Assembly (NCBI RefSeq): GCF_003952365.1
Contig: NZ_CP034443.1
Span: forward strand, 2,597,001-2,661,000
Source of the DNA: Mesorhizobium sp. M9A.F.Ca.ET.002.03.1.2
Lineage (GTDB): Bacteria > Pseudomonadota > Alphaproteobacteria > Rhizobiales > Rhizobiaceae
DNA length: 64,000 nt
Direction of reading: 5' to 3'
In this document: positions 1 through 64,000 of the stretch, in pieces
How the letters are laid out: every line of letters begins with the position of its first letter
How positions within the stretch are numbered: position 1 is the stretch's first letter
Program-made: the position numbers and the translations under genes
Notes under the pieces: generated by a model
What the model saw: only the letters and a program-made list of their open reading frames with translations
What the model was told of the DNA's origin: nothing
Databases searched by the model: none

Positions 1-639
1 CGCCAGATTGCCGAGGCGGTGCAGATCCACACCAAGGCTTCGCGGTTCGATGCGATGGCAAAGGCGCAAGAGATGCTCCGTCTTGTCCGCATTGCGGACC
101 CCGAGCGTCGCGTCAACAACTATCCTCACGAAATGTCGGGCGGGATGCGCCAGCGCGCCATGATCGCCATGGCTCTTGCCTGCTCACCAGAACTATTGAT
201 CGCCGACGAGCCAACCACTGCGCTTGACGTTACTATCCAGGCGCAGATCCTGCGGCTCATGGTCGATCTGAAAGAGCGTACGGGAACGGCCGTTATGTTC
301 ATTACGCATGACCTGGGCGTTATAGCCGAGACATGCCAACGCGTGATTGTTATGTATGCTGGCCGAATCGTCGAGCAAGCGACCGTAACTGATCTGTTTG
401 CGCGTCCGGCGCATCCTTACACTCAGGGCCTCATGCGATCGGTGCCTGACCGGCGGCGCGGCCGACAGCGCCGCCTTCCGGAAATTCCCGGCATTGTCCC
501 AAGTCTTCGCGAGCCCATTGTCGGGTGCAGCTTTGCTCCTCGCTGCCCGTTCGCTATCGACATTTGCCGCGACACGACCCCCCCCTGCGTGATGTCGGGT
601 CGAGCCACGCCGCAGCTTGCTGGCGCGCCGAAGAGGTGA
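1..639 (+). CDS. dppD: Oligo/dipeptide ABC transporter ATP-binding protein (DppD/OppD type), 5' partial
   Basis: The gene is open from base 1, so its start and Walker A lie outside the window. What remains is the C-terminal part of a nucleotide-binding domain: the ABC signature [15 protein letters not shown], Walker [15 protein letters not shown] and the switch histidine in ITHDLGV. It ends with the oligopeptide/dipeptide-transporter C-terminal region, including the cysteine-containing [11 protein letters not shown] stretch. That tail assigns it to the peptide-importer ATPase family, which energises uptake at the inner membrane. It is followed after 7 bases by its partner ATPase. The permease genes are presumably further upstream. 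Family assignment is firm; the peptide substrate cannot be read from the sequence. Confidence 0.93.
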
Positions 640-646
640 TGAGCGC

Positions 647-1681
647 ATGAACGGTCCTCTGCTGAAAGTCGAGAATCTGACCAAGCACTACCCGCTTGGC
701 TCGGGAATCTTCAAGAAAAGCATTCCGGTAATCCGGGCGGTGGAGGATGTATCGTTTTCCGTCGAGGCGGGCGAGACGCTTTGCATCGTCGGCGAATCCG
801 GCTGCGGCAAGTCCACCGTGGCGCGGCTCCTGATGCGGCTCGTGGAACCGACGGGCGGGCGCGTGCTGATCGACGGGACCGACATTGCGAGCCTCAAGAA
901 GGACGCGCTTCACGCCTGGCGCCGTCGGATGCAGATGGTTTTTCAGGATCCTTACTCGTCGCTGAACCCCCGTCTCACCGCCGGACAGATCATCACCGAA
1001 CCCGTCGAGAATTTCGAGCGCCTCAGCCGGAAGCAGCGCACCGCGCTTGCTGCGGACCTTCTCCAGAAGGTCGGAATGTCGCCCGAGATGATGCACAGGC
1101 TCCCGTCCGAGTTGTCGGGCGGCCAGCGGCAGCGCCTCGGCATCGCGCGGGCGCTGGCCCTCCAGCCCTCGCTCATCATCGCCGACGAGGCGGTGTCAGC
1201 CCTTGACGTATCAGTGCAGGCACAGATCTTGAATCTGCTTCTGGATCTCCAGCAGCAGATGGGCATTGCCTTCGTCTTCATCTCACATGACCTTAGCGTC
1301 GTGGAGCATATCGGCCATCGTGTCGCGGTCATGTATTTGGGTCGGATAGTGGAACTCGCACCATGCGAGGCGCTCTTCGCCAAACCGGTCCATCCCTACA
1401 CGGAGGCGCTGATCGCAGCAGCCCCGGTCCCGGATCCGACGCGGGCTCGGCTGGAGGTGCCCGTGGAAGGCGAGGTGCCAAGCCCGATCAACCCGCCGCG
1501 CGGGTGCGCGTTTCACCCGCGCTGCCCGCTCGCGGTGGAGCGTTGCCGCATCGAAGTACCACCTCCGGTGCCGATGCCAGATGGGCGGGTCGTGGCCTGT
1601 CATGTGCGTGCTCCGGCTACAGAGAACATCCCGACCCAACCGGCTGTAGCAGACGATCATTCGCCTGCTCATGTGTCTTAG
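647..1681 (+). CDS. dppF: Oligo/dipeptide ABC transporter ATP-binding protein (DppF/OppF type)
   Basis: Second ATPase of the importer, 344 aa from the ATG at 647 (MNGPLLKVENLTKHYP). An in-frame start 10 codons upstream would lie inside dppD and is less likely. Visible motifs are Walker A GESGCGKST, Q-loop MVFQDPYSSLNP, signature LSGGQRQRLGIARAL, Walker B LIIADEAVSALDVS and the ISHDLSV switch. The C-terminal oligopeptide-transporter extension carries GCAFHPRCPLA. DppD- and DppF-type ATPases work as a heterodimer. The 7-base gap after dppD indicates one transcript. No permease gene follows, so the transporter depends on genes upstream of the window. Confidence 0.95.
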   Translation: MNGPLLKVENLTKHYPLGSGIFKKSIPVIRAVEDVSFSVEAGETLCIVGESGCGKSTVARLLMRLVEPTGGRVLIDGTDIASLKKDALHAWRRRMQMVFQDPYSSLNPRLTAGQIITEPVENFERLSRKQRTALAADLLQKVGMSPEMMHRLPSELSGGQRQRLGIARALALQPSLIIADEAVSALDVSVQAQILNLLLDLQQQMGIAFVFISHDLSVVEHIGHRVAVMYLGRIVELAPCEALFAKPVHPYTEALIAAAPVPDPTRARLEVPVEGEVPSPINPPRGCAFHPRCPLAVERCRIEVPPPVPMPDGRVVACHVRAPATENIPTQPAVADDHSPAHVS

Positions 1682-1758
1682 CCTCATCACCCGGTCCTAG
1701 GTATGGGAAACGCAATAGCTGCAGTCAAAATGCAAATTCGTGAAAGGTAGGAGATCTT

Positions 1759-3153
1759 ATGGACTCGCATGAAGATGGTCGCCCTCCGATCCAGCAGGAT
1801 GGTGGCTTTGATACGGTGGGTTCGATTGCCACGAACGTTGCAGACGGCTTCACGATGGCCGCAGTCGGCGACCTTCTCTTCGCTCGGCCCGTAACAAAAG
1901 GCTATCATCCCGGCTTGGCTGATGTCCTCAGGATCTTTGATAAGGCTGACGTCGTTTTCGGAAATCTGGAGACCAACATCTTGGATGTTCAGTCTAAAGG
2001 AAGTCCCCAGGCTGAGTACGGTGGTGCGTATTGCATCAGCGCCCCAGAGCTGGGACGTGACTTAAAGACGATGGGCTTCAATATGCTCAGTCGCGCGAAT
2101 AACCACACACTTGACTGGGGCGTCGAAGGGATGCGCGAAACAACCCGGGCGCTTGACGAGAACGGGATCATCCATGCAGGTGCCGGCGAAAACCTGGCAC
2201 AAGCCGGCGCAGCTCGCTTCTTGGAAACCTCGCGCGGTCGCGTTGCGTTGGTTTCGTTTGCGACGACGTTCTCGCCGATGTCCCGTGGGTGCAATCCCGC
2301 CGGCGATGCGCCAGGCAGACCAGGACTCAACGCCCTTCGTTTCACGACGAGCATCGTAGTCCCGCCCGAGATGCTCGAGAGCTTGAGACGGGTGCGCGAA
2401 GTGTTACCAGGCTACAATCCCGCCGGACAGGATTCCAGCCGGGTCGTACTGGGCGGGGTGACATACAAAGCGGGCAACAAAGCCGGTTACAGCTTCGAAA
2501 CAGACCCTCGCGACGTCGCCGGTATTCTGCGAAACGTTCGTCAGGGCAAGCAGTTCTCCGACTTCTGCATCGTCACGAACCACGGACACGAGCCCGGGGA
2601 ATGGAGCCAGGAGCCGCCTGACTACGAACAATCGTTTGCCCGCAGGCTCATTGATGCCGGAGCAGACGCATACGTCGTACACGGACCGCATCTGTTGCGA
2701 GGCATCGAGATCTACAAAGGGCGACCGATTTTTTATAGCTTGGGGAATTTCTTCTGTCAGGATCTCCGGTCGCCGGTAGGCGCTGATATGTTCGAGGCAT
2801 ACGGCAAGGACCCTCAGGTTGATACGGATGCTGAGGTGACCGTAGATGAGGTGGCAAAAGGATATCCGACGGCAGCAGGATTTGTAGGCCCCCAATCCGA
2901 TGCGGTCTATTATGAGAGCGTTGTCACTATCAGCCGCTTTGAGCAGAACCGGCTTGCTGAATTGAGGCTCTATCCAATCGAACTCCGCCGCTCGAACAGG
3001 TTTGCCAACCGGGGAGTGCCGCGTCTTGCTCCCGCAGCTCAGGGAATAGCCATTCTGGAGCGTCTCCAAAAGCTCTCCAAGCCGTTTGGCACCGAGATCG
3101 CCATCGAGAACGACGTCGGACTGATTCGACTGCGACCCAGCTCGGCGCAATGA
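1759..3153 (+). CDS. CapA-family (poly-gamma-glutamate capsule type) metallophosphatase-like protein
   Basis: 464 aa, preceded by GGTAGGAG about 9 bases before the ATG. The pattern fits the CapA/PgsA family: an early AAVGDLLFARP block (metal-binding Asp), FGNLETNI, SRANNHTLDWG, then ITNHGHEPG-like VTNHGHEPG and VVHGPHLLRGIE with paired His residues, and YSLGNFFCQ near residue 330. These blocks form the metallophosphatase-like core. CapA proteins are classically linked to poly-gamma-glutamate production, but stand-alone soluble versions such as this one, with no signal peptide or membrane segment, are common beside peptide transporters. I infer a hydrolase acting on a peptide-like substrate; this is not shown by the sequence. 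Confidence 0.85.
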   Translation: MDSHEDGRPPIQQDGGFDTVGSIATNVADGFTMAAVGDLLFARPVTKGYHPGLADVLRIFDKADVVFGNLETNILDVQSKGSPQAEYGGAYCISAPELGRDLKTMGFNMLSRANNHTLDWGVEGMRETTRALDENGIIHAGAGENLAQAGAARFLETSRGRVALVSFATTFSPMSRGCNPAGDAPGRPGLNALRFTTSIVVPPEMLESLRRVREVLPGYNPAGQDSSRVVLGGVTYKAGNKAGYSFETDPRDVAGILRNVRQGKQFSDFCIVTNHGHEPGEWSQEPPDYEQSFARRLIDAGADAYVVHGPHLLRGIEIYKGRPIFYSLGNFFCQDLRSPVGADMFEAYGKDPQVDTDAEVTVDEVAKGYPTAAGFVGPQSDAVYYESVVTISRFEQNRLAELRLYPIELRRSNRFANRGVPRLAPAAQGIAILERLQKLSKPFGTEIAIENDVGLIRLRPSSAQ

Positions 3154-3367
3154 CACGGCATGTCATGATGTCTCGGGTGCAGCTAGGCGAATCCCCCGCC
3201 CGAGGGCACTAGCCAGGGCCGTTGGGCCGCGAGACTTGGGCTTTGCCCAACCGCTGGTACTTGCAATAGAGGCCTACGACCCGACCAATCAGAACAATTT
3301 GTCAGAACACCTGGGCCACGTGGACTACCTGCCATACGTTTTCAACGAACGAGGAGACTATTGATAC

Positions 3368-4612
3368 ATGCTCGAATTCAATGGACAGCACTTTCTCGAT
3401 GGCCGCGCGTCTAATCCCAATGCACTCGGCTGGATGCGCGGTGCGCCGCCCCCCGCGGACAAGCGCATAACTTTCGAGAGCGACGAATTCCTCAACTTTC
3501 CGCAGCTGCGCTGGTCGCTGTCGCACATGCGCGAGCTTGTGCCGTCTGTCAACGTGTGGCGTGGGCGGGGTGGCCCTGCGCTGCTCGAACGCAGCGACAA
3601 GACCGCGGAAATCGACGCTCTCACCTTTGCCGACGCGAACGGACGCATGCGCCGTTTCGACGAGGCGCTCTACGATACCTACACAGACGGAATCGTGGTT
3701 CTGCATCGCGGGCGTATCGTTTATGAGCGATACTTCGGCGCGCTCGAGCGGCACCTACCGCATGCATTGCACTCGGTTACGAAGTCATATGCGGGTACGA
3801 TCGCCGCGGCGCTCGTGCACGAAGGCGTGCTCGACGACTCCAAAGCGCTCGCGCACTACCTACCGGAGCTGCGCGGCAGCGCATTCGAGGACGCGACGCT
3901 GCGCCAGGTAATGGACATGCAGACAGGCCTCGACTACAGCGAGAACTACGCCGATAGGCACGCTAGCTTCTGGGCGCATGCTCGCGCCTGCGGCTGGCGA
4001 CCTCGGCCTGCTGGGTACAGCGGTCCGCAGACTTTGTTCGACTACTTGTGCACGCTCCGCAAGAAAGGCGTACACGGCGAATTCGTTGACTACAAGACCG
4101 TGAATACCGATGTGCTGGCCTGGGTAATGAACCGCGTAACCGGGCACTCCTTCGCACAACTGCTGCATGAACGCCTGTGGGCTCCACTCGGTTGCGAAGA
4201 GGACGGATATGTCTTCGTGGATTCCGCGGGCACAGCAATGGCTGGAGCCGGCCTGTCGGCGACCGTGCGCGATTTGGCGCGCTTCGGCGAGCTTATGCGA
4301 CGCCACGGCGAGTGGAACGGGAAACAGCTGATACCTAGCTCAGTTATAGAGGACGTCCAAAATGGGGACGCCCCGTCCAAATTCGCGTATGAGGAGATGC
4401 AGGGCTATGCGTATCGAAGCCAATGGTGGGTGACGCATGATGAACTGGCCGCATTCTTGGGTCGAGGCATGCACGGCCAACTGCTCTACATCGCGCCAAG
4501 AGCGGAGATGGTGGTGGCGCGCTTGGCGTCTCATCCCGTAGCGGGCAGCTCCGGAAACATTCCGATTACTCTGCCACAGATGCTAGAACTGGGTCGGGCC
4601 CTGTCCGCATAG
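3368..4612 (+). CDS. Serine hydrolase of the beta-lactamase fold, NylB (6-aminohexanoate-dimer hydrolase) like
   Basis: 414 aa; AGGAG lies about 12 bases before the ATG at 3368. The nucleophile motif is HSVTKS, with Ser136 and Lys139 as the SxxK pair. Further blocks are YLPELRGSAFEDATLRQVMD, MQTGLDYSENYAD, NTDVLAWVMNRVTG and GMHGQLLYIAPRAEMVV. These blocks match nylon-oligomer hydrolase NylB and its relatives more closely than class C beta-lactamases or DD-peptidases. Family members hydrolyse short linear amides or esters in the cytoplasm. Its place between a peptide importer and a peptide-binding protein suggests an amide or peptide substrate. A decayed tandem copy follows directly. The exact substrate is unknown. 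Confidence 0.85.
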   Translation: MLEFNGQHFLDGRASNPNALGWMRGAPPPADKRITFESDEFLNFPQLRWSLSHMRELVPSVNVWRGRGGPALLERSDKTAEIDALTFADANGRMRRFDEALYDTYTDGIVVLHRGRIVYERYFGALERHLPHALHSVTKSYAGTIAAALVHEGVLDDSKALAHYLPELRGSAFEDATLRQVMDMQTGLDYSENYADRHASFWAHARACGWRPRPAGYSGPQTLFDYLCTLRKKGVHGEFVDYKTVNTDVLAWVMNRVTGHSFAQLLHERLWAPLGCEEDGYVFVDSAGTAMAGAGLSATVRDLARFGELMRRHGEWNGKQLIPSSVIEDVQNGDAPSKFAYEEMQGYAYRSQWWVTHDELAAFLGRGMHGQLLYIAPRAEMVVARLASHPVAGSSGNIPITLPQMLELGRALSA

Positions 4613-4769
4613 CGTACGTGGAGCAGCCTGGGATCTGCTTGCACTTTGAGCGGAGACCTACACCGGCCACGTCGCCTCTACGCGCTTGAGGGGGTTCGCC
4701 GAGCCAGAATGGATTTGTCAGAAACCGTGATGCACACGTCGGCAACGAACGAGGAGAGACTCGACACGC

Positions 4770-5501
4770 ATGCTCGAATTGGACAGACAGCGCTACCTCG
4801 GCGGCCGCGCGTCCGATCCCGATTAACTCGGCGCGGTGCTCCGCCGCCGGCGGACAAGCGCATCACTTTCGAAAAGTCTCGCATTCCTCGATTTTCCGCA
4901 GTTGCGCTTGGTCCCTGTCGCATATGCGCGAGCTGGTGCCGACGATCTACGTGAGGCGGGGGCGGGGCGGGCCTACGTTGCTCGATCGCTGCGACCAGAC
5001 CGCCGACATCGACGCGCTCTCCTTCGCCGACGCGGACGGGCGCGTGCGCCGGTTCGCTCTACGATACCTGCACGGACGGGATCGTTTTACATCGTGGGCG
5101 CATCGTCTACGAGCGCTATTTTGGCGCGCTTGAGCCGCACCTGCCGCATGCGTGCTGGTCCGTCACGACGTCATATCGGCCACGCTCGCCGCGGCGCTCA
5201 TATATGAAAGCGTGCTCGACGAATCCAAGGCGTTTGCGCACTATCTGCCGGAGCTGCGCGGCAGCGCGTTCGAAGAGGCCACGCTGCGCCAGGCCATGGA
5301 CATGCAGACAGGCCTACACGACAGCGAGGACTATGATGACAAAAGCTCCTTGGCCTACACCGACCACGTGGCCTCTACGCGCTTCAGAGGGATCGCGGCA
5401 GTGTGGGCGGCGCCTGCTCGGCGCAGGCGCGCAACCACCTTCTCCGCCTTGTGCGCCACATACAGAAGCTGGCCGTGCATGCCTCTGCCTAGGAAGGCGT
5501 T
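4770..5501 (+). pseudogene. Decayed tandem copy of the NylB-like serine hydrolase, with an inverted 3' piece
   Basis: The leader AACGAACGAGGAGA and the first codons repeat those of the intact gene at 3368, followed by recognisable pieces: the ADKRIT block, the MRELVP block, the YLPELRGSAFEEATLRQAMD region and the MDMQTGL block. A stop appears about 19 codons in (CCC GAT TAA), there are several frameshifts, and the middle is deleted. The piece equivalent to FLGRGMHGQLLY (4459-4540 in the intact gene) lies in reverse orientation at 5421-5501. Part of the post-gene sequence (4655-4705, CCTCTACGCGCTT) is repeated at 5350-5400. It is clearly non-functional. Confidence 0.88.
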
Positions 5502-5634
5502 GTGTGATCTACTAACCGCCGGCGCAAGAGCCTGCAGGGCGAAGTGATGCCCGGTCCCGCCGAAAGCTGAGAATTGTCCAACGAGAAGATCGCAAATGAG
5601 CTGCCGCGTGCGCAAGGCGGAGGCTGAGGCTGAG

Positions 5635-5703
5635 ACATTTCAAACCACGACGCTTTGTGCTGTCCGTGTTTCAGCAGCTGACGCATTTTGGGGCAAACCC
5701 TCC
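5635..5703 (+). repeat. Repeated ~70-bp element, copy A
   Basis: This segment shares most of its length with segments at 7767-7836 and 9928-9998. The common core reads CATTTCAAAC, then a GC-rich arm, GTGTTTCA, and GCATTTTGG. It contains CACGACGC and GTCCGTG arms that could form a hairpin. It lies about 124 bases before the peptide-binding-protein gene, in the same orientation as the other copies. It could be a shared regulatory leader or operator, or a small dispersed palindromic repeat. Confidence 0.7.
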
Positions 5704-5826
5704 TGCCCAGGTGCTACCCTACGCGTCCTCGAACGTGTTTGTGAAGACGAATGCTTCGCCCGTGGTCGACAAGACGTAATAAGCGCGGATTAACCCGCGC
5801 CAGTGGCTCAAAAGGGGAACTGAAAG

Positions 5827-7416
5827 ATGACGATTTCTCGACGCAACCTCTTCAAGGTGGGTGTCGCCGCCGGAGCGGCTTTATCGATCCCTTCTGTCCT
5901 GCGGGCGCAGACATCACCGGCTCCCGACCGGACTGTCCGCATGGTGATAGGCCTCGGTGTGTTCGACCCGGTCGTTTCAACGTCTGACACCACCTTCACC
6001 CACGCCTTCGCGATTTACGATACGCTGTTCGGGGTCGATTCGACGTTTGCACCGCATCCGCAGATGGTGGGAAAGTGGCGCGTATCCGACGACAGGAAGA
6101 CCTATACCTTCGAGCTCCGCGATGGTCTCGGATGGCACGACGGCACCCTCGTTACCGCGGCGGACTGTGTCGCCTCAATCCATCGCTGGGGCGAGGTGGC
6201 TCCCGGCGGGCAGTTGCTCATAGCTCGGGCCAGGGATATCTCGAAAAAGGATGACAAGACCTTCACAATCGCGCTTAAGGAGCCGATGGGCGCTCTGCTC
6301 AGCATCCTGGCTTTCCAAGGCCCATTCATCATGCGCGAGAAGGACGCGAATCTTCCCCCAACGGAGCAGGTAACCGCGAATATCGGATCGGGGCCCTTCA
6401 AGTTCAATCACACTCTTGCCAAGCCGGGCGCGAGCTTCACCTACGACCGCAATGAAAAATACGTACCACGTACCGAAGCGCCCGACGGACTGGCCGGCGG
6501 GAAGATCGTTAAGGTCGATCGTGTCATCTGGGATAATATAGCCGATCAGCAGACGGCCTTGGCGGCCCTGCAAGCAGGTGAGGTTGATTTTCTCTCGCTG
6601 CCGCCAGTTGATCTCTTGCCGGTCATCGAGAGCGATCCCAACCTTGAACTGCAAGTTCTGGACAAGACGGGTCAGGATATGTTCCTGAGCATGAACTGTC
6701 TGCAAAAGCCGTTCGACAACGTGAAGGTTCGCCAAGCGATGCTTCACCTGGTCGATCAGGAGGCTGTGATGCGCGCCGCGTTCGGCGACCCAAAATACTT
6801 CCGCACTGTCACTTCGATCTTTGGAAACGAAACGCCGATGTCCAATGACGAAAATACGGGATGGTTCAAAAAGGGCGGCGACCCGGAAAAGGCCAAGCAA
6901 CTCCTCAAGGAGGCGGGATATGCAGGCGAGAAAGTCGTCATTCTCGAAACCACGGATTGGCGGGAGGCCGACAATGCCGCGCAGTTCCTAGCGGTCGAGC
7001 TGCGAAAAATCGGGGTCAATGCCGAGCTTGCGCCGAGCGACTGGAGCGCGGCTACCGCCCGCCTCGATAACAAGGGCCCCGTGGAGGACGGAGGCTGGAG
7101 CATCTTCATAACTAGCGAACCTGAAGCGATACGCGGCAATGTTATCACGGCCGTGACCCTGACCATGAATGGCGAAAAAGGTTGGGTCGGTTGGCCGCAG
7201 AATGACGAATATGAGGCTCTTCGCGCCAAATGGGCAGATGTCGAAACGCTCGAAGAACGGAAGGCAATTGCCCGCAAGATGCAGCGAATATTTTGGGACT
7301 ATGCTTCCCAGGTTCCGTTAGGTCAACAAATCACGCCAATCGCGCGCCGCAAGACACTCACTGGCCTCATTGGCGTGCCGGCGTGGATCCCTATGTGGAA
7401 CATGCAGAAGGCTTGA
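5827..7416 (+). CDS. Peptide/nickel ABC transporter substrate-binding protein, Tat-exported (SBP_bac_5 family)
   Basis: 529 aa with a twin-arginine signal peptide: SRRNLFK, a hydrophobic stretch GVAAGAALSIPSV, and probable cleavage after LRA near residue 27. The mature part is a typical family 5 extracytoplasmic binding protein: YDTLFGVD, WRVSDDRKTYTFELRDGLGW, FKFNHTLAKPG, VDRVIWDNIADQQTALAALQ and VRQAMLHLVDQEAVM. Such proteins capture oligopeptides or related ligands in the periplasm and deliver them to Dpp/Opp permeases. GGGGAACTGAAAG just before the ATG provides the ribosome site. The next gene, a permease, is truncated, so this protein may work with the ATPases at the left end or be orphaned. 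Confidence 0.94.
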   Translation: MTISRRNLFKVGVAAGAALSIPSVLRAQTSPAPDRTVRMVIGLGVFDPVVSTSDTTFTHAFAIYDTLFGVDSTFAPHPQMVGKWRVSDDRKTYTFELRDGLGWHDGTLVTAADCVASIHRWGEVAPGGQLLIARARDISKKDDKTFTIALKEPMGALLSILAFQGPFIMREKDANLPPTEQVTANIGSGPFKFNHTLAKPGASFTYDRNEKYVPRTEAPDGLAGGKIVKVDRVIWDNIADQQTALAALQAGEVDFLSLPPVDLLPVIESDPNLELQVLDKTGQDMFLSMNCLQKPFDNVKVRQAMLHLVDQEAVMRAAFGDPKYFRTVTSIFGNETPMSNDENTGWFKKGGDPEKAKQLLKEAGYAGEKVVILETTDWREADNAAQFLAVELRKIGVNAELAPSDWSAATARLDNKGPVEDGGWSIFITSEPEAIRGNVITAVTLTMNGEKGWVGWPQNDEYEALRAKWADVETLEERKAIARKMQRIFWDYASQVPLGQQITPIARRKTLTGLIGVPAWIPMWNMQKA

Positions 7417-7422
7417 GGCGCA

Positions 7423-7600
7423 ATGGCCGCCTATCTCCTTCGCCGGTCGATTTCGACCATCGCCGTCACGGCGATGGTCGGACTCTCCGTTTTCTGCTTC
7501 TCAGTCCGGCGCCCGGCGACCGGCAGCCATGATCGCTGGCGAGTCGGCGACGCCACAGATGACGCCTGGTATTCGCTTGAGGCGCGCCGGCGACCACTAG
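7423..7600 (+). pseudogene. Truncated and frameshifted DppB-type permease
   Basis: The 5' end starts 6 bases after the binding-protein stop, as expected in an operon. MAAYLLRRSISTIAVTAMVG is the usual first membrane segment of a DppB-type permease. The reading frame then shifts near 7500: RLxPGDRQPMIAGESATPQM continues in a different frame, matching the usual PGDP..IAGE.AT block. No further permease sequence follows. The second permease gene and local ATPases are also absent, so an original dppABCDF-like cluster has been cut down here. Confidence 0.8.
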
Positions 7601-7766
7601 GTAACCAAAGGTGCGAAGCGGTTCCTTACGTCGGACATGAACGGCGCTCGATTACCGGTTTCGCCTTCGCCGATCTGTCATCCCGAAACGCGTGACCTTT
7701 CACGCAGCCGCGTTACAGCCGATTTCCCGAACTGGTCAGACAGCGACACATCCAAAAGGCTGACGA

Positions 7767-7836
7767 GATCACAAACCACGCCGCTTCGTGCGGTCCGTGT
7801 TTCAAAAGCCGATGCATTTTGGCCCAAAACTACCTT
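7767..7836 (+). repeat. Repeated ~70-bp element, copy B
   Basis: Second copy of the element seen at 5635 and 9928. It has the clearest inner hairpin: CACGCCGC TTCGT GCGGTCCGTG, flanked by AAAC and TTT. It ends about 60 bases before the D-aminopeptidase-like gene and shares orientation with the other copies. Confidence 0.7.
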
Positions 7837-7896
7837 CTCCATGCGTCATATCTCCTGAAGGACGTCCACCAGCATCACCACCGAGGAATGACGATC

Positions 7897-9453
7897 ATGA
7901 CCAGGGCACCCACCGATTTTGACAAGCGCGTCGACGCATTGTTCAGCGAGTTCAGCGGGCCGGAAATGCCTGGCGCTGTCGTCGCGGTGACCGAGAACGG
8001 TCGCGAGATTTTCGCCAAGGCCTATGGTTTGGCGAACATCAACTACGACGTCCCGATGGGGCGCAAGACCATCATCCGCATCGGTTCGCAGAGCAAGCAG
8101 TTCGCTGTGTTGCTGATCCTGATGCTGGAGGCAGAAGGCAAGCTCACTCTGGATGACGAGGTGCAGAAGCACCTGCCCTATGTGCCCCGGCTCGAGTACC
8201 CGGTCACCCTCAGGCATCTGGCCTCCAACACCAGTGGCTACCGGGACCATTTGGATGGCATGATCGTTAGCGGTCTATCAATCTTCGCGCCGTCCGACCG
8301 CCAGACCGTCCGTGATGTGATCGCCAAGCAGGACGCGCTCAACTTCAAGCCCGGCAGCGCGATGATCTATTCGAACGCCGGCTTCTTCATGCTGTCTGAC
8401 ATCATAGAGCAGATCGAGGGTGCGCCCTTCAACGAGGTCCTGCACAAGCGCATCACCAGCCCGCTCGGCATGAACGACACCTCGCTCGTGTTGCGCGACG
8501 GCATGGCGATAAAGCGCCTGGCCGCCCACTATACGAAACGCGCTGACGGTTGGATCCAACTGGGCTGGGGGCTGGAATTCGGCGGCGAAGGTGGCATGGT
8601 TTCGACGCTCAACGACATGGTGGTCTGGCAGCAGAACCTGATCGACGCTAAAGTCGGAAAGACGGAAATGTATCGGCGCATGGCGACGCCTTGTGTCTTC
8701 GACAATGGCGCGAACGGCTTCTACGGGCTTGGTTTGGTGACGGACGTCTATCGCGGCCGCCGCGCGGTCGGCCACGGCGGCTCCGTTGCTGGCGGCAATT
8801 CGCAATCAATGCGCTTCATCGACGGCGGGCTCGGTATTGTTATCATTGCCAACAACGACCAAGTCGCCGCCTTCGCGGTTGCTCGCCGTATCGCCGACAT
8901 CTATTTCGGCGACGCCGCACCAGCGCCGATCGAACTTGCTCCCGGCCGCTACCGGCAGGAAGGCGGCCCCGATGTGTTCGAGATCGTCGCGAAGGATGGC
9001 GTGCCGACCTTCCTCGATTCCGGTGGTGTGTGCGGGTTCGATTTCGGCCATCCAGGTGGCGCCAAGCCCGAGCGCGGGATCACCGACCTGGTTCTTAGCC
9101 CCCGGCCGGACGGCAAAGTCGACGGCATCTTCTGCGGCACACCGAGGCTCTACGCACCCTTGGGCCCGGACGCCAGGGCAGCCGCACCTCTCGCCGGTCG
9201 CTACGCCAACAAGGCGCAAGGCCTAGAGGTCGAGATCGATGGCGATGCGCAGCGTGGCATGTTCCGCCTGCGCTCCGATCTCGGCTCAATGAACGCGCCC
9301 ATCATCACCGCGGCCAGCGATCTCTGGTTCCTGCTCCAGCCCGGCACCAACATGCGTCACGATCCGCACTGGAGGGCGACGCTGAGCGTCACCGCCGACG
9401 GTTTCGAGATAAACTCGGACCGCGTCAAGAAATGGCGCTTCACGCGAGCCTGA
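7897..9453 (+). CDS. D-aminopeptidase-like serine hydrolase (peptidase family S12)
   Basis: 518 aa from the ATG at 7897, chosen because GAGGA (7883-7887) is correctly spaced for it; an ATG at 7888 would touch that site. The catalytic domain (about residues 10-340) shows SQSK (Ser64, Lys67), the YSN triad (Tyr158-Asn160) and GHGGSVAGG. The length, the positions of these motifs and a roughly 170-residue C-terminal portion that looks like two beta-barrel domains match Ochrobactrum D-aminopeptidase DAP. DAP removes N-terminal D-residues from peptides and D-amino-acid amides in the cytoplasm. A related beta-lactamase-fold esterase cannot be excluded. The neighbouring peptide transport and aminotransferase genes support a role in peptide catabolism. 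Confidence 0.83.
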   Translation: MTRAPTDFDKRVDALFSEFSGPEMPGAVVAVTENGREIFAKAYGLANINYDVPMGRKTIIRIGSQSKQFAVLLILMLEAEGKLTLDDEVQKHLPYVPRLEYPVTLRHLASNTSGYRDHLDGMIVSGLSIFAPSDRQTVRDVIAKQDALNFKPGSAMIYSNAGFFMLSDIIEQIEGAPFNEVLHKRITSPLGMNDTSLVLRDGMAIKRLAAHYTKRADGWIQLGWGLEFGGEGGMVSTLNDMVVWQQNLIDAKVGKTEMYRRMATPCVFDNGANGFYGLGLVTDVYRGRRAVGHGGSVAGGNSQSMRFIDGGLGIVIIANNDQVAAFAVARRIADIYFGDAAPAPIELAPGRYRQEGGPDVFEIVAKDGVPTFLDSGGVCGFDFGHPGGAKPERGITDLVLSPRPDGKVDGIFCGTPRLYAPLGPDARAAAPLAGRYANKAQGLEVEIDGDAQRGMFRLRSDLGSMNAPIITAASDLWFLLQPGTNMRHDPHWRATLSVTADGFEINSDRVKKWRFTRA

Positions 9454-9927
9454 GCAACATCAAAAAGGTATCCAATGTCTTCCTGAAGAGCCTTTTCCCA
9501 AGGAATTGAGACGCTGACAGGTGAGTATCTCCGCTAGATTGCTTTCTCGGCGCGGCTTCCCGGCAGGTGCGCCTGCGTTTGCGGCAGCGACCGCTGGCAG
9601 CCAGCCCGATGTCGCCCTCGCGCAGTAGGGCGGGAAGGCTGCGCGTTACCGCTCCGAGCAACTGGCACACCTGATCTATCAGCCTCTGGCTCGCTTGAGC
9701 GTGAGGTGGCGCAGCCGGGAGAAGGCTGCGAGGCCTGCAACCAAACGCTCGCCTTGAAGTTAAAGTCCCGTCGATCATCCGCACGCCACCTCGCACCCGG
9801 CCTCCTTACTGAGCGCATTCTTCCGGGCCGCTCGACCACACTGAAGCGATCGACCCAAACGGTCATCGACCAGAAGCGGCGATCTGGCTTCCTTCGATAG
9901 GTCCCAAGTGCGTCTCGACAGCTGGCG
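9454..9927. other. Intergenic stretch with one possible Tat-signal relic
   Basis: There is no intact gene. A 35-codon reading frame at 9521-9628 (GTG start) encodes SRRGFPAGAPAFAAATAG then ALAQ and a stop, which looks like a Tat signal peptide cut off at its cleavage site. LAHLIYQPLARL follows in a nearby frame and faintly resembles a family 5 binding protein. This may be a second, decayed binding-protein gene. Evidence is weak. Confidence 0.35.
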
Positions 9928-9998
9928 ACATTTCAAACTGCACCGCATTGTGTCATGCACATTTCAGCAGGCGGTGCAGTTTGGCGCGAAGCTCACCT
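9928..9998 (+). repeat. Repeated ~70-bp element, copy C
   Basis: Third copy of the element. Here the outer arms are a perfect 12-bp inverted repeat, AAACTGCACCGC (9935-9946) and GCGGTGCAGTTT (9971-9982), and an inner TGTG TCATG CACA palindrome sits between them. It lies about 100 bases before the M20 gene, in the same orientation as the other two copies. Confidence 0.72.
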
Positions 9999-10097
9999 CA
10001 AAAAGGGCTTCATTGTCGCAGTTCCTTTCCCACCGCAACCTGCGGAAAAGAACATTGAAGCGGGTCGGAGGAATGCGTCCGAAAAGGGCTATGCAAT

Positions 10098-11267
10098 ATG
10101 AGAAGTATTGAAAAGTTCGAAGTGTTGCAGCGCGAAGCAACCGAGTGGCGCCGCTACCTCCATGAAAATCCAGAGCTCGACTATCGGTTACACAACACAG
10201 CAAGGTTTGTGACCGAAAAACTGGCCTCGTTTGGCATCAATCACATCGAAACGGGGATTGCTGAGACCGGTATCGTCGCATTAATCCAAGGCGAAGGTGG
10301 AGACGGGCCGACCATCGGATTAAGGGCGGACATGGACGCCCTGCCAATCGTTGAGGCCTCAGACAAACCCTGGTCGTCGAAAATACCCGGCAGAATGCAT
10401 GCATGCGGCCACGACGGGCACACGGCCATGCTGCTAGGTGCCGCGAAGTATCTTGCGAGTACGCGCAAATTCAAGGGCTCTGTTGCCTTAATCTTTCAGC
10501 CGGCAGAAGAGATAGAATTGCCATCGGGCGGCCTAAAGATGGTCCAGGAAGGAATCATGGATCGTTTCAACATCTCCCAGGTCTTCGGCATGCACAACAA
10601 TCCGGGTATGGAGATCGGCACGTTCGGCATTTGCGATGGCCCGATTATGGGGTCGCAGGACGATTTCGATATTGTCGTAAAGGGCAAAGGCGGCCATGCG
10701 GCCTCGCCGCATCGGACTGTGGATCCCGTGGTCATTGCCGCACAGATCATCGTTGGATTGCAAAGCTTGGTCTCGCGCAAAACCGATCCTAGGGAGTCGC
10801 TCGTGATCTCCGTTACGAAGTTGAAGGCCGCAGAGGCCTATAACGTCATTCCCGATCACGTCGAAATCGCCGGAACTGTCAGGACGCTCGCATCCGACCT
10901 GCGAAACTTCGCCGAACGAGACATCTTGGCATCGGCCCAGGGGATTGCGCGCGGGTTCGGCGCGGACGTGGAGTTCAACTACCGTCGATCCGTTCCGGTT
11001 ACCTTCAACCATACCGAGGAAACCAATTTGTCGATCACGGCGGCACGCAACCTCGTGGGCCCCGCCTCAGTAGACGACAAGATTGGAATCAGTATGGGGG
11101 CGGAGGACTTCGCCTATATGCTTGAGGCCCGGCCTGGCGCCATGATTTTCCTTGGCAATGGGTCATCCCCGCCCCTGCACAATCCAGCGTACGATTTTAA
11201 CGACGAAGCCTTGTCCTATGGCATCCGCTACTGGGTCCGCTTAGTCGAGACAGTGTTGCCCGTTTGA
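10098..11267 (+). CDS. M20-family metallo-amidohydrolase (hippurate hydrolase / N-acyl-amino-acid deacylase like)
   Basis: 389 aa. Metal-ligand blocks are in the usual order: GLRADMDALPI (Asp), MHACGHDGHTAMLLGAAKYL (His, Asp, His), FQPAEE (Glu pair), FGMHNNPG (His) and SMGAEDFAYMLEARPGAM near the C-terminus. The central lid domain includes GKGGHAASPHRTVDPV. This is the M20D arrangement (HipO, IAA-amino-acid hydrolases, amino-acylases), which cleaves N-acyl or N-benzoyl amino acids using two metal ions in the cytoplasm. AAAAGGG about 9 bases upstream supports the start. It fits a pathway that releases free amino acids from conjugated or peptide substrates; the acyl group is unknown. Confidence 0.92.
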   Translation: MRSIEKFEVLQREATEWRRYLHENPELDYRLHNTARFVTEKLASFGINHIETGIAETGIVALIQGEGGDGPTIGLRADMDALPIVEASDKPWSSKIPGRMHACGHDGHTAMLLGAAKYLASTRKFKGSVALIFQPAEEIELPSGGLKMVQEGIMDRFNISQVFGMHNNPGMEIGTFGICDGPIMGSQDDFDIVVKGKGGHAASPHRTVDPVVIAAQIIVGLQSLVSRKTDPRESLVISVTKLKAAEAYNVIPDHVEIAGTVRTLASDLRNFAERDILASAQGIARGFGADVEFNYRRSVPVTFNHTEETNLSITAARNLVGPASVDDKIGISMGAEDFAYMLEARPGAMIFLGNGSSPPLHNPAYDFNDEALSYGIRYWVRLVETVLPV

Positions 11268-11781
11268 GTTGGAACTCGACAGAACTGGGTGGTCGACATC
11301 TCAACGGGTTGCGCGCAACGGAGGTACTAAGAAGAAAGCCATGGCCGCTCACGACTTTGCTCCCATGACGATCATCTCTCACGCACCGTTGTCGCAAATC
11401 GAATATCAACAGCGGATCAGACGAGTGCGGCATTTAACGAGGGAAACATGCTCTCTTCGAACGAATCCGTGATCATTGACAAGCCAGGCAAAAGAACGCG
11501 GATCGTCTCATGCAACCATCCTCGAATTCTGAGGTTTGCACCAAATGGGTCAGTTGCTGAAATGCGGATCATGCAAACCCGCGCGTTCTAAAATGTTGCA
11601 AGCTTAGACCACTTCGCACCGATTTAAAACCGGAATGGGCGCGCATTCGATCATCCAGCGACCGAGGAGTGCGTGGTTTGTTTCAGTTTTCGGGAGAAAT
11701 TGCAATAGACATTGCGCAAATTCGTGCGAATGTTAAAGTCCTTGAGCGATTATTGAGTCTTCGACATGGCGGCATTGCACG
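11268..11781. other. Intergenic region upstream of the Lrp-type regulator
   Basis: I see no gene. The last 150 bases are more AT-rich (AAATTGCAATAGACATTGCGCAAATTCG) and probably hold the promoter and autoregulatory site of the following regulator. No clear palindrome was identified. Confidence 0.4.
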
Positions 11782-12234
11782 GTGGACGACCTAGACCGAA
11801 GGATCCTTACTGCGCTGCAGAAGAACAACCGGCTCTCCTTTGCCGAACTCGCGGAGCTTGTCGGTTCTTCGGCCGCCTCGTGCATGCGTCGAGTGAACAA
11901 GTTGCGTGTGGATGGCGTAATCGTCGCGGATATCTCGCTCGTGGATCCGAAGGCTCTTGGCAAATCGCTTGCCGTTGTGGTGACCGTAGAGCTTGATCGT
12001 GAACGTCTGGACCTTGTCGACGATTTTAAGCGCGCGATGCGGGCGGCCAAGGAGGTTAGCCAGTGCTATATGGTCACGGGCGACGCCGATTTTGTCCTGA
12101 TCGTGGCTGTTGAGGACGTCGAGGCCTTTGACGTCTTCGTCAAAACGAAGCTCTATACCAATCCTAATGTCCGAAAATTTAAGAGCATGATCGCGCTTGA
12201 TCGTGTCAAGTTCGAGCCGCGGGTTTTGGTGTAA
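11782..12234 (+). CDS. Lrp/AsnC-family transcriptional regulator
   Basis: 150 aa with a GTG start at 11782. The N-terminal winged helix-turn-helix reads LDRRILTALQKNNRLSFAEL, then SSAASCMRRVNKLRVDGVI. The C-terminal RAM ligand-binding domain (about residues 65-145) includes YMVTGDADFVLIVAVEDVEAF. Members bind amino acids and form octamers that control amino-acid uptake and breakdown. It is transcribed towards the aminotransferase at 12434, 200 bases downstream, so that gene and the aldehyde dehydrogenase/fumarase pair are plausible targets. The effector cannot be deduced. Confidence 0.93.
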   Translation: MDDLDRRILTALQKNNRLSFAELAELVGSSAASCMRRVNKLRVDGVIVADISLVDPKALGKSLAVVVTVELDRERLDLVDDFKRAMRAAKEVSQCYMVTGDADFVLIVAVEDVEAFDVFVKTKLYTNPNVRKFKSMIALDRVKFEPRVLV

Positions 12235-12433
12235 CCTTGGGCGGATTGCGCTGAAGCCTTCACTCCGGGCTGCCTTTTGAAACCGCCATTGCGCATCCAC
12301 CATCAGATTGGGCTTTTTCGCGTGGAGAAACGTGCGATCTACGGACGCAGTGGATCCTGCGTCGGGACGGTGTGGTTGCCAGACTGCTCGACGCGGGCAA
12401 AGCAACCGTCCCGGGGGTAAGGAAGGAGAAAGA

Positions 12434-13393
12434 ATGACGCTCGCTATGACGCAGCTCTTAGGTGCTCTTCCAACTGTGGACGAGCATCACGTCGATCGAC
12501 GTCAGTATCCGCGCGGGGTTGCTTTCATGGATGGGCAATACCTGCCCATGTCCGAGGCCAAGGTCTCCGTGCTCGATTGGGGTTTCCTGCACTCGGATGC
12601 CACCTACGACACGGTGCACGTCTGGAAGGGCAGGTTCTTCCGGCTGGACTTGCATCTCGACCGCTTCTTTGGGGGCGTGGAACGGCTGCGAATGAAGCTT
12701 CCCTATGATCGCGAAAAGATAGCCTCGATCCTCAACAATTGTGTCGCTCTGTCGGGGCACCAGTCGGCGTATGTGGAGATGATCTGCACGCGCGGCACAT
12801 CGCCGACATTCAGTCGCGATCCCCGCCAAGCGGAGAACCGCTTCATGGCGTTTGCTGTGCCTTTTGGCTCGGTCGCCAACAAGGAACAGCTGGAAAGAGG
12901 CTTGCACGTCGCGATCAGCGAGACCGTCCGCATTCCGCCTAAGTCGGTCGATCCAGCGATCAAGAACTATCATTGGCTCGATCTCGTGAAGGGGCTTTTT
13001 GACGCCTATGACATGGGGGCTGAGACAGCGCTGATCGTCGATACGAACGGGCACATTGCGGAGGGCCCCGGCTTCAATGTGTTCGTTGTTAAGGACGGCT
13101 CCCTGAGGACGCCTGCTTTTGGCGTGTTGCCGGGGATCACGCGCCGAACCGTGTTCGATCTTTGCGCCGAGATCGGCCTCTCTGCCACGGCTGCCGATAT
13201 CAGTCGCGCCGAGATCAAAGACGCTGACGAGGTGTTCATCACCTCGACTGCCGGCGGCATTATGCCCGTGACCCGCATCGGCGACGCCTCGGTCTCTAAT
13301 GGACACGTCGGACCCGTCACCAGACGGCTCATGGACCTCTACTGGCAAAAGCACGATGATCCGCAATGGACGACTGCTGTCACCTACCCGTGA
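12434..13393 (+). CDS. Class IV PLP aminotransferase, (R)-amine transaminase / D-amino-acid transaminase like
   Basis: 319 aa. The start at ATG 12434 is set by AAGGAAGGAGAAAG just upstream. Catalytic Lys177 lies in IKNYHWLDLVKG; PLP-contacting EGPGFN starts at Glu210; GVLPGITRRTVFDL and STAGGIMPVTRIG follow. Short blocks such as YDTVHVWKGRFFRLD, VEMICTRG, TVRIPPKSVDP and TTAGGIMP-like STAGGIMPV resemble fungal and Mesorhizobium (R)-selective amine transaminases, as I remember those sequences, more than IlvE. VEM..TRG replaces the carboxylate-binding arrangement of branched-chain enzymes. The reaction is amino transfer in the cytoplasm, with an amine or D-amino acid as probable donor. Substrate choice remains an inference. 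Confidence 0.88.
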   Translation: MTLAMTQLLGALPTVDEHHVDRRQYPRGVAFMDGQYLPMSEAKVSVLDWGFLHSDATYDTVHVWKGRFFRLDLHLDRFFGGVERLRMKLPYDREKIASILNNCVALSGHQSAYVEMICTRGTSPTFSRDPRQAENRFMAFAVPFGSVANKEQLERGLHVAISETVRIPPKSVDPAIKNYHWLDLVKGLFDAYDMGAETALIVDTNGHIAEGPGFNVFVVKDGSLRTPAFGVLPGITRRTVFDLCAEIGLSATAADISRAEIKDADEVFITSTAGGIMPVTRIGDASVSNGHVGPVTRRLMDLYWQKHDDPQWTTAVTYP

Positions 13394-13954
13394 TTGGAAA
13401 CGAGCCATGTGCGAGCAATTTGCTAAGCGGTTAGTCCAATTCAGTTGGCCCGGTGACCACAATCGAATTGGTAGGCAACCGCGAGAACAAAAAGCGTTTC
13501 GACCCGTCGCTCAAAGTGGGGTGGCCCACCTCGAGAGTTGGCCGAATTGTGGTCTGGTGGTTCGCGCAATGCCGACCAGCGATATCTTTGGACAGCGCTG
13601 TGCGCTGACGGCCGGAAGATCTTCCGGCTTCGCTGTGCTGGTCGCTACGGCTCCAAATTCGCATCGCCTAATTCTGCCGAGCGGGGCTGTATCGGAAGAT
13701 TTGCACCTAGACCAATTTAGTTCGCCCGGGCGAGTCAGATGACTTTTGACTTTGAGTTAGCTCGAAGAGCGGCGCGAGAAAAACCACGCCTTTGTCCGGA
13801 ATTTTCAGATCGAACGGGTATCTGGTTGCCGAATATGATCGAGCGGCTGTTTCTTGTTGTCGTCCGTCGAAGGATTGAGGGCGGCTTGGATCTAAAAGAT
13901 CGAGAATCAAAGGATTAGCCCGATAGATAAAAATTCACACAAGCGGAGCAGGCG
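13394..13954. other. Intergenic stretch without a recognisable gene
   Basis: 560 bases separate the aminotransferase and the aldehyde-dehydrogenase leader. Short open frames exist on both strands, but none has a recognisable domain or a convincing start. An inverted repeat GGAAGATCTTCC lies near 13615-13626. It may be remnant DNA. Confidence 0.35.
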
Positions 13955-14035
13955 ATGTCGGACGCCGCGAGCTATGACCCTTTCGAAGCCATCTGGCGAG
14001 CCGGCTGTGGCTGGCGAAACAGCCACGACGCAGGG
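13955..14035 (+). repeat. Degenerate duplicate of the aldehyde dehydrogenase 5' end
   Basis: ATGTCGGACGCCGCGAGCTA at 13955 and the sequence down to about 14020 repeat the first codons of the gene at 14261: MSDAASYDPF..WRAG against MSDAKSYELF..WRAG. The copy has its own ribosome site (GGAGCAGG) and, by chance, stays open for 102 codons into the real gene. Translation could therefore start here and produce an N-terminally extended protein, but the linker between the copies has no aldehyde-dehydrogenase character. Confidence 0.75.
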
Positions 14036-14260
14036 CTGATCGGCCATGGCGTCGGACACGGGCCTGTAGCATTCATTAATTGTGCGAAGGCCATTGGTGA
14101 TTCTGAACGGCCAGAACGATCTAGATTCCAGATGGACCTCGGCAATATTCCATATTTGACCCGCCGCGGCCGTAGCGATGAAACTGGCCCAAGCGAGTTC
14201 AGCAGTTTCGATATCGAAACCGCGCTCGTATGGCCAGAATTGATTCAAGTGGAGCCCTCG

Positions 14261-15694
14261 ATGTCCGACGCCAAGAGCTATGAGCTCTTCATTAACGGCA
14301 AATGGCGAGCCGGTGGTAGCCGAGCCTCTTTGCCGGTGATCAACCCGGCGACGGAGAAGGTATTTGCCTCAGTGGCCTCGGCTACGGTTTCGGACTTGGA
14401 TGAAGCTCTTGCTTCGGCAGAACGCGGCCGCAAGGCGTGGTCCTCACGATCCGCCAAAGAGCGTGGCGAGATCCTCGTCTCTGCCGCCAGCATTCTGGCA
14501 GAGAAAGCTGGCGTCGCAGCCAGGGACCTGTCGTCCGAACAGGGAAAGACGATTGCCGAGGCGGCAGGGGAATACGCGCGCGCGGTCGAAACGCTGGAAT
14601 GGAATGGCCGACATGCCGATGAGTTGTCGGTCCCGATTCCGTTGGGCTCGAACAGGATGATAGTCCCGGAGCCGCTCGGTGTCGTCGCTGCCTTTACGCC
14701 GTGGAACTATCCGGCCGTTCTTATCGCCCGCAAGCTCGCCCCCGCGCTGGCGGCAGGCTGCCCGGTGATCCTCAAAGGGGCCGAAGAGACGCCAAGCGTG
14801 GCTGTCCATATCGTGGAATCTTTGCGTCAAGCAGGGATACCGGAAGGCGTGGTCAACCTGGTCTTCGGTGTTCCTGTGCATATATCGCGGCATCTGCTCA
14901 GTTCGCCAATTGTGAAAGTCTTGACGTTCACGGGGTCAACTGCTGTTGGAAAACAGCTGGCCACGCTCGCCGCGAATAATTTGCAGCGCTGCATCCTCGA
15001 ACTCGGTGGACATTCCCCGGTTATTGTGTGCGAAGATGCGGACCTGGCAAAGGCGATACCGGCTATTTCGGAATACAAATTCGAGTGCGCGGGCCAGAGC
15101 TGTAATGCGCCCAGCAGGATTCTTGTCGCCCGATCCCGCTATGAGGAATTCCTGGTCCGGATGACGGAGGCGGTCCGAAAAATCAGGATCGGTCCACCGG
15201 ATGACCCTGCAACGCAAATGGGGCCAATGGCAAACGCGCGGCGAATCGAGGCCATGCAACGCCTGACCAAAGATGCGGTAGAGGGCGGCGCCCGCATCGA
15301 GACCGGTGGCACCCCCCTTGACCGACCGGGGTTTTACTGGCCGCCAACCATCCTGACGGGCGTACCGAAGCAAGCGAGAGTGCTTCATGAAGAGCCGTTC
15401 GGACCGATTCTCACCGTGGCGCCTTTCGATACGATCGAAGAGGCGATCGAGGAAGCCAACGCCACCGAGTACGGGCTGGCCGCCTACTTGTTCACTGGCG
15501 TTGCCGATACGCAAGAGAAGCTTATCAATGGTCTTTCTGCGGGCGCTGTTAGTGTGAATTACCTGAAAGGGGTTTCCGCTGATGCCCCTTATGGAGGAGT
15601 CAAGCAAAGCGGCTATGGATATGAAGGCGGCGAGCAGGGGGTGCGAAGCTTCCAAATCCTTAAAATGGTGAATGGCCTCGGTTCATTTGGATAA
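14261..15694 (+). CDS. NAD(P)-dependent aldehyde dehydrogenase (succinate-semialdehyde dehydrogenase type)
   Basis: 477 aa from the internal ATG at 14261, where similarity to the family begins (YELFINGKWRAGG). Conserved blocks: FTPWNYPAVLIARKLAPALA, FTGSTAVGKQLA (cofactor binding), LELGGHSPVIV (general-base Glu), GQSCNAPSRILV (catalytic Cys) and HEEPFGPILTVAPFDTIEEA. The length and overall layout resemble GabD/betaine-aldehyde type enzymes, which oxidise an aldehyde to the acid. Placed between an aminotransferase and a fumarase, it could oxidise the semialdehyde or aldehyde left after transamination. The ribosome site at 14251 (GGAG) is modest, so the extended start at 13955 is an alternative. 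Confidence 0.92.
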   Translation: MSDAKSYELFINGKWRAGGSRASLPVINPATEKVFASVASATVSDLDEALASAERGRKAWSSRSAKERGEILVSAASILAEKAGVAARDLSSEQGKTIAEAAGEYARAVETLEWNGRHADELSVPIPLGSNRMIVPEPLGVVAAFTPWNYPAVLIARKLAPALAAGCPVILKGAEETPSVAVHIVESLRQAGIPEGVVNLVFGVPVHISRHLLSSPIVKVLTFTGSTAVGKQLATLAANNLQRCILELGGHSPVIVCEDADLAKAIPAISEYKFECAGQSCNAPSRILVARSRYEEFLVRMTEAVRKIRIGPPDDPATQMGPMANARRIEAMQRLTKDAVEGGARIETGGTPLDRPGFYWPPTILTGVPKQARVLHEEPFGPILTVAPFDTIEEAIEEANATEYGLAAYLFTGVADTQEKLINGLSAGAVSVNYLKGVSADAPYGGVKQSGYGYEGGEQGVRSFQILKMVNGLGSFG

Positions 15695-15700
15695 AATCCG

Positions 15701-17245
15701 GTGGGAAATAGAACACGGACCATCGCGGGCAAGGACATCACAAGAAGCGTCGCCGACGCCCTTCAGTACATCTCATACTACCACCCTCCAGATTATATCC
15801 GGTCTCTTTCTCACGCATACACGCGAGAACGGAGCCCGTCGGCGAAGAACGCCATAGGTCAGATTCTGCTGAACTCCCGCATGGCGGCCTTTGGGCGGCG
15901 CCCGATCTGTCAGGACACCGGACTTGTGGTGGTCTTCGCAAAGGTCGGCATGGATGCCCGCATCAAGTCAACCGCCAGTTTCGCTGATCTTGTGAATGAG
16001 GGCGTACGCCAAGCCTATCTCGATCCGGACAATCCCCTTCGGGCATCGATCGTTGCGGATCCGCTCGCCACACGGATCAACACCCGTGACAACACACCGG
16101 CAGTTGTCCATGTCGACCTGGTGCAAGGTAACCAGATTGAGATCACCATCGCCGCGAAAGGCGGCGGGTCGGAGAACAAGGCACGTTTTACCACCCTCAA
16201 TCCCAGCGCCTCCGTTTCCGACTGGGTGGTCAATACCGTTTCGACCCTTGGCAGCGGGTGGTGTCCACCTGGACTGATCTCTGTCGGCATCGGTGGTAGC
16301 GCTGAAAAGGCGATGCTGCTGGCCAAGGAGGCCATGAATGAGCCCATCGATATGGCGGAACTGATCGCAATGGGGGCGTCAAGCGCAGAGGAGGGGCTGC
16401 GGATTGAGCTTTATGAGCGGATCAACGCGCTTGGTATCGGCGCCCAAGGCCTTGGTGGTCTAACGACAGTCGTTGACGTCAAGGTTGCGACCTATCCTAC
16501 TCATGCGGCGTCCAAGCCTGTGGCGCTCATCCCGCAATGCGCCGCCAACCGGCACCTGAAGTTTACTTTGGACGGCTCTGGACCCATCACCCTCCAGCCG
16601 CCCGATTTGCGCGAATGGCCCGACATCGGAGCCGACGAATTGAACCCAGCCGGCGTCCGGCGGGTCAATTTAGATACGCTGACGAAGGAAGAGACGGCAT
16701 CGTGGCGCTGCGGTGAAACGCTCCTGCTGTCTGGAAAGATACTGACGGGCCGTGACGCTGCCCACCAACGAATGATCGAGCTGCTCGTTGCCGGTAAACC
16801 GCTTCCGGTCAACCTGCGGGGAGGCGTGATTTACTACGTCGGCCCCGTCCGGGCAGTGAGGAATGAGGTTGTTGGACCCGCTGGTCCAACAACCTCCAGC
16901 CGCTTGGACGATTTTACGGACAAGGTGCTCGCCGAAACCGGCCTTTTCGCGATGGTGGGCAAAGCGGAGAGGGGACCGGCGGCCATCGCGTCGATTGTAA
17001 GACACAAAACGCCATACCTTGCTGCAGTGGGTGGCGCTGCGTACCTGATTTCAAAATCGATCAAGGCGGCGCGGATCGTTGCCTTTGAAGACCTGGGCAT
17101 GGAAGCCATCTATGAATTCGAGGTGCAGGACATGCCTGTCATCATGGCTGTCGATGTTGAGGGAAACTCCATTCACAATTCCGGGCCTCTTGAATGGCGG
17201 AAGCGTATGGCGGCAGACAGCATCGCACGCAACATCGGCGTTTGA
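15701..17245 (+). CDS. fumA: Class I (iron-sulfur) fumarate hydratase
   Basis: 514 aa, GTG start 6 bases after the dehydrogenase stop, so translation is probably coupled. The N-terminal domain has RRPICQDTGLVVVFAKVG (first cluster Cys), KGGGSENKARF and GIGGSAEKAMLLAKEA; the middle has IPQCAANRHLKF (second Cys); the C-terminal beta domain has GPVRAVRNEVVGPAGPTTSS and YEFEVQDMPVIMAVD. These are diagnostic of the oxygen-sensitive 4Fe-4S fumarases that interconvert fumarate and malate in the cytoplasm. Members of the family can also use mesaconate or tartrate. Its operon position suggests that carbon from the pathway enters the TCA cycle as fumarate, or that it hydrates a related unsaturated diacid. 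Confidence 0.9.
   Translation: MGNRTRTIAGKDITRSVADALQYISYYHPPDYIRSLSHAYTRERSPSAKNAIGQILLNSRMAAFGRRPICQDTGLVVVFAKVGMDARIKSTASFADLVNEGVRQAYLDPDNPLRASIVADPLATRINTRDNTPAVVHVDLVQGNQIEITIAAKGGGSENKARFTTLNPSASVSDWVVNTVSTLGSGWCPPGLISVGIGGSAEKAMLLAKEAMNEPIDMAELIAMGASSAEEGLRIELYERINALGIGAQGLGGLTTVVDVKVATYPTHAASKPVALIPQCAANRHLKFTLDGSGPITLQPPDLREWPDIGADELNPAGVRRVNLDTLTKEETASWRCGETLLLSGKILTGRDAAHQRMIELLVAGKPLPVNLRGGVIYYVGPVRAVRNEVVGPAGPTTSSRLDDFTDKVLAETGLFAMVGKAERGPAAIASIVRHKTPYLAAVGGAAYLISKSIKAARIVAFEDLGMEAIYEFEVQDMPVIMAVDVEGNSIHNSGPLEWRKRMAADSIARNIGV
16865..16896 (+). repeat. Perfect 14-bp inverted repeat inside the fumarase gene
   Basis: GAGGTTGTTGGACC (16865-16878) and GGTCCAACAACCTC (16883-16896) are exact reverse complements with a four-base loop, CGCT. 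The segment encodes the conserved EVVGPAGPTTS, so the palindrome may be a by-product of codon choice. In mRNA it would be a strong hairpin. Confidence 0.85.
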
Positions 17246-17746
17246 GTCTTTCCGTTGGGCGATTTCGGCCAGACTCCCGCGCCAAATTGTCGGGCAAGCC
17301 GTAAGACGAGCGGCATTTGCGGTGCCATGCGCCTCGGCGAGCCGGACGAGCAAGGCCTTCAATTCACTCCAATAGCTGAATGTGCCAGTGAATACTGCAC
17401 TGAATATGCCATACACGCGATCGAGGCTCGAATGCCGTCGCGGCGTCTATCAAGTACGGCAGCGGAGTTCAGTAAATGGGTTATCTATTTTATCAGGAGG
17501 TCTCCGCCGCGGCCGGCTATCCTCTCCAGCTGCATCATTGCCCCGTTAGGCGTCGGGGCGATAGCCAAACTACTTCTGCAGCTTTTCTCAGCGGATCGCT
17601 CTCCCTCAGCTGATTTTCGTACCCCATTCTGGCACATCTCGGGCCGAGAAACAGATGCCTTCCACTACTACATTCGGTCGTTTCAATTGATGATAGAATT
17701 GATCGGCACACAACGCGATGTCGATCGCTGCTTGAGAGCATAGGTT
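17246..17746. other. Intergenic stretch upstream of the second Lrp regulator
   Basis: 500 bases. One frame stays open across most of it (17255-17743) but shows no recognisable domain. I regard the stretch as non-coding or remnant DNA holding the promoter of the next gene. Confidence 0.35.
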
Positions 17747-18244
17747 ATGAAGTCGAAACCCGATCCCGTGCAACTCGACAGTTGGGACGTCCGGATTCTC
17801 TCCGAAATTCAGGCAGACGGTCGGATTTCAAAAAGTGAGCTTGCAAAACGAGTTCATCTTTCGGCATCGGCCTGTTCGGAGCGGCTCCGAGCACTCAAGG
17901 CCGCAGGGATTATTGAGGGATTCTATGCGCGACTGAGTCCTGCCCTCATTGGCGGCATGATCTTTGTGATGGTAGAGGTCGTGCTGGATCGTCATCGTCT
18001 TGAGGACCAACGACACTTCGAAACTGCAATCCAAGAGATTCCGGAAATCCTGGACTGCTGGGCAATTGGGGGGCGCGTCGATTATCTGATGCGGGTCGCA
18101 TCTCGTTCTATGGCCGCCTATCAGGATTTCATGGAGGGACTGCTGCAGGCAGGCTTAGGGATTGATCAATACTATAGCCTTGTCGTTACGAAACCAGTGA
18201 AGTCCAATTCACCGATACCCTTGTCCGCCCTGAGGCAACGGTAA
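17747..18244 (+). CDS. Lrp/AsnC-family transcriptional regulator (second)
   Basis: 165 aa. The helix-turn-helix is at about residues 8-65 (WDVRILSEIQADGRISKSEL, then LSASACSERLRALKAAGII), followed by a RAM domain with CWAIGGRVDYLMRVASRSM. It differs clearly from the regulator at 11782, so the two are not a recent duplication. It stands between the fumarase operon and a copy of the class III aminotransferase leader and may control either. Ribosome-site support (ATAGGTT) is weak. Confidence 0.9.
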   Translation: MKSKPDPVQLDSWDVRILSEIQADGRISKSELAKRVHLSASACSERLRALKAAGIIEGFYARLSPALIGGMIFVMVEVVLDRHRLEDQRHFETAIQEIPEILDCWAIGGRVDYLMRVASRSMAAYQDFMEGLLQAGLGIDQYYSLVVTKPVKSNSPIPLSALRQR

Positions 18245-18267
18245 AACCGAAAAGCTTAAGTTTCAAC

Positions 18268-18560
18268 GGCGTTTGGCACGGATCCCGTAGATTCGTCGGC
18301 AAAAAGCACCCATTCCGACGAAACTCAAGGGACATTTGCGGTATACTAATTCCTGGAAAAAGGTGGCCGAGCGCTATCCGCCAGTTGATGGCGAGGAAGG
18401 ACGATGCGCTTGAGCAATCTGGAACCGATCAATTCCAGGAGACGGATCGAAGCAGCCATCGGACGCACTTGGCCAGCACGGTTGCGGCGAGAAGCCAAAC
18501 CGGATCGTGCCTGGTGGAGGAGGCGTCCATATCTGAGATGCGAAGTGCCGAAAAGTGCAT
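18268..18560 (+). pseudogene. Degenerate copy of the class III aminotransferase leader and 5' end
   Basis: From TTCAACGGCG onward this region follows the sequence upstream of the gene at 22054, including GGAAGGACGATGCGC (start region, ATG near 18404) and the codons for AGACGCCAAACCGGATC-type sequence. The reading frame is lost within about 15 codons and similarity fades near 18560. It is a truncated duplicate, separated from the other copy by 3.7 kb containing the TIR/SLATT genes and an IS66 relic. Confidence 0.75.
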
Positions 18561-19053
18561 CTACAGCTATCTCAAGGGGGGAACCTTCGCCCTGGATTGG
18601 CGATCGGGGGCGATTGAGCTTAGTCGCGGTCAGCGCATCCGTGTAGGGGGCGAAATCTACAGCGAGGAATTGGCAAGCCGACGGGTAGCGGGAGTGCAAG
18701 CTGGCCCGCTCGGCCTTGGCGAGCAAACCGGCCCTCGACGCCTGCGGATATTCGGAGATCGCTCCATCTCCTTTCTACGTCGTAAGTTCGTTGCTGTTCG
18801 AGATTAGGAGATTGTCTGTCCTGTTTGACATTGCTGGTCTCCGCAGCCTTCTGAGCGAGGAGCATCGCTGAGCCGCGGTCGCGTAGGTGGGTGACAAGGC
18901 CGGTCACGCCCGCCAGCCGAGTGGTCTTCGAGAAGGGTGGAGGTTGCGCTACCGGCTGGAGAGAATGGTGCCAGTTTTCACAAGACAAGGGGTCGCTTAA
19001 TCGAATGGGCGTCTAGTTCATAGATTGCGAACAGATCATGGGGGATTTGAATA
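18561..19053. other. Stretch without a recognisable gene before the TIR locus
   Basis: 490 bases between the aminotransferase relic and the TIR gene. Several medium open frames exist on both strands, but none shows a known motif. The last 60 bases (ATAGATTGCGAACAGATCATGG) are AT-richer and may hold the TIR-locus promoter. Confidence 0.35.
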
Positions 19054-19656
19054 GTGCTACTGACCGAGGCAGAGCTGAAAAAAGTTGCGAATGCCAGTCG
19101 AGGACATAGAGCCGCATCGATCGTTCTAAAGGAAGAGATGGCCGCAGCTACAGCCAGATCGTCATTCGACGTTTTTCTGTCACATTCGTTCAAGGACGCA
19201 GAGATCGTTCTCGGTGTGAAGCGAATTTTTGAGGAGCTTGGGTTCACTGCTTATGTAGATTGGATCGAAGATTCACAATTGGACCGCACAAAGGTCTCCT
19301 CTGCCACTGCCGAGTTGCTGCGGACCCGTATGAGGCAGTCAAAGACGCTAATCTATGTGCATTCAAACAATTCTCCAGGATCCAGATAGATGCCTTGGGA
19401 GCTTGGCTTTTTCGATGGCTTTCGGACCGCGGTAGCAGTTCTCCCCGTGGCAAAAAATTCTTCGGAAACATTCTGTGGGCAAGAATTTTTGGGCCTATAC
19501 CCGTACATCGATGGGACCGGACCTGCAATCCTGTTTATAAACAGAGGGACCGCGTCTAGCTCAAGACTAGGCTCTGTAAGCTCGACTGCAAACGTTACGT
19601 TTGCCAAATCATGGCTTAAAGAATTTGCTGGCACAAATAGAGGTGCTCTGAAGTGA
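19054..19656 (+). pseudogene. TIR-domain protein interrupted by a nonsense codon
   Basis: GTG start at 19054. One frame runs to 19656 except for a single TAG at 19387-19389. The TIR domain begins with FDVFLSHSFKDAE, continues with FEELGFTAYVDWIEDSQLD and SKTLIYVHSNNSPGSR, then the stop, then MPWELGFFDGFRTAVAVLPV. The TAG falls where family members usually have Trp (TGG), so the original motif was probably W-M-P-W-E, the WxxxE in which Glu is the catalytic residue of NAD-cleaving TIRs. A one-base change, TGG to TAG, explains the break. The protein would be about 200 aa. It overlaps the next gene by four bases (GTGA). Readthrough could restore it, but I treat it as inactivated. Confidence 0.85.
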
Positions 19657-20356
19657 AATATCCTGGACTTTATAATAGCGCCGACATGGCGTCTAACGAG
19701 CAGCAGGCGACATTTCTTAGCCTGATCCGGGCAGAGTACGTTATTCTTTTTTCGGCCTCTGTTCTCTCTTTGGATTTGTGGCCATCAAAGGCCTATTTCG
19801 GTGTGTATGCTGCGGTGTTTCTTTGCTCAATGGGAATCCTCATTTTCCGGTCGGTCACAAAGCCCGAGCAGGTCTGGTATCAAGCTAGAGCTTTGGCAGA
19901 GTCAGTAAAGACATTGACCTGGCGCTTTGCGATGCGAGCACAGCCGTTCGATGACACGCGTGCGGCCGACGCTAGAGCTGATTTTCGCAAGCTCATGGAA
20001 GGTATCCTTGATAGCAATCGAAGGGACTCCCCGCTAAAAGAGCGAAAAGAGCTATATCTGCAGACACGAATTTGCGAGCAACGTAAGTGGTACGAGAAGA
20101 AAGCGCGCTCGAACAGAGATCCGCAAAAATTTGGATGGGCCTTGGTGTGATTGCTTACGCTCTGGGGTTCTCGTTCATCGTGGTACGCATCGCTGACCCA
20201 GCGATACCAGGCTGGCCGCCAGCTCACGAGATCGGATTGACTGCCGACCTTATTACGGACGCCATCTCGGATGAGGCATTCTCCGCGGCGGTGAACGAAG
20301 CCGAACTGGCTTTCTCAAGGGAGCACACCCAGTGGGTTGCTCGTCAAAACAACTAA
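19653..20356 (+). pseudogene. SLATT-domain (DUF4231-type) two-TM protein, frameshifted
   Basis: GTG start overlapping the TIR stop. The N-terminal YPGLYNSADMASNEQQA leads into two hydrophobic segments (YVILFSASVLSLDL and YFGVYAAVFLCSMGILIF), then the family hallmark WYQARALAESVKTLTWRF, then a helical part ending EQRKWYEKKARSNRD. The frame breaks near 20125 (CCGCAAAAATTT) and continues in another frame as KIWMGLGVIAYALGFSFIVV, the expected last membrane segment. SLATT proteins are predicted membrane effectors or pores in nucleotide-signalling immunity systems. One inserted or deleted base near an A-run separates the parts, so a sequencing error is possible. Confidence 0.8.
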
Positions 20357-20365
20357 GAGACAACA

Positions 20366-20873
20366 ATGGCATACAGCGATCCGATCTATGTAATATTTGA
20401 CGGCGATGAAGACGCTTGGGCATACCGCTTTATGAAAGGGTGGAATGCCAGCGAGAATGTGAGTTTTGAATTCGCGAACGCTCACGATCTGGACAATATG
20501 ACGAGCCGAGCACAGGACGAAGATTATGTTAAACGCAATCTTCGCAACAGAATGAATGGATCGAGCCAGGTACTTGTCCTGATCGGTGAGAAAACGAAAA
20601 ACCTTTTTCGCTTCGTGCGCTGGGAAATGGAATTGGCCCTTGATCTAGGTCTGCCGATAATCGCAGCAAACCTTAACGGCTCGCGACAACTAGATGCGAG
20701 CTGTCCGCCCATCATCAGGGACAAATGTGTTGTGCCACGTGCCGTTCAAGATGAAGGCTATCAAGCACGCGCTTGCCCATTGGCCTAACGAGTTTCATCG
20801 GCTTTCAAACGCTCAGCGTGCCAATGGCGCCAGGAGCTATGGCGAAACCACGTATCGGAATCTCGGGTTATAA
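20366..20873 (+). pseudogene. TIR-like (DUF1863/MTH538, ThsB-type) protein with 3' frameshift
   Basis: ATG at 20366, 9 bases after the SLATT frame. The first 120 codons match the TIR-like family: YVIFDGDEDAWAYRFMKGW, DEDYVKRNLRNRMNGSSQVL, LIGEKTKNLFRFVRWEMELA and LPIIAANLNGSR. In frame it ends at 20788 with a nonsense tail (ARACPLA). From about 20730 the adjacent frame gives HVPFKMKAIKHALAHWPNEF and ends at 20873, which is how family members normally finish. One indel in TGTGTTGTGCC explains this. Relatives such as ThsB make cyclic-ADP-ribose-type signals or act in TIR immunity. The shortened product might retain its core. Confidence 0.8.
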
Positions 20874-21129
20874 TAACCCACCTAAAGTACTTAGCCGCAG
20901 GACATCCTCGCCATCCACTGGCGGCGACTAACCTTGCAGCGTTCACCGGCGCGTTCCGAGCTTGCCGAGCCGCTGATAATCCGTGGAGACGTCCCATTTG
21001 CTGAGTTTGGCTGAAGGGTGCAGGTCATGAGCGCAACCATTAGGAGGAGCCCTGCTCGAAGCATGAGATCGAGTGATCACGTCGGGCGAGGGGCGCTGGT
21101 TTCGAGAGGAAAAGGAGCGGCTGCTCGAC
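20874..21129. other. Short stretch between the TIR-like gene and the IS66 relic
   Basis: I see no gene or clear motif here. It is probably the decayed margin of the IS66-type relic that follows. Confidence 0.35.
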
Positions 21130-21830
21130 GTTTGAGGCTTGAGCCAGCGTTTCAAGACTGCACGATTGGCCAGCATTGATGGAGGCAGCTTTTCAGGCGG
21201 CGCAAAGAGTTCTGTCGGTTCGCCCGCGTCCCGCGAGCCGCAGCTCGGCTCGCCCTGCGCAGCAACCACGAATTTGCGATCGCAAGAAGGGCAACACACT
21301 GACGACAGAACTTGGCGGCGCTGGTCGGCTGCGAATCAAGATGTCGATGGCGAGGCGCTCTCGCCGCGCGTCTTTGCCGGGCCGAACCTGCTGGCTGTTC
21401 CTTTGAGAAGTCTGCCGAGCACCAGCCGCTGCACCGCCAAAGCGATCGCTATGCGCGAGGGCACGACCTCAGCCTCTCAGCGCTGGCCAACCAGGTTGGG
21501 GCCTGTGCCGCGGCACGGAACCCGCCGCCTGCTGATCGAGGCGAATGTGATTTTCCCCTGATCACCTGCGTTACCACCCTGGGGAAGGGCAAGACCGATC
21601 CGGACCATCAGAATGTAAGGGATGACCGGCGTTCGGCGGAACATGGCCGGCGGCGCTCTATCGTGCCTCGCGCTGGGCTATGCCAAAGGCTCCGCGCCAG
21701 CGCCCGTCGCTCACCCGCCCAGCAGGGCACAACCCACGCCGGAAACGAACTCAAAACTGGATAGAAACTGGGGGCAACGTCACCCGCTAATCGGGCACTA
21801 TGCTGGGCGCATACGTGTCGTAAGCTGTTC
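21130..21830 (+). pseudogene. Degenerate IS66-family transposase (TnpC) relic
   Basis: Translation in shifting frames gives FEKSAEHQPLHRQSDRYARG, DLSLSALANQVGACAAA, then LGKGKTDPD, VRDDRRSAEH and GHYAGRI. These follow the order of IS66 TnpC blocks (AEHQPLNRQSERYAREG, LSTLADQVG, LAKGKT, YVRDDRPFGG, and so on). At least three frameshifts are needed and no intact ends were found. It sits between the TIR-like gene and the aminotransferase and probably helped to separate the duplicated aminotransferase leader from its copy. Confidence 0.75.
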
Positions 21831-22053
21831 GTGTTTGCAGTACGCGCCCTGACGTCGCAAAATCAGTGAGATCCAATTCAACGCTCCTGCGAAGGTGGCG
21901 CCTTAGTTTTCACGGCAATTCGGGCCGATCCCGCGAATTCCGCGGCGAATAACCTGCATTCCCGAGAAACTCGAGAGACGTTTCCGGTATGCTATTTGCT
22001 AAACAGGTGGCTGGCCGAGTGCCCTCCGCCAATCTATCGCGAGGAGAGGGACG

Positions 22054-23457
22054 ATGCGCTCGAGCAATCTGGGAACCGAGCAACTCCAGGAGAAGGATCG
22101 AAGCTTCGTCTTTCATCCGTCTACACATTTGGCCAAGCACAGTCGCGGAGAGACGCCAAACCGGATCATGGCCGGAGCGGACGGCGTCTATATCTGGGAC
22201 ACCGAAGGCCGACGGAGCCTCGACGGTTTCGGAGGGCTCTACTGCGTCAACATGGGATACGGGTGCACGGAGATCGCCGAGGCCATTGCCAGGCAAGCAC
22301 GCGAATTGCCGTTCGCGCACGTCTATGCCAGCCAAGGTACGGAGCCGGTCGCCCTGTTGGCAGAGGCCGTGGTCGAGTATTTCGGTCAGAACATGCGAAG
22401 GGTCTATTTCGGCCTCTCCGGTTCCGATGCTAACGAAACCAACATCAAGCTGGTCTGGTACTATAATAACATTCTTGGCCGGCCCGAAAAGAAAAAGATC
22501 ATCTCGCGAAATCGCGGCTATCACGGGTCTGGATTGGTCACGGGTAGCCTAACTGGCCTTCCCTTCTTTCACAATTTCTTCGACCTGCCTCTGGATTTGG
22601 TGCGCCATACAACCACGCCGCACTATTACCGCCAGGCGCGTATCGAGGAGAGCGAGGAAGCGTTCTCCCGGCGCTGTGCCGATGAGCTTGAAGCCTTGAT
22701 CCTGGCCGAAGGACCGGAAACGGTTGCAGCTTTTATCGGAGAGCCGGTACTTGGGACAGGAGGTATTGTGCCGCCCCCCAAAGGGTACTGGACGTCCATT
22801 CAAGCGGTGCTCGACAAATACGATATCCTTTTAATCGCCGATGAAGTGGTCTGCGGCTTCGCGCGAACCGGCGAGAAGTTCGGTTCCCACCTGTATAACA
22901 TGCGTCCGGATTTCGTGACCATCGCAAAGGGTTTGAGTTCCGCCTACCTCCCCATCTCCGGGTCAATCATTGGCGACCGTGTCTGGTCGGTTTTGGAACA
23001 AGGAACTGAGAAGCACGGCGCACTCGGCCACGGCTGGACATATTCGGGGCACACGCTTTGTGCCGCAGCCGCGCTCGCCAATATTCGACTGCTTAAAGAA
23101 AAAATATTTTGGAGCATGTCCGCGATGTTGGACCGTATTGGCAAGACCGGATGAAGGCCGAGCTGGCGGGGCATCCCATCGTTGGTGAAGTTCGCGGAGT
23201 GGGTATCCTGTCGGCCGTAGAGATGATGCGGGACCCAAAACAAAGGATACCATTCGAACCCGACCTTCAGGTCGGGGTGCGCACTGCAGCTGCTCTGTTT
23301 GAGAATGGTGTCATCGGACGGGCCATGCCGCATGGCGACATCCTCGGTTATGCACCCCCCTGATCATTACCCGAAAAGAGATCGACATCATTGTCGACGC
23401 GACGGTAAAGTCGGTCGATACCACCTATCGCGCGCTGAAGGCCGAGGGTGCCGTATG
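22054..23457 (+). pseudogene. Class III PLP aminotransferase with two frameshifts
   Basis: Start at ATG 22054 behind GAGGAGAGGG. The first 345 codons are a good omega-amino-acid:pyruvate-type aminotransferase: FGLSGSDANETNIKLVWYYN, NRGYHGSGLVTGSLTG, EPVLGTGGIVPPPKGYW, LLIADEVVCGFARTG and the catalytic-lysine block VTIAKGLSSAYLPISG. The frame breaks near 23100 (AAAAAATATTTTGG), continues as EHVRDVGPYWQDRMKAELAG, then breaks again at a C-run (23353-23358) and finishes as LITRKEIDIIVDATVKSVD to a TGA at 23457. Full length would be about 460 aa. Both breaks are at homopolymers, so either true decay or sequencing error is possible. Substrates of intact members include beta-alanine, taurine and putrescine. 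Confidence 0.88.
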
Positions 23458-23644
23458 ATTTTGCGATCGCGAAGGAGCGAGTCCGGAGGCAGGCATGTCC
23501 CTGCGCGCTACTGCGCCGAGCAGACCCAAAACTGTTGAATTCCAGATATCTGATCTTGAGCATGCTCCGGACTATTTCAGTCACGAACCGAATCAGTTCT
23601 GCCGCCGCTGTCCTGTTGCCCAACGACCAGGACCTCTGTGCGGC

Positions 23645-23687
23645 GCGCCCTGCGGGTGTACCTCCCCGCCGGCAGGGCGCCCTTTTT
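23645..23687 (+). terminator. Rho-independent terminator candidate
   Basis: GCGCCCTGC (23645-23653) pairs with GCAGGGCGC (23672-23680), with extra GGG/CCC pairing inside the loop and CCTTTTTG immediately after. It lies 190 bases past the aminotransferase end and would stop plus-strand transcription. Confidence 0.75.
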
Positions 23688-24387
23688 GACCCACGTAATC
23701 AGAATCATTATGGCCCGTCCGGAATCGAGGGTCTGGTAAAGGTCATCTGCACGTTCCGATGCAGATTGAGCTTAGACTCGCCCTTTACATCATTGCAGCG
23801 GGCCACGGTCGCCGGTTCCAAAGGCGGCAACGCCGAAGATATCTTCCTTCACATCACAAAGAGCAGAATAATCATTGCGGTGAATTTTATCACGTCATGT
23901 ATATAAAAGGACGATACTCACACGCCATCCCGTTCACAAGGAAAAGGCATTTTAACATTGTTGAGACGATTTGCCTATCAAAGAAAAGAAAGCATCGCAA
24001 CACTTCGTTCCGGATCATGGCGCCCTGGGTGGGGGATGAGCGGCTATCCGAATTGTTATGCTCGTGCCGACCCAAATTCCTGCAAAAGCTGGGTCAATGA
24101 TGGCTTTTGGTCAGCGCAGGATGATTTCTCCTGATTTGGACGGTGCAGGGGCGGTCATGATTTAATGCATGGAGATTCTCTGATTGAGCTGTTGAAAGAT
24201 CATGAGGCGTCTGCCAGACACCCATCGGGCGAGCCCAGCATGATTGGGATGACCGGCGAAGATCGAAAGTGTGGCAGCATTCTGGAGCCTGGTCAGCCCA
24301 GCGACGCCCGCGAAGTCAATCGCGTTTGTCGGGACATACACGACGCAGCCGGAAGGCGTGCAGAAAGAGGAAGAATCGAGCGCGACG
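23688..24387. other. Intergenic region upstream of the LuxR-type gene
   Basis: 700 bases with AT-rich patches (AAAAGGCATTTTAACATTG, TATATAAAAGGACG near 23897). I recognise no gene. Any promoter and lux-type box of the LuxR gene would be here, but I could not pick out a convincing 18-20 bp palindrome. Confidence 0.35.
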
Positions 24388-25125
24388 ATGACGAGGGACA
24401 TGCCACTTGTTTTCGAGACATTCCTTGAAAGACTGTCACAGAGTATCGATGAGGCAGATTTCCGGGATGCCATGGCTGAGGCGGCCGGACGACTTGACCT
24501 AATCTCCTTTGCGTACCTCTCCTTGCCAGCACGGCCTTCCGGCAAACCGAGGCTAATTTCGAACTATCCACCCCGCTGGACCAGACAGTATCTCGAAAAT
24601 CAGTATGAGAAACTCGATCCTGTGGTCTTGCGTGCTCGAAATGGCGGCTGCCCGTTTCACTGGGGATCGAATTTGGGAGGCGATAAAATGTCGCCGGCTC
24701 AACAGCAGCTATTCGATGAGGCGGCTCAATTCAGCATCTGCTGCGGTTTGACGATCCCAATTGTCGATCTCCGCGGCCGCATCGCTGCGGTTACTTTTGC
24801 CGCCGATGAGCCTCGTCCAGTATTTCTTCGGGTCGCTGAGCGGTACGAACAAGCTCTTCAGCTGATGGCGGCCTGCTTTCATCGTTGCGTTCGCCGCAAA
24901 CTGCCGAGCGATCGAACAGTGGATGGGATTTCGCTGACATCCCGCGAATATGAGTGCCTGCGGTGGGCAGCGCGGGGTAATTCAGCCTGGGTGACCGGCC
25001 GCATCTTGGGCATCAAGCCACGCACGATCGCTTTTCATTTGGACAATGCCAAGAAGAAGCTAGGCGTGCGAACCCAAAATCAGGCTATAGCCCTTTTGGG
25101 GTCCGAAGGGTCCTCAATTCTCTGA
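24388..25125 (+). CDS. LuxR-family AHL-responsive transcriptional regulator (solo)
   Basis: 245 aa from ATG 24388 (AGAGGAAG upstream); the frame is open further back to 24271. The N-terminal autoinducer-binding domain keeps the usual acyl-homoserine-lactone contacts in order: the WTRQYL Trp/Tyr pair, KLDPVV (Asp-Pro), CPFHWG (Trp) and CGLTIPI (Gly). The C-terminal GerE helix-turn-helix reads LTSREYECLRWAARGNSAWV, then ILGIKPRTIAFHL, then KKLGV. No luxI synthase is in view. Together with the qseM/qseC-like switches 2-3 kb downstream it resembles TraR-type control of Mesorhizobium ICE transfer. An IS insertion starts 140 bases after its stop. Confidence 0.88.
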   Translation: MTRDMPLVFETFLERLSQSIDEADFRDAMAEAAGRLDLISFAYLSLPARPSGKPRLISNYPPRWTRQYLENQYEKLDPVVLRARNGGCPFHWGSNLGGDKMSPAQQQLFDEAAQFSICCGLTIPIVDLRGRIAAVTFAADEPRPVFLRVAERYEQALQLMAACFHRCVRRKLPSDRTVDGISLTSREYECLRWAARGNSAWVTGRILGIKPRTIAFHLDNAKKKLGVRTQNQAIALLGSEGSSIL

Positions 25126-25264
25126 GAAGCTTTTTGATCCGGTTGTGCTCGGTCCATTCGATCGCGCGGTTTGTATCGAGCGTTGACGGATGCCGAGATC
25201 TTCTGTTCCGCCGGCTCGGTCAGGGCGATGCAGCCGTATTCTTCCAGTCCGCGCCGGTGATCTT

Positions 25265-26815
25265 GTCGACCGTGAACTATCCGCAAGCCATTGATCTGGC
25301 ATGTTGATTGAGGCGGATAGCGGCTTTGGAATTGCAGGATTTGCGGTTTATGAGCGCTGTTTTCCTGCAATTCGGTTTTGCGATTCCCTTGTGCTGCGGA
25401 GCGTGATTCACTCGGTTCGGCGGCGGCGAATCGAGGGGACGGCGAATGTCCAAGCCACGCGAGAAGCGCGAGACGGGAGAGCAGGATCTGTTCCGCTCCA
25501 GGTTCGATCAGATCATCAACATGAAGCACGAGCTGGTGCGGCTGGCGCAGGCGATCGACTGGCCGGTGCTGGAGGAGCGTTTCGGCGCCGTCTATTCGGA
25601 CGGCCCCGGCATGCCGCCGCTGCCGACCCGGCTGATGGCGGGGCTGGCGATCCTCAAGCACACCTTCAACCTGTCGGATGAGGTGCTGTGCGAGCGCTGG
25701 GTGGAGAACCCTTACTTCCAGTATCTCACCGGCGAGACGTTCTTTTGCCATACGCTGCCGTTTGACCGCTCCTCGATGACGCGTTGGCGCAGCCGTATGG
25801 GCGAGGAGCGGATCGTGGCGCTTTTGCAGGAAAGCCTCAGCATTGCGGTCAAGACCGGGGCGATGAAGCCGGCCGACACGCGCCAGGTCATCGTCGACAC
25901 GACCGTGCAGCCGAAGAACGTCATGTTCCCGACCGACGCCAAGCTCATCCACCGGGCGCGCGAACGGCTGGTGCGGCTGGCCAAGAGGAAGGGGCTCCAT
26001 TTGCGCCAGAGCTATGTGCGGGTCGGCAAGCTGGCGCTGATCAGCCATCAGCGCTATGCCCACGCCAAGCAGTTCAAGCGGGCGAACAAGGCGCTGCGCA
26101 GGCTCAAGACCTATCTCGGCCGGACCATTCGCGACATCTCTCGCCAGATCGCCGGCGATGCGGGGCTGGAAGCGCTCTTCAAATGGCCGCTCTACCAGGC
26201 GGCCACCGTTCTCGAGCAACGCCAGCGCCAGCGCGGCCGCAAGATCTACAGCCTGCACGCACACGAGGTAGAATGCATCGGCAAGGGCAAGGCGCATATG
26301 CCCTACGAGTTCGGGGTGAAGGTGTCGGTGGCCACCACGCTGTAGCGTTCCAAGGGTGGCCAGTTCGCCCTGCATGCAAAAGCACTGCCCGGCAATCCCT
26401 ATGACGGCCACACGCTGGCAAGCGTCATCCCCGACATGGAAAAGACCATCGGCAACGAGATCGACCGCATCCTCGCCGACGCCGGCTATCGAGGCCACAA
26501 CGCACCGCAGAGCCACAAGTTCAGGGTCTTCACCGCCGGCCAGAAGCGCCGCGTCACCCCAGCCATCAAGCGCCAGATGCGGCGGCGGTCGGCGGTCGAA
26601 CCCGTCATCGGCCACATCAAGAGCGAACACAGAATGGGCCGCAACTACCTCGCCGGCCAGCAGGGCGACGCCCTCAACGCCATCCTGGCCGCCGCCGGCT
26701 ACAACTTCTCCCTCCTGCTCAGGTGGCTGAAGGATTTTTTGTCGCTCTTGATCGCCCTGCTTCAACTTCGGCCGAAGTCGGTCGCCGCTTAGGGCCCGGA
26801 TTGTTCACGGTCGAC
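25265..26815 (+). mobile_element. IS5-like insertion sequence, copy 1 (1551 bp, 6-bp target duplication)
   Basis: The left end GTCGACCGTGAACTATCCG and the right end CGGATTGTTCACGGTCGAC are terminal inverted repeats. GATCTT directly precedes (25259-25264) and follows (26816-26821) the element as a target duplication. The transposase lies inside on the plus strand. An almost identical inverted copy lies at 37261-38809, with a different target duplication, so both arrived by transposition. It is IS5-like by transposase type; the exact group is uncertain. Confidence 0.92.
25446..26792 (+). pseudogene. IS5-type DDE transposase with an in-frame amber codon
   Basis: 449 codons in one frame, broken only by TAG at 26343-26345. 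Before the stop: an N-terminal DUF772-like part (PTRLMAGLAILKHTFNLSDE, WVENPYFQYLTGE), the first catalytic Asp in VIVDTTVQPKN, and AKRKGLHLRQSYVRVGK. After the stop: RSKGGQFALHAKALPGNPYD, the DAGYRGHN block and the final Glu region VEPVIGHIKSEHRMGRNYL. Without readthrough the protein loses its catalytic Glu. The stop probably replaced a Lys codon (AAG to TAG). The same stop occurs in copy 2. Confidence 0.9.
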
Positions 26816-26821
26816 GATCTT

Positions 26822-27225
26822 AGTCTATCGGTGCTCGAGCGGGTGTTTCGTCGCTGACGAGCTAGTCGTGCGGTTTTATAGTTTCCGAGGATGGCCCGCT
26901 TGCATACCTGCCTGCCGGTAATCTCTAACCGTTGACTTAGGGCGATGGCTTTCGGTTATCCGGCTTGAAAGCGAAGAGGTGGACCATTCTGCGTCGAGCG
27001 CCGGCACGATATGGAGTGCTGCTCCGGGCTATTACCATCCAGACAGAGCGGAACCTTCTATCACGTCAGACGCTCGGACAATTGCCAAAACCCATTTCCT
27101 GGGAACTGAATTGTGCTCGCCACCGGGTCCATTTTGCCGGCGCGTCTGTGGTGCAGGTCCCGATCAGCCTGACCACTGGCTGCCACAGGAACTGCCTACT
27201 TGTATGACCGAGCACTGCGCATTTG
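26822..27225. other. Stretch between IS copy 1 and the first QseM-like gene
   Basis: About 400 bases. A plus-strand frame (GTIWSAAPGYYHPDRAEP) runs through it without recognisable start or domain. It may be a remnant of the gene interrupted or flanked by the IS. Nothing firm. Confidence 0.35.
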
Positions 27226-27507
27226 TCAGCTGGCGAACAATTCCTTGTAGCCGCTCGTCACCATCCAGTTCGCACGGTCGAGATGACTACGAAGCGCCTT
27301 CCTGGCGCGCTCCGGTTCAAGTGCCGGATCAATGCCGAGGATCAGATGGGCCATTTCCTCTTCGGGCGCCTCATCGGCTGAGGCGTCCAGGAGCCTCATA
27401 TAGATGGTAAAGTGCGCCCTGTCGTAGGCGGTAAGACGGTCAGACCAAGGGACTTCGTCGAGCAGTGTTGAGCTTTGAGTCCTATCTGTTGCCGTTGATC
27501 GATTCAT
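27226..27507 (-). CDS. QseM-like DUF2285-type small protein (TraR antiactivator family)
   Basis: 93 aa. The core is EVPWSDRLTAYDRAHFTIYM, then RLLDASADEAPEEEMAHLIL, then GIDPALEPERARKALRSHLD and a WMVTSGYKELF end. This is the compact DUF2285-type fold. In Mesorhizobium ICEs the small DUF2285 protein QseM binds TraR and the excision activator FseA and blocks transfer. It is divergent from a small helix-turn-helix gene across a 116-base gap with two palindromes, the same layout as qseM/qseC. GAGG lies 12 bases before the ATG, which is weak. Function is inferred from family and layout; a near-copy lies at 28336. Confidence 0.78.
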   Translation of the reverse strand: MNRSTATDRTQSSTLLDEVPWSDRLTAYDRAHFTIYMRLLDASADEAPEEEMAHLILGIDPALEPERARKALRSHLDRANWMVTSGYKELFAS

Positions 27508-27552
27508 GTCTGCCGCGAACCTCGCATGTTGATCGCTGGATCCAAGGCAGAA

Positions 27553-27586
27553 TATCCCAAAATGGGATAATCCGAAACGGGGATTA
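27553..27586. promoter_or_regulatory. Two adjacent palindromic operator candidates between qseM- and qseC-like genes
   Basis: TATCCC AAAAT GGGATA (27553-27569) is a perfect inverted repeat. TAATCC GAAACGG GGATTA (27568-27586) is a second, sharing its first two bases with the end of the first. Centres are about 16 bp apart, on one face and a half of the helix. They sit midway between two divergent start codons (27507 and 27624) and are the obvious binding sites for the helix-turn-helix protein. Confidence 0.75.
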
Positions 27587-27623
27587 GTCGCTGAGCCGGT
27601 CTCTACCTGACCGGTTCACCTAA

Positions 27624-27857
27624 ATGCCCAAATCTCTTCGATCTCCCCGCCACCAGCGGTTTCTGGCCCAGTTGATCTCACTGCGCAAGGTCAAAGGGCT
27701 GACGCAGGCGCAGGTGGCTGAGAAGCTTGGTCGTCCGCAATCTTTCGTGGCGAAATATGAGGGTGGAGAGCGGCGTCTCGATATCATTGAGTTTCTCGAC
27801 GTAACTGCGGCCCTCGACGCTGATCCGTGTGAGATTCTGTTGAGCCTGCGTGCGTAG
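27624..27857 (+). CDS. QseC-like small XRE-family helix-turn-helix regulator
   Basis: 77 aa, almost entirely one Cro/CI-type domain: LAQLISLRKVKGLTQAQVAE, then KLGRPQSFVAKYEGGERRLD, then FLDVTAALDADPCEIL. There is no Shine-Dalgarno sequence before the ATG (TTCACCTAA), consistent with a leaderless transcript, which I recall being reported for qseC/qseM. It is divergent from the QseM-like gene and probably binds the two palindromes between them, so that the pair forms a bistable switch over quorum-sensing control. Confidence 0.82.
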   Translation: MPKSLRSPRHQRFLAQLISLRKVKGLTQAQVAEKLGRPQSFVAKYEGGERRLDIIEFLDVTAALDADPCEILLSLRA

Positions 27858-28335
27858 TGGGCGCCCGCGCCCATCACCGCGCGTGCCGGGTGCCGGTGGG
27901 TCGATCCCCGCTTTTCTTGGCTCAGGGCGTCTCGACCATTCCGCTGCGCCTCCTAGCGTGTCGTTAGACTCTCGCAATTCTCTCTGTTGTGCCTTTCCCA
28001 GCAGGGGCCGCCGCATCCTTCTAGGCCCGCCGCGGCGTCCCGCAACCCTTAGCTAGCTGTGAGCTTTTCGGGAGGTTGTCCATCCGGTCCTTCGGATGCG
28101 GTGCGGCTCAGACGGCGGGTCCGTTCCTGTCATGACTCGCCGCCGCACCGCTTCCTGGGAAGCAGCCATTGGCGAGCGAAGGACAAAACGATGAGACAGC
28201 GAAGCGCTAGGCCATCGGCGCCGACTGGAAGTCTTCGCGATCATCTTCGAGCGCATCCGCGCTGGGTGATGCGTCGATGCATGGTGGTTACGCGACTTCG
28301 TTGCTTGAAGCGAAGCGACCGCACCGCCCATTTCG
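27858..28335. other. GC-rich region downstream of the first qseC-like gene, partly repeated at 28931
   Basis: No convincing gene. Blocks such as CACGCTTTTCTT-like CCCGCTTTTCTTGG, TAGGCCCGCCGCGGCGTCCC and GGTCCTTCGGATGCGG recur in the same order after the second qseC-like gene, so this tail is part of the duplicated module. A 20-codon frame at 28132 (MTRRRTASWEAAIGERRTKR) is too short to call. Confidence 0.55.
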
Positions 28336-28602
28336 TCAATTGGCGAACAAATCCTTGTAGCCGCTCGTCACCACCCAGTTTGCACGGTTGAGATGACTGC
28401 GAAGAACGTTCCGTGCGCGCTCCGGTTCGCGTGCCGGATCAATGCCGAGGATCACATGGGCCATTTCCTCTTCAGTGGCGTTGTCGGCTGAGGCGTCCAG
28501 GAGCCTCATATAGGTTGTAAAGTGGTCCTTGTCGTAGGCTGTAACGCGGTCTGACCAGGGGACCTCATCGGCAAACGGCGTGTTCGATTTGGGCTGTAAC
28601 AT
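28336..28602 (-). CDS. QseM-like DUF2285-type small protein, second copy
   Basis: 88 aa, closely similar to the product at 27226: EVPWSDRVTAYDKDHFTTYM, then RLLDASADNATEEEMAHVIL, then GIDPAREPERARNVLRSHLN and WVVTSGYKDLF. The first 14 residues differ, but the core is largely conserved. It is again divergent from a small helix-turn-helix gene. Two related antiactivators could bind different TraR- or FseA-type partners, or one may be redundant. No FseA-type gene was recognised in the window. Confidence 0.78.
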   Translation of the reverse strand: MLQPKSNTPFADEVPWSDRVTAYDKDHFTTYMRLLDASADNATEEEMAHVILGIDPAREPERARNVLRSHLNRANWVVTSGYKDLFAN

Positions 28603-28649
28603 CGCTAATTCTATCTCCGGCCAATGGACCCGCGAAGCCCTCTGCCTGC

Positions 28650-28671
28650 TAAATGTGGATTACATATTTTA
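28650..28671. promoter_or_regulatory. Imperfect palindrome between the second qseM- and qseC-like genes
   Basis: TAAATGT GGATT ACATATTTTA forms an imperfect inverted repeat (AAATGT against ACAT-A-TTT) in the AT-rich part of the divergent gap. It differs from the TATCCC/GGGATA operators of the first module, so the two regulators may recognise different sites. Candidate only. Confidence 0.45.
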
Positions 28672-28711
28672 GTTGATAAACTCAAGCCGCCTGATCCGCT
28701 GGCTTGCGTGC

Positions 28712-28930
28712 ATGGATATGCGCAAGTTGGTCGGACGGAATGTGCAGAGGATCAGGCAAAGGAAGCGTCTGACGCAGGAGCAGCTTGCGGAGATTTCCGG
28801 GTTCAGTCAGCAGTACATCAGCGGCTTGGAGAAAGGCCGAAGAAATCCGACAATTATCACGATCTATGAACTGGCATTGGCCCTCGGCGTCAGCCATATG
28901 GATCTGGTTCGGCCCGACAAACAGGCCTGA
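28712..28930 (+). CDS. XRE-family helix-turn-helix regulator paired with the second QseM-like gene
   Basis: 72 aa from ATG 28712 (MDMRKLVGRNVQRIRQRKRL); an in-frame start 13 codons upstream at 28673 is possible. The Cro/CI domain continues TQEQLAEISGFSQQYISGLE, then KGRRNPTIITIYELALALGV. It is a standard XRE domain and differs in sequence from the regulator at 27624, although its position is equivalent. No strong ribosome site is visible. It probably represses or activates the divergent QseM-like gene and itself. Confidence 0.83.
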   Translation: MDMRKLVGRNVQRIRQRKRLTQEQLAEISGFSQQYISGLEKGRRNPTIITIYELALALGVSHMDLVRPDKQA

Positions 28931-29604
28931 TACACCCGCCCTCCAAGTAGCTAGCGGCCTGATGGCGCGCGCCGGGTGCTCGTGAACCCACGCTTTTCTT
29001 AGGGCCCCCCGGCAGCCCCTGCCATTTGGCTCGCCCTGGCGCGGCGCAACCTATTGGACAGTCGGCCGCTGCGGTTTTTGTCAGCCTTTCCTGGGGCCTG
29101 GGGGTTGGTCGGCATTGCCTTTTAGGCCGCCGCGACCTCCCGCAACCTTCGCTCTCGCTTCAGGTCCTTCTCTTGGTTACGGTCCTTCGGATGCGGTCCG
29201 CCTCTTTCAGCGGGCCTAATCGCTTTCTGCCGCCCACCCCACGGGGACAGGCACGCGAGACTAGTATGGAGCGTTGCGGTTAGCGCACGAACAGCAAAGG
29301 AACCGAAAAAACAGGCAACTGTCGCAGCATGGCTGAACCAGCCATCGTGTCGGCATCTAGGAGCCGCGTGTTCGCCTTGCGCTGACACGAAGCTCAGACA
29401 TGACGTCCGGGAGACGATGCTGGCAAATAGTCTGGCTGAAGCATTCCACCCACAATGCCAAAGCCCGTCCCGATCCAAAGCGCTTCTAAGCACTCCATCT
29501 CAGGCGCAAGGCCGGTTGGCCAGTGCACCTTCTTGGTCCGCCGGAAGAGAACCCCGCCCGACAATAGCTTCATGAGGTCTTGCGCTGCAGTGTCGACCGT
29601 AAAA
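28931..29604. other. GC-rich region downstream of the second qseC-like gene
   Basis: No gene supported. The first 300 bases repeat blocks from 27880-28120 (GCCGGGTGC, CACGCTTTTCTTAGGG, TAGGCCGCCGCGACCTCCC, GGTCCTTCGGATGCGGTC). The remainder has no recognisable content. Confidence 0.5.
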
Positions 29605-29625
29605 AAGGGCGCGCGAGGCGCCCTT
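29605..29625 (-). terminator. Rho-independent terminator of the ompW operon
   Basis: AAGGGCGC and GCGCCCTT form a perfect 8-bp stem with a 5-base loop. On the minus strand the stem is followed by a run of T (the AAAAAA at 29601-29606). It lies 42 bases past the ompW stop. Confidence 0.85.
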
Positions 29626-29667
29626 CATTTTAAACCGGCAGTCGGGAAGCAGACTTCACTCTGATAT

Positions 29668-30366
29668 TCAAAAGCGGTAGGTGACACCTGCGCCTATCAG
29701 CCAGGGATCGAGCTCCGCCTTCCCCGTCAGCTTCGCGCCGGCCACCGTGACGTCGAAGTCCGGCTTCAGGAAAAGCTTCTTCACGTCGAAGTTGACGCCC
29801 CAGTGCTGGTCCACCATGTAGTCGAAACCGACCTGCAGCGCCGTGCCGAACGTATTCTTCACCTTGAGAGCGTCGGCGCTGCCGGTGTCCTGGTTATAGA
29901 AGATCGTGTAGTTCACGCCGGCGCCGACATAAGGCTTGAACGCGCCGAAATCGGTAAAATGGTACTGCAATGTCAGCGTGGGCGGGAGCAGCCAAACCTT
30001 GCCGATATTACCCGCCGAGCGGATCGTTCCCTGACCTTCGATGTTAGCATAGGTGGTGCCGAGTATGAGTTCGGCGGCGATATTGTCGGTGAAGAAATAC
30101 GAGATATCGAGTTCCGGCGTCACCGTGTCCGAATAGGAAAGACCGGAGCCGGGAAGCGTATCAACGTAGCCCAGATCTTTCGTAACGACGCCCAACCCCC
30201 GCAGGCGGACCTGCCAAGGGCTTGGCGCTTCGGTGACCGAGGCTCCCGTCTCCGCCAGGACGGTCTCTGCTTGCGCAGGCTCCGCGGCGACGGCCTGCTG
30301 TCCCACGATGATCGGGGCCACCGCCGCTGCTATTGCCCGCGCTACGCCCATTCGCGTTCTCGCCAT
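29668..30366 (-). CDS. ompW: OmpW-family outer membrane protein
   Basis: 232 aa from the ATG at 30366, preceded by AAGGAG at a good distance. A signal peptide (ARAIAAAVAPIIVGQQAVA) is followed by an OmpW eight-stranded barrel: WQVRLRGLGVVTKD, ELDISYFFTDNIAAELILG, KVWLLPPTLTLQYHFTDFGA, FKPYVGAGVNYTIFY, FGTALQVGFDYMVDQHWGVN, and the terminal ITYRF-like VTYRF with aromatic end residue. OmpW proteins are small outer-membrane channels for hydrophobic or small polar compounds. It is downstream of the peptidase gene by 38 bases and ends in a clear terminator, so the two form an operon. Confidence 0.93.
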   Translation of the reverse strand: MARTRMGVARAIAAAVAPIIVGQQAVAAEPAQAETVLAETGASVTEAPSPWQVRLRGLGVVTKDLGYVDTLPGSGLSYSDTVTPELDISYFFTDNIAAELILGTTYANIEGQGTIRSAGNIGKVWLLPPTLTLQYHFTDFGAFKPYVGAGVNYTIFYNQDTGSADALKVKNTFGTALQVGFDYMVDQHWGVNFDVKKLFLKPDFDVTVAGAKLTGKAELDPWLIGAGVTYRF

Positions 30367-30404
30367 GATATTCACTCCTTGATGTTCAGAAAGGATGCAC
30401 TGCA

Positions 30405-32567
30405 CTATTTCGTCTCCTGCTCGAATGAATTGTTGATGGAGCTCAAATGCTCCTCTTGCGTTGCAACGCGTTCCGCCATCTCCGGAAGGTGATCGTTGAA
30501 GCCGATTGCGCTGCGGAGAAAATTGGTGCCTAGACTGATGAATGCGGCTTGCTCCCGATTGTCCTTGCCGTAGCCGTGCCCGCCTGCGCTGGCCTCGTAG
30601 AAGTAAGCGGGATAGCCAAGAGCCTGCAGTTTTGCGGCCATCTTGCGCGCATGGCCCGGATGGACGCGGTCGTCGCGTTTCGTGGTGGCGATCAGGATAG
30701 GCGGATAGGGCTGTCCCGGCGCCGCGGCGTGATAGGCGGAGATTTCCTTCAGGAAAGCCCAATCGTGAGCCTTGTCCGGATCGCCATATTCGTCGATCCA
30801 GCTCGCGCCCGCCAAGAGCTTGGTGTAGCGACGCATGTCGATAAGCGGAATTGTGCAGAACAGAGCCCCGAAATGCTCAGGATAGCGGGTCAGCATGTTT
30901 GCGATCAGCAGGCCGCCATTTGAGCCGCCCTCGGCGGCAATCCGCCTCGGCAGGGTGATGCCCCTTCGCACGAGGTCGGCGGCAACGGCGGCGAAATCGT
31001 CATGCGCGAGACGCTTGCCCTCCCTGCGCCCGGCATCGTGCCAGCGGGTGCCGAACTCGCCGCCGCCGCGGATGTTCGCCTCCACACACGTGCCGCCGCG
31101 CTCGAGCCACAGCTTGCCCAGCGGGGAGTTGTAGTAGGGCAGGAGTGATATGCCGAACCCGCCATAAGCGGAAAGGTGAATCGGAGCATCTCCGTTCCCG
31201 TTCGCCGGACCAACCTGCGTATAGGGGATCAGCTCATGATCGATAGAGACTACCTCGTGGCGCGTGACCACCAGTCCGGATGCATCGAAATTCTCCGGGC
31301 TGCGCTTCAGGATTGCTGAAGCGCTGAGAGACGGCGCGGCATTGAGATCGAATAGCAAGAGCTGCGGCGGCGTGATCGGATCCTGAGCGCAGACCAGGAC
31401 CTCTCCATTGGTCTCGTGAACTGCCGCATCGAATGACCAGACGTGGACAGTCCCTTCGGCGGGCAGGGTGTCCAGGACTCGGCGCGTCCATTCCTGGTGG
31501 CCGGGAGTGAACATCTCCAAACGCGGTACGAGATTGACGAGGTAAGAGTTAATGAGCTTCCCGTCATTCCAGAAGAATGACTGCAGGGAGCGCCTTTCCG
31601 CTGGTTGAAACAGGGTCTCAAAACGGCGTCCGCCTGCGAGGAAAGAGGAAAGCGAGATGACGATCAGCGCGTCGGCGGGATGGGTGGTGCCTCCCACCGT
31701 CCAGGGCTTGCGCGGCCTTACCGCCAGCCAGTCGCCGAAGACCCGCCACGACGCGTCGCGAGGAAGATCGATCTGCGTCCTCGGCCCGCTCCTGTCGCCG
31801 ATCCAACTGATCTTCTCGAAGAAGGCCCGTTTCTCAATGAACCAAAGGCGTTCGCTGCGGCCGGTGCGGTCCGAATGACCAGACACCTTGAGGCTCTCGA
31901 ACCCGGCCTCGAAGATTACCGGCGTGGTGAGGGGATCCGCGTCACGCTTCCACACTCGCACGGTGCGCGCATAGCCGGAGCGGGTGGCCATGCCATTACC
32001 AAGCGCACTGGAAAGCAGAAGCGTGTCAGGGTCTAGCCAACTAACGTAGCCTTTGGCCTCGGGGAGATTGAAACCGTCGGCGACAAAGCTCAGAGAGATC
32101 AGGTCGAATTCGCGATGCACGACCGCGTCGCTGCCGCCGCGCGACAGGCGCAGAACGGCTCTTTCCCGTCTCTCCGGCTCGATGGACGCGCCGTCCCAGA
32201 TCCAATCCTCTCCGTCGCTAGCCGCGAGAGCATCCAGATCGAGCAGTAGCTCCCATTGGGGATCCGCCTTCATGTAGGCGGCAAGGGTGGTCCGGCGCCA
32301 CAGTCCGCGTGGATTTCCGGCATCTCGCCAATAATTGTAGAGGTACTGACCACGGCGCGCGATCAGGGGAAGGTTGTCGCGATTGTCGAAAATGGCTGTC
32401 AGAGCCGCGCGGTCGCGCTCGAACTGCGTTTCACTGAAGTGCTTCAGGGTCTTTGCCGACTGGCCGGCGGCCCAGGCAAGTGCCCGCTCGCCCTCTACAT
32501 CTTCAAGCCAGAGATAGGGATCGTCTTCGGGAGCATCCAGCGTTGGACGGACATCAAATGCGTTCAT
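30405..32567 (-). CDS. Prolyl oligopeptidase (peptidase family S9A)
   Basis: 720 aa, usual length for the family. The N-terminal part (DDPYLWLEDVEGERALAWAA) leads into the beta-propeller region. The C-terminal alpha/beta hydrolase has ANIRGGGEFGTRWHDAGRRE, the nucleophile elbow EGGSNGGLLIANM, IDMRRYTKLLAGASWIDEYG, the Asp block TTKRDDRVHPGHARKM and the catalytic His in ASAGGHGYG. Such enzymes cut short proline-containing peptides, usually in the cytoplasm; no signal peptide is visible. Co-transcription with OmpW suggests that peptides enter through the outer membrane and are degraded inside. Confidence 0.95.
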   Translation of the reverse strand: MNAFDVRPTLDAPEDDPYLWLEDVEGERALAWAAGQSAKTLKHFSETQFERDRAALTAIFDNRDNLPLIARRGQYLYNYWRDAGNPRGLWRRTTLAAYMKADPQWELLLDLDALAASDGEDWIWDGASIEPERRERAVLRLSRGGSDAVVHREFDLISLSFVADGFNLPEAKGYVSWLDPDTLLLSSALGNGMATRSGYARTVRVWKRDADPLTTPVIFEAGFESLKVSGHSDRTGRSERLWFIEKRAFFEKISWIGDRSGPRTQIDLPRDASWRVFGDWLAVRPRKPWTVGGTTHPADALIVISLSSFLAGGRRFETLFQPAERRSLQSFFWNDGKLINSYLVNLVPRLEMFTPGHQEWTRRVLDTLPAEGTVHVWSFDAAVHETNGEVLVCAQDPITPPQLLLFDLNAAPSLSASAILKRSPENFDASGLVVTRHEVVSIDHELIPYTQVGPANGNGDAPIHLSAYGGFGISLLPYYNSPLGKLWLERGGTCVEANIRGGGEFGTRWHDAGRREGKRLAHDDFAAVAADLVRRGITLPRRIAAEGGSNGGLLIANMLTRYPEHFGALFCTIPLIDMRRYTKLLAGASWIDEYGDPDKAHDWAFLKEISAYHAAAPGQPYPPILIATTKRDDRVHPGHARKMAAKLQALGYPAYFYEASAGGHGYGKDNREQAAFISLGTNFLRSAIGFNDHLPEMAERVATQEEHLSSINNSFEQETK

Positions 32568-33256
32568 GTCCGGACAGCCTTCAGAAAGAAGGGATAGATG
32601 CTTCCGTCGGCTCGGGAACGCTCAGTGTCGGTAGCGGCGCCCACATGTTCGAAAAGCGTGATCATTGATGAGTTCTTCCAGTCGGTGCGGCATCGCAGTG
32701 CTTTTGCGCATAGGACCGCAACCGTCGTGCCAACTGGGAAAATCGTTTCGGAACAATGCGATCGCTCTGGAAGCGTTGTGTCACATGTCCGACATCGTCG
32801 AGAATCCGACAACGAGTGCTCCTCCTAATCACCGGATCAACCTCCGGCGCCAGTCGGTGACACCGTGCAGAACTCGAGCAGTGAAGCTCATTGGTGAACT
32901 TGGTTGACGCCCAACATCTTCGCTCTGGAGCGCTTCACGCACACGGATTCATGGCAGACACCATGAGGCGATCGATGCGGTTAGCGACCAAGCTGGCTGC
33001 CTGTGGGTTTCAGCCGCCAGCTGGAAGCAGCGGAGTTCTGAGGAGAAGGATGGGGCACCGCTTGGGCGACCTGATGGTTGCCCAAGCCCTGCCGCAATCT
33101 TGGCCTGCACCGTCCCCTTGATTGCATTCCTTGAAGTCTGTCGATCAAGCCAGGAAGCTGCATTCGGCGAACGAGTTGTGTGCGTCAAGTTCTGCAAAAA
33201 ATGGCGTGGCATTCAGCGGTGACATTGGCGTGTCCGCCGCGCAGCCCCGTGTTTAG
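32568..33256. other. Stretch without a recognisable gene upstream of the peptidase operon
   Basis: 690 bases. The part next to 32567 should contain the peptidase promoter on the minus strand. The rest shows only short overlapping open frames and is probably decayed DNA upstream of the RHE_PE00001 relic. Confidence 0.35.
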
Positions 33257-34168
33257 CGGAGCGGCGGACACGGCGGCCGCGTCTCCCGCGCGCATGCGGT
33301 GCTGCGAACCCGCCGTCGCATTTTGTCGCAAAAGGCGGACTGGGCGCTCAGTCGCGACGGTTTTTTGGCCCTGACCGGCCGGGGTGGCGCGATGCCGGCG
33401 GCGGGACAAAAAGGCTGGGAAGGGCAGGGGGTGTTTGTCCCCAAAGCGGATACCAATGCGGCGATGGAGGTGCAGGAGCTGAATCCGCTGGCCCTAGAAT
33501 TTGCCGAGATCGATGCTGTCCTGGCGCGCTCGTCGAAGATTCTGAGCGGCGCCGACGTGTCTGCTCGAAAAGAGGAAACGTCACGACGTGACCGGCCGAA
33601 CCTGATCTACGATCTCGACTGGAATGAAGAAGAGCGGCTGGCCGAATGGCGGGATGTGATGGTCAGGACCCGCGATCTGCCGGTCATCCTGCGCGCCGCG
33701 GTCCTCCTCGAAGCCTGGTCGGACATCGAGGTGCTGCAGCATGCCACGTGGCTCGGGCCGCTGTTCGTCGCCGCGCTGCTGCGGCAGGAGGGTCTTGCCG
33801 CCAATCATCTCGTCAGCCTGCAGCTCGGCGCCAAGAACATTCCACGAGAGCGGCGGCGGGCGCGCAATCGCTCGGATCGGTTGTTGGCTTTTGTCGATGC
33901 CATCCACGAGGCAGCGCTCGCCGGGTTGAAAGAGCATGACCGGCTGGTGATGGCAAAAAGCCAGATGGATCGGCGGCTGCGGGAGCGGCGCGTCAGTTCA
34001 AAACTTTCCGACCTGATCGAGCTGGTGATGTCGCGGCCACTTGTCTCGACTGGCATGGTTCAGAAGGGGCTAAAAGTGACAAAACAGGGGGCGCTGAATC
34101 TGGTCGGTGAGCTTGGGCTGCGCGAGATGACGGGTAGGGGAAGGTTTCGCGCGTGGGGCATCGTGTGA
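33257..34168 (+). pseudogene. RHE_PE00001-family (DUF1612 plus helix-turn-helix) protein, N-terminally truncated
   Basis: The frame is open from a stop at 33254 and enters family sequence at RAHAVLRTRRRIL. It continues through LDWNEEERLAEWRDVM, LPVILRAAVLLEAWSDIEVL, ARNRSDRLLAFVDAIHEAAL and ends with the helix-turn-helix KLSDLIELVMSRPLVSTGMV, then TKQGALNLVGELGLREMTGR. Family members are about 370-400 aa; the first 80-100 residues are missing or scrambled here. Such genes are common on rhizobial plasmids and islands; their function is unknown. A piece of another copy lies at 50262. Confidence 0.8.
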
Positions 34169-34236
34169 TGATGGGCTTTTTGGACGATAGACGGGCTGAC
34201 GCTGGCGACTTGTCAATAGTGTGGTCGGGGATTGCA

Positions 34237-34443
34237 ATGCCGTCACTAAAAACAAACCTAGTTAAAGAAATAGATCGGCTCCCACAGCCGACCAATACGG
34301 GCGCCATGCAGCCGCTTTTCGAAGCGGTCAGCAACTCGATTCATACCGCATCCCGGCAATCGAATCCTTACGGCCCGCACCCCCTGTCCGGATGGCTGAC
34401 CAAGGACTCCCGGGCCACCGGCCTGAATGGGCATCCGGCCTGA
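34237..34443 (+). pseudogene. N-terminal fragment of a GHKL (HATPase) ATP-binding protein
   Basis: MPSLKTNLVKEIDRLPQPTN, then MQPLFEAVSNSIHTASRQS, is the opening of a GHKL ATPase; LFEAVSNSIHT contains the N-box (E..xNSIH) that binds Mg-ATP. After about 43 codons the sequence changes to unrelated DNA and stops at 34443. Full-length relatives are large and often stand next to cytosine methyltransferases, Vsr and helicases (MutL/MORC-like restriction systems). The remaining parts of such a system lie 11-18 kb to the right. Confidence 0.72.
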
Positions 34444-34558
34444 GGGGCCGGATTCGGGTCTTTCGGCTGATCCGTCAACAAAGGAGCGATTTGCAGGCCA
34501 TACAGCGCGTTCGTCGACGCCTTGCAATACTCTCAGGTCAGGGGGAAAGAGGTCACCT

Positions 34559-35872
34559 GTGCATGTGGCGTACACCGTGCTAGTGCAGTCTTGGGACGGC
34601 ATGGGGCTTCGCATGGACAAGCAAACTAAGGGCGCATGGGTCATCCATCACGGCAGGAAGATTTCGGGCGACCAGCGTGGCGCGTCGGAATACAGCGCGA
34701 TAGACCTTGCGGCGAAGGCGGCTTCGCTGCTGGTCAGGCTTGCGGAGAGCAAGCAAGCGGATCTGAACAAGAGCCAAGTGGTAGCCGCTGCAAGGATCGG
34801 CGGCCTGAATCCTAAGACAGAGCTGCAGGCATGCCTGACCCAGCTTCAGGGTCGCCGGGTCATCGATGTCGCCGCTGACGGTTCGATTTCGGTCATTGGC
34901 GTGACCGGTCGCACCGCGCTTGGTCACGCCTCGGACCTTTTCGACGAGAACGAGCCTCAGCCCTTCGAGCTGGCCTCTATAGGCCTGGCGGAGCTGACAT
35001 CGTCCGCGCCCGTCGGCGTGAAGGCTGCGTCCGAGTACATCGGTGACACCTATAAGCTAACCAAGAACGATACCTCCGATTTCCTCGGCCAGGCTTATGG
35101 CATCGGGTTCGTTGACGCCGAGGGAGAAGGCGATGACCGCCTTCTGTTCAACGGCAACCTGTTCCGCCGGAACACAGCCCAAAAGACCAAGAAGGTGCTC
35201 GACTCGCTGACCCCGGCCGAACAGGCAAGCCTCCAGCAGTTCGAGCAGCTGCTCAAGGTGAAGGGCGCGGTCGTAGCCACCCACGCCAAGAAGATGCTTG
35301 GCGCTCTACTGCTCTCGAAGCTCCAGTCCGCTGCCGTCTTCGACATCAACGTCGTTTCCAACGAGGCCGGCGAACACGCGTTCATGACGTCGCCAGGCGC
35401 ATTCCACAAGTTTACCAGTCCGCTGATCGACGACGCGTTTGATCATGCCAAGGCGCTGGTTTCCGCTCTCAGCTACGGCATGTCACAGAGCACGCCTGTC
35501 CGCGGCCGAATTTGGGGAGTTGAATTGATCCTTGCCAAGCTGCTCCGAGGCGAGGCGGTCGGCCCAGCTCCTGCCATCGGGAGCGACTACCGAGCGCTGG
35601 AGTTCGAGCGCGTTGTCCAGATAACGCATACCGGAAACGGCTATTTCACGATGCGCCTCCTGAAGATGGAGGTCGGTCAAATCGCCTTGCAGGTTCTGAA
35701 GGGTGGCGATGCCGCCGCAGCGGCGCTGGAAGTGCTTCCGAGCGCTGGCATGAGCGGGTACACTCCTCCGGAAGCCGCTCGGACGGATTTCCGGACAAAG
35801 AAACAGGGCCCTCAAAGCAAGTCGCAGATGCGGACGCTGTTGAGCGCCGTACGCGGTGGAGGCAGGCTATGA
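34559..35872 (+). CDS. Unrecognised protein with a probable N-terminal winged helix, first gene of a two-gene operon
   Basis: 437 aa from the GTG at 34559, chosen because AAAGAGG lies 6 bases before it; ATG 34601 and ATG 34613 are alternatives. I do not recognise the family. Residues roughly 45-110 (DLAAKAASLLVRLAESKQAD, then AARIGGLNPKTELQACLTQL, then GRRVIDVAADGSISV) look like a winged helix. The remainder is mixed alpha/beta and soluble, with a second winged-helix-like region (TLAEL.SSAPVGV) around 130-190. No membrane segment or signal peptide. It overlaps the next gene by four bases (ATGA), so the two products are made together. The partner is a probable nuclease, so a role in DNA-targeting defence or regulation is a guess. 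Confidence 0.75.
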   Translation: MHVAYTVLVQSWDGMGLRMDKQTKGAWVIHHGRKISGDQRGASEYSAIDLAAKAASLLVRLAESKQADLNKSQVVAAARIGGLNPKTELQACLTQLQGRRVIDVAADGSISVIGVTGRTALGHASDLFDENEPQPFELASIGLAELTSSAPVGVKAASEYIGDTYKLTKNDTSDFLGQAYGIGFVDAEGEGDDRLLFNGNLFRRNTAQKTKKVLDSLTPAEQASLQQFEQLLKVKGAVVATHAKKMLGALLLSKLQSAAVFDINVVSNEAGEHAFMTSPGAFHKFTSPLIDDAFDHAKALVSALSYGMSQSTPVRGRIWGVELILAKLLRGEAVGPAPAIGSDYRALEFERVVQITHTGNGYFTMRLLKMEVGQIALQVLKGGDAAAAALEVLPSAGMSGYTPPEAARTDFRTKKQGPQSKSQMRTLLSAVRGGGRL

Positions 35873-37071
35873 TGGCCACGGCAAGCGGTGCAAAGGGTCT
35901 GAAGACCGAAGAGCTGGTCAGAGCATATTTCCTCCGTGCCGGGTTCTTCGTCATGCGCGGAATCAAGCTGCGGCATGATGGCGTCGAGCTGACCGACATC
36001 GACATGTGGGTATACGAGCGTTCAGCGACGCTGGCCCGGCGGCGCACTATCATCGACATCAAGGACAAAAGAACTCCGCAGGCAGCGGAACGGCTGTTCT
36101 TCGTCAAGGGAGTGGCAGGCGTCATCTCCGTCGAGGGCGCAGGCGTGGCCACGACCGACAACCGCCCCATGCTCCGGGAGCTGGCGCGGAAGCATGGAGT
36201 CCTGTGGATTGACGGGGCGGACCTCCAGCGCCTCAAGGACAGCGACGCGCTTTCCGGACTGAACCGCATGACCGAAGAGGAGTTCAACGGCGAGATCGCC
36301 GATATCGATAACGCGAGAAACGGTCGCGTCTTAAGGGACAAGATAGATGAGGTGAAATCCGCTGTCGCCGACAGGTTCGGGCCATCATGCGCCAATACCG
36401 CGCTTGAAGGCTTTCAGCTGTTCGCCCGCGAGGCCGTGAACGCGCATCCTGCTTCCGCCGCCGCTCGGGGAGCCGGACGCCTCACCTATCTCGCCGCCGC
36501 GATCGCTGCCGCCGCCTTCGATTTCGCTTCTGCGGACACCGCCCTCAGACCCTCTGCCGAACGCGTTCGACACATGACCGACGCCATCCGTTTCGGGGCG
36601 AACACCGAGGGAGCGCTCGCTAACCTGCGGTGGACTGAGGCCGCGATCAGGGAATACTTGCCGAACGGCGCCGGGCTGGCTCAGGTGGTCCGGGAGAAAT
36701 TCACGGCGGAGCTCAATGCGGTTTCTGCCGAAGGACTGGCGGAAATCGTCATCAGGCTGAGCAATTCGGAGAAGCTGTTCAGCATCGCCAAGTCCCTTGA
36801 GAAGGTCGCCTACGCGTCACATCTCGTTTCCTTCGATCACCTCGATGCGGACACAAAGGGGTTTCTCGGTGCGTTGCTCGACTTCGCCGATATCAGCCGA
36901 CCGAAATTCGCGGAAGGTTGGACAGGCCGTCCGCAGGCTGACACTGGCGTTTCCGGCAGATTCATGGAAGTTAAGAACGACGGTCGAAAGGTACCGGATA
37001 AGAGCGAGGAAGGCTCTGATAAGAGGAAAACCCCTCCGGCCCTGGGAAAGAATCAACGCCGTCTGCTGTGA
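35869..37071 (+). CDS. Probable PD-(D/E)xK-type nuclease-like protein, second gene of the operon
   Basis: 400 aa, starting in the ATGA overlap (a second ATG follows at codon 2). The first 120 residues look like a restriction-endonuclease-fold domain: KTEELVRAYFLRAGFFVMRG (helix with Glu), GVELTDIDMWVYE (active-site Asp), RTIIDIKDKRTPQAAERLFF (IDIKDK, a D-x-K version of the E-x-K motif) and GVISVEGAGVATTDNRPMLR. The central and C-terminal parts are alpha-helical (AARGAGRLTYLAAAIAAAAF) without a motif I know, ending in a charged tail. The domain call is by eye. A 190-base gap separates it from IS copy 2. Confidence 0.75.
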   Translation: MMATASGAKGLKTEELVRAYFLRAGFFVMRGIKLRHDGVELTDIDMWVYERSATLARRRTIIDIKDKRTPQAAERLFFVKGVAGVISVEGAGVATTDNRPMLRELARKHGVLWIDGADLQRLKDSDALSGLNRMTEEEFNGEIADIDNARNGRVLRDKIDEVKSAVADRFGPSCANTALEGFQLFAREAVNAHPASAAARGAGRLTYLAAAIAAAAFDFASADTALRPSAERVRHMTDAIRFGANTEGALANLRWTEAAIREYLPNGAGLAQVVREKFTAELNAVSAEGLAEIVIRLSNSEKLFSIAKSLEKVAYASHLVSFDHLDADTKGFLGALLDFADISRPKFAEGWTGRPQADTGVSGRFMEVKNDGRKVPDKSEEGSDKRKTPPALGKNQRRLL

Positions 37072-37260
37072 CGGCCCGCCTCGTCGATCGTGCGGCACGC
37101 TGTCCGAACAGCGTCCCGCGCGAACTCCACGGTCGCGAGGGCGACGTCCTGGTCGGTCAGCCCGCATGTCGGATGGTTCGTGGATCATCTGCGCCGCAGC
37201 AGACCGGCAGCGTGTTCGCTGGAGCGCCGTCGCCCGCCTCCGGTGACGGACGGCTCCAGA

Positions 37261-38809
37261 GTCGACCGTGAACAATCCGGGCGCTAAGCGGCGACCGACT
37301 TCGGCCGAAGTTGAAGCAGGGCGATCAAGAGCGACAAAAAATCCTTCAGCCACCTGAGCAGGAGGGAGAAGTTGTAGCCGGCGGCGGCCAGGATGGCGTT
37401 GAGGGCGTCGCCCTGCTGGCCGGCGAGGTAGTTGCGGCCCATTCTGTGTTCGCTCTTGATGTGGCCGATGACGGGTTCGACCGCCGACCGCCGCCGCATC
37501 TGGCGCTTGATGGCTGGGGTGACGCGGCGCTTCTGGCCGGCGGTGAAGACCCTGAACTTGTGGCTCTGCGGTGCGTTGTGGCCTCGATAGCCGGCGTCGG
37601 CGAGGATGCGGTCGATCTCGTTGCCGATGGTCTTTTCCATGTCGGGGATGACGCTTGCCAGCGTGTGGCCGTCATAGGGATTGCCGGGCAGTGCTTTTGC
37701 ATGCAGGGCGAACTGGCCACCCTTGGAACGCTACAGCGTGGTGGCCACCGACACCTTCACCCCGAACTCGTAGGGCATATGCGCCTTGCCCTTGCCGATG
37801 CATTCTACCTCGTGTGCGTTCAGGCTGTAGATCTTGCGGCCGCGCTGGCGCTGGCGTTGCTCGAGAACGGTGGCCGCCTGGTAGAGCGGCCATTTGAAGA
37901 GCGCGTCCAGCCCCGCATCGCCGGCGATCTGGCGAGAGATGTCGCGAATGGTCCGGCCGAGATAGGTCTTGAGCCTGCGCAGCGCCTTGTTCGCCCGCTT
38001 GAACTGCTTGGCGTGGGCATAGCGCTGATGGCTGATCAGCGCCAGCTTGCCGACCCGCACATAGCTCTGGCGCAAATGGAGCCCCTTCCTCTTGGCCAGC
38101 CGCACCAGCCGTTCGCGCGCCCGGTGGATGAGCTTGGCGTCGGTCGGGAACATGATGTTCTTCGGCTGCACGGTCGTGTCGACGATGACCTGGCGCGTGT
38201 CGGCCGGCTTCATCGCCCCGGTCTCGACCGCAAGGCTGAGGCTCTCCTGCAACAGCGCCACGATCCGCTCCTCGCCCATACGACTGCGCCAACGCGTCAT
38301 CGAGGAGCGGTCAAACGGCCAGCGTATGGCAAAGAACGTCTCGCGGTGAGATACTGGAAGTAAGGGTTCTCCACCCAGCGCTCGCACAGCACCTCATCCG
38401 ACAGGTTGAAGGTGTGCTTGAGGATCGCCAGCCCCGCCATCAGCCGGATCGGCAGCGGCGGCATGCCGGGGCCGTCCGAATAGACGGCGCCGAAACGCTC
38501 CTCCAGCACCGGCCAGTCGATCGCCTGCGCCAGCCGCACCAGCTCGTGCTTCATGTTGATGATCTGATCGAGCCTGGAGCGGAACAGATCCTGCTCTCCC
38601 GTCTCGCGCTTCTCGCGTGGCTTGGACATTCGCCGTCCCCTCGATTCGCCGCCGCCGAACCGAGTGAATCACGCTCCGCAGCACAAGGGAATCGCAAACC
38701 GAATTGCAGGAAAACAGCGCTCATAAACCGCCAATCCCGCAATTCCAAAGCCGCTATCCGCCTCAATCAACATGCCAGATCAATGGCTTGCGGATAGTTC
38801 ACGGTCGAC
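37261..38809 (-). mobile_element. IS5-like insertion sequence, copy 2 (1549 bp, inverted, 6-bp target duplication)
   Basis: Same terminal inverted repeats as copy 1 (GTCGACCGTGAAC at both ends). The flanking target duplication is TCCAGA (37255-37260 and 38810-38815), unlike the GATCTT of copy 1. The two copies face each other across 10.4 kb and could recombine to invert the segment between them. Confidence 0.92.
37284..38629 (-). pseudogene. IS5-type transposase, copy 2, with amber codon and extra indels
   Basis: Equivalent to the gene at 25446 and nearly identical, including the in-frame TAG (37731-37733 on the minus strand). In addition, near 38310-38350 single-base changes relative to copy 1 (CACCG-CGAG, TTCTTT-GCC, CTGGCCG) shift the frame for a short distance. 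It is therefore more damaged than copy 1. Confidence 0.9.
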
Positions 38810-38889
38810 TCCAGACGAAGCAGGCTTACAGGCAACGACCTGCGAAGGATTGGCCGCGATTGGGCGTTGAATGCGCCATAGAGATACCG

Positions 38890-41589
38890 CTAGGTGCTCC
38901 AGCCTTGAACAAAGTCACTTTGAAGGGAGCCGATCTTCTTAGGCAACGCGCTTCCGACGCATGTAAGCCCGAGATAGGTCGCGGCACGGGTTGCGCCCAC
39001 ATAGAGAAATTTGTCGAACAGCTCGGGGCGCAGTGTCGCCAAGGTGTCGATGCCAACAAAAAACACGGCTTCAAATTCCAGGCCTTTGATGTGCTGAACA
39101 TCGAAAATCCTGATGTCGCTGTCCTGCCCAACAGACTGGCCTTTGTAGCACGCGATCACGTTGAGATTCTGATCTGCAAGCGCAGTTTTCAATCTATCGG
39201 CAAGTGGCCCAACTTCCGCCTCGTCATTCACCAGGATTGCGACGGAAGGGAGGGGCTTCGTCAACCGCTCGATCTCAATGATGCGAGCGGCAAGCCACGA
39301 TACGGTCTCATCACGCCCAGTGAGGTCAACGCCCAGGACTGGAGCCCAACCGTCGTTCTCGACGTTTTTAGGGAGAACCGCTTCGACAGTCTCGCCGGAA
39401 CACAGACGGACAATCTCCGATGCCAAGCGATTGAGCTGCCGCGTGTGACGGTATGAAACCTGGATCGGCTTGAGGTCGATTTTGGGGAAAGCCCAACGCA
39501 TCTCGTCGGCACTCCTGCTTCCCCAACTTGTTATCCTCTGATTGAAATCGCCGCAGGCAAAAAATGACTGAATAGCCGGATTGCTGAGTGCGCCCATACA
39601 GGCAAGCGTTATCGGCGAAAAATCTGTTGCCTCATCGACCATGATCTGATTGCGAACGACGCTCTGAAAGTCCTTTAGAATGCCGTAAGCCGGCTGATCG
39701 ATATTGCGTCGAACTGTGCGGTCCTGGACCAGGCTCGACGCCGTACGCATCGTACACAACAACAGGATATCCACCTCTTGAGGGTCGACATCACTCACGG
39801 GAATAGGAGCTGCGACATACCAGGCACCTTCCGACTGGCGCAGACGCCGGAACCGACGATACCTTGCCGGTATGCCGTTCAAGTATCTCCGGATAGGATT
39901 GGTGAACTTTCGGAGCGCCGTCTGGATTTGCAGGCTCTCGCCTATCGCACGGAGCTCGTCCTCGGATAAAGTGCGGTCGCCTATCCATTCCGCAATACGG
40001 CCAGATCGCGTGGTTCGGCCCAATGTACGTCGACCAAAGCGCGCCCGGGCCTGGCTGCGCAGATTTCGCATATAGGCTGCCGCAGTTGCCGCCATGCGCG
40101 GACGAGGTGCCTGGTTCTGGACATCTTCGTCCTCGTCGCCGTCTTGCTCGTCATTGTCGTCGTCGGGCGTATTGAGCCCGTCGATAAATGCCGCCAGGCC
40201 TTCGAGAAATTTTCGGTCCTGATTGACCTGGGTATTGAGGCGCCGCCGCAACGCGGTGTCGGTTTCTTCCCTCATGCTGGAGAGGAAACCTTCAACGTCA
40301 GAGGAAACGCTCACCAGTTCCAGTAAGGCGCGAGGAAGCGAAATGGTAGGCGCTTCCGCGACGGCTTCTCTAAGCCTCCGCCCGAGGCGCGCGGTTTCCG
40401 AGTTTCCATTCTTTTCAAGGAGGTCGGCTGCACCGCCTAAATCCTCCCAGTAGTCGCCGGCCTGCCAGCTTACAAAATCCTCATACCAAGCTGTTTGCCT
40501 GTTGAGCACGTCAGGAAGGACATAGGATTCACCTTCCTTCATGATGAAAGGTCCGCCGCCGTCAGAAGCTTTGAGGATGCGAAACCTGTTTCGCGCCAGG
40601 CCTTGCCGAAAGCTTGACCATGTCGCGATCTTCTGGTCGGGCGCAGCAATGTTTTCGCGCGCGAAGGCCTCCTTGAGATACTGCTTGAGCAGGTCCGTGG
40701 GAGTGAACATCAGCCAACTGTGAGAGTGATCCACGGCATTGTCGGCACTGCTGTTGTCGGTCAAGCGCCGTTCATCGTCATCAAGATAGATACGATCGAC
40801 CTTCTGTCCCAAACGCCGGATCAAGGTCGTGGTCTTGCCCGTGCCGGGCGGTCCTATAATCAGCAACTGAGTGTTGAGGGGCAACCGGAAAATCTCGTCC
40901 TGATAGCGATCCAGGATCGGTTGGTCACGCAGGCCCATCTTCGTGACGACACTGCGCCGGATGCCTTCAATGATGTTGGTTGCTTGCTCATCGATAGCCA
41001 AAATACTGTCGAGGATGGAGCTATCTTCCCCGACGGCAATATGCACGGCGAGTGCATCGAGCATGGAGATGACGGTAATGGGCCCGTAGGATTCGCCCTC
41101 CAGAATGGAGTTACGCGAGTCCCACTGGCCCTGGCGCTGATGAGGATGAAGGATCGCCTTCTCGATGATCTCGACAGACTGAACGCCACCAGGGGTTCGG
41201 ATATCGAAATCGTCGCCCACATCCAAGGACGCCAGCCGGCCCATCAACGAATTGCGTCCAGCGAAGCGTTTGTCTCCGCCGGGTCTTCCTGAAGCCGTTC
41301 CACGGCAGATGTAATAGATGACGATCTTTCCATCGTCCTGGCGTGCTACCACCCTGGCGATGGCCGGTTCTTTGGCGAGCAGTTCGAGAGCACGGCGGTT
41401 TGCGCTGTCGACGTTGCCCAGGGCCTTGACGGCTTCGCCTGACGTAAAGGTGTTCACGCTGGCGAGCGCCGTCGGGCCGGTGGAGTAGGGCTCGCCAAGC
41501 GCCGAACGTGCGTCCTTGGAAATTCTCTCGAAAACGTCGAGGCTTTCGCTCGAAACCCGTTCGATCTGATCCTGGTAGTTCGTGACCAT
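38890..41589 (-). CDS. UvrD/REP-like superfamily 1 helicase with a large N-terminal extension
   Basis: 899 aa from the ATG at 41589, for which GGGAG is properly spaced; an ATG two codons earlier is too close. Walker A is LLIIGPPGTGKTTTLIRRLG near residue 250. The later motifs are NQIMVDEATDFSPITLACMG (DEAT in place of DEAQ), FACGDFNQRIT, QVSYRHTRQLNRLA, IFDVQHIKGLEFEAVFF and FLYVGATRAATYLGLTCVG. An acidic, low-complexity linker (DDDNDEQDGDEDED) lies near 485. The first 230 residues have no motif I know. Such ATPases unwind or translocate on DNA. Immediately upstream on the same strand is a relic of an Argonaute gene, suggesting that the two once formed one defence operon. It appears intact. 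Confidence 0.9.
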   Translation of the reverse strand: MVTNYQDQIERVSSESLDVFERISKDARSALGEPYSTGPTALASVNTFTSGEAVKALGNVDSANRRALELLAKEPAIARVVARQDDGKIVIYYICRGTASGRPGGDKRFAGRNSLMGRLASLDVGDDFDIRTPGGVQSVEIIEKAILHPHQRQGQWDSRNSILEGESYGPITVISMLDALAVHIAVGEDSSILDSILAIDEQATNIIEGIRRSVVTKMGLRDQPILDRYQDEIFRLPLNTQLLIIGPPGTGKTTTLIRRLGQKVDRIYLDDDERRLTDNSSADNAVDHSHSWLMFTPTDLLKQYLKEAFARENIAAPDQKIATWSSFRQGLARNRFRILKASDGGGPFIMKEGESYVLPDVLNRQTAWYEDFVSWQAGDYWEDLGGAADLLEKNGNSETARLGRRLREAVAEAPTISLPRALLELVSVSSDVEGFLSSMREETDTALRRRLNTQVNQDRKFLEGLAAFIDGLNTPDDDNDEQDGDEDEDVQNQAPRPRMAATAAAYMRNLRSQARARFGRRTLGRTTRSGRIAEWIGDRTLSEDELRAIGESLQIQTALRKFTNPIRRYLNGIPARYRRFRRLRQSEGAWYVAAPIPVSDVDPQEVDILLLCTMRTASSLVQDRTVRRNIDQPAYGILKDFQSVVRNQIMVDEATDFSPITLACMGALSNPAIQSFFACGDFNQRITSWGSRSADEMRWAFPKIDLKPIQVSYRHTRQLNRLASEIVRLCSGETVEAVLPKNVENDGWAPVLGVDLTGRDETVSWLAARIIEIERLTKPLPSVAILVNDEAEVGPLADRLKTALADQNLNVIACYKGQSVGQDSDIRIFDVQHIKGLEFEAVFFVGIDTLATLRPELFDKFLYVGATRAATYLGLTCVGSALPKKIGSLQSDFVQGWST

Positions 41590-41724
41590 TCCCATCTCCC
41601 TGCCGATTGTTCTTATTCTTTAATTGGGCTGCTATGTGCAACCAAATACGGAAGCGAGAACCGTAAAATATTATATGGAAAGCTGCGCCCAGTGCCGCCT
41701 AACCTTTGCAGGCGTCATTGCTGG

Positions 41725-42400
41725 CTAAATGTAGTGCCGAAACGATAGCGGTTTCGACCCCACGCCCGGTATCGCGGTCAAGATTTCCCCGATGTCGTCG
41801 GCAAATCGGAGAGTGTCCGGCTAACCGTCGCTGAAAAGGCACGCATTGAAGTTCAGCTTCGTCAGAGCGAGAACATCAGCCAGCACCTGATGGAGCCGCG
41901 TGTCACCAAAAACAATGAGCACCTTCAAGGGCGTTGGAACCTCTCAAAATGCGTTGCGATGGTCGATCTCAAGCGCCAGGCCCCGCAAAACTGCACGCCG
42001 CCTTTGCGAAAAAGCTTGAGGTCATTCGGCTTGGTAATCTGGATGCCGGAAATAGTCGTTCCCGCCGGAACCGCGCTGCGGAAGCCCTCACTCTCCGCAC
42101 CATTGAACCGGGTGCGGCCGTGGATAAAAATCTCCTGCGGCGGCTTGCCGTGCCCACTGATGTACCTGTCAGCGCAGCGGCTGACGATCTCCGCAAATCC
42201 CGATCGGCAGAGATGTCATTGTGACCGAAATTGGGGACAGTGCCGCGGCGCCGCATCAAAGCGCGCGTGACCACCTGGATTATCATCGCCAAGGCGGCCG
42301 CTCGGTTCCCGCCAAACACCTTTTACCTGGACCTGCTGCGGCAAAGACTGACGCGTCCGGTTATAGACGCACTTATAGCGTGTGAAAAGGTCCCGCACTA
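41725..42400 (-). pseudogene. Relic of a prokaryotic Argonaute (PIWI domain)
   Basis: Reading the minus strand across frames gives SGHGKPPQEIFIHGRTRFNG, then GIQITKPNDLKLFRKGG, then PLKVLIVFGDTRLHQVLADV, LALTKLNFNACLFSDG, a stop in place of a residue, PDTLRFADDIGEILTAIPG and finally FRHYI with a natural TAG at 41725-41727. The order and content match the PIWI end of pAgo proteins, including the terminal aromatic-Ile at the carboxyl end that contacts the active site. At least three frame or stop lesions are present, and the N-terminal half is not recognisable beyond about 42400. The helicase start lies 130 bases downstream. Identification is from memory of the family and should be checked by profile search. 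Confidence 0.75.
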
Positions 42401-42508
42401 CTTTTCGTCGTGATGACTATGACAGTGTGTGGGTGCTAAGGTTTTCTGCCACTGAAGAACGGTGGACTTTCGCGGCGGAGCGGCAGCGTCTGCTCCCGGG
42501 GACAAGCG

Positions 42509-43189
42509 ATGACATTGCCCGAGTCTCAGGAAAAACATTGCCCCAAATGCCAAAGTGTCATTCCGCTGACAGCCGTGGTCTGTCCCGTTTGCAACGGGCC
42601 ACGTGTTGCGCTTTGGGTCGCTGCACAACACAACACCGGACCGCTCTGTGCCTGAGATCACAATTCGAGGCAGCGAACGGCCTTTCCAGGCCAAGAACGC
42701 GGCGGCTTGACCGGCTGGCTGATCGTTGCGCTTGTTGGGATGTGTTGCTTCATTTGGTTTAGAGGATCGACAATTTCAGCTCAGCCGGCCACAGCGAGTA
42801 TTGCGATGACCTCCGTAGCTGTGACGTCAAACTCATCAAGAGGGAAATCATCCTTGACGAATGGCCAGCGTTAGCTGGATGACGCCATATGTACTGCCGG
42901 GGTTCATACCTATTTTTATTTGAAGTTGCCGCCCGAATACGTGGAGCAGCAGGGTCAATGGTTCTCATTTAAAAGCGAGTTGGGACAAATTTACAATTGC
43001 TCGATCGGCAATGGCCGGAGTTCGCTGAATTGGGTCAACAGAGACGGTGCAACGATGCAGTCCAATTCGGCGACATTCACAATCGCCAACGATGTGCTGA
43101 CAGTCTCCGACACGTTTCAGGAAGAGACATTTGATCTATCTTCTTCACCTTGGCGATTGTTGTCCCAAAGATACACGGATCCTGGCTGA
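42509..43189 (+). pseudogene. Zinc-ribbon membrane protein broken by two in-frame stops
   Basis: One frame, 227 codons including the final stop, contains three parts: an N-terminal zinc ribbon (EKHCPKCQSVIPLTAVVCPV, two CxxC pairs), a membrane segment (LTGWLIVALVGMCCFIWF) and a C-terminal polar domain (KLPPEYVEQQGQWFSFKSEL, then NCSIGNGRSSLNWVNRDGAT). TGA at 42653-42655 and TAG at 42872-42874 separate them. The frame is otherwise maintained, which argues for a recently disabled gene. Function is unknown; an envelope sensor or inhibitor would fit the layout. Confidence 0.6.
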
Positions 43190-43488
43190 GACATCCACAA
43201 GCGCCTGTCGCTCATCGGCGTCGCCCAACTTGGCCGTTCTGGTGATGGCGGTGTCGATAGCGCGGTCAACGAACACCTCTCGGCCCGGATCGCGTTTACG
43301 TGCAGACCGAGCGGCCAAGCGACATGCTGAAAAGTAACACTCTGGGCGCCCCCTTCTCTGCCTCGGATTCGCGCCGACTTCACCCGGTTATCGAGCGGCA
43401 GCCGATGCCGGTGCTCGCCTTAGCCATAGTCCTGCACAACTGCCACGTGATAGTCTTTGAGCCGTCGGGCAAAGGATGAACGTTCAGC

Positions 43489-44402
43489 TTATTTCCCTTC
43501 CACTACATCCCTGAGTTCTTCCACCATGAGCATGGGTTTGCGGTGTAGCATCTGGTGACAGTTTGAGGAGACCGCCCGAAGGTCGCTCAATCGCGTCTTT
43601 TCGCCGGGCCGTATTTCTGCCACGGGCTTCGTATGGTGGCATTCGATGAAGCCAATGCCGCGCTCCTTATAAGTTCTCTCGAAATCAAAGCCGCAAACCG
43701 TGCATGCGAATGAAGTCAGGCTCGCCTTGAAAGCGGCGACCAGTTGCGGCTTCCGTTCAATGGCCCAATGAAGCCTGAGCCTGCGTGCGCCTTCTTCTTC
43801 GGAACGCTCACCCTCTCTTCCACTAGCATCTGCTCCTAGCTTCGTGATCGCCCTGAACTGCTCTTCGGACAAGTTGTACGAAGTTACCATCCTTTGCCGG
43901 CCGGGCTCGAAAATGTTTGGCGGTATTGGTAGCGACTCCCGGAATACGACAATCCGATCTTTTGGGACCGCCCAAGCGAAAGTACACAAAATCGCTTCGG
44001 ATGGAGTTCTCTATCTGGGTAAGTGTTTGGTTCATGTATCGATGGGCAACCTGATTGATTTTGGCGAGTTCGAAAACATCAATCGCCATCTGCTCCACCG
44101 CTGAGGCTGACGGAGCGGCGGGTTTATCAAGTAATATGGCTCCGTCGTAATAGCCTGCCGCTCGCCACCCGCCAGCATCGAAGGTCGCTAGGACCAGGCC
44201 AAATCTCTGGCCCTCATATTTCTTGGCAGGAAGCGCTACCGTGTAGCCGACGACCTGTCCATCGATCGCGAAATCAATATTGAAATTCCAGTCCTCGTGC
44301 CCGAACCCGTGTTCATGAACGTAGCTGCCGACCCCCTTCTGGCTCAATCTGCCGCGTGACGGCTTCTGAATTGGGTGCGATCCTGTGTAGCTTGTATTCC
44401 AT
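43489..44402 (-). pseudogene. HNH endonuclease with two frameshifts
   Basis: The original start is the ATG at 44402, behind a strong GGAGGG. MEYKLHRIAPNSEAVTR is followed by a frameshift near 44350 into SQKGVGSYVHEHGFGHEDWN, a domain found in McrA-like restriction proteins. A second shift near 43980 (TTTCGCTTGG, one extra base) joins DFVYF to AWAVPKDRIVVFRE. The C-terminal HNH domain is complete: SFACTVCGFDFERTYKER, IECHHTKPVAEI and SNCHQMLHRKP. The intact protein would be about 300 aa and would probably cut modified or foreign DNA. Confidence 0.85.
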
Positions 44403-45223
44403 ATTATCCCTCCAAAATGGTAGTTGCTGCGATTAGCCTAAGATGAACCATCTCAGTGCCCTCAGCCTCCGCATTGGCGCAGGGTCGTAGCGGAGTCGGT
44501 GCATATGGGCAGCTTAGAACCGCCTCGTATTCTGCAATCTCCGCTTGACCAAGAAACCACCCGTTGTAAGCCTGCCATCTCAAAAATGGTGAGCTCTGAA
44601 AGCGTAAACGTTGAGTCCAGAACCACGTCGCATTCTGCTATAGGCAAGCAGGGTATATTATCTGACGCTCCATGAGTCAGTTGCCGCGTTGACATCAAAA
44701 TCTGTCGCTTTGGCAGTTAACTGTAAGAAAGCAGTAGTTTCGACCATGATTGGCATATAATTTAGGAATATTGAAGTTCGGATTCTCGAATTTCAATCGT
44801 ATTTTCCGAAAGCCTTGAACCATTGAATTCCATAAGACGTTTTCGAGAAATACTAGCCCGATAAGGTGTTGACGTTGATTCTCAAATTAAATGCCAATGG
44901 CCGGGCTCCATCATCAAATTAAGTGCACATTCTCAAATTAGGTGTATAGCTAACATACTGAAAGCGTTGACAAGCAACTCTCATCATTAACTGCAAAGCG
45001 ACAGTGCTGCGGCCCGCGCTTAGTGCTCTCTCCCGCATCGGTTCAGAGTGTACCCGTTGTCAATGAGAGAGGCGGGCGCGAAAGCCAGAACTCCTGACAA
45101 ATAATAGCCGCGAACATCGTTTTGTTGAGGCCGACTCTTTGCAGTCCGTCCCTCACATCATTATAACGCTTGAACACATCGCGTCGGCCGGCGCGTTAAA
45201 TACCGGCGATATGGGGGGGATTA
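44403..45223. other. AT-rich gene-free stretch with three short direct repeats
   Basis: 820 bases without a supported gene, notably AT-richer than its neighbours. At 44878-44947 the motif TCAAATTAAGTGCACA occurs three times in slightly different form (ATTCTCAAATTAAATGCC, CATCAAATTAAGTGCAC, ATTCTCAAATTAGGTGTA). Such clustered repeats resemble the multi-repeat ends of IS21-type elements, but no istA/istB sequence was seen. The promoter of the operon at 45224 must lie in the last 200 bases. Confidence 0.55.
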
Positions 45224-46063
45224 ATGGCTGGTGAAGAAGCTGCACCATGTCGCCATCGGGGGGCACCGCCGGAGGAGGTGGTAAATCGCGTTGCCGAAAT
45301 CGTCAGCGGCATCGCCGATGACCCGCAGTACCTTTATCAGCGAGGACTCTCGGCGGGCGAGTTTAGATTGGCCCTCCCTGCCGCGATCGAGAAGCTTCGC
45401 GGCAGCACGGCCGCCAGCAATGCCGATCGGCGTGACTTTCTGGGTATGATCTTCGATCATATGTTGGCTGTGGGCGCGATAGCCAGTGTGGTTCGCCCAG
45501 TCTACGGAAAGGATACGGTTTACCAACTGGCCGTGCCTGACATTGGTAACGTAGCCATCATCCAGAAGGGGTGTCCCGACGGCGCTCACAGCAGCGTTGC
45601 ATGGTCTGTTCCCTCATGGGCGGTCGAGACCTACCTTTGGTGGTTGTGCCCGAGTCTGGCCTCGGAACCCGGAGAACATGTTTTCAAAGGGGTCAACCGA
45701 CTCCGCCGTCGCTTTTTCTCGGATGCACCAGATACGCTTGATGGCATCATCTTCCACAATGACCTCTGCGGGTCAGACCTTCGACCGTGTCCGAAGATGG
45801 GCCGGGCAGTGGAGATTGGCGGAAACCGCATTCCTCCTCCGTGTATCTGGATCATGCCGGAGCGGGGCCAAGGACCTGACTTCAACTGGCACGGTCGCCG
45901 CCAACGGCGATTCCCGGCAGTTCTGCTCTCTTCGTTCAATGTCGATGCAGGCAATGCAAGTGTTTTGACCGGGTACATCGGGTTTCACCAAGGCGTCCGC
46001 GGCATCAGGACCACAGTCGCCTCCCGGTTTGGTCCGGGACGGTTGACCACCTTCAGGAGCTAA
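45224..46063 (+). CDS. Unrecognised protein, first gene of the ParB/SNF2/DUF3883 operon
   Basis: 279 aa, ATG behind GGGGGGATTA. I do not recognise the family. The N-terminal 90 residues are helical (EEVVNRVAEIVSGIADDPQY, then FRLALPAAIEKLRGSTAASN, FLGMIFDHMLAVGAIASVVR); the rest is beta-rich with VAIIQKGCPDGAHSSVAWSV and CIWIMPERGQGPDFNWHGRR. QKGCPDG and the acidic/basic residues around could form a nuclease site, but this is speculation. It has no membrane segment. The next gene starts 2 bases after its stop, so it belongs to a four-gene operon with a ParB-like protein, an SNF2 helicase and a nuclease-like protein. Confidence 0.8.
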   Translation: MAGEEAAPCRHRGAPPEEVVNRVAEIVSGIADDPQYLYQRGLSAGEFRLALPAAIEKLRGSTAASNADRRDFLGMIFDHMLAVGAIASVVRPVYGKDTVYQLAVPDIGNVAIIQKGCPDGAHSSVAWSVPSWAVETYLWWLCPSLASEPGEHVFKGVNRLRRRFFSDAPDTLDGIIFHNDLCGSDLRPCPKMGRAVEIGGNRIPPPCIWIMPERGQGPDFNWHGRRQRRFPAVLLSSFNVDAGNASVLTGYIGFHQGVRGIRTTVASRFGPGRLTTFRS

Positions 46064-46065
46064 AA

Positions 46066-47385
46066 ATGATGAACCCTGTGTTAGATCAGGAACGAGTCCA
46101 ACACCTTGTCGCGCGCCAGAGCTCGTCGAAACGACGCGCGCTGCTGGCCGCCTGGTCGCGGCCAGATCGCGAACTGCCGCTGGTGGACCTGGAGGTGACG
46201 TGGGTGCGGCTCTCCACTCTGAACCACCGGACTAAGGCTGAACAGATGCGAGAGATTGAGACGAAGGGGCGCCCAGACCTGTTTTCGGCGGACCCGATGG
46301 GGTCGGAAGCACAAGCGGCACAGCTTCGTATCCTGAAATCTCAGCCGGGCTTCTATGATCTCAAGGCTGATCTGAGAGAACGTGGTCAGCAGGAGCCGGC
46401 CGTAGCTACTGCGGAGGGCGTTCTTGTAAACGGCAACCGTAGGTCCGCTGCGCTTCGTAGCCTCTATTTAGACAATCAGCATGCGCCTTCTCGATATGTC
46501 CGCTGCCTCGTCCTTCCGGCCGATGCGACCATGGATGAACTGGTCGATCTCGAGACTGAGCTGCAGATCGCACGTGACTTCCGCGAAGACTATTCGTGGG
46601 TCAATGAAGCGCTCTTGATCGAGGAACTGTTCAACCGCGAAGCCCAGAACTGGGATCGAGTCGCGGCGAGGATGCACAAGGATGTACCCAAGGTTCGGGC
46701 GCAGTATGAAAAGCTGCAGCAGCTGCATCAGCTGGTGGCACTGTCAGACGGCACTCGCCACCACGCCGACTTTGATGAGAACGAGTCGGCTTTTGAGGAA
46801 CTCACTAGGCACATCCGAACTAAGCCTAAGGCTGAGGCCAATTCCGTTCGGGGCGCCTACTTCCTTGGCACGCTGACCGGGGTCAACTACCGCGATCTTC
46901 GCCACCTTCAGCGGCCGGATGCCGCCGCACTAGTCAGGCAGGAATTGGAATCGGATCCGACAATCGCACCGCTGCTTTGTGCCATCAGGCATGATGTGCC
47001 CAACAATGGCGGCGATGTTCTCGATGACGCCCTCGGTGATGCAGCACAGGAAGAGGACCTTTCCGATATCCTCGCCTTCTTCGCGCGCAAGCGCAGCGAA
47101 GAGATAGTGACTCTCGCAGATGGCAAGAGCGCTGTCGTATCCGATCTAATTGCTTCCGTAGGGGCTGCCATCGCCGTCGCGGCACAGGAAGCCGATGAGG
47201 ATTCTAAGGACGCAAAGGCGCTCGTGGCTCCATTGAGCCGTCTTGCCGCCGCCAAGGAGCAGGTTGGCCGCGCAGCTGCTGCGCTTGAACGGGCGCGTAG
47301 CTTTGACGGATGGAATGAAGCCGACTTCCAAACCAAGGTGGCCGCGCTCAAGGCCGAAGTGAGCAAGCTCGAGGCACGCGGATGA
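46066..47385 (+). CDS. ParB/sulfiredoxin-fold protein
   Basis: 439 aa behind AGGAGCTAAAA. The N-terminal half is a ParB-like domain: WVRLSTLNHRTKAEQMREIE, LRERGQQEPAVATAEGVLVN and GNRRSAALRSLYLD, the GNRR nucleotide-binding or nuclease motif. The middle (EDYSWVNEALLIEELFNREA, DVPKVRAQYEKLQQLHQLVA) resembles the helix-turn-helix and linker that follow ParB domains. The C-terminal 120 residues are helical and likely coiled coil. ParB-fold proteins can be CTPase clamps or nucleases; in defence operons they usually load on DNA. The stop overlaps the helicase start (ATGA). Confidence 0.85.
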   Translation: MMNPVLDQERVQHLVARQSSSKRRALLAAWSRPDRELPLVDLEVTWVRLSTLNHRTKAEQMREIETKGRPDLFSADPMGSEAQAAQLRILKSQPGFYDLKADLRERGQQEPAVATAEGVLVNGNRRSAALRSLYLDNQHAPSRYVRCLVLPADATMDELVDLETELQIARDFREDYSWVNEALLIEELFNREAQNWDRVAARMHKDVPKVRAQYEKLQQLHQLVALSDGTRHHADFDENESAFEELTRHIRTKPKAEANSVRGAYFLGTLTGVNYRDLRHLQRPDAAALVRQELESDPTIAPLLCAIRHDVPNNGGDVLDDALGDAAQEEDLSDILAFFARKRSEEIVTLADGKSAVVSDLIASVGAAIAVAAQEADEDSKDAKALVAPLSRLAAAKEQVGRAAAALERARSFDGWNEADFQTKVAALKAEVSKLEARG

Positions 47386-49274
47386 TCCGTGCCGAGCTCT
47401 ATCGGCAGGACCGTCCGACGGTCGTCGTCGATCGCTTGGACGATACGAATCCTGGTGCCTGGGCCCGGCTGCAGGAAGCCTTTGCACGCGGCATCCTCAC
47501 TGGATCGGCACGGCAGTCAGTGGTGCACCCGGATGTGTTCATGGCGGAACTCGATGTCCTGCGCGACATTCGGGCAGTGTTTGCAGAGCGGGTTGAGTTA
47601 GGACCGACCCTCACATCACAGTTGCGATTAATGGCTGATGATCGCCGTGCCCGTTCCGTGGCGATCGAAGCCGGTGAGGCAAGCGAAACCGAGCTTGAGG
47701 CCCTCGCGGCCGAGCTTGAGGCCGCCGGGTTCAAAAGGAATTTGAAGCCCTTTCAACTGAGAAATCTCGCCCGCCTCATGCGTCTGCCGCATGCTGCGGA
47801 CTTTTCGGTTCCTGGAGCGGGTAAGACGACGGTGGCGCTGGCGGCATTTGCTTTGGGTCGCGCTCGAGGAAGTATCGACCGTCTTATGGTCGTTGCGCCA
47901 ATCGCCGCCTTCGGAGCCTGGGATGAGGATGCAGTCGCTTGCTTCAAAAAGCCACCGCGCGTTGTAATCTTTGGGGGTCCCGAAACAATTATCCCGCAAG
48001 ACACGGAGATCCTGCTCTCAAATTACAATCGCGTCGCAAGCGATTATGACATTATCAGAGCCTTCGTGGCGAATGGGGCTACCAAGGTTGTGCTCGACGA
48101 AGCCCATCGTGTGAAGCGCGGCGCTTCGGGGGTGCATGGTCGTGCTGTGTTGGATTTGGCCTATGCGGCTCATCGCCGAGACGTGCTAACTGGTACGCCG
48201 GCCCCCCAAGGCGCGCACGATCTAGTGGCTCTGGTGAAGTTCCTATACCCGGGCCAGGATCGCCAGATTCTTCCGAGGTCTGCTTACATCGAAAGGCTGG
48301 GGCGCGATCCGAATGTTCTCGGCGAGACTCACGCAGCGATTACGCGGTACTTCGTTCGAACTCCCAAGAGCGAGCTGGAGCTGCCTCCCATAACGTTCGA
48401 GGTTATCCGCAGACAAATGGGACCCATTCAAAGCGCGATCTATGATACGCTCGTGGGTCGCTACCGCGCCACTTTTTCGCTTCCCGACCGCGGTCGGCAC
48501 GAGATGCAGCGCCTTGGCCGCATAGTAATGTACCTGCTCGAGGCCGCGACAAACCCCATGCTGTTAACGGCCGGTTCGGATGAGAGTGATGATCCAGGAT
48601 TCCTTCACCCGCCGCTCGAGTTGTCGAGCAGCGAGCCGCTCGTCAACCTGCTACAAAGCTACAAAAACTTTGAGACGCCGTGGAAATACCAACAAGTGCT
48701 TTCCATTGTAGCGGCAGCAGCCGAACGCGGCGAGAAGGTCCTGATCTGGTCCAACTTCGTGCGCAACCTAAAGGTGTTGGCTCGAATGCTTGCGCAATAT
48801 CAGCCGGCAATAGTGCATGGAGGGGTTCCCTCCGACGACGGTGCTCCCCCTGGCGACCTAACGCGCGAGAATGAATTTCGGCGGTTCCGACATGATGCCC
48901 ACTGCGTTGCGCTCCTGGCAAATCCTGCAGCCTGCGGCGAGGGCATCAGCCTCCATCACTGGTGTCACAACGCTGTGTTCCTGGATAGGACGTTCAATGC
49001 GGGCCACTTCCTGCAGAGCCAGGATCGCATTCACAGGCTTGGGCTGTCGGCGGATGTAAAAACGCGCTTCACGCTACTCATCAGCTCGAACACCATCGAC
49101 AATACGGTTGACGGAAGGCTTCACGACAAGGTCAGGGCGCTTTCCCGTTTGATGGATGATCCCGGCCTAGTCCAGATCTCACTACCTTCTCCAGATGAGG
49201 GCGAAGGCGGTGCACCTGCGTTCGAGGATGATTGGCAGGCCGTAGCCGCACACGTCGGAACCATAGATGTATGA
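47382..49274 (+). CDS. SNF2-type superfamily 2 helicase
   Basis: 630 aa, translationally coupled to the ParB-like gene. After a helical N-terminus, motif I is FSVPGAGKTTVALAAFALGR near residue 145, motif Ia VVAPIAAFGAWDED, motif II VVLDEAHRVKRGASGVHGRA (DEAH) and motif III VLTGTPAPQGAHDLV. The second RecA domain has KVLIWSNFVRNLKVLARMLA (motif IV), NPAACGEGISLHHWCHNAVF (motif V) and QSQDRIHRLG (motif VI, QxxxRxxR). SNF2 enzymes translocate on double-stranded DNA and remodel bound protein. Helicases of this kind are core parts of several phage-defence systems. It appears intact. Confidence 0.93.
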   Translation: MIRAELYRQDRPTVVVDRLDDTNPGAWARLQEAFARGILTGSARQSVVHPDVFMAELDVLRDIRAVFAERVELGPTLTSQLRLMADDRRARSVAIEAGEASETELEALAAELEAAGFKRNLKPFQLRNLARLMRLPHAADFSVPGAGKTTVALAAFALGRARGSIDRLMVVAPIAAFGAWDEDAVACFKKPPRVVIFGGPETIIPQDTEILLSNYNRVASDYDIIRAFVANGATKVVLDEAHRVKRGASGVHGRAVLDLAYAAHRRDVLTGTPAPQGAHDLVALVKFLYPGQDRQILPRSAYIERLGRDPNVLGETHAAITRYFVRTPKSELELPPITFEVIRRQMGPIQSAIYDTLVGRYRATFSLPDRGRHEMQRLGRIVMYLLEAATNPMLLTAGSDESDDPGFLHPPLELSSSEPLVNLLQSYKNFETPWKYQQVLSIVAAAAERGEKVLIWSNFVRNLKVLARMLAQYQPAIVHGGVPSDDGAPPGDLTRENEFRRFRHDAHCVALLANPAACGEGISLHHWCHNAVFLDRTFNAGHFLQSQDRIHRLGLSADVKTRFTLLISSNTIDNTVDGRLHDKVRALSRLMDDPGLVQISLPSPDEGEGGAPAFEDDWQAVAAHVGTIDV

Positions 49275-49389
49275 GTTGCCAAGTCGCGGACGCTGTCATG
49301 CTGCCTTCCTGCTGGCCTACAGTGCGCGGCTGAGGCCTTCAGGTGACTTCAACTCTTGGGTGATATCCGCGAGCGGGAAGTCGACCATC

Positions 49390-50175
49390 ATGGCCGCCTC
49401 AACTGACGTCCTAGGTACCGCGAGGCTGCTCGTAGATATCAACCTCGCTAGCATAACCGATGTCGTCGCGATCAATCCCGTACTTGCCGCTTTCGACAGC
49501 AAGGCTGATCGACATAGTCTGTTGGGCATTGCCCGTCTCTTGCTGCAGAGATGCCCTCTGGCGTGGATTGGAGCTGCAATTGTCGACGGGCGTCTGGCCC
49601 CAGAATTCATTCCCGACAGTGACCTAGAAGCCCTTTCCTGGCTTGGGCCGGACCTGGAACCGCTGCTCGTCGAAATACATCATCGGCTAACACGTGCGTC
49701 CTTTGACGAGCGCAGAAAGATGCTCGGCAATGCTGGCGAACTCGCAATCATGTCGGCCCTTCGTTATGAGAGATACTCACCGGTGCATGTGGCGCTCCTC
49801 TCTGATTGGTACGGCTACGACATTGAGAACCGTCGGGCCTCTGCTACCGAGCGCTTGGAGGTGAAGGCGTGCGTAAGAGCCACCGCAGACCGTGTATTCG
49901 TGTCGCGCAACGAATTCGACAAAGCAGCAAAGTTCGGGTCCGAATGGCGACTCATTCAGGTGATATTTTCGTCAAGTGTAATGGTGGAACGAACCATCAT
50001 AGCCGCTCATGTAGAGGAGGTCCGTGAACTTAGCAGCGGCGCGCTCCAAGCGTTGGCTCCTGATCCATCGCCGACGTTCCAATGGACCGATTCCGCTGAA
50101 TTTCGCCCGACCCCCGATATGTGGATTCCAAGCGCACTGCGCGTGGATAACACCTTCTCACTGGAGTGTAGGTAA
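49390..50175 (+). CDS. DUF3883-like (PD-(D/E)xK) nuclease-type protein
   Basis: 261 aa from ATG 49390; an ATG at 49267 would add 41 residues of poor character and overlap the helicase. The C-terminal half has the DUF3883 pattern: LGNAGELAIMSALRYE (Glu), WYGYDIENRRASATERLEVK (Asp in GYDI, then LEVKA as the E-x-K), FVSRNEFDKAAKFGSEWRLI and QVIF. This is a restriction-endonuclease-fold domain found in defence operons and in plant NOV proteins. The N-terminal 120 residues are helical (ADRHSLLGIARLLLQRCPLA). It is probably the effector or DNA-end processing part of the operon. Confidence 0.82.
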   Translation: MAASTDVLGTARLLVDINLASITDVVAINPVLAAFDSKADRHSLLGIARLLLQRCPLAWIGAAIVDGRLAPEFIPDSDLEALSWLGPDLEPLLVEIHHRLTRASFDERRKMLGNAGELAIMSALRYERYSPVHVALLSDWYGYDIENRRASATERLEVKACVRATADRVFVSRNEFDKAAKFGSEWRLIQVIFSSSVMVERTIIAAHVEEVRELSSGALQALAPDPSPTFQWTDSAEFRPTPDMWIPSALRVDNTFSLECR

Positions 50176-50261
50176 GATGTGCGCGCCTCGTTGTCGCTTG
50201 CGCGTCCGGAGAACTGTAAGACCATCCATCTGGAAAGACCGCACATTCATAAAAGGCCCCG

Positions 50262-50500
50262 GTGCCTAGCAGTGTGATAGCCCGGGAGCAGATGGAGCGA
50301 CGCATCGAGCTCAAACTGCCGCGGCTGATCGAGTTGCTGTTGTCGCGGCCGCTGGTCTCCACCACCATGATCCAGAAGGAGCTCAAGGTGTCGCGACAGG
50401 GTGCCAATTTCGTTGCCGAGTTCACCCTGTCAACCTGCGCGAAATCACGGGAGGGCGCGATATCGGGCGTAGGGGTCGTTTGGCTATTCAGGTCGGATTT
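50262..50500 (+). pseudogene. C-terminal fragment of an RHE_PE00001-family protein
   Basis: MERRIELKLPRLIELLLSRP, then LVSTTMIQKELKVSRQGANF, matches the helix-turn-helix end of the protein at 33257 (SDLIELVMSRPLVSTGMVQK). The frame drifts after VAEF and the family ending is lost. It directly follows the DUF3883 gene and is evidence of another, deleted copy of this plasmid gene. Confidence 0.75.
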
Positions 50501-50941
50501 CATTGGTCTCCGTGGGCGCGAGATCGAGTGTCACGTGGCAACGTAGTAATCCTTGCTTTGCCTTGCCGGCGGCACGGCATGGGCCGTGATCAGACCGTCT
50601 CAGATGAATGAAGACCTTTTTTCGCTTTGGGCCAAGGTTTGCCGAAGACTGTCAGGAAAAGGGCATCTGTCGCATTCATATCGCCATGAGGCAGTTTTCG
50701 GCATCCGTCACCGTGAGCTCTACGCCAACTTTCGGATGCATTATCTGATTCCGCGCTGTGATCGCTGCGGAAAGTAAGGGCCACCATGCCCGATTTGTGT
50801 CGAATTGTTTGTGCAAAAAACGCCACAATAGAAATGCAGCCTTTCATCAATTGAACGGTATTTATGACGCAGTAAGATTATTGACGAACATGTTAGATCT
50901 TGAAACCGAGGTAAGAAAGGGAGTCAGCCACTCCGGGATTT
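50501..50941. other. Stretch without a recognisable gene before vsr
   Basis: 440 bases with only short open frames and no motif. It lies downstream of both the relic and the convergently oriented vsr gene. Confidence 0.35.
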
Positions 50942-51358
50942 TTAAGAAGCATGCTTGCCCAGGAAGTCGGCGAGTCGGCGAGCAAGGCGGTCCGCGTCTT
51001 TCATCTCGCATTCCCAGATCACTAGGACCCGCCATCCGTCGGCCTCGATCGCTGCGACGCTCGCGGCATCGCGCTCGACGTTCCTCGCGATCTTCGCCGA
51101 CCAGTATTCCCGGTTCTTTTTCGGCATACGCGCGCCGCGCTTGCACCCATGTCCGTGCCAGAAGCACCCATGTACGAAGATGACGGCCTGTCGCCGGGAG
51201 AACACCAAGTCGGGCTTCCCGGGCAAGTCCTTGCGGTGCAGCCTGAAGCGATAGCCGAGTGCGTGCGCGAGGCGGCGGACGGCCATCTCCGGTTTTGTGC
51301 CGGTTGACCGGACCAAGGACATTTGTCGGCTTCTGGCAGGATCAACGTTCGCAGTCAT
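50942..51358 (-). CDS. vsr: Very short patch repair (Vsr) endonuclease
   Basis: 138 aa, complete. The fold and active site are clear: RSRQMSLVRSTGTKPEMAVR, then LHRKDLPGKPDLVFSRRQAV (catalytic Asp) and FVHGCFWHGHGCKRGARMP (zinc and His residues), ending KIARNVERDAASVAAIEADG and WECEM. Vsr nicks next to T:G mismatches created by deamination of 5-methylcytosine and so protects methylated sites from mutation. It is divergent from the methyltransferase gene 97 bases away; the two probably share a promoter region. Confidence 0.96.
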   Translation of the reverse strand: MTANVDPARSRQMSLVRSTGTKPEMAVRRLAHALGYRFRLHRKDLPGKPDLVFSRRQAVIFVHGCFWHGHGCKRGARMPKKNREYWSAKIARNVERDAASVAAIEADGWRVLVIWECEMKDADRLARRLADFLGKHAS

Positions 51359-51454
51359 GGAAAATTCATGGTGAGCATGTTACGGATGAGAACAAACCGT
51401 AAACCATTTTCGGCGTGGGGTATGCTAGCATTACGCGCGAATCACGGGGAGATC

Positions 51455-52657
51455 ATGCGGACATTTTATGAGTTTTTCGCCGGCGGAGGGATGGCGCGTG
51501 CCGGACTTGGTCCAGAGTGGCAGTGTGCCTTCGCTAACGATTTCGATGTAAAAAAAGGCCTGACGTATCAGGTCAACTGGGGGACCGGCGGCGAGCTGAC
51601 TATCGGTGATATTCGCCAAGTCAAGATCGACAAGCTCCCCGGCACTGCCGACTTAGCTTGGGGGTCATTCCCCTGTCAGGATCTGTCGCTTGCCGGAGGC
51701 GGCGCTGGATTGAAAGGCGAGCGTTCGGGAACCTTCTATCCGTTCTGGACGATTATGAACGGCCTGATCGCAGAGGCCCGCGGTCCGAAGATCATCGCGC
51801 TGGAAAACGTTAACGGGACTCTGACCAGCCACGGAGGCGCTGACTTCGTGGCGATCGCCGAGACTTTCGCGAAAGCGGGCTACCGCTATGGCGCTATGGT
51901 CATCGACGCAAAACTTTTTGTCCCGCAGAGTCGCCCAAGGCTCTTCGTCATCGGCGTCCGGGGGGATTTCGAGGTGCACGAGGCCATGCTATCGCCGGAG
52001 CCGGTGGCGCCCTTCCATTCCCGCGGCCTTCAAAACGCGGTCGCAAGGATTCCTGCAAAGGCGCGGAAGCGGTGGCTGTGGTGGAATCTTCCTTCTCCGC
52101 CTGTCCGCAACACATGCTTCGCCGACCTCGTCGAAGAAAATCCCTCGAGCGTCGAATGGCACACCACGGAACAGACCGCGCGGCTGATCGCCCAGATGTC
52201 TCCGGTGAATATCGCGAAGCTTGAGGCCGCGAAGCGGGCCGGGCGCCGCATGGTGGGGACCGTCTACAAGCGGACGAGACCGCAGAATCCTAACGGGAAA
52301 GCTGTAAGAGCGGAAGTGCGCTTCGACGAGATCGCGGGCTGCCTGCGCACACCGACGGGAGGGTCGTCCCGGCAGACGATCATGGTCGTGGACGGCGCCC
52401 GTGTCCGGTCGCGCTTGATCAGCGCGAGGGAGACCGCACGGCTCATGGGACTTCCGGACGACTACAAGTTGCCTCGCGCATACAATGAAGGCTACCACCT
52501 TACAGGGGACGGGGTGGCAGTTCCGGTCGTTCGCTTTCTGGCGCAGCACCTGTTCGAGCCGGTCCTCCGAGCGACCGAGGGACAACATGGCGAAACTCCC
52601 GAACAGCACAACAGACAGCACGAAAACACCGCCGCTCGAAACGGACGAGCTGCGTAA
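51455..52657 (+). CDS. dcm: DNA (cytosine-5) methyltransferase
   Basis: 400 aa from ATG 51455, selected because GGGGAG precedes it and motif I follows at once (FYEFFAGGGMARAGLG). Motif IV is LAWGSFPCQDLSLAGGGAGL with the catalytic Cys, motif VI IIALENVNG and motif VIII FVPQSRPRLFVIGVRG. The target-recognition region follows, and the end has SARETARLMGLPDDYKLP with motifs IX and X. It methylates cytosine within an unknown recognition sequence. The downstream nuclease starts 71 bases inside its end, and Vsr is divergent, a normal restriction-modification layout. Confidence 0.95.
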   Translation: MRTFYEFFAGGGMARAGLGPEWQCAFANDFDVKKGLTYQVNWGTGGELTIGDIRQVKIDKLPGTADLAWGSFPCQDLSLAGGGAGLKGERSGTFYPFWTIMNGLIAEARGPKIIALENVNGTLTSHGGADFVAIAETFAKAGYRYGAMVIDAKLFVPQSRPRLFVIGVRGDFEVHEAMLSPEPVAPFHSRGLQNAVARIPAKARKRWLWWNLPSPPVRNTCFADLVEENPSSVEWHTTEQTARLIAQMSPVNIAKLEAAKRAGRRMVGTVYKRTRPQNPNGKAVRAEVRFDEIAGCLRTPTGGSSRQTIMVVDGARVRSRLISARETARLMGLPDDYKLPRAYNEGYHLTGDGVAVPVVRFLAQHLFEPVLRATEGQHGETPEQHNRQHENTAARNGRAA

Positions 52658-53366
52658 GGCCATTCGGAAATTCTTCCGCGAAACTCTCTACGACGACCCC
52701 TCGGGTGAGAAGCGTCCCGTCGGCAGCTATCGCTGGGGAGTATACGCGTTCTACGACTACGACGGGGAGCCGATCTACGTCGGCCAGACCAAGGAGAAGG
52801 TTTCCGGCCGCGTCGGGCGCCACCTCACGAACCAGCGCACCGACGCTGTGGCGATGTCGGTGTTGGACCCTTTTGAGGTGGCGGAGATACAGGTCTGGCC
52901 ACTGCCGCAGTTCGAGGCCGTGGGGTCGAAGCACTCTGACTTTAAAACGGCGAATGCGCACCTAAACGCGCTCGAGCACCTTGTCTTCACTCGGCTACGC
53001 AACGAGAGCAAGTTCAAGGCGATCCTGAATGAGAAGGACCCGCCGGCGCCGACTGTAGAAATCACCGAGCCGCCTTCCATGCGTGGTTCGATTGTCTCCG
53101 ACCGGATCCAGGAGTTGCGCGGCCATCCGGACACCCGTTTGGCACGTCGGGCGCTCATCGTGTCCAAGCTGTCGCAGGTCATCTCCGAACGCGAGGTAAA
53201 GATGGGCCTTCGACGTGTGCTCGTGACCCAGACTAGGCGCATGAACTGGCTGGCGGAAAGACGCTTCGAGAAACTCGGCGGCGAGAGCCTAGTAGAGGAA
53301 GGAGCCGAGGACGAAGAGGACACAAAGGGAGACTTGGACGGGGACGGAACTGCGATTCCACACTGA
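52587..53366 (+). CDS. GIY-YIG nuclease, probable restriction endonuclease partner
   Basis: 259 aa; ATG at 52587 behind GAGGG, overlapping the methyltransferase by 71 bases. The GIY-YIG core spans roughly residues 48-110: RWGVYAFYDYDGEPIYVGQT contains the two motif halves (GVY and YVG), followed by the Arg in VSGRVGRHL. Further blocks are HLNALEHLVFTRLRNESKFK (Glu and Asn region). The C-terminal third is helical and acidic. GIY-YIG restriction enzymes (the Eco29kI group) cut double-stranded DNA. Extreme overlap with the methyltransferase argues for a cognate pair. Cleavage activity is inferred. Confidence 0.85.
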   Translation: MAKLPNSTTDSTKTPPLETDELRKAIRKFFRETLYDDPSGEKRPVGSYRWGVYAFYDYDGEPIYVGQTKEKVSGRVGRHLTNQRTDAVAMSVLDPFEVAEIQVWPLPQFEAVGSKHSDFKTANAHLNALEHLVFTRLRNESKFKAILNEKDPPAPTVEITEPPSMRGSIVSDRIQELRGHPDTRLARRALIVSKLSQVISEREVKMGLRRVLVTQTRRMNWLAERRFEKLGGESLVEEGAEDEEDTKGDLDGDGTAIPH

Positions 53367-53454
53367 CGAACTGAGTGCATCGCGTCGAAAGTGGGTTAAA
53401 CATAAACAACAATTATGCGCGATGCCCTTGGTCACCGTCGGCGTCGGGTCATCT

Positions 53455-53633
53455 GCGTCAGGGGAATTGGGCGACATCGACCTTAGCGACGTCGCCGATC
53501 GTCAATCTCGCCGCCCAAGTTAGCGGCGTAGCCCGCCGCTTTTCTCGGATCAAGGCGAATAGGCAAGACCACACCCAATCCGGCCCGCGCCATCCCGCCC
53601 CGCAAAAAATTCATAAAATGCGCCAACATGCAT
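53455..53633 (-). pseudogene. Relic of a second cytosine methyltransferase, inverted
   Basis: On the minus strand HVGAFYEFFAG, then GMARAGLG in a shifted frame, DPRKAAGYAANLGGE and LTIGDVAKVDVAQFP follow the first 60 residues of the intact enzyme at 51455 (FYEFFAGGGMARAGLG, ELTIGDIRQVKIDKLP) without being a simple copy of it. Two frameshifts are visible. Everything after motif I and the adjacent region is gone. Confidence 0.75.
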
Positions 53634-53829
53634 TGCGTCTCTCTCGCCGGCATTGTCGTCAAACAACACTGAAGTGTTTACTAAAAACTGTGGGGCAGCT
53701 TGCTTAGATAGTATCCTGAAGGTTCTGCAAAAAGCTCTGGAGAGAGAACAGCCCTTACTCTGAGGCGAGGGGCGGCCATGGCACGCTGGTGACGTTGCGA
53801 TCACCGATTCCCGTGGAAGGGCAAGTGCC

Positions 53830-54298
53830 ATGACCAAGCGAGACGTTAGACTGAGCAGAGGCGAGTTGAAAGCGTTGCTGTTGTCAGATGAGGACGCCTT
53901 TCGCAGAGTTTTGCAGACTGTCGTGCAGGAGGCTTGGAAGCCGAGATGACGGAGGCGATCGGGGCCGAGAAAGGCGAGCGAACGGCGGAGCGGGTTGGTT
54001 ACCGGTCCGGCTATTATGAGCGCAAGCTTGTGACGCGGGTTGGGGTCCTGGAACTTCGCTTTCCGCAGGATCGGGTCGGCCGGTTCTCCTTGTTCGAGTG
54101 CTACCAGCGCTCGGAGAAGGAACTGGTATCGGCGCTGGTCGAGATGTACGTGCAAGGCGTGTCAACCCGCAAGGTCAAGGCGATCACCGAAGAGCTGTGC
54201 GGCCATTCCTTTTCGGCCTCGACGGTGAGCGAGGCGACGGCGCGGCTGGATGAGGCGCTGAAGGCGTTATTTGAGCAGCGGCTTGCCGAACCTTATCC
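53830..54298 (+). pseudogene. IS256-family transposase, N-terminal fragment with frameshift
   Basis: MTKRDVRLSRGELKALLLSD, then EDAFRRVLQTVVQEA, is the usual IS256 (Mutator-type) start. A missing base near 53933 shifts the frame, after which EAEMTEAIGAEKGERTAERV, GYRSGYYERKLVTRVGVLEL and STRKVKAITEELCGHSFSAS continue to about 54298. The catalytic domain is missing, replaced by unrelated DNA. About 150 residues remain of roughly 400. Confidence 0.88.
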
Positions 54299-54439
54299 AT
54301 GTAGCGGTGGCAGTCACAGTTCGAATCATCCCAAGCTATCACTTTGGACGATCCCAGATTCTTGTTTTGTTCGCAATGCCCGGTGCCGCCACGAGGTATC
54401 CTCGTGCGTCAACTGTACGTGCACGGGTTTGAGTTGGGG

Positions 54440-56306
54440 CTAACCCAGCTTAGGGAAAAGACCGTATCTGCCTTCACCGTCCACGCCGGTAAAGGTCTCA
54501 ATTTTGGCTAGAGGCCGAATTCCGTTCGGGGGGTCGGAATTCTCAATTATGATGATCTGCGCCAGGTCTTTCAGGCCAGCGAGATGTTCATAGAAGTGCG
54601 TCGCAAGGCTTGTTTTCTTAAGTTCTTCCTCGTCGGCTGAAAGCTCGCCGTGCTTGCTCTTCATCGGCTCGCGATATGTGAGAAGCGGTGTGTCTAGAAC
54701 CAAAAAGCCGGGATGTGGCAAATCTCGGCGCCGGCAGAAGAGAAGCACCGCAACATTGAATGCGGCATGCAAGATGGCCCGGACGCCTTTTCCGTTCGCC
54801 GACCTGGGCTTACCTCCGATGGTAACATCGTTCGTTTCAATATCGAACTGCGCGCGGTCGGCTTGTGGAAATTTCCAAGCCGTCAATACTTCTCGCACGA
54901 CCTCTCCGAATGTGTAGGCAATTGTGCTATCCACACCCACGTCGAGTTTGTCTGCCTTGCCCTCAGAAACCTTCTTCGATCTGGGATCGACGAACCACGA
55001 GACGGTCCCTTCTCTCGTAAAGGTCTTCCGCTCGATCAAGCCGTGCCTTGGTGGCAGAGAGTTCTTCGTAGAGGTGACGTGCAGCGATTTCTTTGGGCCG
55101 AGCGTCCTCTATTCTTTTCCCAGCACGATCAATCTCGTCCGACAACTTTGCAGACCTGCTTCGCAAGCCCGTTGCCTCGGCCTCAAGCGATGTTATCGTC
55201 TGACCTAGTTCACGCTGCTCAATCTGAATCTTCCTCACCTCGGCGGCAGCAGCCCTGTGAGCAAGGGCGATCTCATCTGCGGCATGATTGTGCCGCTGGA
55301 CCGCAGGCGGCGCCCCGCAGACCGGACAATCGCGTTCCGCCATAGTGACCAGTATGAATCCGCCCTCCTCCAAAGCCTGTAGCCGGGCAATGTCGGACTT
55401 GTAGACCTCACTAAGACGGCCGAAGCGCTGCAGCGTCACTTCGAGTTCCGTAAATCGAGGAACCAGGTCGCGTTGGGTTTCCACAAGCTGCCGACGCTCG
55501 GTCACAAGGCTGTCAAGATTGTTTTGAGCCTGACGCAAGTTGTCATGCAGGGAGCCTAGGGATCCTTCGATCTTTCTGATCTGTTCGGTGAGCTCCTCAC
55601 GCGTCGGCCCACCCTCGCCAATCTCCTCATCAAGTTGAGCGATCATCTCATCGACCAACTCAACCTTTGCAGTTCGGGCGACACTTTTCTCCTTTTTACC
55701 TGCAACGGTAACAGCCGCGCCATCGTCGTTGCCGGTTAGAAGCAGACGGAACAAGTTCCGTTCAAACGTCCGCTGACTGGGAATTCCAGAATAGAGGACG
55801 GGACTTCTCTCGGAAATGATGTCTTCCTCCGACACAACGACGTACGGAGATAGCAAGCGGATCGAGAGAGTATCTTTTTCCGCGTTCGCGCTTTTGACGA
55901 TTACCTTGTTCGCAAGGCCAAGCGTCTCCAGGAGGAAATATGAAACGTTGTCGCTTCGCTTGGCGTCGAATTTACCTTGAAGGATGGCCCCCGCCGCAGA
56001 GGGTGTATTCTTGATCATCCCATCGTGCACACGGAACGCGCCGCCCTTTGTAGCCCGATAAAGTGTGACGTCTCGGGCGCTAGAGAGCGTCAGTCCTAGC
56101 CAAACAGCATCGTAGTGCGTGATTTCCTCAGTTTTGGGCAATTCCTTGGTCGCTGCCAGCATGAAGTTTAGCGCCTTGGTCGTAAACGACTTGCCGGTGT
56201 TGGAGGCTCCGTAAACTATGTTGAGGCCATCGTTGAACGACAGTTCAGCCGGCGCGACTGATGGTCCTGTGAAAACCAGGTGACGAATCGTGATGCCGCT
56301 CGCCAT
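54440..56306 (-). pseudogene. ABC-three-component system ATPase (SMC/Rad50-like), frameshifted
   Basis: The first 447 codons show Walker A IVYGASNTGKSF near residue 32, a Q-region, a coiled coil (EELTEQIRKIEGSLGSLHDN), a CxxC hook-like turn (ERDCPVCGAPP) and the returning coiled coil. The frame breaks near 54975 (GAAGAAGGTTTC, one extra G) and continues as SEGKADKLDVGVDS, then VRAILHAAFNVAVLLF, PGFLVLDTPLLTYREP (Walker B and D-loop) and IIIIENSDPP. The complete protein would be about 620 aa. This is the ABC ATPase of ABC-3C systems, predicted to sense foreign DNA structures. Its start overlaps the stop of the middle component (TAATG). Confidence 0.85.
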
Positions 56307-56821
56307 TATGCGCTACTGCCGGTGGGGGCGTGATCTGCGCGGAATTCGGCGGTCCAGCGGCCGATCTTGGCCTCAATCACAGCTTTGATTTCGACCGTCG
56401 CCATTCCAGCAAAGCGCTGGGCAATCCAGCGGGCACGCTCTTTGAGTGCCATCGAATAGTCGGACTGAAGCAGGTCTAGGTAGGTTGGCGCATCTTCGCT
56501 GGCGACAAACGTGACGCCAAGGTCTGTTTCCACGACGTCAACGAGATGCACCTGCTGCATGATGCGCAAGCTCTTCTCCACCAGCTGACGACGAACGAAG
56601 AGTTCACCGGTGCGATTCGGCAAGTCCGGATGGAGACTGGGGGGCACGTCCTCTCCATCGAGGTCAGCCGTATGAACGACCAAGTGGTCCAGCCAAGTCA
56701 TTTCGATCAGATCACACTGACGCGGATAAAATGCTTCCAACAGCATCACCGCTCGGATGCCGGTCTCGAGGGTGCTGTTGAAAGGATGACTCGGTTGCCG
56801 TCCCTCGCTGATCACTTCCAC
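56306..56821 (-). CDS. ABC-three-component system middle component (MC2 type)
   Basis: 171 aa, intact. The sequence PFNSTLETGIRAVMLLEAFY, then DLIEMTWLDHLVVHTADLDG, HPDLPNRTGELFVRRQLVEK, SLRIMQQVHLVDVVETDLGV and LQSDYSMALKERARWIAQRF, matches the middle-component family 2 of ABC-3C systems. It is a small helical adaptor, with a winged-helix-like arrangement, that couples ATPase and effector. It overlaps both neighbours by a few bases, so the three genes are one operon. Confidence 0.85.
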   Translation of the reverse strand: MEVISEGRQPSHPFNSTLETGIRAVMLLEAFYPRQCDLIEMTWLDHLVVHTADLDGEDVPPSLHPDLPNRTGELFVRRQLVEKSLRIMQQVHLVDVVETDLGVTFVASEDAPTYLDLLQSDYSMALKERARWIAQRFAGMATVEIKAVIEAKIGRWTAEFRADHAPTGSSA

Positions 56822-57808
56822 GGAAGCCGCCCCTCATTCGCGAAATGATGACAGGTACCTTGTTTGACCTGCACCCGCGCGTGGCGTCGTAACACCCCGG
56901 AAGCTTGGATGGTAGCCGCCTGCGACAGCACCCTTGTCACACGATCCAGGCCGTCACCGTTGGACTCCGTGTAGACATCCGAAACCCCGTGATAAACCTC
57001 ATCCTTGAACGTCGAAAGATAGTCCGGAGGGGTCGAGTCACGATAATAACGATCGAACTCGGCCGCGTCGAAGTACCGAGTTCGCTGATCACGCAAATGG
57101 GTGCCCCACCGAGCGTCCTGTAGAACCGCAGCCGGGTTCTCGAACTTTGATCCGGCGCGCTCGCCATAAATATCGACCAGCTGACTGATGTAAGCAGATT
57201 CGTGATCTTGCAGCTGGTCAGGTGCCACGCCAAGCGGCGAAGGTCCCGGATCATCGTTGAACCATTTCACGAGCACAGTCTTCGCGTGGCTGTCATCGAC
57301 GAGACGGACGGCGTCCAGAGAATACCTGGGTAAAGTCGAAAGCATTTATTGCCGAGCGGATCTCCTCGCTCAAAGGGACGGTTGCATTCTCGACCAACTC
57401 CCCGGCTATGTCGGTGGCCCACCGATCGAGGAAGGCCTGCCTGAAGCGTTCCGGATGTGCAATGAAGGCCTGAACGTTGCGCACAACCCCTCGAGGGGCG
57501 ACGAACGTATAGGAGCGCGGCAGCGTGTACTCACCCTTCGCTGCGTGCATGAAGATTTTGCCCAGCTCAACAAACGCCGCCTTTTCCGATAGACGGGCAC
57601 CGAGTTGCTTGCACTGGAAGTTGTCCCAAGGGCCTTCATGCCGCTGATCTGTGACGTAAGCCACGACATCGCGTCCCATATCGCCGGTGCCGGACCAACG
57701 CTCGTGTGAGTTGTAGTCCTTCGTACGGTTCGCAAGCCAATCGTTGACAAAGGCTTCGAGACGTTCGTTGGGCAATGCGGTGAGCTGGACGGCGTAGTTT
57801 GGGCGCAA
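56812..57808 (-). pseudogene. ABC-three-component system effector with a nuclease-like domain, frameshifted
   Basis: N-terminal domain: AVQLTALPNERLEAFVNDWL, then GTGDMGRDVVAYVTDQRHEG and PWDNFQCKQLGARLSEKAAF. GRDV and QCK look like the Asp and Q-x-K of an Mrr-type restriction-endonuclease fold. The frame breaks near 57325: SAINAFDFTQV is followed in another frame by YSLDAVRLVDDSHAKTVLVK and the C-terminal domain typical of ABC-3C effectors (FDRYYRDSTPPDYLSTFKDE). The only in-frame start is TTG at 57808, just after a stop, so the 5' end may also be damaged. The intact protein would have about 330 aa. Confidence 0.8.
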
Positions 57809-57956
57809 GATATCGCTCTAGGTTCGAAACGGCGGAGCAAGGTTCGCCGTTCCTTGTTCAATTGACAAGCCAGCGCACAATACATGCCCGATAAAAATCC
57901 AATGGGCATCATTTGCCAGTCCGGTCAAAGCTTATTCGCAAGAGGTCAAAGTTACA

Positions 57957-58338
57957 TCAACAAGCAAACAAATCAGGCTGGCATTCATCGGGTTTGTCAC
58001 GTACCCACCCGGCCCGCAGACGGGAATATTCCTCATCGAAACGCTCGCGCTCGAAGAACCAGATGCGCATCAGCGGATAGATGCGCTCATCGTATAAGGG
58101 GCCAACACGTACAACAAGTCGCTGTGCCTTCCCTCCCGGTTGATCAGTGCGCCATCGGTGGCGATGTCGAGGTGAAGCCTATCCGTCCGCGACCTGTGGC
58201 GAGCAGGGACCGGATCAGGGGGTTGGTGCTCTTGCCCGGATCCGCGATCAGGCCGGCGCAGTCGTAGACCCGTCCGGCCCGAATCTCCTCAAGCGCGGCC
58301 ATCAGGACGCAGCTGGCACCGCCGCCGATGATTCGCAA
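57957..58338 (-). pseudogene. Remnant of an FAD/NAD(P)-binding oxidoreductase
   Basis: IIGGGASCVLMAALEE is a dinucleotide-binding start. It is fused, after a large deletion, to RVYDCAGLIADPGKSTNPLI, RSLLATGRGRI and, after a frameshift, LHLDIATDGALINREGRHSD and LLYVLAPYT. The latter match the C-terminal part of single-domain FAD-NAD(P)-binding proteins. ERIYPLMRIWFFERERFDEE continues in a third frame to a stop at 57957 and is not identified. Such flavoproteins often accompany sulfonate-type transport operons like the next one. Confidence 0.6.
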
Positions 58339-58484
58339 GGGACCTGATCGGAGCCGTGCCGGCAGTCGGGTCCCGATACGCGGAAATGGCGGCTGTCATG
58401 ATCGCGCGGGTCTCCCTGGCGGCCCCACAAACTATTATGTGTTGGCGTAACGCTTTGAGGTTGAATGCCCGATGCGAAGGTAGC

Positions 58485-59831
58485 TCAGGCGGTCGCCTTT
58501 TGCGGCCAGCTGAACGTATTTTCCGGGCGCGGCAAACCGAAATGGTCCCTCAGCGTTGGCCCGTCATAGTCGTGCCGGAAAAGTCCGCGCTTGCGCAAGA
58601 GCGGCACCACTTCCTCGGCGAATATGTCGAACCCGCCCTGCAGATACGGCGGCATGATATTGAAGCCGTCCGCGGCGCCATTGTCGAACCATTCCTGGAT
58701 CTTGTCGGCGATCTGTTCAGGCGTCCCGGCCTGGACCCAATGGCCGCGCGCCCCGGCGAGGCGGTGGAGCAACTGGCGGATTGTTGGATTCTCGCGCTCG
58801 ATGATGTCGAGTACGACGTGGAAGCGGCTGCTCGCACCGCGCTCGCCCTCGACGCGGATAAGCTCGCGCGGAAATGGCCCGTCCAGATCGTAGCTGGAAA
58901 GGTCGGCGTCTACGATGCGGCGTAGCTGGTGAAGGGAATATTCCGGCTGCGTCAGCTCATTGAAGTCGTCATGCAGCGCGCGGGCTTCCGCCTCGGTTGA
59001 ACCGATGAAGGGGCTGATGCCGGGCAAGACCTTGACGTGGTCAGGGTTGCGGCCAACCGACTTCACGCGCGCTTTGATGTCAGAATAAAATTCCTGCGCG
59101 TTGCCGAGTGTCTGATGTGCTGTAAATATCGCCTCGGCATAGCGGCTCGCGAATGACCGTCCGTCTTCGGACGAACCTGCCTGGACGTAGACCGGACGCC
59201 CCTGCGGCGAGCGCGGAAGCGTGAGCGGTCCCTTCACCCGATGGTATTTGCCGATGTGGTTGATTGGGTGGATCTTGTCGGTGTCGGCAAAGATTCCGGA
59301 CTCCCTGTCCGAGACGAGCGCGTCGTCCTCCCAACTGTCCCAGAGCTTCGTCACCACATCAACGAACTCGCCGGCGCGCTCGTAACGATCGGCGTGGGTT
59401 GGATGTCGGTCAAAGCCGAAATTCAAAGCTGCGGACGCATCGCCCGTCGTGACGATGTTCCAGCCGGCGCGCCCGCCGCTCAAATGATCGAAAGAAGCAA
59501 ACAGCCGGGCCAGGTTGTAGGGTTCGTTGTAGGTGGTCGAAGCCGTGGCGATGAAGCCGATGCGTTCCGTCACAGCAGCGAGAGCCGAAATCCATGTCAG
59601 CGGCTCCAGTCTGAAGCGGCTTGCGTAGCGAATGTTGTCGGCAAGCGCGGGCCCATCGGCAAAGAACAGCGCGTCGAATTTGCTCGCCTCGGCCTTTTTC
59701 GCCAGTTCCTGATAATAGGAGATATCCAGCACTCTCTCAGGGGCGGAATCCTTGTAGCGCCAGCCGGCTTCATGATGGCCGCCAGGATAGATGAAAAGGT
59801 TGAGATTCAATTGTCGTTTTTCGGCGGGCAT
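58485..59831 (-). CDS. LLM-class flavin-dependent monooxygenase (NtaA/SnaA/DszA family)
   Basis: 448 aa, complete. Blocks: LNLFIYPGGHHEAGWRYKDS, FDALFFADGPALADNIRYAS, FRLEPLTWISALAAVTERIG, ASTTYNEPYNLARLFASFDH, LSGGRAGWNIVTTGDASAAL, RYERAGEFVDVVTKLWDSWE, VYVQAGSSEDGRSFASRYAE, FIGSTEAEARALHDDFNEL and GAADGFNIMPPYLQGGFDIF. These define the NtaA/SnaA/DszA monooxygenases, which use reduced FMN to attack sulfur-, nitrogen- or carbon-containing substrates. The sulfonate-type ABC transporter next to it suggests an organosulfur substrate. The first start (ATG 59831) has GGAGGACG upstream. A separate flavin reductase was not found. Confidence 0.95.
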   Translation of the reverse strand: MPAEKRQLNLNLFIYPGGHHEAGWRYKDSAPERVLDISYYQELAKKAEASKFDALFFADGPALADNIRYASRFRLEPLTWISALAAVTERIGFIATASTTYNEPYNLARLFASFDHLSGGRAGWNIVTTGDASAALNFGFDRHPTHADRYERAGEFVDVVTKLWDSWEDDALVSDRESGIFADTDKIHPINHIGKYHRVKGPLTLPRSPQGRPVYVQAGSSEDGRSFASRYAEAIFTAHQTLGNAQEFYSDIKARVKSVGRNPDHVKVLPGISPFIGSTEAEARALHDDFNELTQPEYSLHQLRRIVDADLSSYDLDGPFPRELIRVEGERGASSRFHVVLDIIERENPTIRQLLHRLAGARGHWVQAGTPEQIADKIQEWFDNGAADGFNIMPPYLQGGFDIFAEEVVPLLRKRGLFRHDYDGPTLRDHFGLPRPENTFSWPQKATA

Positions 59832-59881
59832 AGTTCGTCCTCCTGGGTGGTGATGCTGAGCGACAGATCTTGGGGGGCCGT

Positions 59882-60628
59882 TCAGACGGGCAACACAGGC
59901 TTTGTCTCGATACCGAGATGACGCAGAAGTTCGGAGCGGATCTCGCCGAACCGGCGATCGCCATGTTCGCGTGGGGTGGGAACATTGATTGCGATGTCGG
60001 CGACGATCGCGCCCTTGTCGAGCACCAAAACACGGTCCGCCAGCGTCACGGCTTCGTCCACGTCATGGGTGACCAGCAAAACGGCCGGCTGGTGACGGGC
60101 GCAGAGCTGGCGCAGCAGATCGTGCATGCGCAGGCGGGTCAGCGCGTCGAGCGCGCCGAACGGCTCGTCCGCCAGCAGCAGCTCAGGATCACGAACCAGC
60201 GAGCGCGCCAATGCCACCCGCTGCTGCTCGCCACCAGAGAGTTCAACTGGCCATGCGTTCTGGCGGCCGCTCAGGCCAACCTCTTCGAGAGCTACCCGTC
60301 TGCATTCGGCGGCGTCCGGCAGGTCGAGGCCAAGAACCACATTCTCCAGCACTCGTTTCCAGGGCAATAGTCGGGCATCCTGGAACACCACCGATTTCTT
60401 GTCGGGTGTTTCGAGCCGGCCGGAGCCGGAGACTTTGTCGTCGAGATCGGCGAGAGCGCGCAACAATGTACTCTTGCCCGACCCGCTACGGCCGAGAAGG
60501 GCGACGAACTCCCCCTTCTCGATGTCGAGGCTGAGGCCGTCGAGGATGGTTCGCGGCCCGAAACTTCTCACAAGGCTTTCGACCCGCACAACGGGCGCGC
60601 CGCTCAATCCGCCAAGGTGCGACGCCAT
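59882..60628 (-). CDS. ssuB: Sulfonate/taurine-type ABC transporter ATP-binding protein
   Basis: 248 aa from the ATG at 60628 (MASHLGGLSGAPVVRVESLV); the frame stays open upstream inside the permease gene, but no domain is there. Walker A LLGRSGSGKSTLLRALADLD, signature ELSGGEQQRVALARSLVRD, Walker B LLLADEPFGALDALTRLRM and VTHDVDEAVTLADRVLVLD are typical of SsuB/TauB. Its start overlaps the permease end by 25 bases. It powers import of alkanesulfonates or similar compounds. Confidence 0.93.
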   Translation of the reverse strand: MASHLGGLSGAPVVRVESLVRSFGPRTILDGLSLDIEKGEFVALLGRSGSGKSTLLRALADLDDKVSGSGRLETPDKKSVVFQDARLLPWKRVLENVVLGLDLPDAAECRRVALEEVGLSGRQNAWPVELSGGEQQRVALARSLVRDPELLLADEPFGALDALTRLRMHDLLRQLCARHQPAVLLVTHDVDEAVTLADRVLVLDKGAIVADIAINVPTPREHGDRRFGEIRSELLRHLGIETKPVLPV

Positions 60629-61482
60629 GACAGCGACCTTTCCTGGAAGAAGCGGACGATGCCGTCGGAGACGAGCCCGAGCAATGCGTAGACGACGAGG
60701 CCGACGATGATGATGTCGGTCTGGCCGTAGTTGCGCGCGAGATCGATCATGTAGCCGATGCCGCTGGTGGCATTGACCTGTTCGACCACCACCAGAGACA
60801 GCCAGGCATAGGTCACCGCAAAGCGCAGGCCAAGGAAGAACCCTGGAAGGGCGCCGGGCAGGATGACCTCGCGGATGAATTCGCCGTAGCCCATTCGCAA
60901 GGTCTGGGCCAGTTCGACAAAACGGCTGTCTATGCTGCGCAAGCTGCTGTGGGTCTGGATATAGATCGGGATCAGGACAGCCAGCGCGATGGCCGTTACT
61001 TTCATGCCCTCGCCGATGCCGAACCACAGCATCAGCAGCGGGATCAGAGCGAGCGTCGGTATCGCCCGCTTGATCTGAACGGGGCCGTCGATAATGGCCT
61101 CGCCAAGCCGCGACAAACCTGAAATGAGAGCAAGGACGGTCCCGATCAGGACTCCGAACACCAGCCCCTGTGCCGCCCGCCAGGCAGACGTCATCAAATG
61201 ATGCTGAAGCTTCTCTTCGGCGATGAGATCGATGGCGGTGCTGACAACCGACCAAGGCGCCGGCAGCGTTCTTGGATCGATCAGGCCGGCGATACTGCCG
61301 ATGGACCAGATCACAAGAAGAAGTGCGGGCCCGATCAGCGCGCCAAACGGGATCGTTCGCCCAAGTGCGAGTCGCCTCGTCTCGGTCTTGCGGGGCTCGG
61401 CCGCAGGCGAAATCAGCCCCCTTTCATCCGTTGCGTAGGGAATGTTGGGTGCAACCGCAGCGGTGTTCGAGAATGCGTTCAT
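60604..61482 (-). CDS. ssuC: Sulfonate/taurine-type ABC transporter permease
   Basis: 292 aa. About six membrane segments: FGALIGPALLLVIWSIGSIA, GLVFGVLIGTVLALISGL, PTLALIPLLMLWFGIGEGMK, TAIALAVLIPIYIQ, FFLGLRFAVTYAWLSLVVVE and IIIVGLVVYALLGLVSDGIV. The EAA loop (EFIREVILPGALPGFFLGLR), which contacts the ATPase, is conserved. It is the inner-membrane channel of an SsuABC-like importer. A 30-base gap separates it from the broken binding-protein gene. Confidence 0.94.
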   Translation of the reverse strand: MNAFSNTAAVAPNIPYATDERGLISPAAEPRKTETRRLALGRTIPFGALIGPALLLVIWSIGSIAGLIDPRTLPAPWSVVSTAIDLIAEEKLQHHLMTSAWRAAQGLVFGVLIGTVLALISGLSRLGEAIIDGPVQIKRAIPTLALIPLLMLWFGIGEGMKVTAIALAVLIPIYIQTHSSLRSIDSRFVELAQTLRMGYGEFIREVILPGALPGFFLGLRFAVTYAWLSLVVVEQVNATSGIGYMIDLARNYGQTDIIIVGLVVYALLGLVSDGIVRFFQERSLSWRRTLAD

Positions 61483-61513
61483 CGGTGTCGTGTCCGGTCT
61501 CGGGAAGCAGGCG

Positions 61514-62562
61514 TCAGGAGGCGTTCAGCGCGTTTGTGGCGATCGCCTCGAAGCGCCTGTCGAACAGGTCCTCGGCCTTGATCGCGGGCTGTTCAACTCC
61601 TTGGCCAGGAGATCGATCGTCGCCTGCTGGCGCACGATCACGTCGTTCCAGTCGGCGGGGATGTCGAACTGACCATCCGTCGACCAGATACTGGCCATCT
61701 TCTGTGTTGAGGCCCTGGGTGGCGACGTAGTACCCCTCGATCCACTCCTTGGGATGCTCTTCCACCCAACGGGCGCCTAGCGCCCAGTAGCGCACATATT
61801 CGCCGAGAGCGGCGGCTTTGGCCGGGTCGTCAAGCACGGCTTGTGGGGCATAGAGATGGGCTGGATCATCGCGCAAGCCGTGCGGGATGGTGGCAGCGCC
61901 GTCGGCGCCATACTGGCGCAGATAGCGCTTGATGAGGACGCCCGAGATCGGCGCGACGTCGACTTGCTTGCCGGCAAGTGCCACTGGATAGGCGTCGCCT
62001 TTGCTGGGCAGTTCGATGAGATCTACATCCTCCTTTTCCAGGCCGGCGGCCTGCAGGACCCTCAACACCAGCGCGCCTTGTGCCTGACCGGGGCTGAAAT
62101 CCGTTTGCCGCGCAAATCCGCGAGCGTCTTGACCTCGACTCCCGGTGCAATGCCGAGTTGATAGATCGGGTGCGCAACCGGATCATTGCGGAACTTCGCG
62201 GCAATGATCTTGACCTTGAGCCCCGTCCAGGTCGCGTGGATGGGTGGAATGTCGGCAACGGATCCGACGTCCAATGCGTTGGCGCGAAAGGCTTCGATTG
62301 TCTGTGGGCCGCCGCTGATATTGGCCCATTCGACCTCGAACGGCAGTTGATCGATCAGCCCCGATAATTCCAGCGCCCTTTGCGTCTCGGGATCGTCGAT
62401 ACGAAGCACAGTGCCCGCCGGGATTTTGGTCGGCAGCTTGCCCGCGTCCGGACTACCCGCCTGGGCAATGAGGGGGGAGGAATAAGCGGCCAATGTGACC
62501 GCAAAAGCGGTCACGAACCCACCAAACCTCCTTCTCGACAATTTCTCCACAGCAAATGTCAT
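61514..62562 (-). pseudogene. Sulfonate-type ABC transporter substrate-binding protein, multiple frameshifts
   Basis: The 5' part encodes a Tat-like signal (LSRRRFGGFVTAFAVTLAAY) and a binding-protein lobe: LPFEVEWANISGGPQTIEAF, NALDVGSVADIPPIHATWTG. A missing base near 62085 leads to a stop; FSPGQAQGALVLRVLQAAGL then continues in the next frame through LPSKGDAYPVALAGKQVDVA and PISGVLIKRYLRQYGADGAA. Two more shifts fall near 61690 and 61600, the last restoring KAEDLFDRRFEAIATNALNA to the stop. The gene should encode about 350 aa. With its binding protein broken, this importer is probably inactive, or relies on another binding protein. Confidence 0.88.
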
Positions 62563-62608
62563 CGTCCTGCTCCAGTTTGGAATGGCTCCTACTTTCGCTG
62601 TGCAGTAT

Positions 62609-62627
62609 GTCTACCAATTTTGTAGAC
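62609..62627. promoter_or_regulatory. Palindromic operator candidate upstream of the sulfonate-type operon
   Basis: GTCTAC CAATTTT GTAGAC is a perfect 6-bp inverted repeat with an AT-rich centre, 47 bases before the binding-protein start. Its position and symmetry suit a dimeric repressor or activator controlling the minus-strand operon. Confidence 0.6.
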
Positions 62628-63419
62628 TAAAAAGTATCGGCTGCTGTTCTTTGCCACCCGAAGGAAACGCTGTTCGTCTCCAATGCTTATTTGGAGCACG
62701 TGCCGCTCAACAAGAGGCGGGTTGGGGCGCGCAGAGCAGGTCGCGCTTCTAACCGATGCCAACTCGCATCGTCGCCAAAAGCGGTTCCAGTGGCCCTATG
62801 CGCCTTTGCAGCGAGCTTTGGCTTGGAACAGGACCCAGCGTGAAGCTGCCTAGCAGAAAAATCGCTTCGGCTCCGGTCGTGGAAGGAAAGGCACCTGTGG
62901 CCTGCGATGATTACCGGCCGATAGGAACGGCCGGGCTCGCAATCTGCTTTCTCTAACAGAGCGAGAGGCCGGCTTCGTAAGGACCGGAAGAGCTACTGTT
63001 TCCTTTTTGAAGGGTCCCCTGAAAAGTCTTCTGCCTAAACCTCATTATTGTGGTCCAGCTGTCGTATTTTCCAAGGTCATTGCAAGGTAGAGTGATAGCA
63101 CCTTGCCGCCTGCGCGGCAGGGAAGGCCATTGCAGAGCCGGAACCACGGTAAGACGGCGCAGACCGTCAGGCTCTTCAAAAAACCATTCAGAGGGGATCG
63201 TCATCATTGATCCGGCGACTGGGAGGCTCGGCCGGTTGAAAAGAGGACGTTGGCAATGGGGCGGCCACGAGATAGCTGGGGTGATCCACGCCACGCACTT
63301 GCACGGATCACCTGCCAAAAATGGCGGATCGGTCCCGGAATCGAGCCGCCGCCGCGGGTTTTTTGCGGCCGTAGCAGCCTCGCTGTCTGCTGTGCACCTG
63401 GCGAACCCCGCAGCAGATG
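62628..63419. other. Stretch without a recognisable gene
   Basis: 790 bases of remnant-like DNA. Open frames on both strands overlap each other and show no family motif. Confidence 0.35.
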
Positions 63420-63600
63420 AGAAACCCTGCGTGCGTCGCGCTGGCGCTGATGGTGCAGCCGGAGACACGGCTGCTCGACGAGCCGTGAGGGCCTCTCGAG
63501 GCCATGACCAAGATTTCCATACAGGAAGAACTGGCGCGCATCTGAGCGAGAAAAACGTCATCCTGGTGGACAAGGGCGTGCCAGCCGGCGCGGGCGTTTC
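63420..63600 (+). pseudogene. Fragment of an ABC-transporter ATPase (SsuB/TauB-like)
   Basis: Across two frames the sequence reads ALALMVQPETRLLDEP (Walker B), then AMTKISIQEELARIW, then EKNVILV. This is the usual LLDEPFGALDAMTKISMQEE block of nitrate/sulfonate-type ATPases with a TGA in the Walker-B region and a small deletion. Both flanks are unrelated. Small fragment, moderate certainty. Confidence 0.5.
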
Positions 63601-63693
63601 GCGCCTCCGGCGCGGCATTCATCCCTGTGAGTCAGGCTTGTTTCTATAGCGAAATTCGACAAAAAGTCGCGGATCGGGAGAAGGGAGCGGATA

Positions 63694-63856
63694 TGGTCTT
63701 TCGATTGAAAGAGCGACTTGGCAAGAAACTTCAGGAAGAAGTGCAATTCTTCAAATGTTGGCAGAAGGATAAGAAAGGTGTGGGCGCACTCATGCCCACG
63801 TCGATCCATGCGGCGCGCCGCATGGCTAGTGTGGTCAACCCGCTTTCTGGATTGCC
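63694..63856 (+). pseudogene. N-terminal fragment of a phospholipid N-methyltransferase (PmtA type)
   Basis: MVFRLKERLGKKLQEEVQFF, then KCWQKDKKGVGALMPTSIHA and ARRMASVVNPLSGLPV, corresponds to the first 55 residues of rhizobial PmtA-type methyltransferases, which normally continue with the SAM-binding ELGPGTG. The sequence stops matching at that point (63856) and joins ISL3-type DNA. GGGAGAAGGGAG upstream supports the ATG at 63694. Confidence 0.65.
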
Positions 63857-64000
63857 GGTTGGGGAAGCAACCGTCGGGAGTCGATCAGTGAACGTTTGTC
63901 GCTCACATTTCTGATGTGCACATCGCCAGCGGCTCAGCAGGAGCTTCACCGTCACGGGCTTGCCTTGTACCGGCAGATCCTGAAGGCTGCGATTGGACCA
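63857..64000 (-). pseudogene. ISL3-family transposase fragment, runs off the window
   Basis: On the minus strand the sequence from the window edge reads SLQDLPVQGKPVTVKLLLSR, then WRCAHQKCERQTFTDRLPTV and ASP, the zinc-finger region near the N-terminus of ISL3 transposases. It ends abruptly at the pmtA fragment, so the element is truncated on this side. The remainder lies beyond base 64000. Confidence 0.72.

Follow-up and report, generated by a model that had tools for sequence, protein, structure and literature searches.

On balance, a locus of Mesorhizobium sp. M9A.F.Ca.ET.002.03.1.2 probably encodes a complete ATP-dependent restriction-modification (R-M) system: a dead type II enzyme would read the DNA, a SNF2 protein would move, a ParB-like protein would perhaps clamp and a NOV_C protein would cut. 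The locus lies in a window of 64,000 nucleotides, the whole stretch of DNA that was analysed, and is chromosomal in the source strain (one 6.4-Mb contig). The open reading frame listing of this window confirmed four open, tightly coupled frames at 45224-50175 on the forward strand, with a 2-nt gap after the first gene followed by overlaps of 4 nt and 8 nt, as expected from the intact four-gene operon described in the initial annotation. The four genes are:

45224-46063, forward strand: X, related to type II restriction endonucleases but lacking the catalytic acids, proposed reader of the site (279 aa; PADLOC PDLC03501, 5.3e-19)
46066-47385, forward strand: ParB-like protein, proposed clamp or loader (439 aa; GNRR motif; relative annotated ParB/RepB/Spo0J)
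47382-49274, forward strand: SNF2-family ATPase motor (630 aa; PF00176, 1.5e-16; PF00271 (Helicase_C), 4e-6)
49267-50175, forward strand: NOV_C/DUF3883 protein, proposed cutting nuclease (302 aa; PF13020, 4.5e-7)

The order X-ParB-SNF2-NOV_C recurred in other genomes in a neighbourhood scan of related loci (numbered with an L), with ParB-SNF2 as a conserved pair and a DUF3883/NOV_C protein often next downstream. X was found immediately 5' of ParB in L002-L012, L016 and L081. Protein searches (E ≤ 1e-3) gave 428 homologues of X and 464 of the ParB-like protein; because of these numbers and the repeated four-gene order the operon is not a chance arrangement, and the homologues co-occur rather than being scattered. 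Contig sizes were only indicative of X/ParB linkage: 43 of 103 X contigs (at least 3 kb) equalled a ParB contig in size among the matches listed, which were the best 120 of the 428 X matches and the best 120 of the 464 ParB matches. Some relatives were plasmid-borne, and one was found in a phage collection with annotation. Current use of the operon is plausible, as judged from the open frames and the intact motor and nuclease motifs. A small HTH gene at 50262-50546 was considered as a fifth operon gene and dropped, as it recurred only in L001 (the strain's own genome), L002 and L009 among the loci scanned. A promoter and terminator scan decided nothing (5 promoter-like sequences against a shuffle mean of 3.0; 15 terminator-like against 8.2, several of them intragenic).

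The first protein had been called uncharacterised. This was true for Pfam and NCBIfam, whose profiles gave no match to X; however, X matched the PADLOC REase_II profile PDLC03501, and by its sequence it is a diverged type II restriction-endonuclease relative with the catalytic acids lost. For comparison we used R1, the form of this endonuclease family that is paired with a methyltransferase and whose activity was assumed from its motif. The D and E of D...ExK were present in 120/120 R1 proteins listed. In the alignment columns of R1 D99 and E113, all 120 X proteins listed had V/I and I/V instead, with K115 kept, and X thus lacks the catalytic D...(D/E)xK acids of type II restriction endonucleases. 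In the window this site corresponds to:

45518-45568, forward strand: X residues 99-115, site of the lost D...ExK (V99, I113, Q114 and K115 here), from the X and R1 columns, with coordinates computed from the frame start

The X and R1 groups split at the midpoint root of the tree, and the window X was 26.8% identical over 280 aa to R1 of L011, which like L007 carries R1 alongside X. In the AlphaFold model of X (pLDDT 82.7) residues 99-104 and 108-115 formed strands, and by homology and the strand and helix order of the model, whose topology we judged ourselves, X has a PD-(D/E)XK-like core. A PDB sequence search with X gave nothing useful (four matches, E 0.12-0.53). Having lost its cutting site, X probably only reads the target sequence.

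The ParB-like protein had only a sub-threshold Pfam match (0.14) and no match to NCBIfam and PADLOC profiles. It carries the GNRR motif, gave a structure model with a pLDDT of 86.3, and is perhaps a clamp or loader by its likeness to the family. PDB sequence searches with this protein and with the GIY-YIG nuclease described below gave nothing useful. The window SNF2 protein has the SNF2 domain, Walker A and motif VI (motifs SVPGAGKT, DEAH and QSQDRIHRLG), and the ResIII domain was seen only as part of its helicase core. Walker A was intact in 42/42 SNF2 proteins of related loci; the DEAH-type and motif VI patterns that we used missed 14 and two of the 42, respectively. NOV_C is the domain of proteins annotated as DUF3883. 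The NOV_C protein has the intact D...ExK of PD-(D/E)XK nucleases, and the G[YF]D...E[VI]K nuclease motif was found in all 13 NOV_C proteins aligned and in 30 of 31 loci. In L014 and L053, a PLD-like domain is fused to SNF2.

In the proposed mechanism the methyltransferase would, as expected from its family, mark the host sites, and X, with its acids lost in the alignment, would bind the same site when unmethylated. The ParB-like protein would be recruited to the X site and probably serve there as a nucleotide-switched clamp or loader, as its family suggests. The SNF2 protein, with its motor motifs present, would move along or remodel DNA with ATP, and the NOV_C protein, with its D...ExK intact, would cut it. 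Related engines adjoin at least two unrelated dead endonucleases (BglII-like and Sau3AI-C-terminal-like) and an altered BanI-like one, each with a methyltransferase like that of the intact form.

The modification side of the locus would be provided by the neighbouring genes:

50942-51358, reverse strand: Vsr mismatch endonuclease (TIGR00632, 9.6e-45; PF03852, 2.1e-28)
51323-52657, forward strand: C5-cytosine DNA methyltransferase, proposed cognate modification enzyme (PF00145, 1.3e-45)
52587-53366, forward strand: GIY-YIG nuclease (PF01541, 2.4e-5, scanned from 52485)

The true methyltransferase start is probably downstream of 51323, because homology starts near residue 45. This enzyme was 61-71% identical to the methyltransferases adjoining R1 in L030-L034 and L036-L038, and because of this likeness to the partner of the intact enzyme, the Vsr and methyltransferase genes probably belong with the operon. 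All three genes probably form the modification half of the operon's own locus; in L004, L006 and L008 the genes run M-GIY-Vsr-X-ParB-SNF2-NOV_C. GIY-YIG homologues were found in these three loci and in the R1 loci L035-L038, and the nuclease is possibly a conventional partner restriction enzyme. The initial annotation had also placed the operon among broken neighbours, and two proved to be so: the HNH gene (166 aa in the window versus a 317-aa frame in comparison) and the LmuB/ABC-three-component-like genes, which are split in the window and longer on a Mesorhizobium mediterraneum plasmid.

The presence of GIY-YIG or R1 near the methyltransferase in several loci would also fit a dead endonuclease that shields unmethylated sites or regulates expression, with GIY-YIG or R1 cutting and ParB-SNF2-NOV_C acting independently; with matching specificity, the dead enzyme could compete for the sites. 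We consider this unlikely. X lies directly 5' of ParB throughout the loci named above, the same position is taken by unrelated endonuclease relatives in other lineages, and L005 and L081 have the methyltransferase and X but no recognised R1 or GIY-YIG within the stretch examined.

Some related loci in other bacteria and phages seem to employ different, unrelated restriction enzymes in a similar way. Such endonuclease relatives recurred directly 5' of ParB in the BglII-like and BanI-like groups, and the order methyltransferase-reader-ParB-SNF2-NOV_C is common to X loci and BglII-like loci. In the BglII-like readers the catalytic D was replaced by V and the E by Q in 9/9 proteins (several near-identical). 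PF09195 proteins of other loci kept the D and E/D in all 19 that were readable; loci were obtained for 20 of 36 PF09195 matches, and the unreadable L072 was dropped. The third gene of L014 encodes a stand-alone protein homologous to the Sau3AI C-terminal domain (PDB 2reu, 7xm0), and the L053 protein starts with a Sau3AI C-terminal-like half; both are without the ELK found in the N-terminal half of the full enzyme of L055. The BanI-like readers had V or a gap in place of the D of 'PFD' and D in place of E in 5/5, with five stand-alone BanI proteins as reference; the 150-aa piece L103 was dropped from this comparison, so that five of six matches were used. Since all five readers share a conserved Asp close by (LDRAVSF) and the E to D change is conservative, their site may be changed yet functional, and catalytic loss in this group is ambiguous from the alignment. 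PDB matches of the BanI-like reader (TAL-repeat, ribosomal and other chains) were unrelated proteins.

Where a reader was recognised, the adjoining methyltransferase resembled that of the same family's intact enzyme. This pairing test is weak for the BglII-like group, because the N4 methyltransferases of L041 and L051, which have no recognised reader, share 48-57% identity with their counterparts in BglII-like loci, and for Sau3AI the comparison was one locus, itself a ParB-SNF2 locus. We tentatively propose, at just short of even chances, a separate class of ATP-dependent R-M systems that arose several times, with the silenced endonuclease of an ordinary type II pair docked as a pure reader on a ParB-SNF2 engine that they have in common and that brings its own nuclease, either NOV_C or, in L014 and L053, the PLD-like domain of the SNF2 fusion. 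Thirteen ParB-SNF2 loci gave no match to any of six reader profiles, two of them following type III R-M genes, and the dead reader is therefore not universal. These 13 loci, and the finding of ParB-SNF2 with C5, N4/N6 and type III R-M genes alike, would suit a general anti-phage effector that senses phage modification or stalled replication and travels with R-M genes. This seems quite unlikely, as co-travel alone does not predict that the methyltransferase beside a reader resembles the partner of the intact enzyme.

It is improbable that X still cuts DNA by means of unusual residues, which would make the operon a conventional type II system assisted by helper proteins. Conserved features across X and R1 (K115, D119 and six cysteines) and Asp97, two residues from the lost acid and kept in 113 of the 120 X proteins listed, could point to this, as could the complete Sau3AI beside ParB-SNF2 in L055 (N-terminal DLGVSELK intact, with IS genes between). 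However, both D...ExK acids are V/I in every X listed, similar losses occur in the BglII-like and Sau3AI-type readers, and the operon encodes another protein whose nuclease motif is intact. The annotation ParB/RepB/Spo0J, the plasmid-borne copies and the Exiguobacterium copies near ParA genes might indicate a cassette for plasmid partition or stability, but this is highly improbable for a chromosomal operon that has no ParA among its genes and is coupled to SNF2, a nuclease and a methyltransferase.

If the proposed reading is true, type II restriction enzymes, which rank with the most familiar sequence-specific proteins, have been recruited several times over as guide subunits of a motorised nuclease. 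This would account for the restriction enzymes that look 'degenerate' in databases. The target would be predictable as the site of the accompanying methyltransferase, and DUF3883 and a protein family annotated as partition ParB would gain a function.

Ten window proteins were compared with PADLOC, NCBIfam and Pfam, and none of the named systems in these libraries matched, in agreement with the initial annotation. The best PADLOC matches of the window SNF2 were ZorD (3e-18) and DpdE (1.1e-14), followed by a weaker DrmD, and the remaining defining genes of Zorya, Dpd and DISARM were absent among the ten proteins. DISARM consists of DrmA, DrmB and DrmC with a methyltransferase. The likeness to DISARM suggested earlier did not hold: the SNF2 matched DrmD and DrmA weakly (NCBIfam DrmD 24.1 bits, cut-off 610), the methyltransferase matched DrmMII (2e-30), and DrmB and DrmC were absent. 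Zorya has ZorA/ZorB with ZorC, D or E, and was rejected with ZorD matches for SNF2 only and no ZorA, B, C or E in PADLOC; the Dpd gene set did not fit either. Druantia type II combines DruE, DruF and DruG with DruM. The window methyltransferase matched PADLOC DruM2 (3.8e-161), but DruE, DruF and DruG were absent from the ten proteins and a neighbour gene gave one weak DruC match (0.014). Type I R-M (HsdS, HsdM, HsdR) and type III R-M (Mod, Res) were rejected, with none of these proteins found among the ten in Pfam, PADLOC and NCBIfam.

The gene set was nowhere found described in the literature; the search lay outside REBASE, bioRxiv beyond PMC copies and most subscription journals. In the accessible part of PMC3710099, DUF3883 is called a novel REase domain and SNF2 is fused to DUF3883 in R-M operons; these are linked to an AAA/HEPN protein, and the ParB-SNF2 pair and a dead type II reader are absent from that part of the description. 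Lactococcus pLd8 orf33-34 (PMC6098607) encodes, next to a methylase, a PLD-SNF2 protein similar to those of L014 and L053, but the excerpt available makes no mention of ParB or a dead endonuclease. Type I and III R-M systems share with the proposed system a reader, an ATP-driven motor and a nuclease, and in L058 and L059 ParB-SNF2 even comes after type III genes; the window system would differ in recognising DNA by a dead type II enzyme. For Sau3AI, PMC548270 provides a published precedent of a dead endonuclease domain that has been retained for binding the site. There the domain is fused to the active half, whereas the L014 homologue is encoded by its own gene next to the motor. Type II R-M systems (BglII, BanI, Sau3AI, PDLC03501/R1) have related methyltransferases and endonuclease proteins, but here the X, BglII-like and Sau3AI-C-like readers are without catalytic residues, and the systems additionally have a separate nuclease, a motor and a ParB-like protein.

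The window covers positions 2597001-2661000 of one 6.4-Mb contig. The intact four-gene operon described in the initial annotation was confirmed: four plus-strand frames are open (ORF reading), and their junctions are, in order, a 2-nt gap, a 4-nt overlap and an 8-nt overlap.

45224-46063, plus strand, open frame of X, the first protein
46066-47385, plus strand, open frame of ParB
47382-49274, plus strand, open frame of SNF2
49267-50175, plus strand, open frame of NOV_C

Domain profile searches identified the third gene as an SNF2 ATPase and the fourth as a NOV_C protein, and the second is named ParB/RepB/Spo0J in the annotation of a relative. The first protein had been called unknown, which holds for Pfam and NCBIfam, where no match was found, but not for PADLOC, where it matched the type II restriction enzyme profile PDLC03501 (5.3e-19). 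The operon ParB shares 100% identity with its counterpart in Mesorhizobium sp. M00.F.Ca.ET.216.01.1.1 (L002) and 99% with the one in M. mediterraneum, where the operon copy is sited on a conjugative plasmid.

Around the operon, an uninterrupted frame for a 901-aa UvrD/HelD-like helicase (38890-41595, minus strand) lies about 3.6 kb ahead, and an HNH endonuclease gene (43489-43989, minus strand; 166 aa) is a shortened copy of a 317-aa frame in M. mediterraneum. Past the operon, a small HTH gene (50262-50546, plus strand) is similar to part of a larger frame at 33257-34165. LmuB/ABC-three-component-like genes at 54440-57808 (minus strand) are split into 54440-55039, 54963-56306, 56812-57345 and 57293-57808; those on the M. 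mediterraneum plasmid are longer and single (L009, 20959-22827 and 23333-24331).

Homologues of the four genes were found to co-occur rather than scatter. X stands immediately 5' of ParB in 13 loci (L002-L012, L016, L081); one of these, L016, comes from the genome of the window itself, with L002, L003 and L009 as near copies. SNF2 comes next after ParB in 13/13, and NOV_C follows in 12, the L016 stretch stopping short of it. NOV_C is split by an annotated IS481 transposase gene (15346-16293) in the M. mediterraneum locus L009, where X, ParB and SNF2 stay open, is broken into two frames in L012, and is visible only as its first 51 residues, close to a contig end, in L003. When ParB was searched against three samples of 385, 397 and 398 genomes, 13 distinct genomes matched beyond the window's own, all distantly (27-46% identity). 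SNF2 adjoins ParB in nine of them (L039-L042, L044-L046, L050, L051) and not in L043, L047 and L048, while L049 has no ParB frame; NOV_C follows in 8/9, and in L042 it is present as a piece truncated by a contig end. Overall, the set is rare yet coherent.

Two X loci, L007 and L011, also encode a second member of the X family, R1, immediately after the methyltransferase. R1 matches PDLC03501 at 3.3e-137. Among 18 plasmid records matched by R1, 16 held R1 and 2 held X, and loci L030-L034, L036 and L037 have a methyltransferase and R1 but neither ParB nor X within the stretches examined. R1 homologues numbered 3067 at E <= 1e-3, possibly including X proteins; 120 X and 120 R1 proteins among the matches listed were aligned. 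In this alignment every R1 protein (120/120) carries Asp at X position 99 and the triplet Glu-Leu-Lys at 113-115, whereas X has Val/Ile at 99 and Ile/Val at 113 (120/120), with Lys115 retained in 120/120 and Asp at position 97 in 113/120. In a tree of the listed proteins the midpoint root separates X from R1, and average identity is 59% among X proteins, 70% among R1 proteins and 26% from one group to the other. Because the acids are absent in 120/120, and given the midpoint split and these identities, X appears to be ancient and conserved in this form, lacking the two acids, rather than a decaying copy. The AlphaFold model of X (pLDDT 82.7, pTM 0.73) has strands at 99-104, 108-115, 135-141 and 174-178, with a helix at 149-164 ahead of the last of them, an order that, judged by eye, appears as expected for a PD-(D/E)XK core. 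Six cysteines (9, 117, 142, 182, 189, 207) are conserved in all 120 X proteins listed and in no fewer than 119 of the 120 R1 proteins listed, which hints at a bound metal or cluster.

Other endonuclease relatives, which we regard as candidate readers of the target site, also adjoin ParB-SNF2. BglII-like frames of 159-182 aa lie between an N4/N6 methyltransferase (5') and ParB (3') in L015, L040, L046, L050 and L082-L086, with Asp replaced by Val and Glu by Gln in 9/9, of which L015, L050, L085 and L086 are almost identical to one another; PF09195 proteins from other loci retain both acids in 19/19 readable cases (20 extracted; L072, unreadable, left out). In L014 the third gene, which follows SNF2, encodes a separate protein homologous to the Sau3AI C-terminal domain (3.4e-42 vs PDB 7xm0), and in L053 a 512-aa neighbour starts with a half resembling that domain; both lack the ELK that the complete L055 Sau3AI carries in its N-terminal half. 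The Sau3AI C-terminal half is described as having lost its catalytic residues and turned into an effector-binding domain (PMC548270). The SNF2 proteins of L014 and L053 carry an N-terminal PLD-like domain (PF13091), a possible nuclease substituting for NOV_C. A BanI-like reader, of weak homology (PF24447, 5.4e-8), lies 5' of ParB in five loci (L060, L087, L089, L090, L092) from a streptococcal phage and from viral contigs. PFD/SFD and GxE occur in each of five stand-alone BanI proteins used for comparison; in the readers this Asp is replaced by Val or a gap and the Glu by Asp in 5/5; since an Asp a few residues before the altered position is conserved in 5/5, an altered yet working site is possible. 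Trees of SNF2 and of ParB, covering 39 loci, gather the X loci, the BglII-like loci and the BanI-like loci into one clade each and place the two Sau3AI-type loci among Firmicutes loci having other or unknown partners, so the endonucleases were probably acquired separately.

METHYLTRANSFERASE appears to match the reader type. The C5 methyltransferase of the window was 61-71% identical to those adjacent to R1 in L030-L034 and L036-L038. BanI-like readers adjoin a C5 methyltransferase, that of L060 being 40-43% identical to those beside 5/5 stand-alone BanI genes, and the C5 enzymes of L014 and L053 share 57% and 46% identity with the methyltransferase adjacent to the complete Sau3AI in L055, a single comparison locus. 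From one to another of the X/R1, BanI and Sau3AI groups, C5 methyltransferases were 25-34% identical over 111-319 residues. N4 methyltransferases of five BglII-like loci were 63-71% identical to those beside 8/20 PF09195 loci; the contrast is weaker here because they were also 48-57% identical to those of L041 and L051, which have no recognised reader. The Vsr gene of the window fits the C5 methyltransferase, and the GIY-YIG nuclease, present also with R1 in L035-L038, may be a conventional restriction enzyme for the site that the methyltransferase and X are proposed to share.

The SNF2 Walker A motif was present in 42/42 loci, a DEAH-type search pattern matched 28/42 and a motif-VI pattern 40/42, several of these loci being near-duplicates. 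NOV_C carried G[YF]D...E[VI]K in 30/31 proteins, the lone exception being truncated by a contig end. By motif, the SNF2 motor and the NOV_C nuclease thus look intact; DUF3883 is described as a novel restriction endonuclease domain, fused with SNF2 in restriction-modification operons (PMC3710099).

At the level of sequence, X has lost its acids, motor and nuclease motifs are kept, the methyltransferase is of the matching family and gene order is conserved. We infer a role in defence, in which the methyltransferase and dead endonuclease X would have one target in common; X would bind and read it, ParB would load or clamp, SNF2 would translocate and NOV_C would cut.

Thirteen ParB-SNF2 loci (L013, L039, L041, L042, L044, L045, L051, L052, L054, L056-L059) had no match to six reader profiles at E < 0.5. 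Type III Mod-Res genes precede ParB-SNF2 in two of them, L058 and L059, and in these two Mod could act as reader. L059 (1-8755) is a Lacticaseibacillus paracasei plasmid of 8,755 bp, annotated with four genes: Mod, Res, ParB and SNF2. In the remainder the reader is unrecognised, missing or beyond the stretch examined. L055 has a complete Sau3AI within the locus, with IS genes between it and ParB. Because of these 13 loci and L055, the ParB-SNF2 engine may be more general than a rule of dead readers. Separately, in both Enterococcus plasmids examined (L052, L054) a roughly 865-aa protein bearing HTH-like domains precedes ParB-SNF2, and ParB matched 52 Enterococcus plasmid records.

No PADLOC, NCBIfam or Pfam match names the operon genes as a system, in agreement with the initial view that the set is not a recognised named system. 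The gene set was also undescribed in the literature searched, a search that lay outside REBASE and most subscription journals. Compared with known systems, it would be a form of restriction-modification, a new type being the bolder reading.
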